Assembly (NCBI GenBank): GCA_003024785.1 | Contig: PUQB01000065.1 | Location: 453,050-517,049 of the forward strand | Length of the DNA stretch: 64,000 bases | Direction: 5' to 3' | Source: Selaginella tamariscina | Lineage: Eukaryota; Streptophyta; Lycopodiopsida; Selaginellales; Selaginellaceae | Shown: positions 1-64,000 of the stretch, piece after piece | How the letters are laid out: each line of letters opens with the position of its first letter | Numbering within the stretch: the stretch's first letter is position 1 | Made by a program: the position numbers and the translations under genes | The notes under the pieces: generated by a model | Told to the model about the DNA's origin: nothing | The model's input: only the letters and a program-made list of their open reading frames with translations | Databases searched by the model: none

Positions 1-139
1 TTAAACAGAGTTATGTTGGACAAGTTTTAGTGAAGATGCAAAGATGTTCATATTACAAATGGTTAATATGGATATCAACAAGAAATTATCAATTGACCAA
101 GTGATTGATCATCCATGGATATTAAAACATCAAGCGTAA
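1..139 (+). CDS. Ser/Thr protein kinase, 3'-terminal exon (partial)
   Basis: The exon appears to begin after an AG acceptor near base 8 and reads to a TAA at 137-139. The peptide contains WTSFSEDAKMFI and then VIDHPWILKHQA. This is the layout of protein-kinase subdomains X-XI (W..IS..AK.FI, then an HPWI box), as in CDPK/CaMK-like and PEPC-kinase-like plant kinases. Only about 43 residues lie in the window, so the subfamily cannot be set. There is no EF-hand tail after the HPWI box; the protein stops five residues later, which argues against a canonical CDPK. The gene is convergent with the MLO1/retrotransposon block that follows. Confidence 0.7.
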
Positions 140-455
140 TGAAGTATTGTATTCTGTTAATTACTGTTTTTAAACAAGCTGCTTTCACACTTCTCTCTCT
201 ATATATATATTTATATATATTTGCACATTTAATTATGCATCCTTTTGACGTATATATATTAAACAATCACCTGTACAGAGAACTTGCGAGCAATCTGTTC
301 ATTAGTGTCAGGAGCTTTCTTCTCTTCTCTCTCTCACAATCACCAGGTTTTGTTATCTATATAGGCATATCACTCACGTGTAACGCATACATATGTGTAT
401 GTCTGTATTACCATATTGTATACTCATGTACCTACCTGTCTGTCTCTGTCTCTCG

Positions 456-486
<31 letters not shown>

Positions 487-605
487 GTAGATAACTACGA
501 AAAGAAAGAAGAAAGCCGAAAGCCGAAAAGAAATAAATTGTGGTTTTTTTTAAATAAATACTTTTCTACATTAATATTAAGTTTAAAGTCTACTTAAATA
601 AGATT
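140..605. other. Gene-free spacer with a (TG)n microsatellite
   Basis: This is the 3' flank of the kinase gene. It holds AT-rich DNA, a TG run at about 462-486 and an A-rich end. I see no coding exon. It may also hold the original 3' UTR and poly(A) region of MLO1, now separated from that gene by the retrotransposon. Confidence 0.5.
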
Positions 606-609
606 ATGT

Positions 610-813
610 TGAAAGAGCCGATATATATTAAAAATGTCAGATACATTAAGCTACAAAAACCCTGCTTATATAAAGGAGACCTCCTGCCACATGGCACACA
701 TGCGACACGTGGCGCTGACACATGGCGGCCAGATCACCACCATGTGTCACTATGCATGTGTGTATATACACATGCGTATATACGTTACATTACATAATAT
801 ACAGTATCTTACA
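610..813 (-). repeat. 3' LTR of the Ty3-type element
   Basis: This 204-bp repeat matches 5333-5518 over its whole length. It carries about 18 extra bases around 695-720, where CACATG/CACGTG-like words are repeated. Confidence 0.88.
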
Positions 814-827
814 CTATCCCCCCTCTG
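814..827 (-). other. Polypurine tract of the retrotransposon
   Basis: On the minus strand the sequence CAGAGGGGGGATAG directly precedes the TG of the 3' LTR, as expected for the plus-strand primer site. Confidence 0.75.
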
Positions 828-859
828 CGGTTGTGTAGATGGTGATGGATCATGGTCCT

Positions 860-3800
860 GGATCCGTGTGAGTTGGGCCATCTAAGGTATGACCGAATGT
901 AGTCAACGAGTCTCGAACAACAAACCGTTTCATTCGAACTACGTGAACTATTTCAACCTCATGAGATCCCACCAAACTGTACCTGATACACCTGAGAACC
1001 AACCTTTCGGAGAACTCGGTAGGGACCAAGCCACTTATGTAATAAACCAGTTGCAAGCCCAGGTGCGGTTAACTTGGGAAACGTACCAGTACTAAGTCAC
1101 CGTCAGCATAGTCTGGTGGAGTTTGATGTCGTGCATTGTAAGAAGATTGTTGCTGTATTTGAGCCCGACCAAGATGTTCAGCAGACTCTGCACGCAGAAG
1201 AGGTAAGACAGCATCCAAATGTCGAGCCCACATTTCGCATCCTCGGCACGTGGCAGATTTGATGATAATCCCAATTCACTAGGCAACTTAGGATCATATT
1301 CATACAATGCCTTGAATGGAGAGATACCAATCGAACTCTGAATGCCTGTTACATAAGCAAATCTCAAGCATCGCAAATACCAATCCCAGTCAGTGTGATT
1401 GAAGTTCACATACTTCGAGATCATACCCTTGAAGGTCCGATTCAATCGCTCCACCAAACCATCAGTTTGTGGATGATATGGAGAGGCAAATGAGTGTTTT
1501 ACCCCTAACCTCTCACACAACACTCGGAATACCTCTGCAATGAAAGCGGGCCATTATCTGATACATCCCGCTCTGGACAAGAATGCTGCAAAACCACATT
1601 ATCGAACAAAAACAAAGCTGTTGACAGGGCAGTTGCATCCGGAAGAGCACCAACCTCCACCCAACGAGTTAAATAATCAGATACGACAATGATGTACTGG
1701 TTACCTTGAGAAGAACGTGGAAAAGGTCCCATTAAATCACTGCAATTAACTCAAAAGGGCGAGAGACGTTGATGGATTCTAACACCCCCATGGCCCGAGT
1801 CATAGAGGAATTCCGAGTTTGAAAAATGGGACAACTCTGAATATACCTGATCACATCACACGCATGCTAGGCCAAATAAAAGGATCTGCGGAGCTTCTCC
1901 AACACTCGTTGGTGACCAAGATGACCTCCAACAATAGGCGAATCATGATATGCTCGAAGAAGGTGTGGAACATATGTAGAGGGCACAGCCAATCGCCATC
2001 TGTCGTCTGGATTTGTCCCAATAAAATACAATAAACCATCTTGAAGTCGAAACTGAGCATGAATATTGTCGAAACTGCGGTTCGGAAGAGGGACTTGCAA
2101 ACGCATCCCGTAATTGCCTCGTCCACGGTTCACGTTTTTGGGGCATCCTGCCACTGTTCCAAGGATGGTAAGTCGGCATCGAATACTGAGGGGCTTGTAT
2201 CAAACCGAATGCTGCAGCGACTGCATGAGCAGGCAAAGTGGAATCAGAAAGGGGTGCTCGAGAAAGTGCATCCGCATCCACCATTGTTCGCCAGGCCTGT
2301 GCACCACCTTAAAGTTATATACTTGGAGACGTAATGCCCATCTGGCTACACGACCCACTAGATTCTTCCGTTTTAGCAAGGAAGTGACAGCAGCATGATC
2401 ACACTCCAAAAGTGTTTCACTCCCATGTAAGTAGGCATGAAGTCGTTCAAAACCCCAAAGCAGCAAGGCATTCTTTTTCAGTAGTGGAATAATTCCGCTC
2501 AGCCAGCGTGAGTACTCGACTATGTAAGCCACCGGGTGTCGAATTGAAGAATCCACAGCATCAGTTTGCATCAATACACCACCAATACCAACATCTGAGG
2601 CATCTACTCGTAAAATGAACGGACGAGTAAAATCTGGGTATTGAAGCAATGGTGGAGTTGTCAGGAACTCTTTTAACTGGTCAAATGCCTGCTGACACCT
2701 GCGAGTCCACCTGAAAGATACCTGTGGACGAACTAACTCCCGAAGAGGGGCAGTTCGATCAGTGAGATGATCGATGAATCGACCCAAGTACTGCACCGTG
2801 CCCAAGAAACGCTGGACTTCCTGTACTGTACGGGACGAGGGAACTCTCGAACAGCTCGCAACTTCATTGGATCCACCTGTAAACCCTCTCGAGATATACG
2901 GTAACCCAAGTAAGTGGTGTCGGTCGAACCAAACACACACTTTTCAAGTTTCAACTTCAGGCCAACTTCTCGAAATCGATCAAGAACGCGCCGTACATCA
3001 CGAATGTGATCCTCCCAAGAACCAGACCCATGAATGAGCACATCGTCGATAAAATCGGCAGTGATATCAGGCATATCGGAAAGAAGCTCATCCATCATGC
3101 GTTGAAAGGTGGCAGGAGCTGAAGTCAATCCAAAAGGCATGACCAAAAACTCGTAAAGACCAAATGGTGTCCGGAAGGCCGTTTTTGGAATATCCTCCTC
3201 AGCCATAGGAACCTGCCAATATCCTGATGCCAAATCCAACTTAGTAAACCATCGACTCTGACCCAAACGATCTAATAGATCGGCAGAGTTCGGAAGTGGA
3301 TAGACATCTTTGATGGTAACATCGTTAAGAGGTCGGTAATCCACACAAAATCGGAGAGATCCATCAGGCTTGGGAACCAAATGAGGTTCACATGCCCATG
3401 GACTCCGTGACGGACGACACACTCGTTTACCAATCATATCAGTAACAGCTGTTCGCATGGCTGATAACTCCTTTGGTGACCTGCGTCGAACCGGGACTTT
3501 GAAAGGCTTTGCATTGCCGGTGGGTATACAGTGTCGAGTCTTCACACGTGCACCTTGGGACAGATCAAATTTGAACAAACTTGCATACTGTTTCTTAAGT
3601 TGTTCGATGCAGTGTGCTCGACACTCAGGTGACGGATCCGGCATTTGAACCTGTTGAGATGAACACCACCCCAAGACCGGAATCAAAGGAGCTGTATGCG
3701 TGATACAAACAGCAACAAGCTTCTCTGGACGTAAAGGAACAGACTGCAAAGACACAGACTCCAAGCGTAATACAGGAGGAGAGAGTGAAAAATCACATGT

Positions 3801-4174
3801 ACCTTTCGACTGCTTTAACCAATCACATCCCAGAATGATGTCAAAGACCTGGGAAGGGACAACCCTAAGAGACCCAGAGGGAAACTTACAGTTGGCACCC
3901 ATAACCAGCGTAGTCAAGTGGTGTACTGTGATACTGCACGAGACTGCCCATTACCATATAAAATGTGCAAGACCTTATCTGCACGTCTTAAGGGTAATGA
4001 GCACCGATGCGCTAGAGAAGTAGTTATGGAAGACATACTGGATCCTGTATCCACAAGCACTGTGACTGAAAGATCATTCACCGTGCAGAAAATGTGAAAA
4101 CTGGATGATCTGGTGGAACTTGCAAACCTTGATATGCATAGCGGAAAAAAATGGAGGTGAAGTCTCCATCGCAC
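860..4174 (-). pseudogene. Retrotransposon pol: protease, RT, RNase H, integrase (frame-broken)
   Basis: Reading down the minus strand, an aspartic protease motif VLVDTGSS lies near 4060. A reverse transcriptase has TKLDLASGYWQV near 3230, MPFGLTSAPATF near 3130 and the active-site region DFIDDVL near 3040. RNase H starts at LRVDASDVGIGGV near 2610. The integrase zinc region (GGHLGHQRV) lies near 1920, the core (VSDYLTRW) near 1690 and the late core motif SPYHPQTDGLVERLN near 1450. A C-terminal module ending VVRMKRFV lies near 910. The reading frame changes several times (near 3917, 2200-2300, 1900 and 1510-1560). With current bases this is not one polyprotein, but some breaks may be sequence errors. 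Confidence 0.85.
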
Positions 4175-4330
4175 GGGATCCCTCCGTCGCCCGTACGATT
4201 ACTGTTTTCCGCAACAGATCCACCTGCAAGAGAGGCTTCGTCATCTGGAAGCTCATCATCAGACATAATGGCCGCCACAGGCACACCATCCGGAACATAT
4301 GGTCGCCAGCCTGGATGTGGTGGACGCCAA

Positions 4331-5278
4331 TCAGGATACACATCGCATGCCCCCAAGTATGTCCAGGTGCCCAACAGGCCCAACAATGAACTTGATTGGG
4401 TCGACCTGCATTGTTCCGATTCCTCCTGTCACGAATCCGTGGATTTTGACCACCACGGGCAGGTACTGGAGCAGGTGCAGGACGATTTCGTGGAGGTGGT
4501 CCACGGGGTGGGCCCGAGGTCGACCACGAAAGGCTTGCCGTGCGGGCACATATGCAGCAGCATCAACCTCCATTGGATCAGCACGCTGAACAAGAGGAGC
4601 AGGTAACCCAAGGGGAACACGGCCCTCACCAGGCACCAACTCAAAACGTTGAGCTAGTGCAAAAGCTTCCTCCAATGTGGTAGGACGAAGAGCCCGAACG
4701 AATCGAACAAGTTCGGGTCGCATAGTTGGCCATAACATACCGAGCTTAATGGGCTCAGGCATGTTAGGATATGCACGCCGAACTAAATCCCCGAACCTAA
4801 TACTGAACCGCATAACAGACTCACCAGGATGTTGTCGTATCGCATGCAGTTGTTGGAAAGCATCATCTGAATCCTCAACTTTGCCAAACGTACGTTTGAG
4901 GCATTCCGTTAACCGATTACTATTGGCTTGAATCTCCGCAGCCAATCCATTATACCACTTGAGCGCAGGGCCTTCCAAACATGTAGGGAATTCTCTGAGA
5001 GCACGGGCCTCATCCCAACCATGGTAACGAACAATGACTTGGAAATGATCAAACCAGTGGTATACATCATCTCCCGGATCACCACAAAAAGATCGGGGTC
5101 GAACCCTCGGATTTGTGGCCTGTGAAGAAGATGAAGGAGTACTAGAAGCAGATCCCCCGGCATGAGGCTCAGACGGGGAAGAGGAGGACGAACCCTCAAC
5201 AAAGCGCTCCAACAACTTTGTTTGTGCATCAATAGCAGTAGCAATAATGCTAAACGCCGTCTCCATATTCATCGTCAT
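4331..5278 (-). CDS. Retrotransposon Gag (capsid-like) protein
   Basis: The first ATG inside the frame is at 5278 and is followed by a serine-rich stretch. The core has the retrotransposon Gag pattern, with DDVYHWFDHFQVIVRYHGWDEA, then FPTCLEGPALKWYNGL and RFSIRFGDLVRRAYP. The frame stays open to 4331, but the residues after about 4430 no longer look like Gag. I find no clear CCHC zinc knuckle, so a frameshift near 4430 probably separates Gag from the protease. The 5' LTR ends only 55 bp before the ATG, so the leader is very short. Confidence 0.75.
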   Translation of the reverse strand: MTMNMETAFSIIATAIDAQTKLLERFVEGSSSSSPSEPHAGGSASSTPSSSSQATNPRVRPRSFCGDPGDDVYHWFDHFQVIVRYHGWDEARALREFPTCLEGPALKWYNGLAAEIQANSNRLTECLKRTFGKVEDSDDAFQQLHAIRQHPGESVMRFSIRFGDLVRRAYPNMPEPIKLGMLWPTMRPELVRFVRALRPTTLEEAFALAQRFELVPGEGRVPLGLPAPLVQRADPMEVDAAAYVPARQAFRGRPRAHPVDHLHEIVLHLLQYLPVVVKIHGFVTGGIGTMQVDPIKFIVGPVGHLDILGGMRCVS

Positions 5279-5332
5279 GAAAAACACGAAAAGGAAAAGG
5301 CGGAAGAAAGGAATACCCAACTTCTCCACCAA

Positions 5333-5518
5333 TGAAAGAGCCGATATATATTAAAAATGTCAGATACATTAAGCTACAAAAACCCTGCTTATATACAGGA
5401 GACCTCCTGCCACGTGGCGCGACACATGGCGGCCAGATCACCACCCATGTGTCACTATGCATGTGTGTATATACACATGCGTATATACGTTACATTACAT
5501 AATATACAGTATCTTACA
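5333..5518 (-). repeat. 5' LTR of the Ty3-type element
   Basis: This 186-bp copy matches 610-813. In element orientation it ends CTCTTTCA, followed by TTGGTGGAGAAG. I do not recognise that as a standard initiator-Met primer-binding site. Confidence 0.88.
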
Positions 5519-5536
5519 ATGTTACCAAAATGATCA

Positions 5537-8500
5537 TCATATTGTGTTGATAATAGCTATTTCAGCTTCAGCTTCAGGTTGGTGGTGTTTGACTCTCTCC
5601 CTAGCCTTGGCATGCCAACTTGTTTATTGCATTTTGCACTTGCTCGTTGAATATAGGTGCTTTATAATGGGATCCCATCTGTAAAATAGTCATAAAAGTA
5701 GAAATATATAAAAATATTTAAAATTTGAAATATATTTATAATTATCGTATTTAAATTAAACATATTCTAAATATTTCGACTATGTAAATATTAATAAATG
5801 CTTTTTTAAAAGAAATGAATAAAATTTTATAATTAATTCACTGTGGTATTTAACTTTAAAACGTAACTAATTAAACATATATCATATGTTTTTCCCTTAT
5901 TAATATTAGTTTAAATATTAATAAAAACTCAGTGTTAAACTAATGTAAAATTTAGATATATATGTATTATATGACATAAATGTGATATTTAAGACCTGAG
6001 TAACCAATGCATAGAGTGGTAATGTGCTGTAGCTGCATAAAACCTGAACCATAACCCTGATATGAACAATACAAATGGATTGGAACACCAAAAATAACAA
6101 ATAAATAAATAAATAATTGTGTGTTGTACACTTCAATGTATGTGTGTGCGTGTTTGGTGTGTGTGTACAAGAATACTCAACCCAATGACCAGGAATCCTA
6201 TTTTCTCCATTATACATGATGTAAAGCCAAGTGCTCTCTAGAAATATCATAGTTAAGCATATACCCCGTGTTCTTATATAATATGTTTATATATTCAGAT
6301 ACTGCATATATATACATATAGATACACACACGCGAGTGCGCACGCACGCACACAAGATATGCTCACACCACACACCAACCAATGCACATTAAACAAGGAT
6401 TAAACCACCCACACACACAGCTCAGGAGAGAGAGAGAGAGCTCACCCATATCCAAAAGAAGAGTGCTAGCTCAAAGGCATTCTGCAAAATATGTTAACAT
6501 AAGTTGTTCACAGACACAGCACGCACATGCACACGCACACGCACACACGTCACCTGGAAAAGGATAAAATGTAGCAAGCGTATGATGAGCATTGGGTTCT
6601 TATACCAGAAAAGATCATCACACAGATTAATTGTATTGGTGCTAGGATCATCCTGTTGTTTAGCAACATCAATCGCAATTAACATAATTATATGCTGTAG
6701 CTTTGCTCCAATAACAAGTAACAACTGCATAACAACATTTGATCAAATATATATATGTGTGTAAGAAATATGTATAAATGAATACCCCCAATGGAACAAA
6801 AGAAATCCAAAAGTACGCGTTCCAACCTGTGGAAGAAAAGTTGATTAACACACACACACACCACACACACATAAAATGCGTATGTATGTATATGTACAAC
6901 ATAATACACATTTGAAAAAGGTTTACCTTCGATATTGAGGAGAAGAAATAATACCACAAACAACCAAAATAGACCACTGAAACATGTAATGAAAGAGTAT
7001 TATAATCTTATATTCAAATATATTAACATAATTATAAGCTTATAAACACAACAATACTAGGTTTGTAGAAGTCAAATTTTGATATTTAATATATGCCTCC
7101 ATATATAACATAGTTGCACACGCACACAGAGATGTTTACCTTATACCCACTACTTCTCGGAAATCATCCTCAAGAACACGCATTATATAGCGGTGGAAGT
7201 CAAAATTACTTCTTAAATTGTGTTTCTGCATAACATAGTATACACCATAGGCATAAACAAACATCCGCATTCAATATACATACGAGAACGTATGTATGCA
7301 CGTGTATGCGTGAGAATATAAGTTAAAGAGATAATAAAATAGAGGTAGCTGTCAAACGAGAGAGAGAGATTACATTGATAAAACCAAGACGAAGTGCTTT
7401 GTAATCGGATCGTGATACAGACATGGTGAACTGTCTTAGAAAACATACCTGTCCAAAAAGAAAAATTATTAATTTATATATATATATTAACGTTTAACAA
7501 ATTTGATATATTTCAAAATACAATAATCAAACCAACTGATTAATATAACTTTCTACTAATACTTCGTAAATGTACACACACACACACACACACACACTCA
7601 CTATCCAGCTTCGAAGCTCAGATGACATATAGCCAGGATCTCCACGCTTCCGTAGGAATGTGGTTAGTCTCTTTAGCTGATTTGTTTCTGGACATGACTT
7701 AATAATGTTGATTTATTTTTTTATTAACTTATTATATTGATAAACACCCGATATCATTACCTGTGTTATTTTGAGATGACTGGAGACTCATCTGTATTTC
7801 ATCTTCCCAAGCACCCCATCTATGAACCTGAATAAAAATAATACAAACAAACATTCTAGATTGGTACAATGTAGCTTATATTATTATAATATGTTTATCA
7901 ATTTGAAGAATCATTTAGTTTAATTAAAATCGTGTTTATCACCTTATATCTTGCTAGTAACAATGTTAAGCAACTGTAAACCATGTGAACAATTGCCAAT
8001 ACAAAAATGAAGATGTGTAGCTTGTGTAAACTTGCCCTTTGAAATAAATGGCACTTTTCCCTGTTAATTAGTATAATAATATATTTATTTAGGCATTTAC
8101 CTCAGCTAATCAACACATTAATATCTATTATCTATACTAAATATTATATAAATGTTCATACAAGTACATAAGTACTCTCTACACACATAACATATTAATA
8201 TATACAGGATATGAGTTGATTGATATAGAGCTTTATGAGTTTCAAAATACGATCTTAGTGCACATATAAAATATACAAGTATTCTCTATACATGAAAATA
8301 ATAACATATTAATATATCTGTTACTACCGTCAATATGTAGGTACACACATGATATACGTGTGTGTGTGTGTGCGTGCGTGGTGTGTGTGTCTGTGCACAC
8401 ATACATATATACATACCTCGGGACATCTACCTCTGAAATGTTCTATTTCAGCATCAAGTAATTCCTTGCACGGGACCATATGCCGGGTTGGTGATCGGCA

Positions 8501-9336
8501 TATTCCAGTTATTGGTCCCTCAAAAGCGGACACATAATTGAGATGAAACCAAGCAACATAAGCTCTGCATATTATATCATTTAATATAATTAACTTTATA
8601 GAGAGAAAACATTGACTAAACCATATATAAATTGACTACAGTTATATACAGTATGTACGTATATATACGCACGTTCCCATGCAAGCTTATATATATTACG
8701 TCTTATATCCAACTATAATGGGAATACCTTCTTTGGTCTTTTCAAGAGCTTGAAGCAAAGGCTTGCTTCTGGATCGCTCTTCCCGCTGGCTTAGCCACTG
8801 CATAGAAGTGTGTGTAAGTGTGCGTGCCTGCCTGCATGTGTGTGTGTGTGTGATGTGTACATCTTCATGCCGCTGTATATTTTTGTCTCATGCCCACATC
8901 GGGCGGCCACGGACTTTATTATAAATGGAAACTGTGCATGAAACTCTAGTGCGGTGTTTTTTTGATGGAACATGCCTCTGTGTGTGTGTGTGTGTGTGTG
9001 TGTGAGAGGAGAGAGAGAGAGAGACGGGGGAAGGGGGTGTGGTACTAAGCTTAATTAAGGATGCTTCTTTTATTTTCATATGAGAGGAATAGAGGAGTAG
9101 TGTGTGTGATTATCTTCAATACCATAAGTGTATTCATAAATTTGAAATTTATGTAGCGTGGGATGTACGTATGTGTGCGTGCGTGTGAGTTAGAAATCTA
9201 TTAACAAGCGTACCTTGCCAGTGTAATGAATAGCCCGCTCCAAAGCAAGCGATGCAATTACAAAAATGCTGCAAACGAGCGCAGTGGCCCATGTTGGAGT
9301 AATCTCTAATGTGCGATCCTTCTCTTCTTCCCCCAT
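5537..9336 (-). CDS. MLO-family seven-transmembrane protein (MLO1 of this window)
   Basis: The ATG at 9336 opens MGEEEKDRTLEITPTWATAL followed by a first membrane segment, the standard MLO start (L..TPTWA). Further exons encode WLSQREERSRSKPLLQALEK (about 8720-8800), an exon at 8410-8560 with HMVPCKELLDAEIEHFRG, and VHMVYSCLTLLLARYK (about 7925-8040). NLCDDLFWYKNPMLI lies near 6600, and the hallmark CSYSTLPLYALVTQ near 6000-6040. The last exon (5537-5678) starts MGSHYKAPIFNEQVQNAINK, the calmodulin-binding tail. MLO proteins are plasma-membrane, calmodulin-binding proteins involved in powdery-mildew susceptibility and tip growth; some are reported to be calcium channels. Single-base frame changes occur near 8028 and 5605. 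The retrotransposon lies 18 bp after the stop, in the same orientation. Confidence 0.88.
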
Positions 9337-9339
9337 TTC

Positions 9340-9928
9340 CTTTCTGCCTCCTAACACACAGACTTTCTAGCTATAGGACTATATACATTAATACAACACG
9401 CTTACGTACATGTATACCTCTCTATGTGCAAAACGAATATACATAGTATCTGCCTCCTATTGACTGTATATATTTACTATAAGATATTATGTAAAGACTT
9501 TGTGACGACCAAACACTAAGTAGTATCTGGATATTAAAATAATGTGACGAACCAGTCGTCTCCACGTGTCAAGCACATGCGTTTGACGATAGTATATATT
9601 TTGTTGACATTTATATAGACTTCTAGTTAGAAATACACACACGCACGACGCGCGCGCACACACAAGGTCTTTAAAGTAAATAAATCTTCCTATATGAATA
9701 ATAATAAATAAAATTTATAATTATTTATAGGCAAAACTGCTTCTGAAATAATGAATATGAGTTAACAATGTTACTTATAATTAAATTAAGCAAACATGGT
9801 TTTTAAAAATTGAAAATCAAATTCGTATAGATTTAGTAGAATATTTAACAATGTAGATATGGTAATTTTAATTTTTTATTGTTAGATATAAAATTATAGT
9901 AGTTCAATGTTTAGTTTACCATACTTGA
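9340..9928. other. Intergenic region between MLO1 and the activase-like gene
   Basis: This holds the MLO1 promoter side and the 3' flank of the activase-like gene, both transcribed leftwards. It is AT-rich with a short CA/CG run near 9640-9665. I see no gene. Confidence 0.5.
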
Positions 9929-14107
<4,179 letters not shown>

Positions 14108-14402
14108 TTCCAGAGAACCAATAGCAGAAACGTTTGTTTTCTATCACATCTCATCCCTTTCTGCATTAAGCATGATTAGCGGATTAATCTCAGTATTAGT
14201 AATTGATCCTGGGTTTCACGACACTCCAAATTTGAAAGTCCATTATTTCTGAGCAAACATAGTCAGTCACACAACACATACACACGCATTCGCACACACA
14301 GGAACATCATACTTGTTGCACATACACATGTAATATATATAAGCTGACGTGCGTACATTGTATTCTAAGATGCATTCGGGTGTTTCATACCATTATAGGT
14401 AC

Positions 14403-17400
14403 TTATAGTCCAAGCTCAAAGGAAGGTTGGCTTGACTGCTGTCGTGAACGGCACTGCTCTGCTGCATCTGCCTCTAATGCATCCAAATCCACACCATCAA
14501 ATATATCGTCTGAAAATAAATCATCCCCCCTCTCCGCATGGCTTTTTTCTGCTTTTACATTGCCATATATATTTAAATATACACACAAATATACACGTGC
14601 ATATTGATAGTATTGCACATTACCCAAGATGTATATATTCCATAAGGTATACGATATATATCTTTGTACATCTTCTCTGTCTCTCTGTCTCTCTCTGTCT
14701 ATACGCAATAGTGTATCAACTACATAGTTATGCATAAAACTATGTGATAGTTGGTTATATGTAAAATTACATTGTACATACATATACATGTCTTTGTGTA
14801 ATTACCTTCTAGGCTCGGATCAAAGCTTAACTTTCTTCTTCTCAACTCCAATGGAGGTAAGTTACTCCTACTTGAAGGTGGTACACTAGACTTCTGTTAC
14901 ACTGTCTGGCACTATAGCTGACGCGTCTGGTGCCATAGATGATGTAGAATATGACCTGTCCTGTGCCATGGATGACGTAGAATACGATCTGGAACCTGGT
15001 GTGGTGCTTGGAACATTAAACCCACCAGCAGGTGACTGCTGCGTGAGTAAAGAGCGTCTGTAATTAATCAAGTTAAAGTAATCAGACTTATTTTCAACTG
15101 TAAGTAAGCATCATATGAATGTACTAATTAGATAATCTTTACATTATAGTGATCTCAACTTTATACTAATTAGATAATCTATTACATTATAGTGATCTCA
15201 ACTTTATCCAGTATATCGGATGATCATTTAAAGCGAATGATATGCTTACAATGTCTGCGTGTCGATGAGTGATATACAAGAACATATACGATAAAGTAGC
15301 AGTTAAACATTACAATAACATAGATTATCACATATAAACACACACACAAAAACACAATACCTGTAAACTGCCATCATATCCACGCTAGCAGCTCCGCTAG
15401 ATTGCACGTTATCATTTATAAGCTTCTATTTGAATGACGACTGTCTTCTTCTTCGTCTTCTGAGACTTCCTCGTCAGATGAGACTCTGCCATACAGATGT
15501 ATACTATGTGCTTTCTTGTATGTCTGTGTGTGTATATCTATCTATCTATCTATCTATATATCTATATATCTATATATAGAGAGAGCGTACTCGGCCTCTT
15601 CGTCAATATATTGTTCAAACCATCAGCTTCCTTCTCTGCTTATCTGGTCCAAATAAACACCAAATGAGAAATATATAAAGCACAGATGCCGATATAACTG
15701 TGTATGTATGTGTGTGTTCGTGAGTGTGTGCGTGTACGTTGTGCGCTTGTGCGCGCGCGCGTGTTGCGTCCTTGTTATTTATACATTTATAAGGAAAAGA
15801 AGGGTTATATATATTATATTTATATAATATGATTTAATACTTACTATTAGGAGTTTTTTAAGAGCTCTCTGCCTCTTTTTAAGACGCTTTAGAGGCCGAG
15901 GATTACGCAATGCAGACGGTAATTGACTGCTATGGCACTTCCAATCCTCACTATCGCAAGTTGAAGGTGTTTTCGCCACAAGGTTTTTCTAAAACATATA
16001 GAACTTAGTACACATAAATGTAATGTACGTAATACTTTTATAATATACTTACATAGTAAGCGCAAATGTTGTATTGGCATAGAGATATACATATATATGA
16101 TTGTACATGTAAACATAATGTCTATAAAAATACATCATAATGTGAACTTTGTAGATATTAATATCATATAATACACACTCTCTAGATATTACTGTTTTAG
16201 GTTACTATAATATTAACCGTATATATATGGAATGTTTTGTATCTTATAATTGAATAATGTACCTCACTGCTGCTTTTGTCGTCCAAACTCCCCGGCGTTT
16301 CGGCTTTTAATGCAGACAACTGCAATATCGATAACCGAAATTGTATAGACAATATCCTTAGAAAATAAACATATGTGACACGATAACAAAAAAAGTTATC
16401 TGTAATACCTCAGTGCTGCTGTTTAATCCAGTTAAAGGTGATTTGGCAGCACTAAAAGCTTTTGATGCAGACCCCCTTTCCTCAACCTTGTATACACAGT
16501 TTTAGAGACAATAATACGTGTGTGTGCGCGCATATATATGTAGAGAGAGAGACCTTATCTGTGTGTATATACGATCTTTCCAGATTGGAAGTAGCAGAAG
16601 CTTTCCCACTGAAGGAAAGAGCAAAAAGAAATCATACATGTATTACTAGAAACAAAGGAATATATAATACATGCATCTAGATAGTGCGCTCTAAATATAG
16701 TTGGGGATAAAAAATGATAGTTGCAAAAATACCATTCAGGGCTTGAATACTTTGTTCTTTTGATTTCAGGAGTTTCCAGCACGAATTCGTCCGGCTTGGT
16801 AACACGAGGAGAAAAGCTATGTTTAAACTCCTGCTGAAAACGAATGTAAACAGTTTAAGCAGATAGAAACGAAAACAATTAATGACTACAAATCTTATTT
16901 AGTATTATATTAGAGCTTAAGGATTTAATATAGCATACCAAACTTGTTAATTTGTGATTTATATATGATATATATGTAAGAAGGGGGGGTGGGGGGGTCT
17001 TGCCTCTTGACTGTTTGCCATTCCAGTGAGACGAGGTGGTGAAGACAGCATCACATGACCAGAATCTGATATACTAACAACACCAGTGCTGAAGAAGTGA
17101 TAAATAGGAGCTTGAGGTTCTAAGATCTGAAGAATAAATCAGTAACAAATGATGTATATCTAACATAGGTTTTTAGAATAACATTGCGAATATATACAAG
17201 CTGTTTACAAAGATATAGCTATACACTAACTATAAAAGTAGTTTGTGTGCTAAGTACTTCTTAGAATACAATGTCTATAATGCGAGTGTATTCATATATG
17301 TGTGTGTGTCTAACTAGTTACATTGTATGTGTTACATAAGCAGTATATATCTGCTTTTGTACAATCTTTAGAATGTTGTATGCTTTGTTTAATGCGTTTA

Positions 17401-17653
17401 CACAATATACGCACACACATACAAGTATACAATACCTGACCTACATCTATGAAAGTAAAATATACTACTTACTATTTCTATGTCATATTTCACGACATCA
17501 TCAATAGTAAAATCGTGTGTTTGTCTGTGCTTACTTGCTTTTCTTCTGTAGCTATGTTTTCATGTCCAATAACTTGAGAACTTCCAGGCACGTGCAGATT
17601 GAAATTTACTTGGACTTCTTCTGTAGCATTTTTTAATAAACTAAATCTGTATG

Positions 17654-17685
<32 letters not shown>

Positions 17686-19353
17686 ACGTATCAAAAACAC
17701 ACATTATACACATATACATATATATGAAGACAGTGAAATGTGTGCGTGTGAATAACAGAGCTTCTAATATACCACTTAAGTGTTTACCTTCTGACTGGTT
17801 GTCAGGGTCCTTGTCATTCGCCAATGGAAATTCATCCTGGAAAAAAAATATTATATTATGCATATAGTTATAAGGTGTGTGTGTGTGCGCGCGCGCGCGT
17901 AAACATATATGCGTACTCTGTTCTCGGTTTCATCGCTTGTAAGAATATCCGTAAGAACATCATCCTGCCACTCCGACTCATTATATTGTTCTTCTGCATG
18001 TTGAACTTCCTCTGCAAAGAACATGGCTCTTATATAGTATGCGTGTGCGTGTATATATAAGTTCTTTTAAGATATTATGGGAATATAGAGTTGATTCATG
18101 TGTGAGTGTTCACATACTTACATCACAAGTGTATCTTATACTTTTGTGTTTACATAAACGGTAAGGTTTTACCTGTTGGTTGGTTAACAACGATCTCTAT
18201 CGGACGGTGTTCCTGCAATATAATAATATACATTCAATTGAAGATTACAGAGTATTCTCTATCATAAAGTGTATTCCGAATATAATACAATAACTAAATG
18301 TGTTATATATGTATATAGTATATATTATAAAATGTCACAGTGCTTTATCCGGTTTAAGATATAAAAATTTATCTGACACTTCATGCAAAATTTGAGATGT
18401 ATGTGAAAATTATAAAGTATATAGCTACATGTACAAGTATGTATGTATATGTGTGTGTGCGTGTGTGTATGTACACCTCATTTTCCTTAGACGAAGGAAC
18501 ACCACGAAGCTCTTGTAAGACACCGATAAGCATGGAAACGGTCCTCGAAGAATGTTTAACATTCTTAATACGAGTGGCAACGAGCTGATTAGTCGGAAAC
18601 GCAATAAGCGAAGGGGTCCATGTTGATGACTTGAGATACTGGGCAAGGAGCATATTCTCCTCTTCAGTGAGCTCTGTGGATGAATTTTCCACCGCCGCTG
18701 GCGTGTCTTGTTTCGCTTTTCGTCCACGTGGCACGAACTGCTCGATTGTGAGCTCCATTAACTTCACTTCTGGCCTGAAAGCATGTGGTATCTGCATATT
18801 TTATTTTTAATAATAAGCATATATTGTTATACACAGCATATAAAAGTCAAACAAATATATTACGAAACACACACTCTATAATAATCATTATCAGTCTAAA
18901 AGTCTGCTAGTATACTAGATATCTTAACAGATAGATAAGTGATGCATATTTAATAGATAAAGAAATCTTCTTATAGAGACTAGAAATTTAAGCATAACAA
19001 ATAGTTACCATTCTAGAGCTGGTATGGAAGTTGAAGCTGTTGATGCCTCCATTGTGCATATGCTTGCCAATCGCCTTGCTTTTTGCTTGCTTGTTCAGAT
19101 ACCCCTGTAGTTCATTACCTTCACTTGCTAACACCAGTACAATGCGCTAAGGAAGAATAATTCATTTATAAAGAACGAACTATATGGCTCATTACGATTA
19201 TATGTATATACCAAATAATAACTACAAGTATATAAGTATATATTAGCACTCTCTCTCTCTCATTAAGGACATATCTTAAACTATTACTACTGTATATTAT
19301 ATTGTCGTAGATATGTATATAGTGAACAGTAACTACAAGTACACCAGTATATA

Positions 19354-19417
<64 letters not shown>

Positions 19418-22400
19418 ATAATTATATTTCCTATATTTAATTACACTACAAAGCATACACATTAATATACTTAATATGTGTATATATGAACAGCTTTCAA
19501 GGATATCCACACGTCCATCGCGTTTCCGCCCAGTTCTTCCCATCCGTTGGATCATCCTTAGAGGGGAAATATTCGCATCAAAACATATAACAAGGTCCAC
19601 TTCCATAATATCTAGTCCCTCTTCACCAATGCATGTAGCTACGATTGTATTATAGCCTCCTGCCCGAAATTTCTAAATATGCAAAATTTAAAATATAATA
19701 AGCACGTACGCGTACATGTATATAATATCAATATATAATGAAGATAAAGGCATTCACACACACACACACAACACACTTCATTATAAATGGTAAGAAAAAA
19801 CCTGCAAAACTTGCTGTTGCATCTTTTGTGTCTGTCCTTTGGAATGCTTTCCTGCAATGATATCGTCCATATGTGTGTGTGTGTGTGTGTAGCATACGCA
19901 CTACGTAATGAGTCACATACATGTATGAATAATATGGTCATAATCAATACAGTATAGTAAAATATATCTACGTATAAGCACACGTATACGCATATAAATC
20001 TATAAATTTACGCACAGCATACATTTATATATACGTGCACATACGTAGAAATATACATAATAAGCACCCACCAGACATATACATATGTGTGTGTGTGTGT
20101 AGTACGTGAATAAGGATATACATGCAAAAGTGGACACTATAAGGAGAAAACTTACCGGAACTTTGTCCTATAAACTCCATAGCTTTAACAGCACCATCCA
20201 GCTTGAAAAGGGCCTCCATTATATCTCTGCAGAAGGAAGAGATACATGACACCATTGAAAAAAATATATTATAGTAACATTATGATTATAAAGTAGTAGA
20301 CATACTTGACACTTTCTCTGAAATTGGTGAAGATGATAACCCTTGTATTACTCGGATCACGAGTAGCTGTTAAATGTAAAATCAGATGTCAGAATTTCTG
20401 ATGGAGTTCTCAGACTACATGCACGCATGTATGCATGTATAGAGACACACACACCCACATACCAAAGTGGTGAAGGACGATTTCCTCCATCTTAACTAGC
20501 TTGGGATTAGAAGCACCGTGATTAACAGTTTGATGCATCAACTGCTTAACTTGATGCACTTTTTCGTTACGAGACATCAATCTTGTGAGTATCCTTCAGT
20601 AATTATAGTTAATAACAGAGGAAACATAATCTTCTAAACCTAATAATATATTGCAATCAATATATATACACTATATCTTATATAAAACCATACGTGTGTG
20701 TGAGACTATTAAACATAGCTGATTATCAAAATTAAATACTAGTATGTATTTAATACCAGTAAAGATTGGTATATACATACCCCTGTTGTAACTTTTGTTG
20801 AAGCATTTCATATGCAGGTCGGATACCATGTGTAGATAGCAACTTAAATATGTGACACAGCGTTATAGCTACTCCGAAACAGCCTTCAACCTCTCCACCT
20901 AATAATACAATGAGGATTAGGAAGGGAAATTATATAGTTTAGATACATATTATACATGTCAGTGTAGTTCTTACATTGTCCAGGGGCGAGTGCAGCTGGA
21001 GGAGCTTGCCGAAATTTATCTCTTGCTGTGAGAAACTCAAAAGGTGTAAGCTGCATAAACGCAAAGAGACCACATCAGTGCACGCGCACGCACATGTGTG
21101 TACAGGAATGTGGTACATTACATAACATAACAAACAGATCAACTGTGAATAAGTAGATACAGTATATAAGAACATATGAACATATGAACAAATATGCCTA
21201 TTTGCATACATGAACACAAAGCGTGTCAAACAATTAGAAGATACACATACGTATTTCAGATACATACCCTGCTGAGGTCTCTGTTGTAAAATACACCGTA
21301 ACTACAGAGCTTCATGACTACCGGCTGGAGAATATCCAAGAGCATATCTCTTATCTTTGCAGATTCTGAATCCATAGCCACCTGCAGAAGACTTTGAATG
21401 AAAATACATAAAATGCACACACACACAACACACACACACACATATATATATACACACATAGACTCAGCAGAAGACTATGATGGATTCATATATAGTTGTC
21501 TGTAACTATGCATACAGTACACACCAGACACACACACAGACACACCGAAACGAGTTCAAGCTTCCTATTGTGAGTGTACTGACTGACATCTGGATCATCC
21601 TCGTCTCGGTACTCCATACATGATATCTTCAAGTTGTCAATCACTGTTTGAATAGTCGTATGTTTTGCTGTTAAAAACCGATTTACATATAATCAATCAG
21701 AATAACCCAATAAATACACAAACCAATCAAGCTTGCTTACATCCCGGTGTAGCCGTGAGAGCCAGGATCCTCGGTTTACCTTGGCAGCTATTATCTGTGT
21801 TAAAATATAGTAAATACAGAAACATACATGTGTCTGTGTTACCTCTCGGACAACTACACAATATGAATAATTCCCAAGGGCACGATGAGCTTCGTCGACA
21901 ACAAGACAGACTATCTCGCGTAATGGGCATGTTCCTGCAATAAATTGCATGGTGTGTGTATCACCACGTACATATATACATATATTAACTTGACATATAC
22001 CAGAGTTGATGTCCTTTTCGAGAACTTGAGGTGTGACAAAGAACACCCTCTTGTTTTTCCATAGCTCAGCTCTATGAGCAGGATTTATTTGGCCCGTCAT
22101 ATCAATTGTCAACTCCTGCAAGTATAGTGTTCAGTATGCACAAAAACAGAGTGCTACGTATGTACATTATGTAAAGTGTGTGTGGTGTGTGTGTGTGTGT
22201 GTTTATATACCTGGGGAATTCCCACAACATTGTGACACGCCTCAATCTGTTGGAGAACAAGAGGCTTCGACGGTGCTGTAAAAACGATTTTTCCTACAGC
22301 AAGTAAAAAGGTAAAGATTTTGTATATAATACATCATTTTAATCTACTAGCATAAGGATTAAGATATTAACTATTAGAACAAGTAAATACAGCATACCTT

Positions 22401-23258
22401 TTGGAAACCATCGGTAAAAGTTATACATGACTACAGCAGCAATCAGTGTTTTTCCGAGCCCAGTTGGTAGTGAGACAAGCGTGTTTGCAAAAAGAGCCGT
22501 TTTTGTAATGGAGAATTGATAATCACGACGTGGAACATTTGCTGTAATGTAATTTGCTATAATGCATACAGTATCTCTGGCGTCCGTGTGTATATAATTT
22601 ATGTGGTGCTTGTATACTCCATACACGTAATGTAAGATATATGTGTATATGTCGACTCGTCGTAAGCATGTCTGCTTGTGTGAATGAATGGTTATAACTA
22701 GTATACATGTATGATTTTAGTATCCCAAGGTAAAGTATGTGTGTGTCTGTGTGCGTGTATTTTATGATATATATATATCTAAGTGTTTATATGCTAAGTA
22801 TGGTGTCCATGCATCTGTAACTTTCAGAACCATATCCATGTTGAGCTTTGTTTGGTTTAATCTATAATTTGCTGCTTAATGATTATTAACCATTAAGCAT
22901 CAAAACTAACATAATGTGATATACATACATATATTATATATACGGAGTGTGTTGTACCTGGATAAACCCAAGTAGCTGCGGCATTTGAATCAATGGGCAC
23001 TTGCACATCATCCGACTGCTTTTGCTGTTGGGGCGGTTCATGTGTACTTGAAGAGGCTCCGAAAAATGAATCAAGTGTTTTCTGCCGTGGAGGATGAGCC
23101 TGCGGCTCGGCATTCTGCTTATTCAGATAGGCTTGTTCAATCTCTGCGACTGCCGCTGCTATGTCGAAATCCTTGAAACAGAACAACGGAAAATGAACAA
23201 AAGATCGGTTTTTTTCTCTGTGTGTGTGAAAGCTTACATCGTCGTCTGCTGCATTCAT
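14403..23258 (-). CDS. FANCM: FANCM-type DNA translocase/helicase
   Basis: The start MNAADDD at 23258 joins [12 protein letters not shown] at 23173. Helicase motifs follow: [20 protein letters not shown] with [13 protein letters not shown] (motif I, about 22400-22520), [37 protein letters not shown] (DEAH box, about 21850-21930) and [10 protein letters not shown] (motif III, about 21740-21780). [10 protein letters not shown] is near 20150, [19 protein letters not shown] near 19560-19600, and [16 protein letters not shown] (motif VI) near 19500. Less conserved exons (18.8-15.4 kb) are Ser/Glu-rich. The last exon encodes [19 protein letters not shown] and stops at 14403. FANCM moves branched DNA in the Fanconi pathway and limits meiotic crossovers in plants. 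Single-base breaks occur near 21776, 15418 and 14892; with these, an in-frame stop at 15416 appears, but the downstream exons still continue the same protein. Confidence 0.9.
15119..15206. repeat. Tandem duplication of about 43 bp in a FANCM intron
   Basis: A block with ACTAATTAGATAATC, ACATTATAGTGATCTC and AACTTTAT occurs twice in direct succession with one or two differences. Confidence 0.8.
19355..19415. repeat. (TC)n microsatellite, FANCM intron
   Basis: An almost uninterrupted run of about 30 TC dinucleotides lies just downstream (in transcription) of the helicase motif VI exon. Confidence 0.95.
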
Positions 23259-23512
23259 GTTCAACTGGCATTATCGACCACGAGCGCCGCCATTGTCCTC
23301 GGTACCCTAGCCAATGAACCCTATGTCAAGATCCTTGAAATACAAGGGAAAAATGAAGAAAAATTAGCTTTTTTCTGTGCGTAGAGTGTGCATGCGACAG
23401 ACACAAACTTACATTGCCGGATTCATATGTTCCGCTCGCATTCTTGAGCATGAGCGCCTCCATTCTCCTGGAGCACGCCCTAGCCGAGGAGCGCCATTTT
23501 GAACCCCAAGGG
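23161..23512. repeat. Diverged tandem duplication of the FANCM 5' region
   Basis: Two blocks of about 150 bp resemble each other in order: 23168-23315 and 23327-23505. Both contain ATCCTTGAAA, a GAAAAATGAA-like segment, a T-rich run before CTGTG, CTTACAT, CATGTTC, ACGAGCGCC or GAGCGCC, and end with a CCCTAGCC-like word. The first copy is FANCM exon 1, intron 1 and the exon 2 edge. The second copy lies upstream of the start codon and lacks the intact exon. Confidence 0.65.
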
Positions 23513-24083
23513 TTTATAAAACAGAGGAACCCTAAACCCGTTGTATTGTAGTAGAATGATCATGTATATATACATGAGTGAAAACATAAATTACTATTTA
23601 CCAAGTATATAATTAATTTGTATATATTATAATACCTTGAAAGCAAATCATTACAAATATATTTGATTTCATAAGATTTATGTACATAAAACATATTTTT
23701 ATAAGATTTTTAGAATATTCTTATATATTAAAATATTCTATAAACCTTTACATTTAAATGCTGGAACACATTATTTAGTTTCATTTTAATACACATTATT
23801 ATCATTGTACAATCGAAAACAATATATACTTTAAATAAAAACACATGCACAGTCGCATGTGTTAGATCAAATGTAAACTATTTAATTAATTTTATAATGA
23901 TTCACATATATTAAATTATTAAATTAAGTTTCTCAATAGTCAAACTTATTAACTCCTGACTTAGTTTAAATTAGTTCTTGTTGGCATGCTTCCCCACTAT
24001 ATGTACATACATATATGGATGCATGTATATACATACATATGACATGTATAATTTTAGTAGAAATTTGCTTGTTAATGAATTAA

Positions 24084-24690
24084 TCAAGAAGTACGAATAA
24101 GACAGTCTCCATTCTGTTCAGCATGCTGTGACGAATTCGGGTCTTCCATGTTCTCCTTCTCACCCTCTTCTTTATGTTCTCCATCTCCTTCATTAGGCAT
24201 TCCATCAACTACAAGTTTCATATTAATATAAGTGTGTTGTGTGTGTGTGTGTGTGTATACCTTCTTGAGAGATGCCTTCAATATCCTCGAACATCCCTTC
24301 ATAAGATACGAAGGAACAAGGTTCTTAGAGTCTTCTCTAGTTGGTGTACTCTTTCTTCATGTACACTCTCAACACTGCATTCTTCTGGTGTATCAAGACG
24401 CTCTTTACTTCTAAACCTCGCTAACCACGCCTTAAACTCAGCTTAACACGCTCTAACCATGACTTATCTTCGGACTTGCCCGAATCCCACCGCTCGTTGC
24501 CCGACGGTTACGATAGCAGCAACACACAGAGCAGTGGATACAAGAGTGGGAAGAAGTACATAAACAGCTGATAAGCTGGGATATATTAAGAGGATTAACA
24601 CCCCAAATGAAAGATAGTGGATATCTAAACACATTCCCGACTTGCACAGCATCGATGCGTCTATCTCATATAGATCTATGAGCACTAATA
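24084..24690 (-). CDS. Small membrane-anchored protein, paralogue of 43130-43938
   Basis: The N-terminal part encodes VFRYPLSFIWG followed by a hydrophobic region containing YPSLSAVYVLLPTLVSTALC and then VAAIVTV. A hydrophilic part follows with ERWDSGKSEDKSWLERV, AEFKAWLARFRSKERLD and RVHQLEKTLR. After an intron of about 50 bp full of CA repeats, the tail GEGEKENMEDPNSSQHAEQ-like segment ends at 24084. The hydrophobic block matches the paralogue's TPLLMSTALCVIALISIG and the WLERV/WSDWVKG region follows in both. I do not know its function; the pattern recalls an uncharacterised plant family with two close membrane segments near the N-terminus. The frame changes at about 24591, 24505, 24441 and 24318, and the start codon is uncertain. 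Confidence 0.5.
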
Positions 24691-24749
24691 ATTAATTCCT
24701 CATATATAAGGAACCAAACAGAACAATGGAGCTCTCTCAATGACTGGCT

Positions 24750-25515
24750 GTTCGATAGATAAGCTCTTTTACCTAATCACAAATATATATTAATTACCTC
24801 CTTAAGTTTATTTAAATGGAGCTGTCATGTGAGCAAGTGTCTCTTGTAGTCGCGGAAGTCCGTTAGAATATAGGATATACATTACACGTGTATAATTTAT
24901 TAAAATATATTTTACTTTACGTGTTATAATTTGTTTTATTTTGTTTTATTTTACTTACGTGTATAATTTGTTTTCATTCTCTTACGTATAAAGCATGGAC
25001 CTACTCGTTCCCCAATTATTCATATACATGTGTGTATGTGTGTGTATGTGTGTATGGTGTATGTGTATTTTTATTTATTATTTATTTATTTATTTTCAAA
25101 AGAGTAGACCATGAATTATTTCTTTTATACTGGGACCCGGAGACCAAGCTTTTGAAAAGATATATGACAATGATTATATATTTATGGGATACCTTGATTG
25201 ATTAAGATATTAGTGTGTATATATTATTAGTAAGTATAGAGTATCTTATAATTATTAATATGTATAATATTGTGTGCTTTTATAAATATATAGAGTCTAG
25301 AAAGATATGCATACCAACAAGAGAAGGATTTAGATGAAGATATGCGCACGACCCTTCAATGTGCTGCTCACATGATCAAATGTACGAAGATATAGCAGGA
25401 GTATTTGATTATATTCCACATCAGGCTTATTATTAATTAGTATATCGTTATTATTTATTTATATAGTATAATGTTTCTAAAGCTTGGAACACTAATATCC
25501 ACGCAAGATTTCTGA

Positions 25516-25565
<50 letters not shown>

Positions 25566-26186
25566 AGAGAGAGACAGTTTCACATGGTATGTTGTTTAAA
25601 AAATTTGCAATGAACTATAGATGTTTGGATGTATAATACACCGATATTCATAAATGATACGCGTATATAAATATATGCCCCTGGAAGTTTATTTGTAATT
25701 CACTGTATAATGTTTAATTATATTAAAATTATATTTATAATATTTGTTTATTTGCAATGTTTATGATAATTTATTAAATATTAAATTATACTCGTGGTGT
25801 ATATACATTACAGCATATATAAAGTTATTTTATATTAAAAATATATATTTACAGATATATACAAAGCTTAGATATTCTCTTGCTAACTTATAAAGCAGAC
25901 CCGCTTGCTCTTAATTATTTATATACGTGTTATGAGTTTGTATACACACACACACACACACGCACACGTTTGTGTGTGTGTGTGTGTGTGTTGTGTGTGT
26001 GTGTGGTGTGTTTTCGAGTTTTGTTTGTTTTTTCTTAAGTTTCTTTTTCAAAAATCGATTGATTGCCTTATGCTGGGCCCGGAAACCATGCATTATATAT
26101 TTGCTGATTGAGATTGGAAAGATCATCTTTCTATATTGTTTTTATGCATAGAGTATCTTATATTTTTTTTATGTATATTTATTGTA

Positions 26187-26257
<71 letters not shown>

Positions 26258-29100
26258 TATATGTGGTGTGTGTGTGGTGTGTGTGTGTGTGTGTGTTCTC
26301 ATCTGGTAAACCTGGGATAAACATGTTTAATTAATAGCTAATCATGTTGTAAAGACTTGAAACTGCTTTGTTTCTGAATACTCCTATTAATATTTAAGAT
26401 ATTCCAGGTTGGTACCTGTATGATTTCATATTAATATCATAATAATAATGCTTTGAATTACATTATATATTAATAAAAATGACAATAAGAAGTAAACTTA
26501 ATTAGATATCGGGAGTTTAGGCTTTAGCATTTAATAAATATACATATCATTATATATACATGTTCATTTGTTTGAAACAAGTTAAATTATTTACAAAATG
26601 TTTCAAGACAAACGCCCATAATGTATGTGTTTGCGTATGCATGCATATATACGAATTCATCTCTATAGATATGTGTATATACGATTTTTCCGTGTATAAT
26701 ACTTTATTTAAATACAATTAAAAAAAATTACATAATCAAGTAGCATTCATCCAAGAATCGTAAACTTTCATATTTTTTCATGGAAACACCATCACAGTGA
26801 GTTTAATCGTGTGTGTATATCTATTTCTTAACAATTATACGTATATTATTATTTAAATATAATTTACCTATTACATAACTTTTTCAATGCTATTACAAAT
26901 AAGTTAAATACATATCCATAGAATAATACTAAACTAATTACGTATAATAAACATAGACATGGTACCGATATATATATTGCATTTAAATAAATTATATGTG
27001 GATGTTGATTAAAAAGAATCATGTGTGTATGAGAGAGAGATCGCACATAAATAGACTTTGGATATTTACATATAATAACATATATATAATTTTGATATAT
27101 ATAGTGTTGTTTCGAATAAACATTACATTACATGTGTGTGCAAGAGAGAGATCATATATATAAAGTGACTTTAAATATTCAATGTTATGGTCACCACAAG
27201 TTTAATAACAAAAATTATATACATGACTTTCTAAAAAGGTATACTTGATATACATATAATCTCCCACTGCACCAATATATAGTCACAATTGATATAATTG
27301 AAATTATAAGATGAAAAGTAAGTCATTCTTTAATTAAACTCTGTAATTTATTGTTTAGGGCAACAAACAACTTATCTGAGATAAATACTATAGTTCAAAC
27401 CACTTTAAATAAAATCAAATATCATGTTTGTAATTACATATTTCTTTTATACGTGTGTGTGTTATTAGTGAAACACCATTAACTTTTTCATTTGTTGAGT
27501 TGAATTTTCTAAAGTTATAATACACAATATTTACTTTAAGGCTTTATGTTATTATTTCATCTATACATTTAAAAATACATAAGCATAAATGCATTGTTAA
27601 GTATACTTGAAATTATAAGATTTTATCACCGTAGGGACATAAACATTTACAACATTCAAAAACATATTTACACTTGTATTTAATTGTAAAGATATAGTTG
27701 GAGTTCTATAGGTTCAAAATTCTTAATTAATTAAAAATCATAATTTTCGATTCAAATTTTATACTTTAAAAACTTTAACTTAAATATAAATCTTAATTAA
27801 TTATTTTAATGTAAAATTTAATGATTTTATCTTTATTTGATTAGAAATAATTATGTGAACTGCATGTTGTACTTATATATGATCATGCATTCATGTGTAA
27901 TTTTTATGTTTTTATATTAAAAATGATATAACCTTCCAGCATCGCTATTTAGTTTTTATTTTTGATGTGTCATAAAGTAAGATGTGCATAAGATTGAAAT
28001 AAAATGCATAATTGCTTGAGATTCATAAGAGGAATGCATAAAAACAGCAGATTTATAAAATTAAATTATAATTTTAAATTTAAATAAAAATCATAATATT
28101 CATTTATTAGCTAAATAAATTACTTAATTAATTTCATATTTAAATATTTTCTTATTATAGATTCTTATTTACATAAAAGTTTCATTATATATACAATAAA
28201 GTATACTCATGTGAAGATATATTAAATTGTTACTTACATTAAGTTTAAGTTTTAAATGGGTATGGTAAAGTAAGTCTATATAATGACTTATTAGTTTGGG
28301 ATAAACATTAAATTAAAACATTATTACTATTATACTTCTAAAGTATATGTATATATACACATGTGGATGTGTGGGTATTATAGAGAAATAATGATTAATA
28401 AACCTATAATATATTTATTTTTAGCCTCATTAAATAATAAAATTGTGATAAAAATTGATATTGTCTAAATGTACTTCTAATTAATATTTCTTTTTTTTAT
28501 TTGTTCAAACTTTTGGCCAAGTTTTTATTCTAATTTTTTTTTAAGGTTTAATTCAATCTTATATTATTTACATTTATAAGCTTTAATTTTTTACATAAAA
28601 CACATAGTTTTATTATTGTATTATCTATCATCACTAATTGCCTTTAATATTTATTAATTTATTATTTTTATATTTAATTTAAAAATGTACAAATATATAT
28701 TATATAATTTTATATGTTTTTAAATTTATATACAAGTTTTTATATATTTTAATTCCTTTGGTTTTTAATATTATTAATTTATTATTTATATATTTGATCT
28801 TTACTTAAAATGTAATAAATGTATATGTAAAAGACCTTTAAGTTTATGGTTTTAAATTGATTTATATATGTGTGTGTGTGTGTTTAATATCTTGGTTTTC
28901 AATATTTATTAGTTTATTAATTTAAAAAATAACACTTAAAATTGACTATTGAAAAGATACAAAGTTGTTCCATAGATCCTTTAGGTCTAGCTGTTTTAGA
29001 ACTTTTAACCATAATATGCAACTTTGTATCCGACCCTATAAAAAGTTTTTCAATAGCAATATTTAAGTAAGGTTGTAGTGAATAAAGTCTAGGGATCTAA
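24750..29100. other. Gene-free AT-rich region with microsatellites
   Basis: I see no coding exon over this stretch of about 4.3 kb. It contains a TG run followed by GA (25516-25575), a CA/TG palindromic microsatellite (25946-26010), a TC run followed by AT and TG (26187-26297), and long A/T-rich DNA between 27.3 and 28.9 kb. Interrupted CA/TG ORFs here are low-complexity artefacts. Confidence 0.6.
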
Positions 29101-29125
29101 TGAAGAAGCCGATAAAAAGAACTAG

Positions 29126-30126
29126 ATGGAAGGGGAGAATAACATCAGGGAGGGCCTTGAAACCTGGAGTTTGGACCAATTTATTACCAGATATTCAACA
29201 GAAATAATCTCCAAGCTGCCCTTGCCTTCGCTATGTCGGGCAAAGACAGTCTGTAAGGAATGGCACGATCAAGTGGTGAATTTGAAACAAATAAGTATAC
29301 ATAGTAAGTGCTACCTCTCTGGAATGTCCATGTGCTGCAGAGCGGAAGAGGAGCTGCATTAGAATACCACAAAATCACCTGCCCGAGTCGATTACACGAG
29401 AGGGATGTCTTGTGCAAGGAACAACCCCCACGGGTCTAGTTTTAATCCAGAACATTTCTAATTCTGATCTGGTGGTCACGAACTTACTTACAACTCGTTT
29501 GACAGGGCTACCGCGGTGTCCCATTAGGCCAGATAAGATGGTTTACTGTGGGATGCAGCTGCTGGATGACGGTCAGTCGTTTGTAGTGGTAAAGGTTTTG
29601 TACGAGCTAGGGCACATGCATAGGCAGGTATATCACTATCATGCAGGTAAAAGGCCACCATGTTCCTGGGACATCACTTCAGCACCGGAGATGTTGTACA
29701 GTCCCGCTGGCGATATGAATACGGATATATTGCACTTGAGAAGTCCACTATGTACTATATCACTCGAGACAACGTGGAGTTTGGGTTGAAGTCCATCGGC
29801 TTAATCAACGGCGAACAGGAGCCGGAGATTGTCGCAAGATGGGCTTCGCTTCCTTTGAGCATGTGGCCGAACAAGGCAGCAAGGTCCCCCAAACTGGCTG
29901 CATGTGCTGGGAGGGTTTTATTGGCAGTGTGTATCCAGAGGTGAAGGTTTCACAATTGGTGTATTAGTTCTCAACCGGGATTCCAATACTTGGGAGCCAC
30001 TTAGTAAGATGCCACTAACAACAATTGGGAGATTGGGGCCAAAAATGTGTACTGTTTATGCATCCGGATAGCGAGGACCATGAACTGATCATACGCTCCC
30101 GGAGTGGCAGGTTCAATTATGTTTAG
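29126..30126 (+). pseudogene. F-box protein gene with several frame breaks
   Basis: The ATG at 29126 leads into ISKLPLPSLCRAKTVCKEWHD, the F-box core (LP...L.RA..VCK.W), which binds Skp1 in SCF ubiquitin ligases. Downstream segments resemble the C-terminal region of plant F-box/kelch-type proteins: GLVLIQNISNSDLVVTNL, KMVYCGMQLLDDGQSFVVVK, GYIALEKSTMYYITRDNVEF and FTIGVLVLNRDSNTWEPLSK. These lie in different frames, with changes near 29320, 29400, 29690, 29940 and 30060. The gene has no obvious introns. It is either a true pseudogene or a single-exon F-box gene carrying sequence errors; I cannot separate these from one sequence. Confidence 0.65.
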
Positions 30127-30375
30127 CTTATCCAGGGATAGCTGGTCCAAACTGCATCTCCCTATGAGGGCGACCTCCGTTCGGCCTACCCTTATAGATT
30201 TTCCTCTCTAGGTAAAGTGCCAAGAGTACCCTCGCATATGGAAATCAATAAATTTATAATTAATTAATAATCATTATTGTTCGTATATATAATAGTGAAA
30301 GAAAGAAAAAGTTTAAATTTAATTAATTAAATTAGTTTAATAATCTGAAAGGCGTCCAACAAGAACTAGGTTTAG

Positions 30376-30400
30376 GTCAGGGTTTAGGGGGTTTAGGTTC
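30376..30400. promoter_or_regulatory. Telo-box-like TTTAGGG repeats before the monooxygenase gene
   Basis: GGTTTAGG, GGGTTTAGGGG and GTTTAGG occur in tandem just ahead of the first candidate ATG at 30407. Telo-boxes (AAACCCTAA) are known promoter elements of plant growth-related genes. Related words also lie before the FYV7-like gene (CCCTAAAC at 34308, ACCCTAAT at 34379), upstream of FANCM (CCCTAAACCC at 23530) and in the PPR promoter (TTAGGGTT near 40858). Confidence 0.45.
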
Positions 30401-30406
30401 TTGAGG

Positions 30407-34276
<3,870 letters not shown>

Positions 34277-34307
34277 ATAAAGGAATTTTACACCGCTCGT
34301 ATATTAA

Positions 34308-34402
34308 CCCTAAACGAATATTCCTTTTAAATAACATTATTATAAAACAATAATATAGTTTTTATAAATCAATGAGGAACCCTAATAATCCCCTGCGCAG
34401 AG
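34308..34402 (+). promoter_or_regulatory. 5' flank of the FYV7-like gene with telo-box words
   Basis: CCCTAAAC at 34308 and ACCCTAAT at 34379 lie within 100 bp of the ATG at 34403. This is the usual position of telo-boxes in plant ribosome-biogenesis genes, which suits the predicted product. Confidence 0.45.
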
Positions 34403-34803
34403 ATGAAGAAGCGGCTAGGCGGCAAAGGATTGAGCTTGGAGGCATTTGTAGCCGCCAAGGCCCGCTCTGTCCACAATCCCGCTGAAGTTAGTAAGTTAAT
34501 TGAGAGAGAGAGAGAAAGCGAGGGCACTTATTCATTCAATTTGTATGCATGTATGTTGTTTTTAACTCCCTTAATTAGGGAGGAAAAGGGAATTCTATAA
34601 AATGCGAAGAGCATTAAGAAGTATAAAAAGCTGAAGAAAAACCTCCCTTCGCAGGTAAATATAAATATAAATAAATCATATATATATATATAACAATACA
34701 AACATATACAATTTGTCTTTACCTAGTATGCATCCATACAATATAACAGACAGACATATGGGCAGAGAGAGAGACTTATACTCGTACTTCAAATGCAGTC
34801 CCA

Positions 34804-34878
<75 letters not shown>

Positions 34879-35312
34879 AAGGTTTTCTGTGTGAGTGTGT
34901 GTAACCATGTACAATGTCACACCTCTGATGAATGTAGGAGCACAATGAACACTTCAACGAGCAGGAGCAGAAGGAGCCACACAAAGGGGACGAAGAAAAT
35001 GCCCTTAAGGAGAAAGAGGCAGAAAAAGGGCAAGCAGACGATGCCTGTAAGGGTAAGAAGGGTAGTAATAAGAAGAAGAGTTATAACACGCTCGGGAAGC
35101 TGAGAAACGAGTATGAAAAGAAGCAGAGGCAAGTGGTGGCGGAAAGAACAGAAAGGGCGAAGCAAAAGGAGGAAAGGTTAAGGGCTCGTGAGCAAGCTGA
35201 GCAGCTTAGGAAGCAGAACAAGGCCAAAATGCTTAAGAAGACCCCTCGTGGGCAGCCTGTTATGAAGCACCGCCTTGAGCAGCTCCTCTCCACTTTTGAA
35301 TCCAAACAATAA
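34403..35312 (+). CDS. FYV7-like rRNA-processing protein
   Basis: Exon 1 starts MKKRLGGKGLSLEAFVAAK. A second exon near 34575-34654 encodes a basic REFYK... stretch followed by KKYKKLKKNLPSQ once the frame is read past the A-run at 34599. The last exon (938 bases after 34000) is a long charged helix with LGKLRNEYEKKQRQVVAER and ends in TPRGQPVMKHRLEQLLST, with TAA at 35310. The RGQPVMK.R.E.LL ending is typical of plant and fungal FYV7 homologues, small basic proteins needed for 18S rRNA maturation and 40S export. One A appears to be missing at 34599-34602. Confidence 0.8.
34809..34876. repeat. (TC)n(AT)n microsatellite, FYV7-like intron
   Basis: About 20 TC units pass directly into about 13 AT units. 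Confidence 0.95.
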
Positions 35313-35441
35313 ACTTAACTGGTACTCTGTCTCTCCACACATAAATATGATTTAGTTTAAATGTTAATGTGTATATATGTTTTTCATTATAGTAGTTTTA
35401 AATATTTAGTAATAAACTTATCCACTGAACATATATTTACA

Positions 35442-37746
35442 TTAAAGAGGGTTAGGATCCTGTGTGACAACCATCTCTACATCTGAAGACTTACTCGCAG
35501 CAACTTGCACAGCAAGAGCTTGAAAACTGGACTTGATGGCAGGTTCACCTGGAGCTGTCTCCACTATAGTTTGTACATGTAAAGAAGAAGCTGTCGACTT
35601 CTTCTTGGCCCTTGCATGGAGGCTGCTTAAGGCACTGTTTATCTCTTCACCAAATTTGAAGTGCTTCCCCATCTACAAGGCACGTGTGCGTGCGTGCGTG
35701 TCTGTGTGCGTGAGAGAGAGAGAGAGAGATAACATACCTGAGTCACAAGAGCATAGAGAGGGAGAGTACTGTAGCTGCATAAAACTTGTACAATGACACT
35801 GTATTGAGGGAAACCACATATTATAACCATAAAATACACACACAACCACTTACCCGATGACGAGGCGTGTGATTAAAAACCCAAGATTTTCCATGAAACA
35901 CGAATTAAAACCAAATGCAGCCTGAAAATAAATAAGTAAAAAAAAATAAAACATTACAAAATATATTTGTTACCCATATCCACACGAAGAAAGCAAGCTC
36001 AAAAGCATTCTGCAAATAAAAATATAAATAAATAAGATATTATAAGATTGTATATGCATCTCTCTCTCTCTTTACACACACACACACACTCTCTGTGTGT
36101 GTGTGTGTACATATATGTATATATATACCTGGAAGAGTATAAAGTGTAACAGGTAAAGAACCAGCTTCGGTTTGTTAAACCAGAAAAGCTCGTCCCGCAG
36201 ATTGAACACCAAGTTGGCTTGAGAGTTTTGTACCTCACCAATCTCCATTGCAAGAACCATTATGATATGTTGTAGCTTGGCCCCAACAATGAGCAACAGC
36301 TGTTCATATATACAGGTACGTATACGTGAGAGATGTGTGTATTACGTATAATACACATGTTGATGTATGTAGAAGGCGTACCCCCAATGGGAGAAAAGCA
36401 ATCCAGAAGTAAGTATGCCAACCATTTACGTTGAGGAGGAGAAATATGACGACAAATGCCCAAAGGTAGCCACTGTTTAAGAATATACTGCATTATAAAC
36501 GCACTAATGGAAAGAGATTCTTGCATTTATACCTTATACCCACAACCTTTTTAAAGTCATCCTCAAGAACACGTAGCACGTATTTGTGGAAGTCGAAATT
36601 GTGTTTCATATTGTGGTTCTGTACATATTACATCATCTGTCTCTCTCTCTCTCACACACACGCACACGCACACGCGCACGCGCACACACACACACACGGG
36701 TTACCCGAATGAAACCCATACGCAGTGTTTTATATTCTGCAGCGGTGACAGATCTTCCAAACTGCCTGAAGAAACAAACCTGTGTGACAACATAGATTAA
36801 AGGAAGCTGCGTTTACTGCTTGTGACTTACGTACTATCCAACTAAGAATACGTGATGATATCCACCGTGGATCCGCCTGTCTACGTAAGAACGTGGTTTG
36901 TCTACAAAAACTATCTGCAAAAGCTTGGTTTTTACACTCTGCGTGTGCGTGTGCGCGTGCGTGCTGTGTGTGTGTGTGTGAGTGAGAGAGAGAGAGAGAG
37001 AGAGAGTTACTGCTTTGAACTTGTTCCAGCTTTTCCCATGCATTCCAGCCATTCACCTGAAAAATATAAGGAGCATGTATGTGTGTACGCGTGCGTGCGA
37101 TATTGTATTGATTTACCTTGTATCTTCCTAGTACCAGAGTTAAGCAGCTGTATACGACGTGGACCACGGCCAGCACAAAGATGAATGTGTGGAGTTTATG
37201 TAAGCCTTCTTTGGAAACAAATGGGACCTTTCCCTGTGAAACAATCTACATCTCTCTCTCTCTGTCTGTCTCCCTCTCTCTCACACGCACGCACGCACGC
37301 ACGCACCTCACGGATGCACCGTGATGTTTTAGAAGCTTCTTCAGAGAGCAACCTTCTTAAGTGTTCTTCGTAAAACAAGAGCCGTCTCGAATGGCCTTGA
37401 CTTGTCTCATTGTTACGAGGCTTTCGATCGGCGTCTCTGCAAGGCAGCATATGATTGTGGAAGTTGTGAGGCATGCAAATACTGGCTATCAATGGCTGGA
37501 AAACCGTCAGTAAGAGTGAAATGAATCCCAGCAGCATAAGCTCTGTAATAAGAAAACATGATGAATACGTACAAACATAGCACACTTGTGCGTGCGTGTG
37601 TGTGTGTGAGAGAGAGAGAGAGTTTCCAGTCATATAAGGCCAATCATGTGTATATAAAAACGGACAGAAACGGCAGTTTGGAAATGTAGCTGAGAATGGT
37701 AAGCTAACTACTTGGAAATGCATGTTTATATGTACCTGCGTGCCTT

Positions 37747-37786
<40 letters not shown>

Positions 37787-37899
37787 TTTTCTGTCATTAT
37801 ATAAAAACGGACAGAAACGACAGTTTGAAAATGTAGTTGAGAATGGTAAACTACCATGAACTACTTGGAAATGCATGTTTATATGTACCTGCGTGCTTT

Positions 37900-37937
<38 letters not shown>

Positions 37938-38052
37938 TTTTCTGTCATATAAAGCTGTATATGGCAGCAGTTTGGAAATGTAACAGATGTAGCTGAGAAT
38001 GGTAAACTACTATGAACTACTTGGAAATACATGTTATATATGTACCTGCGTG

Positions 38053-38090
<38 letters not shown>

Positions 38091-38231
38091 TGGAGAGAGA
38101 GAGAGAGTTTTTTGTCATATAAAGCTGTATATAAAACGGACAGAAACGGCAGCAGTAACAGATGTAGCTGAGAATGGTAAAACTGTTATGAACTACTTGA
38201 AAATACATGTTTATATGTATCTGCGTGCCTT

Positions 38232-38270
<39 letters not shown>

Positions 38271-38460
38271 GTTTTCAGTCATATAAAGCCGGCTAACATA
38301 TGTGGTAAACTACTAAGAACTACTTGGAAATGCATGTTTATATGTAGCTGCATGCCTTTGTGTGTGCGTGCGTGCGTGTGTGTACCTTCTTTGATCTTGT
38401 CCAGTGCCTGGTTGAGAGATTTCTCACGATGGCTATTCAACCACTGCAAAACATTTCGAT

Positions 38461-38516
<56 letters not shown>

Positions 38517-38640
38517 CTTACTCTCCCGTGCAGTGAATTGCTCGCACAAGAGCGAAGGAAGCGAGAACAAATATAGAGCAAACTAGTGCAATTGCCCATG
38601 TTGGTGTGAGCTCTAAAGCTCCATACTCATTCTGCATCAT
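35442..38640 (-). CDS. MLO-family seven-transmembrane protein (MLO2 of this window)
   Basis: The ATG pair at 38640 opens MMQNEYGALELTPTWAIALV and the first membrane segment. Later exons encode the second membrane segment with LMLLGFISLLLTVFQPLI (37480-37545), HSRRLLFYEEHLRRLLSEE (37330-37390), KVPFVSKEGLHKLHTFIFVL (37170-37230) and VNGWNAWEKLEQ (37020-37060). A further exon has FNLRDELFWFNKPKLVLYLLHFILFQ-type sequence (36130-36220), then CSYSTLPLYALVTQ (35735-35780) and the calmodulin-binding tail starting MGKHFKFGEEINSALSSLHA (35672). Stop is at 35442. The gene appears complete with roughly 13 exons. It has the same order of MLO landmarks as MLO1 but a longer tail of about 76 residues. Confidence 0.9.
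37585..38385. repeat. Minisatellite of about 5 units inside an MLO2 intron
   Basis: A unit of 130-170 bp is repeated at about 37585, 37740, 37890, 38045 and 38222. Each unit holds CTACTTGGAAATGCATGTTT, ATATGTACCTGCGTG, a compound (TG)n(GA)n run, TTTTCTGTCATATAAA, CGGACAGAAACG and GTAGCTGAGAATGGTAA. All units lie in the intron between the first two MLO2 splice blocks. Confidence 0.88.
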
Positions 38641-38649
38641 TTTCTATTT

Positions 38650-39245
38650 TCCTGGGAAAATAAATGACAGAATATATATATGTGTGTGTGTGTGTGTGAA
38701 TTGGACGGTGTAAAGAAGAGCTTAAACAAAACTAATATATTATTTATAGTGCAAAAATAATTTTAAAGGATGAGAATGGAAAATAGAATAGTTATTCTTT
38801 TAGTTATTATAAATATTTGATGGGAGAATCAATGCTCTTAAAATGTATTCCACATACCTTTTGTACCACACATGCTTTTCACGGACTGGATTTATGACGT
38901 TAATGCATTGCTTACAGAGATAATATTTCATATTAGAAAGTAATATATCAAAGTTTAATTACAAGTTGAAACTCTCTAATCACAATTAATTAAGTTAATT
39001 ATTTTAAAGATTTTATATGCATTTAGAAGATATAAATTAAAAAGACTTTAGTTTTTAATATTTGTCAATTGATTAAGTTTTAATTAATTACCATTAACAC
39101 AAAAAGTCATAGGAGATATAATTTATCTATTAAGTCATTAATAATAAATTAATTAATAAAGTTGTAAATTAGCATATTTATTTTAAATAAATTATAAAAA
39201 TACATATCTACTTATGTATTAGAATAATATACATTGACTACTGAA
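38650..39245. other. AT-rich intergenic region
   Basis: This is the MLO2 promoter side and the PPR 3' flank. It holds a TG run (38680-38698) and otherwise A/T-rich DNA with no visible gene. Confidence 0.5.
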
Positions 39246-39248
39246 CGA

Positions 39249-40805
39249 TCAGAGATCTGACCTGAAGGACTCCATGTGCATATTGAGAGCTTTGAGCTTC
39301 TTGTTTATTTGCTTGGCCTCCATCCTCCTCGTCTCCTCACCACACTCCGAATCAGTCCACACTTGAGCTGCCCCACTTCCTTCTGTCACTCTTGCTCTCT
39401 ACCAAACCTCTTTCCTTCATCAGCTTCCTTACCCGGTCGAGATCATCCAGCAACCCCTCCCGAGCATAGAAGTAACACAGAAGAGTGTACGCACTGCACT
39501 CGTCCGGGTCCATCTCCATCACCTTCCTTGCTACTCTTACTCCGCGGTCTACATCCCATGTAATTTACATGCACCGAGCAGACTCCTCCACACGCACGCA
39601 TCAACCGGGAAGTTCATCTGTAAAACAAGCTGTTCTGCATCCTCAAGTCGCCCAGCTCTCCCCAGTACATCAACAACGCAGTAGTAATGCTCCTTACAAG
39701 GACTAACTCCATACTCCCTCATCAACAGTAGATACCTGCACGCCTGCTCCACAAACCCACCACGGTTGCAGGCTTGCAACACAGCCGAGAAGCTCACCCT
39801 GTTCGGTAAAACACTGCTTCTGCACATCTCACTAAACATCTCAAGAGCCTCCTGTACATGCCCATGTTCTGCATACACCGTAACCATGGTGTTCCACGAA
39901 ACCACGTTTTTGTCTTCGATTGCATCGAAGATCTCTCTAGCTTGCTCCAAGCAGGTGAATCGCGAGTAGAAATCAATCAGAGGGTTGCACACTACAGCTG
40001 AACTTCCATATCCGCAAGTAATCCGCTCATGAAGAGCCACACCATCCTGAAAACGAGTCACTGCCGGCAACACAGCACTGTAACTCATCCCGTCCGGTTG
40101 CATCCCTTCGACGTCAAGCTTACGGAACGTCTTCAAAGCCTTGTTGGTATGCCCGACTTGGGCATATGCTGCAATCATAGTGTTCCACGAAACCAGGCTC
40201 TTCTCACTGAGACATTCGAACAGATATCTTGCACGTCCGATGCATCCGCATTTCGCATACATGTTAAACACTGCAGTGGCCGCAACAGTGTCTCCGGCGA
40301 ATCCAGAAGCGACCACCCACTCGTCTATCTTCTTTCCCTCTGAAAGATTTTTCAGATTTGTGCATACGCCCAGGATCTCTATGAATGTGATCCTGTCCGG
40401 AGAAGCCTCACCGAGCTGGTTCATGAGCCAGAAGAGATGCAATGCCTCTGGGTTATGCCCATTCTGGGCATACGCTCTGATCATCAGAGTCCAAGAGAAG
40501 ACATTCCTTACTGCGATCTGATCAAACACCAATCTTGCGTCTTGTGGGCTGCCGCATTTGCCATACATTTGCACCAGAAGATTTGAGAGGTACCTGTCGT
40601 CGCCCTGCCCATGTTGTACAATGTGTTCGTGTATGCGTTTCCCTTGTGCTAGGCTTCGTGTTCTTCCGCATGAACTCAGGAGCAGCTCGTATGTACTGAA
40701 GCTAGCGCCACCGAGAAGCTCCTCAAGTCGATCTGGTAAGTCTGTTGTACTCTGCGAAGAATGCGTTTTCCATATCAAACAGGGCTCTCGGATTCCTGCC
40801 GCCAT
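39249..40805 (-). CDS. Pentatricopeptide repeat (PPR) protein, PLS/E type
   Basis: An intron-less frame begins at the ATG at 40805. It contains successive PPR motifs such as LSNLLVQMYGKCGSPQDARL, NVFSWTLMIRAYAQNGHNPE, VAATAVFNMYAKCGCIGRAR, SLVSWNTMIAAYAQVGHTNK and NVVSWNTMVTVYAEHGHVQE. It ends in an E-type region with HYYCVVDVLGRAGRLEDAEQ and VWRSLLGACKLHG. The current frame stops at 39549, but the next frame continues an E-motif (DPDECSAYTLLCYFYAREG) and then ends near 39249, so one G is probably missing at 39555-39557 and another base near 39370. PLS-class PPR proteins bind organellar RNA and often specify C-to-U editing sites. There is no DYW domain. Confidence 0.88.
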
Positions 40806-40887
40806 AGCCAGAGCAAAAACAAACGGTTTAGATTATGGCGAGCATTTTGAAGGCGGGTTAGGGTTTTTTTTTTGAAATTGGGGGAAG
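40806..40887. promoter_or_regulatory. Divergent promoter between PPR and coiled-coil genes
   Basis: Only 82 bp separate the PPR start (40805, -) and the next start (40888, +). The gap holds TTAGGGTTTTTTTT, a telo-box-like word. Confidence 0.6.
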
Positions 40888-42031
40888 ATGAGCAGCAGGA
40901 GGAGCCGCAGGAGGGCCGCTGCAGCTGCGCCATCGCCGGTCTGTGATCCAGACGCAGAGTCGCCGCTGATCGGAAGCTGTTCTCCGAAGAAGAATGCAGG
41001 CGATCTGTCGGATTTGAGGTCGTGGATGAATGATTCCCTCGAGAACCTGCGCGCTGATTCGGAGCAGATGGAGTCGGAAATCCTCAAGGAGCTGGAAGGC
41101 GGAAGCGCGAGGTTCAAGAAGCGCATGAAGGTAAAAATCGAAGTTTTCATGCATTTCGTGCAAATGAATCTCGTCTTTCTGAGAACAGCATAGTAAAAGT
41201 CGAAAAGTCGATGTCTGATGCAAGCATTTTGATTGAATCTCCCTGTTTCTTTGAGAATCACTTTGTAAAAGTCGAAAATTTGATGTACTCTTATCTTTAC
41301 GCACGGATGTCCCTTGTGAAAGGCATCGTTTCAAGTAAGTACTCAGGCCGTGCAGAGTAATTGCATCATGCACTCTAGTTAAATGCTGTATTTCTTATTT
41401 TAAAGTGCGCATTGTTATAAAAACTCGTTATGGAATGCAATATCTTATAAAAAGACTAACTTTTATAGACGGAACTGGAGTCATCTACTCGGCAAATGGA
41501 GGAGGCTAACCGTGCATGGAAGTCCTTTGCAGCAGACGTGGAAGAAGACATTCAGGACGTGCAGGTATCTGCTCTTGTCTACGTGCTTGTGCGTGTGGTT
41601 ATCTTAATTATAGTTGCTCGAGAAAATGATGTTTTACAACACGATCTTCATTTCTGCAGAGTACTTGCAAGGAATTCATTGCCAAGGCACAGGGTGGTAA
41701 GAGGCGTACATAACTTATATAATCGATATTTCTGTTACTGTAACAACATGTGTGTGTATATATATATAGAGAGAGAGAGAGAGTAATCATTATACAATAA
41801 TAATCATTACACTGACTTCGTGCTTCTCTCCTCAGCCGCGAAGTCATGCTGTGGCGAGCTCCTGAAGTCGTTTGAAAATCAGCTTGAAGGCCTTGTAACA
41901 AATACGTTCACTGATCAACAAGTCAGTCTGTTCTTCTTTGCATGATAAGAGTTTCAGTTGTAACAATGCAAGGTAAGCTGTAACATGTTTTTACTAATAC
42001 AAACACGTCTTCTTTCAGATGTGTGTGTGTA
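40888..42031 (+). CDS. Small basic/coiled-coil protein, unidentified
   Basis: Exon 1 (40888 to about 41130) encodes MSSRRSRRRAAAAAPSPV, then LRSWMNDSLENLRADSEQ and LEGGSARFKKRMK. Exon 2 (about 41470-41563) continues ELESSTRQMEEANRAWKSF and ADVEEDIQDVQ, exon 3 is short (STCKEFIAKAQG, about 41660-41697), and exon 4 (41836-41920) encodes SCCGELLKSFENQLEGLVTN. The protein is about 150 residues with a long heptad-like helix. A basic head plus a coiled coil with FKKR...ELE resembles SYCP3/ASY3-ASY4-like meiotic axis proteins, but I do not claim that identity. The end is unclear: either a stop soon after 41930, or a further tiny exon ending near 42031. Confidence 0.55.
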
Positions 42032-42683
42032 ATAGATTCAAATTTGGGTAATGAGTTATTCTATTTTGTTAATCTCGTCATACAATTACAGACATCAGAC
42101 GAACTCCTTATTTATTGTACTTCTGATGTATTTGTCACGTCGTTATTGGAATTATATAAGAAGACTTGTGTGTGGTGTGTGTGTGTGGTAGAATGTCATA
42201 CATCAACACAGAGATTCAGTCTTTTATTGTATTTTTTATATCCTCGGTTATATTACACATATGCACTCGTATTATCAATTATGTCATACTATTGAACACA
42301 TAGTTTATCTACGTGTGATGTATATGTGTATGTACATCCGTGGAACATGCATTTTAACAACACAGGGACAAGAAAAAAGGAAATGGTGGTTAATTAAAGA
42401 GAGTTGGTAGTTAAGCAGTTATGGTGGAAGTTAAACTACGACTCACGCGTCCGGTGTAGTACACCGCACCGACCGGTAAAGCATACCGCATGCGGAAGTC
42501 GGAGAATGCATGCTCCCCATCATGGCCATGATGACACATCATGTGGTGCACATGTTTATGATGCCTACAACCTCCTGATGTCCATGATGCATCATGATAT
42601 GCATCCATGGTGGATTGATGTAAATGCAGGTGTTTCCTTTACAGGGGGTAACGTGGAGGGAAAGGGTTGCAACATTCTTCATT

Positions 42684-42925
42684 CTGCTTCGCATTTCCTC
42701 GAGCTATGGCGGCCATGGTTAGGCGCTCGCTTGTCTGGAGATGATCTGCCGGCAAATTCAGCGAATTCCTGCATTTAGATCTCTAGGACGCAATCTTCTC
42801 GAGCTATGGCGCCGTGCGGCTTCAGGAACTCAGGCGCTCGCTTGTCTGGAGATGATCTGCCGGCGATTCTTTCTGCAACTTCATCCTCATGGTAAATCCT
42901 ATGAATTCCTGCTCTAGGACGCACT
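42684..42925. repeat. Imperfect direct repeat upstream of the 43-kb gene
   Basis: A block containing CGAGCTATGGCG, AGGCGCTCGCTTGTCTGGAG, ATGATCTGCCGGC, GAATTCCTGC and TCTAGGACGCA occurs twice, offset by about 110-125 bp. The second copy has an insertion of about 15 bases. Confidence 0.8.
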
Positions 42926-43129
42926 CTGCATCTTTCTAGGTCTTCCGATAGAGAATGCATATGTTTTCTCACAAAATCACATGAATCCGAAGCATAATCA
43001 CATGAATCTGGCAAAGCTGAAGATTTTACTGTCTTCTGAATCTTCCGATGCATATATTGCTTGCAGACATACTTAGTTCCTGGATAAATGTTTTAGAAAA
43101 GCACGAAATTCTCACATTATTTCTTACAG

Positions 43130-43938
43130 ATGGCATTCGTGGTGCTGGAGATCGCCTCATTACTATGGAGCCACCCGATTCTGACAGGGCTCGTAATACT
43201 ACTCTTCACCACGCCATTATTCCACATAGTACTCTTCTTCACGCCGCTACTCATGTCGACAGCACTCTGCGTGATCGCACTCATCAGCATCGGACCGCAA
43301 ATCGAGAAGATACGTGAAGAGAGGCAATTCAAGATGTCACTGAATGCAAGAAACGTGGCTCTGCCTGTCGAGAGGCCCGTAAACAGGTGCATGTTATTAG
43401 GCAAGGTAGACCTCAGAGACCTCCCATGCGTCTCGTTGGTGGTCCTGGAGGTCGGAGATGGTCTGACTGGGTTAAAGGGATCGAGATACACGGTCACACA
43501 GTATGGTTGTCCGAGAGCCATATCATGCGAGACATAGCCGAGGAGGGACTCAACTCGGACTTCTCACATGAACAGGATGGTGGTATTCCATTCACTGCTG
43601 AAGAGCCCCTTCCCAAAGGTGGTGCATTCATCTCAGACAACACACCCGAGGTGAAAACCGAGTCTGTGGAGGATGCTACAACTGAAGAACAGCAGTTGCA
43701 GATTGTTCCTAGTACAGAAACACAAGAAGAGAGTCAGGAGCTTGTGAAGATGGATCAAACACCTTGTTTGAGTCCTGAAGCTAACTACATGGAGTTCATC
43801 CCTGAGACGGCTTCACCCACTGAGAAGAAGAGGAAGAAGGCGCCATGGTTTAGACGGAGGAGGATACCGTGCTTATCGAAAGCACTCGGACAACTCCGGG
43901 AGAAGATATGCAACCAGCTTCGTAGGATCTTCTGTTGA
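43130..43938 (+). CDS. Membrane protein with charged, Glu/Lys-rich C-terminus, unidentified
   Basis: The ATG at 43130 gives MAFVVLEIASLLWSHPILTG, then two adjacent membrane segments ending in PLLMSTALCVIALISIG. The rest reads best in another frame from about 43320: EAIQDVTECKKRGSACREAR, GGRRWSDWVKGIEIHGHTVW, many Glu/Thr residues, a basic run with KKRKKAPWFRRRRIPCLSK, and the end at 43938. One base is probably missing in the GA-rich stretch at 43312-43325. It is a paralogue of 24084-24690. The two close N-terminal membrane segments and basic C-terminus suggest a hairpin membrane anchor; the function is unknown to me. An upstream exon may lie in the 42.6-42.9 kb repeats. Confidence 0.6.
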
Positions 43939-43944
43939 CAAAAC

Positions 43945-44760
43945 GGGGGTGCAAGACAAGACCGTCGGGGAACACAGGGGCGCGAAAATGGGAGTCTTCG
44001 ATCATTGGTACGTGTTATTGTCTTGTGTTATATATCTTAATGCGTACTCGTAGCTGGGGTATATTACATAGATCATAGAGTAGGATTCTTTTGGGATTAT
44101 GTGCTTCAGGGCACTCCTGAGAGCATGGGTTTATAGAAATGATGTGGAGGGGGGGGAGGATATATATATACATATAAAATATGAGAGGTACAGCACATAA
44201 GTAGACTTTGTTGGCCCACATTACATGGCTGAGGCACATGACAAGGATTTGTTTGAATATATTTTTATATTGGGATTTGAACTCTGTTGTGTTGTGAGTC
44301 TACTTGTTGCATTTAAGGCATGAGGGGGGATGATGTTGAGGATTTGATTATATAATATAAATCTGAAGGAGACATTTGACAAAAAAAATAAATAATCAGG
44401 TGATATTCTTTTTAGTCATTATTAAATGTTTAATGAGGAATCGTCCTCATTTGAAATTCTGTGCCTGGCTTTGTTGTCGTAGGCTTTTATTTATTGAAAT
44501 CTGTAAGTGGTAATCAATACTGGTATATTCTAGAATAGTTTAGTATATACTAGGAATACCAAGTCTGTTTTTTGACCTTATCCTCCCGTTGAAAAAAAGA
44601 AAAACATATAATTATTTAACTTATATAACTTATCAAAAGAAAATATAGAATTATATGAAATGTTTTACACTGGTTGCATGTAATAAAAATATATTTTCAT
44701 GTGAATGTCTGTAGCAATATATTAATCAAATATTAGTCTGTATTCTTCATGCGAGTTCGA
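43945..44760. other. Intergenic region, no gene seen
   Basis: This is the 3' flank of the membrane-protein gene followed by AT-rich DNA. The last 120 bp (from about 44640) match the 3' flank of MLO5 at 54690-54790, so the duplicated MLO block begins here. Confidence 0.55.
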
Positions 44761-44764
44761 TCTC

Positions 44765-45170
44765 CTATGAAGTAGCTGCAGCCACGGTTGTCTTGCGTTT
44801 ATTACTCATCTGTATTAAATCTATGACAATCTCTCTCTCTCTCTCTCTCTTCTCTCTCTATATATATGTATATATATGTATGTATGGTATTTATTTGTAC
44901 CACCCACACACCTCATAAGTGCATACAATGGCAATGTTCTGTAGCTGCTAAGGACGAGCATAATTACCCTGTGGAGATAATACACACATTATGCTAACTT
45001 AAACATATTAATGTAGATGTTAAACATACCCGATTACCAAGCGTGCAATTCCAAAATTAACCCTGTCCCTGAAGCAGGAACGGAAACCAAATTGTATATA
45101 CAAAAGTATTTAATTAGTTTTTTCTTTACACTCCTCGTGTGTGTGTGTGTGTGTGCGCGTGTGCATGTGT

Positions 45171-45210
<40 letters not shown>

Positions 45211-46134
45211 TAACTTACCCAAAGCGACGGAGAAGGCAAGTTCAAATGCATTCTGCAAAAGTGAAAATATTGTATGATTAGTTAATGAATGATAGTTGTG
45301 ACTATATTAATATATTACCTGAAATAATATGAAATGAAGAAAATAGATAACTAATCTTGGCTTTTTGAACCAAAAAAGATCGTCACGTAGATAAACTACC
45401 ACATTCTTTGCACTTTTCTGTTCTTCAGCAATCTCAAGGGCAAGCTCCACTATTACATGGTGTAGTTTGCAACCAATTATAAGCAATAACTGCAAACAAG
45501 ACATTGTTGTGTGTGTGTGCGTGTGCGTGTGTGTGTATGTGCGCGTGTGTCGACTATATGAAACAAGAAGTTATACCGTCAATGGTATAAATCCGATCCA
45601 AAAGTCTGTAAATGTATATAATATAAATAAAGAAAATAAAACTATAATTACCATGTACATTAAGAAGAACATATATCACAAGAGAAAAGCACTGCATGAT
45701 TAACGCACATTAGAAATAAAATATCAATTAATTAAGCGATTAAATAATTTTGTAATAATATTTATTCCCACAACTTTCTTAAAGTCGTCTTCGACAGCAC
45801 GAAGGATGTATTCGTTTAAATCAAAATTGTTTCTCAGCTTGTGAATCTGTTAAGTATGAGTGATTATGTTAAAATAATTTTAACCTGATATGTAGAAGTT
45901 GCCTAATAATAAATTTATTAATGTTAATTAAGTTTTCCCATAAAATCATAACTTATATTAATGCTTAAGAGTACCTGAATAAAGCTACGGCGAAGAGTCC
46001 TATATTCTGTGTATGTAACCCCACGGAACTGCCCAATAAATGAAAACTGGAATTAACAAATTACCTTAATTAATTATATATAGAGAGAGATATATAAATA
46101 TATATAGATATACATACATACATACACACACATG

Positions 46135-46189
<55 letters not shown>

Positions 46190-47328
46190 GTGTGTGTGTG
46201 TTGTGTTTTAAAACATTATATTAAGTATGATCACTTCACTTACTATCCAGCTAACGAATGTAGACGTGTGCCGCGCGTGTTTTCCAAAAACGAGCTTGTG
46301 TTTTGAGTGGGTTCTCTACAGCTGCACATCAAAGCTTATATGAGGTGCGTGCGTGCGTGCGTGCGTGGTTGTGGTGTGGTGTGTGAGAGAGAGAGAGAGA
46401 GACATATATTACATATATGGCATGTTGTTTTTATTGATTACCAGGGGTGTCCTGTGCAAATTCAGACTGTGCTCTTTTTCCCAGGTATTCCACCCATGTA
46501 CCTGTAATGGTGTGTGTGTGCGTGTGTGTTGATATATTTAAATTCTTTATACACTGTTGCTGGCTAATAACAAGACAATGCAACTGTATGCAATGTGTCC
46601 AATAGCCAAAATAAAGATGAAGATGTGTAGCTGATGAACACCATGGGCAGAAATGAAAGGTACTTTACCCTGAAAACATTGTACACTAAAGTAATTATCA
46701 AGTTTTAATAAATTTATACTCTTAATAAAGCATATTTATATTAAACATTAATTAATTGATATTAACATATTTAACCTTGCTATAGCATTTTGAAGGTGCA
46801 CTTTCTCCACCAGCTAGAATCCTTCTGGTGTGTTCTTCCATAAACATTAGCCTTCTTGAATGTGAGTTGAGGTGAAGCTCTTCTGCTTTGTTAGCCTTAC
46901 AAGGCATTTGTGCAGTAAAGGTCGCTGGCATGCATATCTTGCTTAGAGATGACTGTAGCACAGTCATTAACAAAGAAATGAATCCCAGTAGGATAAGTTC
47001 TACAAATATATATGTTAAAAGCATAGAACTAGGAATATAAATTTCTTATACATCAATAACATAATGTACCGTCTTTCATCTTCTCTAATGCTTGACTGAG
47101 CGATTTCTCTGGTCTCTTTCTCACCCACTGGAATGTTGTACGCTGTGCTCTTAGTTATTACTCGAATTAAGATCGCATTATTATGTAAATATTAATTACC
47201 TTCCCAAGAAAGTGAATTCCTCGCTCCAGTACGAGTGAAATCACGATGAGAAGCAGGTACACAAGCGCCCATGTCATTGTGACCTCCAGAGAGCCACTGT
47301 TCAAGTCTTTGTTACTCTGTCCTGCCAT
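44765..47328 (-). pseudogene. MLO-family copy MLO3, probably decaying
   Basis: The start at 47328 gives MAGQSNKDLNSGSLEVTMTW with the first membrane segment. Exons align one-to-one with MLO4: SHSRRLMFMEEHTRRILAGG (46800-46870), YLRDDLFWFKKPRLVIYFLH (about 45330-45400) and LRTLPLYALM-like sequence near 44925-44950. Compared with MLO4 it has deletions at exon edges near 45600, 45665 and 45768, and at the donor of the last intron (44909-44912), where CCAG and most of the intron are gone. Its last exon keeps only KRKTTVAAATS and then a TAG at 44765, where other copies have a Gln codon. These are larger changes than the single-base breaks elsewhere, so a real pseudogene is likely. Confidence 0.7.
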
Positions 47329-47334
47329 GAACAA

Positions 47335-47449
47335 CACCACCTTCAAAGCCAGACGTATTTCATACGTCTGGATATTATATCAGACGTATTTAATACGTTA
47401 ATATATACGTCAGAACGTCAGATGCTGACATATATATATGAATATAAAA

Positions 47450-47491
<42 letters not shown>

Positions 47492-48390
47492 ATACACACA
47501 CACACAAGCACGTCCTCTATCACTATGATAAACATGCGTAACAAGTTTGAACTACAAGTCTTAGATAATCTATTAGACTTGACTTGACTTGATTTAAATA
47601 AGGGGATTGTATGTCCTTATTACAGATTGATCCTATTGTGTTAACGATTTATAAAACAAATAACATCAATATATTTTGATTTTATAATTATTTTTATAAG
47701 GTAATTCTTATTTTATTTTTATTTTAACTATAATTATATTATTATACTAAATACATTACATTATAATAAAATCACATTGCTTATTCTAACATTAAATCTA
47801 TAAATTAAGATTTTAATTATAGAATAGTGGGATTTTGAACTCTGAACAAATCTTAATTTAACATTAAATTAAATAAATTCATCATGAATTTACAATAATA
47901 CTATTTATAACGTCTCAAATGATGTCGTAATGAATCCACTAGTTATTTCCTGGTCGACTTTCCTTCTAGTTAATTTCTGGGTCACGTAACTGGTCCTACT
48001 TGCGGGGACACTTGCCCCATTTTTAACGTGTTAGATATTAGCCACGTGTAAATAATTAATTATTATTAATCATAAATTAGTTACATTCCAGCTTCCTTTC
48101 ACTAACGGTGATTATTTAACCTTGATAAAATAAAAACATGCCACATCATTAATAGTAATTATCATTATATTTTTCCACTAGAATAGTTAATTGAATTAAA
48201 AATAAATTATTAATGCATAATTTCTATTTACCCAGTTACTAAAGAAGTTTTTACGTATGTATGTTACACAATACATATGCAATAAATGTGTATTTTTAAT
48301 TAAAAAATATATGAAAACTTCAATTCTTTAGTGCTTATATTGTTATTTTCTTAAGTTGAAACATTAAATATAATTTACTAGTGTGTTTCT

Positions 48391-48432
<42 letters not shown>

Positions 48433-48884
48433 TAGACAATGTATACATATACATATATATTATACACAAACAGACAGAAAGAGAAATATTTTTTAGCTGT
48501 TACATACTTTAATATAATATATTATATGTATATATAATACATACATATATAATTATATGCTCATGTATATACATAAATATATATATGTTTATTTATACAT
48601 AAGTATTGTTTATTGTCACTCTATTTATACATATAGATATGTAAATTTTGATGTGTACACACACACACACATATATATGTTTAAATTTAAATATAGCATT
48701 GTGCATATTCTTATTAATTTCTTACAAAACTTATGTCATTTTTAATTTAAATAAATCAACATTACGCATACACATCTATATGTGTGTGTTATAGATAATA
48801 AACTTAAACTATGCATATAATTATTCACATTAATGCCTTTGTTGATATTCTTTCTACAAAATAAATAATTAAATATATCAATGT

Positions 48885-48949
<65 letters not shown>

Positions 48950-49590
48950 CATTTTTCATCAATTTATTTTTGAAGTTATAAACAAGATAACTTAATTAAT
49001 TAATTTTAAGACACATCTTGTTCAGTGGCCATATAATCAGACAAAATTGCCCAGTTATTTAACTATTGTGGAAAAAGCTACACAGGCTATGTAAATTATT
49101 AATAATAAATAATTCACATGTGAAAAAACAAATCCATAGTAAAATAAATAGATTATTATTTTTTTTTTTGACGCAATTAACCACCTGGTTTAAATGAACC
49201 TTATTATTTATTAATTTAAATTTGAATTATATGCCTAGTTAAATGACATGTCTGACATGTAAAAAAATGATAATGTTACCGGTTAATAGGTTAATTTTGT
49301 TTTATATTGTCCTCATACTATTGTTGTTTTTTATTTATAAATCACCATCGTATTTAAGCGGTAGAATCAAAATATATAAATATTTATTTTTAATTTTTAT
49401 AAAAAGATAATCACACGAAACAGGTCGAATCTCATTAAAAATATAGAAAGTGATAACCAAATAATATTTATGTTTCCTAAATCGAGACAATAAAAGTATA
49501 TAACAGCTAAATAACTTACCACATGCGTCTAAACTAAATAAAATTTAAAGACTAAACTTATAAACAAATTTATCATTCCAAACTTTTATT
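47335..49590. other. Intergenic half of the MLO duplication unit, copy A
   Basis: No gene is visible. The region aligns in order with 52470-54790: a TACGTCTGGATATTATATCAGACG-type palindromic stretch just upstream of the MLO start, CACGTAACTGGTCCTAC, TTTAAATATAGCATTGTGC, AAGACACATCTTGTT and AAAGTGATAACCAAATAATA. Long AT microsatellites lie at 47456-47490, 48396-48431 and 48891-48943. Confidence 0.75.
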
Positions 49591-49592
49591 CT

Positions 49593-49738
49593 TCATGCGA
49601 GTAGTTCGATCCCTTGTGAAGTAGCTGCAGCCACGGTTGATGTCTTCTTGCGTTTGACATTGTTATGTAAGCTTGTTAATGCACTTTTAATCTCTTCACC
49701 AAACTTGAAGTTATCACCCATCTGTAATTAAATCTATG

Positions 49739-49801
<63 letters not shown>

Positions 49802-49953
49802 GGTATTTATTTGTAACACCCACACACAGATAGCATATTACTATAGAACTTTAGTATATAGTTAAAACATAGAAGTAAATAACATATACAGCACCCACTA
49901 CTGGTACATACATATCAGAACATGCACAGTTTGTGAACAAACAACATTATTGT

Positions 49954-49998
<45 letters not shown>

Positions 49999-50240
49999 CA
50001 CACACACACATACCTGGCTCATAAGTGCATACAATGGCAATGTTCTGTAGCTGCTAAGGACGAGCATAATTACCCTGTAGAGATAATACACACATTAAGC
50101 TAGCTTAAACATATTAATGTAGATGTTAAACATACCCGATTACCAAGCGTGCAATTCCAAAACTAACCGTGTCCCTGAAGCAGGAACGGAAACCAAATTG
50201 TGTCTATACAAAAGTATTTAATTAGTTTTTTCTTACACTC

Positions 50241-50305
<65 letters not shown>

Positions 50306-51311
50306 ACTTACCCAAACCCAGACAAAGAAGGCAAGTTCAAATGCATTCTGCAAAAGTGAAAATATTGTATGATTAATTAATGAATAATAGTTAGTATATA
50401 ATTAATATAATTATTGTATGATGTATATATATTACCTGAAATAATATGAAATGAAGAAAATGGATAACTATTTTTGGTTTTTTAAACCAAAAAAGATCGT
50501 CACGTAGATACACTACCACATTCTTTGTAATTTTCTGTTCTTCAGCAATCTCAAGGGCAAGCTCCACTATTACATGGTGTAGTTTCCAACCAATTATAAG
50601 CAATAACTGCAAACAAGACATTGTTGTGTGTGTGTGTGTGCACGCGCATGTGCGTGTGTGTGTATGTGCGCGTTTGTCGACTATATGAAACAAGAAGTTA
50701 TACATACCACCAATGGTATAAATCCGATCCAAAAGTAAGTGTACCAACCTGTAAATGTTCATATTAACTATATAAATATAAATAAAAAAATAAAACTATG
50801 ATTACCATGTACATTGAGAAGAAAAATATCACAACAAACACCCAGAGAAAAGCCCTGCATGATTAACGCAAATTAGAAATTGAGTATCAATTAATTAAGT
50901 ATTAAATAATTTTGTAATTAACATTACCTTATTCCCACAACTTTCTTAAAGTCGTCTTCGATAGCACGAAGGATGTATTTGTGAAAATCAAAATTGTTTC
51001 TCAGCTTGTGGTTCTGTTAAGTATGAGTGATTATGTTAAAATATTTTAACCTGATAGTTTTTAAACATAGTTTCAAACATTATAGTTATTAATGTTAACT
51101 AAGTTTTCCCATAAAATTAACTTATATTAAAATTATTAATGCTTAGTACCTGAATAAAGCTACGGCGAAGAGTGCTATATTCTGTGTATGTAACGCCACG
51201 GAAATGCCCAATAAATGAAAACTGGAATTAAAAAAATTACCTTAATTATATATATCTACAGTGTTATATATATATATATATATATATATACCATACATAC
51301 AACATATATTG

Positions 51312-51373
<62 letters not shown>

Positions 51374-52466
51374 CTTTTAAAACATTATATTAAGTACGAT
51401 CACTTCACTTACTATCCAGCTAACGAATGTAGACGTGTGCCGGCTTCTGTTCGCGTGTTTTTCCAAAAACGGGTTCTGTTGATTGAGTGGGTTCTCTACA
51501 GCTGCACATCAAAGCTTGTATGAGGTGTGTGTGTGTGTGCGTGTGTGTGTGTGAGAGAGAGAGAGAGAGACACATATATACATATATGGCATGTTGTTTT
51601 GTTGATTACCAGGGGTGTCCTGTGCAAATTCAGACTGTGCTCTTTTCTCCCAGTATTCCACCCATGTACCTGTAATGGTGTGTGTGTGTGTGTGTTGATA
51701 TATTTAAATCTTTATACCTGTAGTCTGGCTAATAACAAGACAATGCAACTGTATGCAATGTGTCCAATAGCCAAAATAAAGATGAAGATGTGTAGCTGAT
51801 GAACACCATGGGCAGAAATCAAAGGTACTTTACCCTGAAAACATTGTACGTTAAAGTAATTATCAAATTTTAATAAATTTATATTCTTAAATATTAATTA
51901 ATTATATTAACATATATAACCTTGCTATAGCATTTTGAAAGTGCACTTTCTCCACCAGCTAGAATCCTTCTTGTGTGTTCTTCCATAAACATTAGCCTTC
52001 TTGAATGTGAGTTGATGTGAAGCTCTTCTGTTTTGTTAGCCTTACAAGGAAGCATATGTGCAGTAAAGCTCACTGGCATAATATCTTGCTTAGAGATGAC
52101 TGTAGCACAGTCATTAACAAAGAAATGAATCCCAGTAGGATAAGTTCTACAAATATACATGTTAAAAAGCTTCTTATACATCAACAAAAGTATATAATGT
52201 ACCTTCTTTCATCTTATCTAATGCCTGACTGAGCGATTTCTCTGGTCTCTTTCTCACCCACTGGATTGTAGTTTTAATTATTATGATAAAAATCAGATTA
52301 AGATCGTATTATTATGTAAAATCTTAAATACCTTCCCAAGAAAGTGAATTCCTCGCTCCAGTACGAGTGAAATCACGATGAAAAGCAGGCACACAAGCGC
52401 AAAGGCCCATGTTGGTGTGACCTCCAGAGAGCCACTCTTCAAGTCTTTGTTACTTTGTCCTGCCAT
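49593..52466 (-). CDS. MLO-family protein MLO4, the most intact tandem copy
   Basis: The start at 52466 gives MAGQSNKDLKSGSLEVTPTW and ALVCLLFIVISLVLERGIHF (membrane segment 1). Further exons include SHSRRLMFMEEHTRRILAGG (51960-52010), [18 protein letters not shown] sequence (51730-51790), VYLRDDLFWFKKPKIVIHFL (50460-50520), ELALEIAEEQ (50535-50570) and YRTLPLYALMSQ (50014-50060). The last exon starts MGDNFKFGEEIKSALTSLHN at 49722, continues NVKRKKTSTVAAATS and stops at 49593. The tail carries the amphipathic ALTSLHNNVKRKK segment expected for calmodulin binding. Splice sites are present at most exon edges. Confidence 0.85.
49743..49801. repeat. (TC)n(AT)n microsatellite in the last MLO4 intron
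   Basis: The same compound run occurs at the same intron position in MLO3 (44830-44880) and MLO5 (54881-54955), in different lengths. Confidence 0.9.
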
Positions 52467-52469
52467 GAA

Positions 52470-53497
52470 CAACACAAGACACCTTCAAAGCCAGACCTAT
52501 TTCATACGTCTGGATATTATATCAGACGTATTTCATACGTCTGGGATAAGATATATATGAAACACAAGTACACAATAAGTCCTTTATCACTGTGATAAAC
52601 ATGCGTAACAAGTTTGAAAACTTTGATTAATAAGTATAGATTTTGCACGTGATATTCTTCTTGACAGTAACTGTCAAGAAACATATCACCACAAGTCTTA
52701 GATAATCTATTAGACTTGACTTGATTTACTTAAGGGATTGTATGTCCTTATTACATATTGATCCTATTATGTCAACGATTTATAGAAAAATAACATCAAT
52801 ATATTTTAATTTTATAATTATTTATATAGGTAATTCTTGTTTTATTTTTATTTTTAACTTATATATTATATAATTTAATTTTAAATATAATACATTACAT
52901 TATAATAAAATCACATTGCTTATTCTAACATTAAATCTATAAATTAAGATTTTAATTATAGGACAGTGGGATTTTTGAACTCTGAACAAAATCTTAATTT
53001 AACATTCAATTAAATAAATTCATCATAAATTTATAATCATACTGTTTATAATCTCTCAAATAATGTCGTAATAAATCCACTGGTTAATCTCCTGGTCGAC
53101 TTTTCCCTCTAGTTAATTTCTCGCTCACGTAACTGGTCCTACCTGCGGGGACACTTGTCCCTTTTTTAACACGTGTTAGATATTAGCCACGTGTATATAA
53201 TTAATTATTTATTAATAATTAATTAGTTACATTCCATCGTATTTAAGTTTTAAATCCTTAACTTAGCTTACTTTTCACTAGAGTAGTTAATTGAATTAAA
53301 AAATAAATATTAATATATAATTTCTATTTACTTAATTATTAAAGAATTTTTTAAGTATATATTTATATAATACATATGCAATAAATATGCACTTACTCAA
53401 TATTTTTAATTAAAAAATATATTAAAACTTCAATTCTTTAGTGCTCATATTGCTATTTTCTTACGTTGAAACATTGAATATAATTTACTAGTGTGTT

Positions 53498-53545
<48 letters not shown>

Positions 53546-54790
53546 TATTATAGACAATGTATACATATACATATATATTATGTAGACAAAAAGAGAGATA
53601 TTTTTTAGCTGTTACATACTCTAATATAATATATTATATGTATATAATACATACATATAAATTATATGCTCATGTATACACAAATATATATATGTTTATT
53701 TATATATAAGTATTATTTATTGTCACTCTGTTATATATATAGATATGTAAATTTCGATGCATGTACACACACACATATATATATATATAATTAAATTTAA
53801 ATATAGCATTGTGCATATTTTTATTAATTCCTTACAAAACTTATGTCATTTTTAATTTAAATAAAACAACATTACACATACACATTTGTATGTGTGTTAT
53901 AAATAATAAATTTAAGGCATGCATATTATTCACATTAATGTCTTTGTTGATGTTCTTCTTACAAAATAAATATAAGTATATCAAATGTGTTTATATTTAT
54001 ATATATATAATATCATATTTCATCAATTTATTTTTAAAGTTATAAACAAGATAACCTAATTAATTAATTTTAAGACACATCTTGTTAATTTATATTCAGT
54101 AACCGTATAACCAAACAAAATTGCTTACTACCATGGAAGAAACTACACAGGTGGTATGTAAATTATTAATAATAAATAATTCACATATGGAAAAACAAAT
54201 CCATAGTAAAATAAATTTTTTTGTTTTTAGTTATATTGGTTGAGGCAATTAACAACCTGGTATTGAAAAGTGGACCTTATTATTTATTAATTTAAATTTG
54301 AATTATATGCCTAATTAAATGACATGTCATATTTTAAATGTGACATGTAAAAAAACGATAATGTTACCAGTTAAAAAAATTGGTGAAAACTGAATCACCA
54401 TCGTATTTTAGTTGTAGAATCAAAATATATAAATATTTATTTTTAATTTTTATAAAAAAGATAATCACACGAAACAAAGATATAGAAAGTGATAACCAAA
54501 TAATATTTATGTTTCCTAAATCCAGACAATAAAAAGTATATAACACCTAAACAACTTACCAAATACGTCTAAACTAATAAAGACTAAAATTATAAACAAA
54601 TTTGTCAACCCATCAGATGAAAAGGTTTCTTTTTTATTTAAAAATAAATAAATTTGTCATATAAAGAGAAAACAAAAAATACAACTTTTTAAAAGAAAAT
54701 ATAGAATTATATGAAATGTTTGCATGTAATACAATATATATTTTCATGTGAATGTCTGTAGCAATATATTAATCAAATATTAGTGTGTAT
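52470..54790. other. Intergenic half of the MLO duplication unit, copy B
   Basis: No gene is visible. The sequence runs parallel to 47335-49590 with scattered indels. It includes an AT microsatellite at 53503-53548 and a perfect inverted repeat near 52660-52683 (TTCTTGACAGT/ACTGTCAAGAA). Confidence 0.75.
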
Positions 54791-54793
54791 TCT

Positions 54794-54873
54794 TCATGCG
54801 AGTTCGATCTCCTGTGAAGTAGCTGCACCCACGGTTGTCTTGCGTTTATCACCCATCTGTATTAAATCTATGA

Positions 54874-54959
<86 letters not shown>

Positions 54960-55136
54960 ATATTTATTTGTACCACCACACACAGATAGCATGTCACTTT
55001 AGTGTAGTTAAAAACATTGAAGTAAATAACATCAAAACATGCACAGTTTGTGAACAAACAACATATTTGTAAATACTCTCTCTCACACACACAACATACC
55101 TGGCTCATAAGTGCATACAATGGCAATGTTCTGTAG
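54794..55136 (-). pseudogene. MLO5, C-terminal fragment cut by a transposon
   Basis: The last exon here is MGDKRKTTVGAATSQEIELA with TGA at 54794. Compared with MLO4 it lacks about 20 residues (NFKFGEEIK...LHNNV). The preceding exon, LPLYALMSQ, runs into the transposon at 55136 in the codons for the SYRT motif. The other part of the gene resumes at 62960. Confidence 0.82.
55128..55136. repeat. 9-bp target-site duplication, left copy
   Basis: GTTCTGTAG here is repeated at 62960-62968. The undisturbed MLO4 sequence at about 50040 reads AATGTTCTGTAGCTGC, which proves the empty site. Confidence 0.92.
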
Positions 55137-55240
55137 GAGGATTAGCAAAAACCGGCTTCGTACAACGGGCTTTTCGCATATTCTCGAATATCCAGGAATA
55201 TTCTGTCAAATAAACGGGAATATTCTAGAATATTCTGCGA
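55137..55240. repeat. Left terminal inverted repeat with GAATATTC cluster
   Basis: It pairs with 62860-62959. GAATATTC-type words occur at about 55176-55190 and 55195-55204, and as a perfect double unit GAATATTCTAGAATATTC at 55218-55235. Confidence 0.75.
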
Positions 55241-55307
55241 AGTAGATTATCTTTAACTTTCAATATAAATGCCGACCAACAAGTGAAAACGCTAATTAAT
55301 TTGCCGA

Positions 55308-58300
55308 CTAGACTTTACTATACCGACTGGACTTAAAAAGTCGCAGGTTCGACATTGCGCTTGCAATCAACCAATAACCGATGCACTTCTGCTGGAGTAA
55401 GGGTCCGCCTCTGTAAGAAGTAAGTAATCGTTGGGTCAATCCAAGAACATGAGTGTACACAAAATACATGTGTTGGCAGGGGCTCCAGTTCTTGGCTTTC
55501 TGAAAAGTTGCACAAGTGCATGACGGAACAGTAGAAATTGTTACCTTAGCAGATTGCATGCCTGCAGAGACAATGAAGGCCTCAGTCTTCCCTCTTTGAA
55601 CCACCTCCACGTTGTTGATCCGACCTTGAAGAATCTTTGCCTGGTTGTAATGTTTCTCATGTTCCTTGGACATTCTTGTTGGTGTTCGCACACTCCGTCC
55701 ATGGTATGTTGGTACTCTATGTGCTCCCTCTCCTCTTGGTGGTGATGGTGTTCGATCCATTCGGCTACTACTGTCGTCTACCATTTCTTCAAATCCCTCC
55801 AACTTGAATCCTGCTTTCAGAAGAGCTTCAACCTCATTTGCATTCAAGTTTGTTCCTTTTTGAACTGGCCAAACCTCTGGAACTTCTGGAATACTCTCAG
55901 GAGGAATCCCTGCATATGGTCGTCTGAAGCAACAAGAATCGCGTGGGCAGAACCATAACATCTGATGAGTGAACTCAATGTTCCCAAATGCATTTGTATA
56001 TTGCCGTCTACCGTGAAATCCTGGTGCCGGTACACGATGTGGATATCCTATGGGTCTGCCACACTTGCTGTTACCGTCCTGAGTGAGACCTAGACATTTC
56101 ACCTGACTTGCCTCCCCAATGCGTCTGATGGCCCACTGAGTCATCAACGTCTCTCTTTCAGTGACATTGACATCTTGAAACTTGAGTTTTTTCCTGCGTG
56201 CATTTGGGATGACTTGTTCTGCATATTGTGTGTCATGTCTATGTGTACGAAGTGCATCAATCCCATGGTCCCCAGTTGACGGTTGACGAACGGTTCGAAC
56301 ACGAACATTTGTTGTAGAGGCAAACTCTGGACTTGCAAGATGCTCTTCATCACTAACAAGATTTGCAAAAGTTTTTGGAGACACTGATTTTCCCGCTGAA
56401 AGTTTCTGCTGTGCACGTTTCAGAAGAGTTTCCATGGAAGGACCTGTGCCTGAATATCTCCCTTCAAATGATGCCTTGACCTTTGCACTTTGGAAAACAG
56501 CATCTGTTAAATCTAACATTGTTGCCTCCAACAAAGGAACACGCTTCGTCAGCCTTGCTCTTCGTGCTCTTGCATGAACAACTTCGGAGTTGTTAGTGGT
56601 AGGCACATTCGCAACACCATCTTCTGTCAAGTCAATTATCTCTGTCATGGAAATATGATCTTCATGTCTTGCCCACCATGACAGCCATGTTTGCAAAGCG
56701 CTAACGTTACTGGACCTGCCTTCCCAAAATGACTCCAACATTACTCGTCGTTCCAACTTATCTTGGTTGGTTAGTGCTGCAGGCCATGAGCGTGCAAGGT
56801 TCATGTGCTCCTCCCTGTGTTCCTCAAGTATCCACTTCTTTGTAACTTGACGCACTGACTGCATGTAATGGAACAAACAACTCCTTTCTCTTCCTTCATC
56901 TTTGACCCATTGTTGAAAACTTGACGCAATGCTAACCAAATTGCACCTGACTCATCTGACATGAACCCCGCAAAGTTCACATTATGAAGTCCTTGCTTGC
57001 TGCACACTTGAAGCATAGTGTTCAAAAATTTGATCACCGCCACACTATCCTCCCTGATCATGTCACCATAAGCAAGTGTCACCATCGACCTTAAACTACA
57101 CAAACATAAGTGCATTATATTAGTAAGTATTTTAAAACATAGATATGTTAATACTTACAATGGATCATAGAGATGTATTCCCAGTGTACACCAATCATCA
57201 ATACGATATGTGTGGTCTAGCACCACCCACTGCTGTTCGAGATCACCTCCAGATTGACACCTTCTAATGTAGTCTATTCCGGATCCTGGGCCGGCAACCG
57301 TCATTTTGAAGATTAAAGGCTGCTCTTCAGCTCCGTTGAGGTCCATTCCGGGTATGTGGATAACATGTATGAATGGGATTGATAGCTTCTTCTTTAACTG
57401 CAGAAGTCCTTCGTAACCTTCTTTGAAACGAGTGTCTCTTGTTCTAGCCTGAGATATCCATTCTCTTGTTCTACAGGAAAGGTTAAGCATCTCCAAAAGG
57501 AAATAATAATTTTTTTGCTTACCGGCGGTGATTTGTGAGTGGTAGTAGATCTGACAGAACCTTGTCGTATGATACATCTCCAGAATCTGTTACCAGTTTT
57601 TCCAAAATTATATTGCGTGCTGCTTGAAACTCTATGACACGTTGATTAGTTCTTGGGGTTGCAGCGACTGCTTTGTTGATTGTCTCCTTAGCTCTGTCTT
57701 TAGAGACCATGGATTCGGGTGGTCTACGTGGGTGTTGATGTTCTCCAAGATGGATGAAAAGCCTCGTGCATGTGATATCATCTGGAATTATGTAATATGC
57801 AACAACGGAGCATGTCTGCACTAGAAGGGGCTCATTGTTGCAATGCACACACTTCATTCCAAGCACTCTACCATCTGAAGATAACTGGACTTTATCAATG
57901 GTGCCCTTAAATTGGCAGTCATTTGCTTTCTTACTGAAGCTGATGAACGGACATGTTTCCTTTACGCATTTCATGTGGCCAATACATGAACTGCGACTAA
58001 CACGAGCTGGAACATTCCAATGTGTTGTGCAGCGTTGAGTCCAGTAATCACACCCATCCTTCCTATTCATCCCTTTGTACTTGTCCTTCATTGTTTCGTG
58101 TGCTGGCAACTCGTAAATCACATTTCCGTTGCAATCTTCTGGGACCTCAGCAACTTGCTGAATCGATGACGAGACCACCAGTTGCTTCCCAATCCTACAT
58201 CTCTGACTATTGCGAAGTATTGTTACCATAGAATTGTCCCGATCTGTTGTCTCCAACCGGAATAGCGGTCCTTTGGAAGGAAGAAGTGTGTAATACACAA

Positions 58301-58502
58301 AACTGCTAGCTCTTGCCCCTTCTGGTTCTACCTCAACATTCGCAGCATCTCCACCAACAACAGACATCAAATGCAGCACTTTAAAAGATTGCCAAGGTGG
58401 AATGTCAAATGCAGACCTGAGATCTGTTTCAAAGACAAATGCAATACCATCTTCATCTGCAGGGAAGTCCTTGTCAACACCATTGTAGCTGATTCTTGCC
58501 AT
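55308..58502 (-). CDS. MULE transposase with WRKY-GCM-like zinc finger, DDE core and SWIM finger
   Basis: The start codon at 58502 gives MARISYNGVDKDFPADEDGI. A Cys/His-rich region (about 57720-57970) has CVKETCPF, CQFKG, CVHCNN and HLGEHQHPRR, which resembles the WRKY-GCM1 fingers of Mutator-type transposases. The catalytic part has WVVLDHTYRIDDW (57190-57230), NFAGFMSDESGAIWLALRQV (about 56915-56975), CLFHYMQSV (about 56870) and a Glu-rich WILEEHREEH (about 56830), a plausible DD..E arrangement. Near the C-terminus CTCATFQKAK...CQHMYFV (55460-55530) is a SWIM zinc finger (CxC...CxH). Introns lie near 57480-57530 and 57100-57155. A single-base break near 56890 separates GSKMKEEK from RSCLFHYM. 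The gene is divergent from the methyltransferase gene. Confidence 0.85.
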
Positions 58503-58980
58503 GTAGCAAAAATGGAACAAACAAAAGTTAAAATTCAAAGACAATGAACATATTACACACGATGGTTAATGTGTTTGTTAGTCGTGAGGCAATCATTTCA
58601 TTGACAAATATTAAAAATAATATTAATTGCGTGCGTCTGGGTAGAAGAGTGAAATTAATTTACTGCGTCTGGGTAGGTTTTTTGTAAATTAAAAAGTTTT
58701 ACTATGTACAAGTGGCGATCATGCATGCAATATGTTTACAGAAATTAGGTTGGTTTTTAATTGATTTAGGGCGGCTAGGGTTTTGCAATAGGGCGGGGCG
58801 GCTAGGTTTTCGTGGAGCAGGGGCATTTGGGGGCATAGCGTGGAGCAAGTGTGGCTCCAGGGATTAATCACAATAGGCTTCCATTGAGGGGGTGAGTATT
58901 TTCTGATTTCTTCATGATCTGCTCATGATCTTTTCATGATCTGTTCATCTTTTTACATCTCTTCACAGTTGCAAGAAATC
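58503..58980. promoter_or_regulatory. Left part of the divergent intergenic region of the MULE
   Basis: No gene is visible. It contains CGGGGCGGCTAGGTTTT-like repeats (58770-58815) and CATGATCT-type words repeated three times near 58910-58940. It probably holds the transposase promoter. Confidence 0.45.
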
Positions 58981-59384
58981 CGAGTCGGCCTGCCGACTCG
59001 GACTGACTTCGTTGTCCGTCCCAGTCGGCAGGCCGACTGGGGTGGACTGTTCCAGATCCAGTCAACATTTTGACCGGGGTTGACTGTTCCAGCCCCAGTC
59101 AGCATTTTGACTAGGGTTGACTGTTCTAGTCCCACCTAGCATTTTGACTGGGCCTTGCTTCGTTCCCAGTCCAGTCGGCATGCCGACTGGGCCCCCTTTG
59201 TTGCCAGTCCAGTCGGCATGCCGACTGGGACTCCCTTTGTTGCCAGGCCCAGTCGGCATGCCGACTGGGCTCCCTTTGATGCCAGTCCCAGTCGGCATGC
59301 CGACTGGGCTCCCTTTGTGCCAGGCCCAGTCGGCATGCCGACTGGGACTTACAGCAACTGCTCTCTCAGTCGGCACGCCGACTG
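58981..59384. repeat. 11-unit array with 18-bp palindromes, 37-40 bp period
   Basis: Unit starts are at 58982, 59022, 59059, 59096, 59133, 59172, 59210, 59250, 59289, 59327 and 59367. Five units (59172-59344) hold the perfect palindrome CAGTCGGCATGCCGACTG. Those at 58982, 59022 and 59367 have one or two changes, two of them keeping near-perfect symmetry. The three middle units (59059-59150) have a degenerate form with CATTTTGAC. Spacers share CCCTTTGTTGCCAG. The array ends 86 bp before the methyltransferase ATG. Confidence 0.95.
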
Positions 59385-59469
59385 TGAGGGCTAGTATGTT
59401 TTTTTAATTTTTATTAAACATCTTTGAACATTTATTACAGTTTTTTGTTAAACCTTATTGCTTTTGTAG

Positions 59470-62400
59470 ATGCGCTCTTCACAACGTTTACAAGAAAAGA
59501 AGATGAAGGAGCCTACTGAGAGAGAAGCAGAAGCTAGAGCTGCAATTCAGAGAGGGCGTCGGGGTCGTGGGAGAGGAAGTAGGAAGCTGGCTGTGGTTCA
59601 GGAACAAGGACCTTCAAGTGATGCTCCAGTTGAACAGGCAAGCCAGCAGGACTGGTCAGGAGAGCAAGAGGATGTAGTTCAACCCCAACAAGAACAATCA
59701 GACTTTGTTGAAGAAGTTGAGGATGATGTCTTACCACAGGAGACACAGGAGCAGACAGAAGGCACACAAGCCTCATGCGCAGTGACTTTGTCGAGTGACG
59801 AAGAGGATGAACCCAAGAACAAGAAGAGACGACGCAAAGCTGCTGGAGATTCAGAGGCTGCTAAGAAGAAGAAGAAGGGTAAAGCAGAAGTGCCAGATAA
59901 TGAGGAAGTTTACAACATTGCAGCCAGCATGCATTCGGAGAGTGCAGTGCGTCTTCTCGCGAAGATCACAATCCGAGAATATGGAGAGGCACCGGATGTC
60001 CCTATTTGCCGAATTCTGGGAAATGAGCAGGTGCGGAGAGTCAATCCAGCGGATCTGGAATCTTTGACTAGGAGTTTCAAGAAGGCAGTTGGTTATTTGC
60101 GCAACACCACTCAGTTCATCCTTCAAGTTGGGGACCCCATGACAGATGCAGATCTGGCAGCATTGAGAAGCGATGAAGCGATGTATGCTCAGCATTTGGC
60201 TTTTGAGGAGGAGCTTCAGTCTGACATGTTCCGGCAATGGGCACCAATGCTTTCGATGAAGAAGTTCATCTGTTGGGATGGTAATCACAGGCTAAAGGTG
60301 CTTCAGAAGCTGTACACAGAAGACACGGAAGATAAGAATCAGTGGGCAGTGAGAGTGCGTTCAGGCTTCATCCGTGCTGGGGTCATGGATAATCTTCAGC
60401 TTGTGACAATGTTTCAGCAAATTAATAGGTAAACATAGTGACCTCTAGATCATAGGATTAACTAACTTCGAGATTTTCAAATATGCAGTTCCTCCGCAAC
60501 GGCAGTGCAAACCACACTGCCACATCTTCTGCTATCTGTGAAGACATGTTGCACCAGTGAGGAGGGCACAGCGAAGATCTTGGCCAGGCTCAGTGACAAG
60601 GAACGAGATGACATAAGAAAGTGGAAGGAAAGCGCACTGGACAACAAGCTTGGCATCCACTTCCGAATTTGATCTGTGCAAAGATTTTTTTGAGGTACCA
60701 CGTCTCACACTTATATTACTTAGTTGATTACGTCTGTGAATTACAGAGTGAGATTGAGGATGATCTTGAGAAGGCTGCAAGGGCATCCAAAGGCAACAAA
60801 TACCAGGAGCAACAACAGGTCTACATTAAGCATGACAAGCGCATGATGAAGATCTTAGCCATCATCGATCCTGCATTGGGTGAAGAGTGGTTCGACAAGG
60901 TGACCCAAATCACATGGAAACAATGCAGATGGATGGGGTTGGAAAAGCTGTACGCGCTTTCAAGGGCGAGAATTCCAAACGAGACGAGAATCATGTACTT
61001 CAATAAACTGGTACGTCTCGATCTGAAGAGAGAGCAAGAGACACTTGGATTGCCGGGTGTTCAGGATAAGGAGTGGATAAGGTGGTTTACTATCGATTTG
61101 TATTGGCGGGCATCAGAGAGGAGGCAGTACAGATTCTCACGGGACTCATCGAGGATGGCGAGTGGACAGGCCGGTTACAGATTTCACGACTTGGTACGAT
61201 GAAGTGCGGGTAAAATGCAAGAACGTGATGTTCCAGCCATTTCCATGAGTGTGTGAAGTTCACTTACTCCATAGAGCCGAAAGAGTTCCTCGAACACGAA
61301 GAGACAGCAAGAAGGATGATTTGGAGGTAAGGATGATCTTCTTGACATTGTTACATTCTGACACTACTATATGTTCATTACAGGTATGTCGCAGCGAGAA
61401 AGGTGCCTCACACACAGACTATGGTATTCTGGTCAGATTACATGGAAGCACCACACATGTGGTCGAAGACAAGATCTGGCCTGACAGAGTTCGACGTGTA
61501 ACGTACCGTTCTGGCTTGATTATCCACCTGGGCAACCACCAACATGGGAGAAGGATCTCTACAATGAACACTCAAAAGATCTCCCATGCATCTCATGGGA
61601 TCCGGCAGAGGTCGACTTCATTAAGAAGACAAAGGCCAAGGCAAAGCGGCGTCAGCCTGTGCAGCAGTCAAAGAAGACCTCAGATACAGTAGCTGGCACC
61701 TCCACTACTCGCGATCCAGCTGCCTTCTTCAATTTATCTGAAGTGCTACCATCGCAGGGAACCATGGACATCAAGGATGACTTGGTCACATTCGTCCCTT
61801 CACTTGCTACAACTCGAGGTGATAATTTCTTGGCGATTGATGACATCGAGGAGATGCAACAGGCCGTGCTCACGGATGAGAAGGAAGAGGAGGTTCCTGA
61901 CGCTAGACTGGTTCCTTATAGAAAAGTTCAGACACAGGTGGCCAGGTACCATACAGCTGACAGCCAGACTCGCTACCAGCATATTGCGGGAGAATATGGT
62001 TTCAACTTGGTGATCTTCGACCTTCCAAATGGGACCTTGCCAGGAAATACAACGAGTGATACGCCATACCTCTACCTTGATCCAGTGAAGTTCGATGAAG
62101 CACTCCAGTTTGCAGGTATGCATATGGCTGCAAATGGTTGGTTGGTTGTGTTTGCTGCAGCAAACACCTGGGATCAAGTTGTCCGAGCTGCAAGTGTGGT
62201 GGACCTTCAACTTGCTGCAACGTACTACATCTACAGAGGGCGTGGTTGGGGCTACCGCAACAAGATGAAGGTACTTTTTTCTTTATTCATGAAGTTCATT
62301 AATGATTTTTGATGTTTTAACAGGAGAGCATCCTGCTCCTTCTTGTCTTCCAAGATGCATCTAGAGGATTGCGCGATAATCGCTGCGTTTGTCATCAACA

Positions 62401-62785
62401 ATTCTTGTTGATAATCCTGAGCGGTTCCAAGAACCATGGTAGGCATTTCATTTCAACAATTTAAGTATTTACCATTATCTTCACATGCAGGATGGACTAC
62501 CAACCGAAGAGCACTCGATTGATGCAGCTCGTGATAGAACGACTCACCCGGCCAGGTGATCTTATCTGGGATATAGGCAGTGGTACGGGGTCCTCAATGC
62601 TTGCAGCTATCGAGCTGGGGAGAAACATTGTTGGGACTGAGAAGAACCCTGAGCTCGGGAGAATTGCTATGAACAGGATTAAAGAGAACATCCAGCCAGA
62701 GGAAATCCCAACCCAACCAATAGCGACGTCAAGTAGGACTGGTGGTTCACGAATTGCAGCATTGCTCAATCGTAAGAAGAAGTGA
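59470..62785 (+). CDS. ParB-like domain fused to beta-class DNA amino-methyltransferase
   Basis: The ATG at 59470 opens a basic/acidic N-terminus with RRGRGRGSRKL (AT-hook-like) and an NLS-like KKRRRKAAGDSEAAKKKKK (about residues 117-136). A ParB/Srx-type domain follows: EQVRRVNPADLESLTRSFKK (60030-60090) and KKFICWDGNHRLKVLQKL (about 60260-60312), with the DGNHR core. The middle exons (60743-61200, 61200-61650) hold long helices I do not recognise. The methyltransferase has a motif-IV position reading LVIFDLPNGTLPG (about 62005-62045), ANGWLVVFAAANTW (62135-62175), then motif X/I after an intron: YQPKSTRLMQLVIERL and GDLIWDIGSGTG (62495-62590). IV before X-I is the beta-class order of N6-adenine/N4-cytosine methyltransferases. 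Frame changes occur near 60664, 60688, 61080, 61200, 61250, 61500 and 62400. Confidence 0.78.
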
Positions 62786-62859
62786 CAAGTGTTGAAATAA
62801 AACTTTAATAATACAGTATAAACATGGCTATGATTTAAATATTTTTTGTTGTTAATTGC

Positions 62860-62959
62860 CGACTGAGAATATTTAGGAATATTCTAAGAATATTCTGGTA
62901 GATTCTTTAGAATATTCGGGTCCAAGCCCGAAGCCCGGAAGCCCTCTTTTTGTGGACTC
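62860..62959. repeat. Right terminal inverted repeat with GAATATTC cluster
   Basis: Its reverse complement starts GAGTCCACAAAAAGAGGGC. GAATATTC words occur at about 62880-62887, 62891-62898 and 62911-62918. Confidence 0.75.
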
Positions 62960-62968
62960 GTTCTGTAG
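62960..62968. repeat. 9-bp target-site duplication, right copy
   Basis: GTTCTGTAG matches 55128-55136, and MLO5 sequence continues directly with CTGCAAAGGACGAGC. Confidence 0.92.
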
Positions 62969-64000
62969 CTGCAAAGGACGAGCATAATTACCCTGTGAAG
63001 ATAATACACACATTATGCTAACTTAAACATATTAATGTAGATGTTAAACATACCCGATTACCAAGCGTGCAATTCCAAAACTAACCCTGTCCCTGAAGCA
63101 GGAACGGAAACCAAATTGTGTCTATACAAAAGTATTCAATTAGTTTTTTCTTTACACTCCTCATGTGCGTGCGTGTGTGTGTGTGAGAGAGAGAGAGAGA
63201 GAAACTTACCCAAACCCAGACGAAGAAGGCAAGTTCAAATGCATTCTGCAAAAGTGAAAAATATTGTATGATATAGTTAATGAATAATAGTTAATATAGT
63301 TAATATATTATTATAGTTAATATTATATGATGTATATATATTACCTGAAATAATATGAAATGAAGAAAATGGATAACTAGTTCTGGTTTTTTGAACCAGA
63401 AAAGATCGTCACGTAGATAAACTACCACAATCTTTGCACTTTTCTGTTCTTCAGCAATCTCAAGGGCAAGCTCCACTATTACATGGTGTAGTTTCCAACC
63501 AATTATAAGCAATACTGCAAACAAGACATTGTGTGTGTGTGCGCGTGTGTGTGCGCGCGCGTGTGTTGACTATATGAAACATGAGTTATACATACCACCA
63601 ATGGTATAAATCCGATCCAAAAGTACCAACCTGTAAATGTTCATATTAACTATATAAATAAATAAAGAAAAATAAAATTATGATTACCATGTACATTAAG
63701 AAGAACAAATATCACAATAAACACCCAGAGAAAAGCCCTGATTAACGCACATTAGAAATAGAGTATCAATTAATTAAGTGATTAAATAATTTTGTAATTA
63801 ATATTACCTTATTCCACAACTTTCTTAAAGTGGTCTTCGACAGCACGAAGGATGTATTTGTGAAATCAAAATTGTTTCTCAGCTTGTGGTTCTGTTAAGT
63901 ATGAGTGATTATATTAAAATTATTTTAACCTGATAGTATTTTAAACATAGGTTTCAAAACATTATAGAAGTTTGCCTGATAATAAATTATTAATGTTAAG
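62960..64000 (-). pseudogene. MLO5, upstream part, running off the window
   Basis: Exons align with MLO4 at 50040-51080: a block with GNRVSFG-like sequence near 63060-63120, ELAFFVWVWV-like sequence near 63210-63245, VYLRDDLFWFKKPELVIHFL (63370-63430), ELALEIAEEQ (63445-63480) and a block near 63810-63890. An MLO4 segment around 50733 is shortened here near 63622. The start codon lies beyond the window. The gene is cut in an exon by the MULE and so cannot make a full MLO protein in this allele. Confidence 0.82.

What the first reader, a model, noticed from the sequence alone, without database searches (positions are those of the whole stretch)
55137..62959. MULE transposon carrying a ParB-like/DNA-methyltransferase fusion gene
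The sequence shows a complete-looking DNA transposon (9-bp duplication, GAG termini, DDE/SWIM transposase) with a second, divergent gene. That gene pairs a ParB-type DGNHR domain with a beta-class amino-methyltransferase (IV before X-I). ParB-methyltransferase fusions are known from phages and bacterial mobile elements; I know of no plant MULE that carries one. The protein could mark the element's own DNA with N6-methyladenine or N4-methylcytosine, which would affect silencing, transposase binding or copy counting.
Basis: partly seen in the sequence, partly recalled or inferred. Interest (0 to 1): 0.88.

Follow-up and report, generated by a model that had tools for sequence, protein, structure and literature searches.

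The report
Jumping gene carrying methyltransferase-like gene
A 7.8-kb jumping gene in what is probably a land-plant genome carries, beside its transposase, a second (now damaged) gene for a DNA-methyltransferase-like protein with a possible ParB-like front part; such pairs have been described in algal transposons, so this looks like a new variant of a known kind.

Summary
The element is real. 55137-62959 is flanked by GTTCTGTAG on both sides, and two tandem paralogues of the flank in the same window (44936, 50042) hold that word once, uninterrupted: a 7823-bp insertion with a 9-bp duplication. It has two divergent genes. The minus-strand gene is a DDE/SWIM-type transposase; one distant relative was found. 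The plus-strand gene ends in the X-I-III block of an N6/N4 amino-methyltransferase (PF01555, 6e-10). The ParB part is NOT confirmed: no ParB match in Pfam, PHROGs, NCBIfam or PDB sequences, and a home-made ParB model scores near its shuffles; a DGNHR motif is its main support. This copy is broken (six frame changes in gene 2, one in the transposase), and motif IV reads DLPN instead of DPPY. New here: eight near-perfect 16-bp palindromes between the genes, with the same half-site near both ends. The idea is in print: PMC12477816 describes a ParB-like/methyltransferase gene opposite the transposase in a brown-algal Sola1 element and mentions green and red algal ones. I saw no Mutator-like or land-plant case in the listings that I read.

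The parts
55128..55136 (.). left target-site duplication GTTCTGTAG
62960..62968 (.). right target-site duplication GTTCTGTAG
   Evidence: same word once at the two empty paralogous sites
55137..55244 (+). left terminus: GAG start, GGGCTT-type outer part, GAATATTC repeats
62867..62959 (-). right terminus: CTC end, GGGCTT-type outer part, GAATATTC repeats (imperfect inverted match to the left end)
57522..58502 (-). transposase segment 1 (gene model inferred from open frames)
57158..57469 (-). transposase segment 2, with first candidate catalytic D (WVVLDHTY)
56915..57094 (-). transposase segment 3, with second candidate D (FMSDESGA); matches P0001
55311..56915 (-). transposase remainder after one frame change: C..H, candidate E (NNSEVVH), SWIM-type zinc finger
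58983..59383 (.). array of the 16-bp palindrome AGTCGGCATGCCGACT between the divergent genes: 5 perfect copies and 3 with one mismatch; the main run (59173-59383) is spaced 38-40 bp; degenerate units at about 59057-59152
55271..55328 (+). left subterminal half-sites: GCCGAC at 55271, GCCGACT at 55303, CCGACT at 55323
62858..62864 (+). right subterminal half-site GCCGACT
59470..60428 (+). gene 2 exon 1: charged, low-complexity N-terminus, then the ParB-like stretch with DGNHR
   Evidence: no ParB profile match (5, 7, 42)
60489..60694 (+). gene 2 exon 2, with a frame change between 60630 and 60656
60747..61326 (+). gene 2 exon 3, with frame changes near 61076, 61170 and 61246
61384..62270 (+). 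gene 2 exon 4: frame change near 61499; methyltransferase N-part with DLPN at the motif IV position
62324..62438 (+). gene 2 exon 5, with a frame change near 62400
62491..62785 (+). gene 2 last exon: methyltransferase motifs X, I-III, then stop
   Evidence: PF01555 6.2e-10, phrog_67 7.6e-13, both on 62492-62785
44936..44944 (.). empty paralogous insertion site, single GTTCTGTAG
50042..50050 (.). empty paralogous insertion site, single GTTCTGTAG

Best explanation
A decayed copy of a two-gene, Mutator-like DNA transposon. Gene 1 made a DDE/SWIM-type transposase; the element moved by an insertion that duplicates 9 bp (shown from the empty sites). Gene 2, divergent, made a roughly 1000-residue accessory protein: a front part that may bind DNA (possibly ParB/sulfiredoxin-like; inferred) joined to a permuted amino-methyltransferase (shown for its C-terminal block). 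I think it most likely that one of the two element-encoded proteins, gene 2's the better candidate, recognises the GCCGACT palindromes between the genes and the half-sites near both ends (the sites are shown, the binder is inferred), and that in intact relatives this lets the element mark or regulate its own DNA, as proposed in print for the algal ParB-like/methyltransferase proteins. In this copy methylation is probably lost (DLPN motif, broken frames).
For: Empty sites and duplication. Transposase relative with the same motif order. PF01555 6.2e-10 on the last exon; DNA methyltransferases MboIIA, DpnA and CcrMI among solved relatives at E 0.0005-0.0025 (ribosomal protein L11 methyltransferases score alike, 0.0011-0.0013); a phage phrog_67 methyltransferase aligns from residue 60 to 233 of the 240-residue query (pairwise E 4e-8; E 3e-2 in the collection search). 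Palindrome array: 5 perfect and 3 one-mismatch copies. Half-site GCCGACT near both ends (55303, 62858) and once in the 56 kb outside the element; its core GCCGAC three times in 374 bp of subterminal DNA against 0.007 expected, 0 of 2000 shuffles (core chosen after seeing the sites). Published parallel with opposite-strand 1104-aa ParB-like/methyltransferase protein (PMC12477816, passages).
Against: No ParB profile match. Gene 2 has no relative at E<=1 among the 8000 candidates scored, and exon 1 none at E<=10 among 426. Motif IV is degenerate. Only one copy was seen, so gene 2 as a lasting part of the family is not shown. Nothing ties the palindromes to gene 2 rather than to the transposase.
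Confidence: 0.5

Rival explanations
1. Gene 2 protein is a catalytically dead DNA-binding regulator: it binds the tandem palindromes in non-coding DNA and counteracts host silencing or controls the divergent promoters, as VANC proteins of Arabidopsis VANDAL elements do, without methylating DNA. (A narrower form of the best explanation; the odds overlap.)
For: Motif IV DLPN at the aligned place while the G-x-G of motif I is kept; VANC proteins bind non-coding regions of their own element that are tandem repeats with short motifs (PMC10398659, passages); the array lies in non-coding DNA between the genes.
Against: One copy only, already frame-disrupted, so DLPN may be decay and not the family's state; a DTPY lies 13 residues further on; similarity to VANC was not tested.
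Confidence: 0.22
2. The palindromes and half-sites are transposase-binding sites (as the subterminal repeats of CACTA elements are, recalled); gene 2 has an unrelated task.
For: Half-sites sit near both ends, where a transposase must act.
Against: The main array is 3.6-3.8 kb from either end, between the genes, and the ends carry GAATATTC repeats of their own.
Confidence: 0.25
3. Gene 2 is a one-off captured passenger (Pack-MULE-like) that never served the element and is decaying.
For: Six frame changes in gene 2 against one in the transposase over a similar length; no other copy could be examined.
Against: Opposite-strand arrangement and methyltransferase repeat the published Sola1 case; the palindrome array stands directly upstream of gene 2. 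No in-frame stop had to be skipped inside the chosen segments, but I chose them for that.
Confidence: 0.18
4. The N-terminal part is not ParB at all; DGNHR is a chance motif. (This can be true together with the rest of the best explanation.)
For: No ParB match in Pfam, NCBIfam, PHROGs or PDB sequences; own ParB model: 45 of 2467 scored rows, the query included, at or above the query's 3.0 bits, and two other reading frames of the window higher; hhalign gave no match (all). A DG[NQHECR][HRN]R motif appears in 156 of 20000 shuffles of the whole protein.
Against: The phage protein Blf4, whose front looks ParB-like by eye (DGHNR), also has no ParB hit in Pfam, so a negative profile search says little; published parallel.
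Confidence: 0.3

Closest known systems
ParB-like/4mC-or-6mA methyltransferase gene in Sola1-1_Ec32 of Ectocarpus (PMC12477816, passages) and the green and red algal transposon proteins that it cites
   Same: DNA transposon; gene on the strand opposite the transposase; about 1000-1100 aa; amino-methyltransferase domain; ParB-like part claimed
   Different: Sola1 there, Mutator-like here; 21.5 kb there, 7.8 kb here; brown alga there, probably land plant here; here ParB is not supported by profiles and motif IV is DLPN. Sequences were not compared: I held none of theirs.
VANDAL21/VANC of Arabidopsis (PMC10398659, passages; that VANDALs are MULEs is recalled)
   Same: transposon with an accessory DNA-binding protein and tandem short motifs in its own non-coding DNA
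   Different: the passages seen do not describe VANC as a methyltransferase; motifs differ; function here untested
ParB-methylase proteins of bacteria and phages (Bce_0392, cited in PMC5512222, passage; Methanoculleus virus Blf4, L006; phage vir524, L005, labelled phrog_67)
   Same: amino-methyltransferase with motif IV before X-I and a homologous C-terminal block; ParB-like front in Bce_0392 (as cited) and, by eye, in Blf4
   Different: about 520 residues lie between DGNHR and motif IV here, far fewer in Blf4 (405 aa in all); DPPY or DPAY there, DLPN here
N4CMT of bdelloid rotifers (PMC8885841, passages)
   Same: bacterial-type amino-methyltransferase in a eukaryote, linked to transposons
   Different: a captured gene with a chromodomain and an active SPPY motif; changing it to APPA abolishes activity, which is why DLPN matters
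MuDR and plant MULEs (recalled)
   Same: 9-bp duplication, GAG...CTC ends, DDE with C..H and SWIM
   Different: weak TIRs; no Pfam MULE match; gene 2 not compared with mudrB

Membership tests
Mutator/MULE superfamily | 9-bp target-site duplication | tested here: met
   duplication and two empty paralogous sites
Mutator/MULE superfamily | GAG...CTC termini (recalled as typical of Mu) | tested here: met
   sequence at 55137-55139 and 62957-62959
Mutator/MULE superfamily | transposase matching a Pfam MULE or Mutator profile | tested here: not met
   only SWIM of a transposon-type domain, below the cut-off (0.015 and 0.027; relative P0001 0.0029)
Mutator/MULE superfamily | D-D-(C..H)-E order with C-terminal SWIM (recalled) | tested here: met
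   WVVLDHTY, FMSDESGA, SCLFHY, NNSEVVH, CTC..CQH in this order; all but the first D also in P0001; catalytic roles not tested
Mutator/MULE superfamily | long terminal inverted repeats | tested here: inconclusive
   about 90 bp imperfect; 26 against a maximum of 23 in 500 simple shuffles
ParB/sulfiredoxin superfamily | profile match | tested here: not met
   own model 45 of 2467 scored rows at or above the query
ParB/sulfiredoxin superfamily | DG-x-[HR]-R box (recalled) | tested here: met
   DGNHR at residue 270 of the joined protein; 156 of 20000 shuffles hold a motif of this type
ParB/sulfiredoxin superfamily | fold | not testable with these tools
   structure prediction switched off
beta-class amino-methyltransferase | AdoMet block X-I-II-III placed C-terminal of IV-VIII | tested here: met
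   last exon matches PF01555 positions 165-220 of 221 at E 6.2e-10; the protein ends about 40 residues after it; the IV-VIII part itself is only weakly matched
beta-class amino-methyltransferase | catalytic motif IV (D/N/S)-x-P-(Y/F/W) | tested here: not met
   DLPN at the aligned position; a DTPY lies 13 residues later, out of place
ParB-methyltransferase accessory genes of eukaryotic transposons | opposite-strand gene inside a DNA transposon with both domains | tested here: inconclusive
   position, orientation and methyltransferase met; ParB not shown; no sequence of the published cases held

The most novel reading that the evidence does not exclude
A land-plant Mutator-like element carries a parS-like system of its own: the gene 2 protein loads on the 16-bp palindromes between the two genes and on the half-sites at both ends, bridging the ends and marking the element's DNA (by methylation in intact copies, by binding alone in copies like this one), so that host silencing or transposition is controlled copy by copy.
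Probability: 0.15. Interest if true: 0.85.

Novelty: new variant of a known kind. Interest (0 to 1): 0.55.

Why it matters
If intact copies exist, this would extend transposon-encoded ParB-like/methyltransferase proteins from algal elements to a Mutator-like element of a probable land plant, suggesting that the gene moves between transposon superfamilies. The palindrome array with matching half-sites at both ends gives a concrete, testable binding site; none of the passages that I read mentions one. It would offer a direct test of whether a plant transposon writes 6mA or 4mC on itself or merely binds its own DNA.

Tried and rejected
Other copies in the same genome: the genome search 'own' was asked 14 times and never answered. 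Within the window blastn finds no second copy; its further hits are the palindrome array against itself. Protein relatives: gene 2, none at E<=1 of the 8000 candidates scored; exon 1, none at E<=10 of 426; transposase, 1 of 7345. Viral contigs: five scans of eight allowed, no relative (one search used P0001, another the phage protein P0002). Prokaryote genomes: 43 of 252 matched stretches hold a relative of the X-I block; 0 of 43 reading frames carry DG.[HR]R and 40 of 43 carry SPPF or SPPY. In the listed best matches the block lies mostly at residues 30-180 of 300-480-residue frames, so motif IV probably follows it there, but I did not check its place. They are no evident source. Phage and plasmid tblastn with the ParB-like part: 7 records at E 9-10 and, for exon 1, none. 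Phage tblastn with the methyltransferase part: 584 records at E<=1, none covering 80% of the query. Sequencing error as cause of the frame changes: 6 of 7 places show no run of four or more identical bases, the transposase one shows AAAA; this leans towards real decay but does not settle it. Whether land plants lack 6mA: not tested; in PMC12695648 four terms for land plants had no occurrence. A script error of mine: printed junction coordinates are one or two bases off the splice sites at two introns; the exon borders in this report are re-read from the letters printed there.

Papers: PMC12477816, PMC5512222, PMC10398659, PMC12695648 and PMC8885841, passages only. Iyer 2011 and the Bostrychia paper are not held and are known here only through PMC12477816. 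That I know of no MULE with such a gene in print rests on listings only, several cut: 3 of 3 papers listed; 20 of 45; 20 of 120; 4 of 5; 15 of 218; 8 of 18; 8 of 8; 12 of 12. Most subscription journals are not in that library.
Full report
What is there. The stretch 55137-62959 is an insertion. It is bounded by GTTCTGTAG at 55128-55136 and 62960-62968. The window contains tandem copies of the flanking host DNA (44912-47398 against 50018-52540, 86% identical; 47551-49575 against 52688-54607, 81%). In two of these copies the same place reads GTTCTGTAG once, uninterrupted, at 44936 and 50042; the left flank aligns up to 44944 and 50050, the right flank from 44936 and 50042, an overlap of exactly 9 bases. 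This shows the insertion, its length of 7823 bp and the 9-bp duplication. It also implies that the insertion came after the host duplication, unless the element left the other copies without a trace.

Ends. The element starts GAG and ends CTC. The first and last 200 bases share an imperfect inverted repeat of about 90 bp (score 26; maximum of 500 simple shuffles 23), made largely of GAATATTC words: 6 of the 8 in the window lie in the two ends. Pfam's Mutator and MULE profiles do not appear among the matches of the transposase. Membership in the Mutator superfamily rests on the 9-bp duplication, the terminal letters and the motif order D-D-C..H-E-SWIM (the pattern is recalled), so I call it Mutator-like.

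Transposase. On the minus strand four segments give about 1027 residues with one frame change near 56915. Of 7345 candidates one relative scored, P0001 (644 aa, 27% identical over 54% of the query, E 1.6e-40). It shares FAGFMSDE-GA, the EGRERSCLFH block and the CTC...C-HMY zinc finger and has no Pfam match above a cut-off either (SWIM 0.0029). Whether its contig (5291 bases) holds a gene 2 could not be seen.

Gene 2. On the plus strand, six exons with GT-AG introns of about 52-60 bases (read) give about 1013 residues, but only if six changes of reading frame are bridged (between 60630 and 60656, and near 61076, 61170, 61246, 61499 and 62400). None of the six shows a run of four or more identical bases. 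I chose the segments by eye for open frames and splice sites, so the model is an inference. The last exon is a clear piece of an N6/N4 amino-methyltransferase: PF01555 6.2e-10, above its cut-off, and phrog_67 7.6e-13. Among solved structures the DNA methyltransferases MboIIA, DpnA and CcrMI match at E 0.0005-0.0025; ribosomal protein L11 methyltransferases match about as well (0.0011-0.0013), so that search alone would not tell them apart. The preceding part aligns weakly with a phage phrog_67 protein (pairwise 4e-8, collection-wide 3e-2). At the place of motif IV the protein reads FNLVIFDLPN where the four relatives aligned read DPPY, DPAY, DIPY and DPPY (alignment A1). A DTPY occurs 13 residues later, which is not the usual place. 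In N4CMT of rotifers, replacing SPPY by APPA abolishes methylation (PMC8885841, passages). This copy's protein is therefore probably inactive as an enzyme, even apart from the frame changes.

ParB. Pfam, NCBIfam, PHROGs and PDB sequences give no ParB match; the few weak hits of exon 1 are to other families and below cut-offs. A model that I built from six phage ParB-like fronts gives the query 3.0 bits; 45 of 2467 scored rows (the query among them, from 3000 shuffles) do as well, two other reading frames of the window score higher, and hhalign gives no match. A motif of this type arises in 156 of 20000 shuffles of the protein. Against reading too much into this: the front of the Blf4 methyltransferase, which looks ParB-like by eye (DGHNR), also gets no ParB hit from Pfam. 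The structure tool was off. ParB is thus possible, not shown.

The palindromes. Between the two genes, at 58983-59383, lies an array of AGTCGGCATGCCGACT, a perfect 16-bp palindrome (within CCCAGTCGGCATGCCGACTGGG): five perfect copies and three with one mismatch, the main run spaced 38-40 bp, with degenerate units at about 59057-59152. As a single strand the array folds far better than 100 shuffles (z -15.4), as an array of palindromes would. Its half-site GCCGACT occurs 19 times in the window: 16 in the array, one near each end of the element (55303, 62858) and one elsewhere. The core GCCGAC occurs three times in 374 bp of subterminal DNA, where the rate outside the element predicts 0.007, and 0 of 2000 shuffles reach three. 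Caution: I took the shorter core and the 374-bp stretch after seeing these sites, so the figure flatters; with the 7-base half-site there are two subterminal sites, one at each end. A shared recognition sequence at both ends and between the genes is best explained by one element-encoded DNA-binding protein. Which of the two genes encodes it is not known. Bacterial parS sites are also 16-bp palindromes (recalled), which makes gene 2 attractive but proves nothing.

What is known. PMC12477816 (Ectocarpus transposons, 2025; [quoted passage not shown] Its two sources are not held. So neither the pairing nor the self-marking idea is new. The listings that I saw (several of them cut) show no MULE or land-plant case. 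VANDAL elements of Arabidopsis are a parallel in working: their VANC proteins bind non-coding tandem repeats with short motifs in their own element and remove silencing (PMC10398659, passages).

Host. A PPR gene (PF01535, 2.5e-42) and a Ty3-type retroelement fit a land plant; the species was not determined and 'seed-free' was not tested.

Verdict. A real, structurally complete but coding-damaged Mutator-like transposon with a methyltransferase-derived second gene: a new variant of a known kind, with the palindrome system as its most interesting part.

Noticed in passing
55218-55235: GAATATTCTAGAATATTC is a perfect four-unit heat-shock-element pattern (GAAnnTTCnnGAAnnTTC; consensus recalled); it is the only place in the 64-kb window with a three- or four-unit match (about 0.4 three-unit matches expected from 20 shuffles). 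The left end might be heat-responsive; untested.
   Followed up: partly
44912-55136 and 62960-63967: Tandem copies of a host segment of about 5 kb (mostly 79-89% identical), the third of which holds the element.
   Followed up: partly
2200-5332: Ty3-type retroelement on the minus strand: reverse transcriptase and gag matches.
   Followed up: no
39549-40805: PPR reading frame of 418 aa on the minus strand, the main sign that the host is a land plant.
   Followed up: no
37587-38383: Overlapping direct repeats, 75-78% identical over 340-700 bases.
   Followed up: no
P0001: The only transposase relative found comes from an unnamed contig of 5291 bases; what lies beside it is unknown.
   Followed up: partly
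L006:1228-2442: Methanoculleus virus Blf4 methyltransferase has a front that looks ParB-like by eye (DGHNR) and that Pfam's ParB model does not report.
   Followed up: partly
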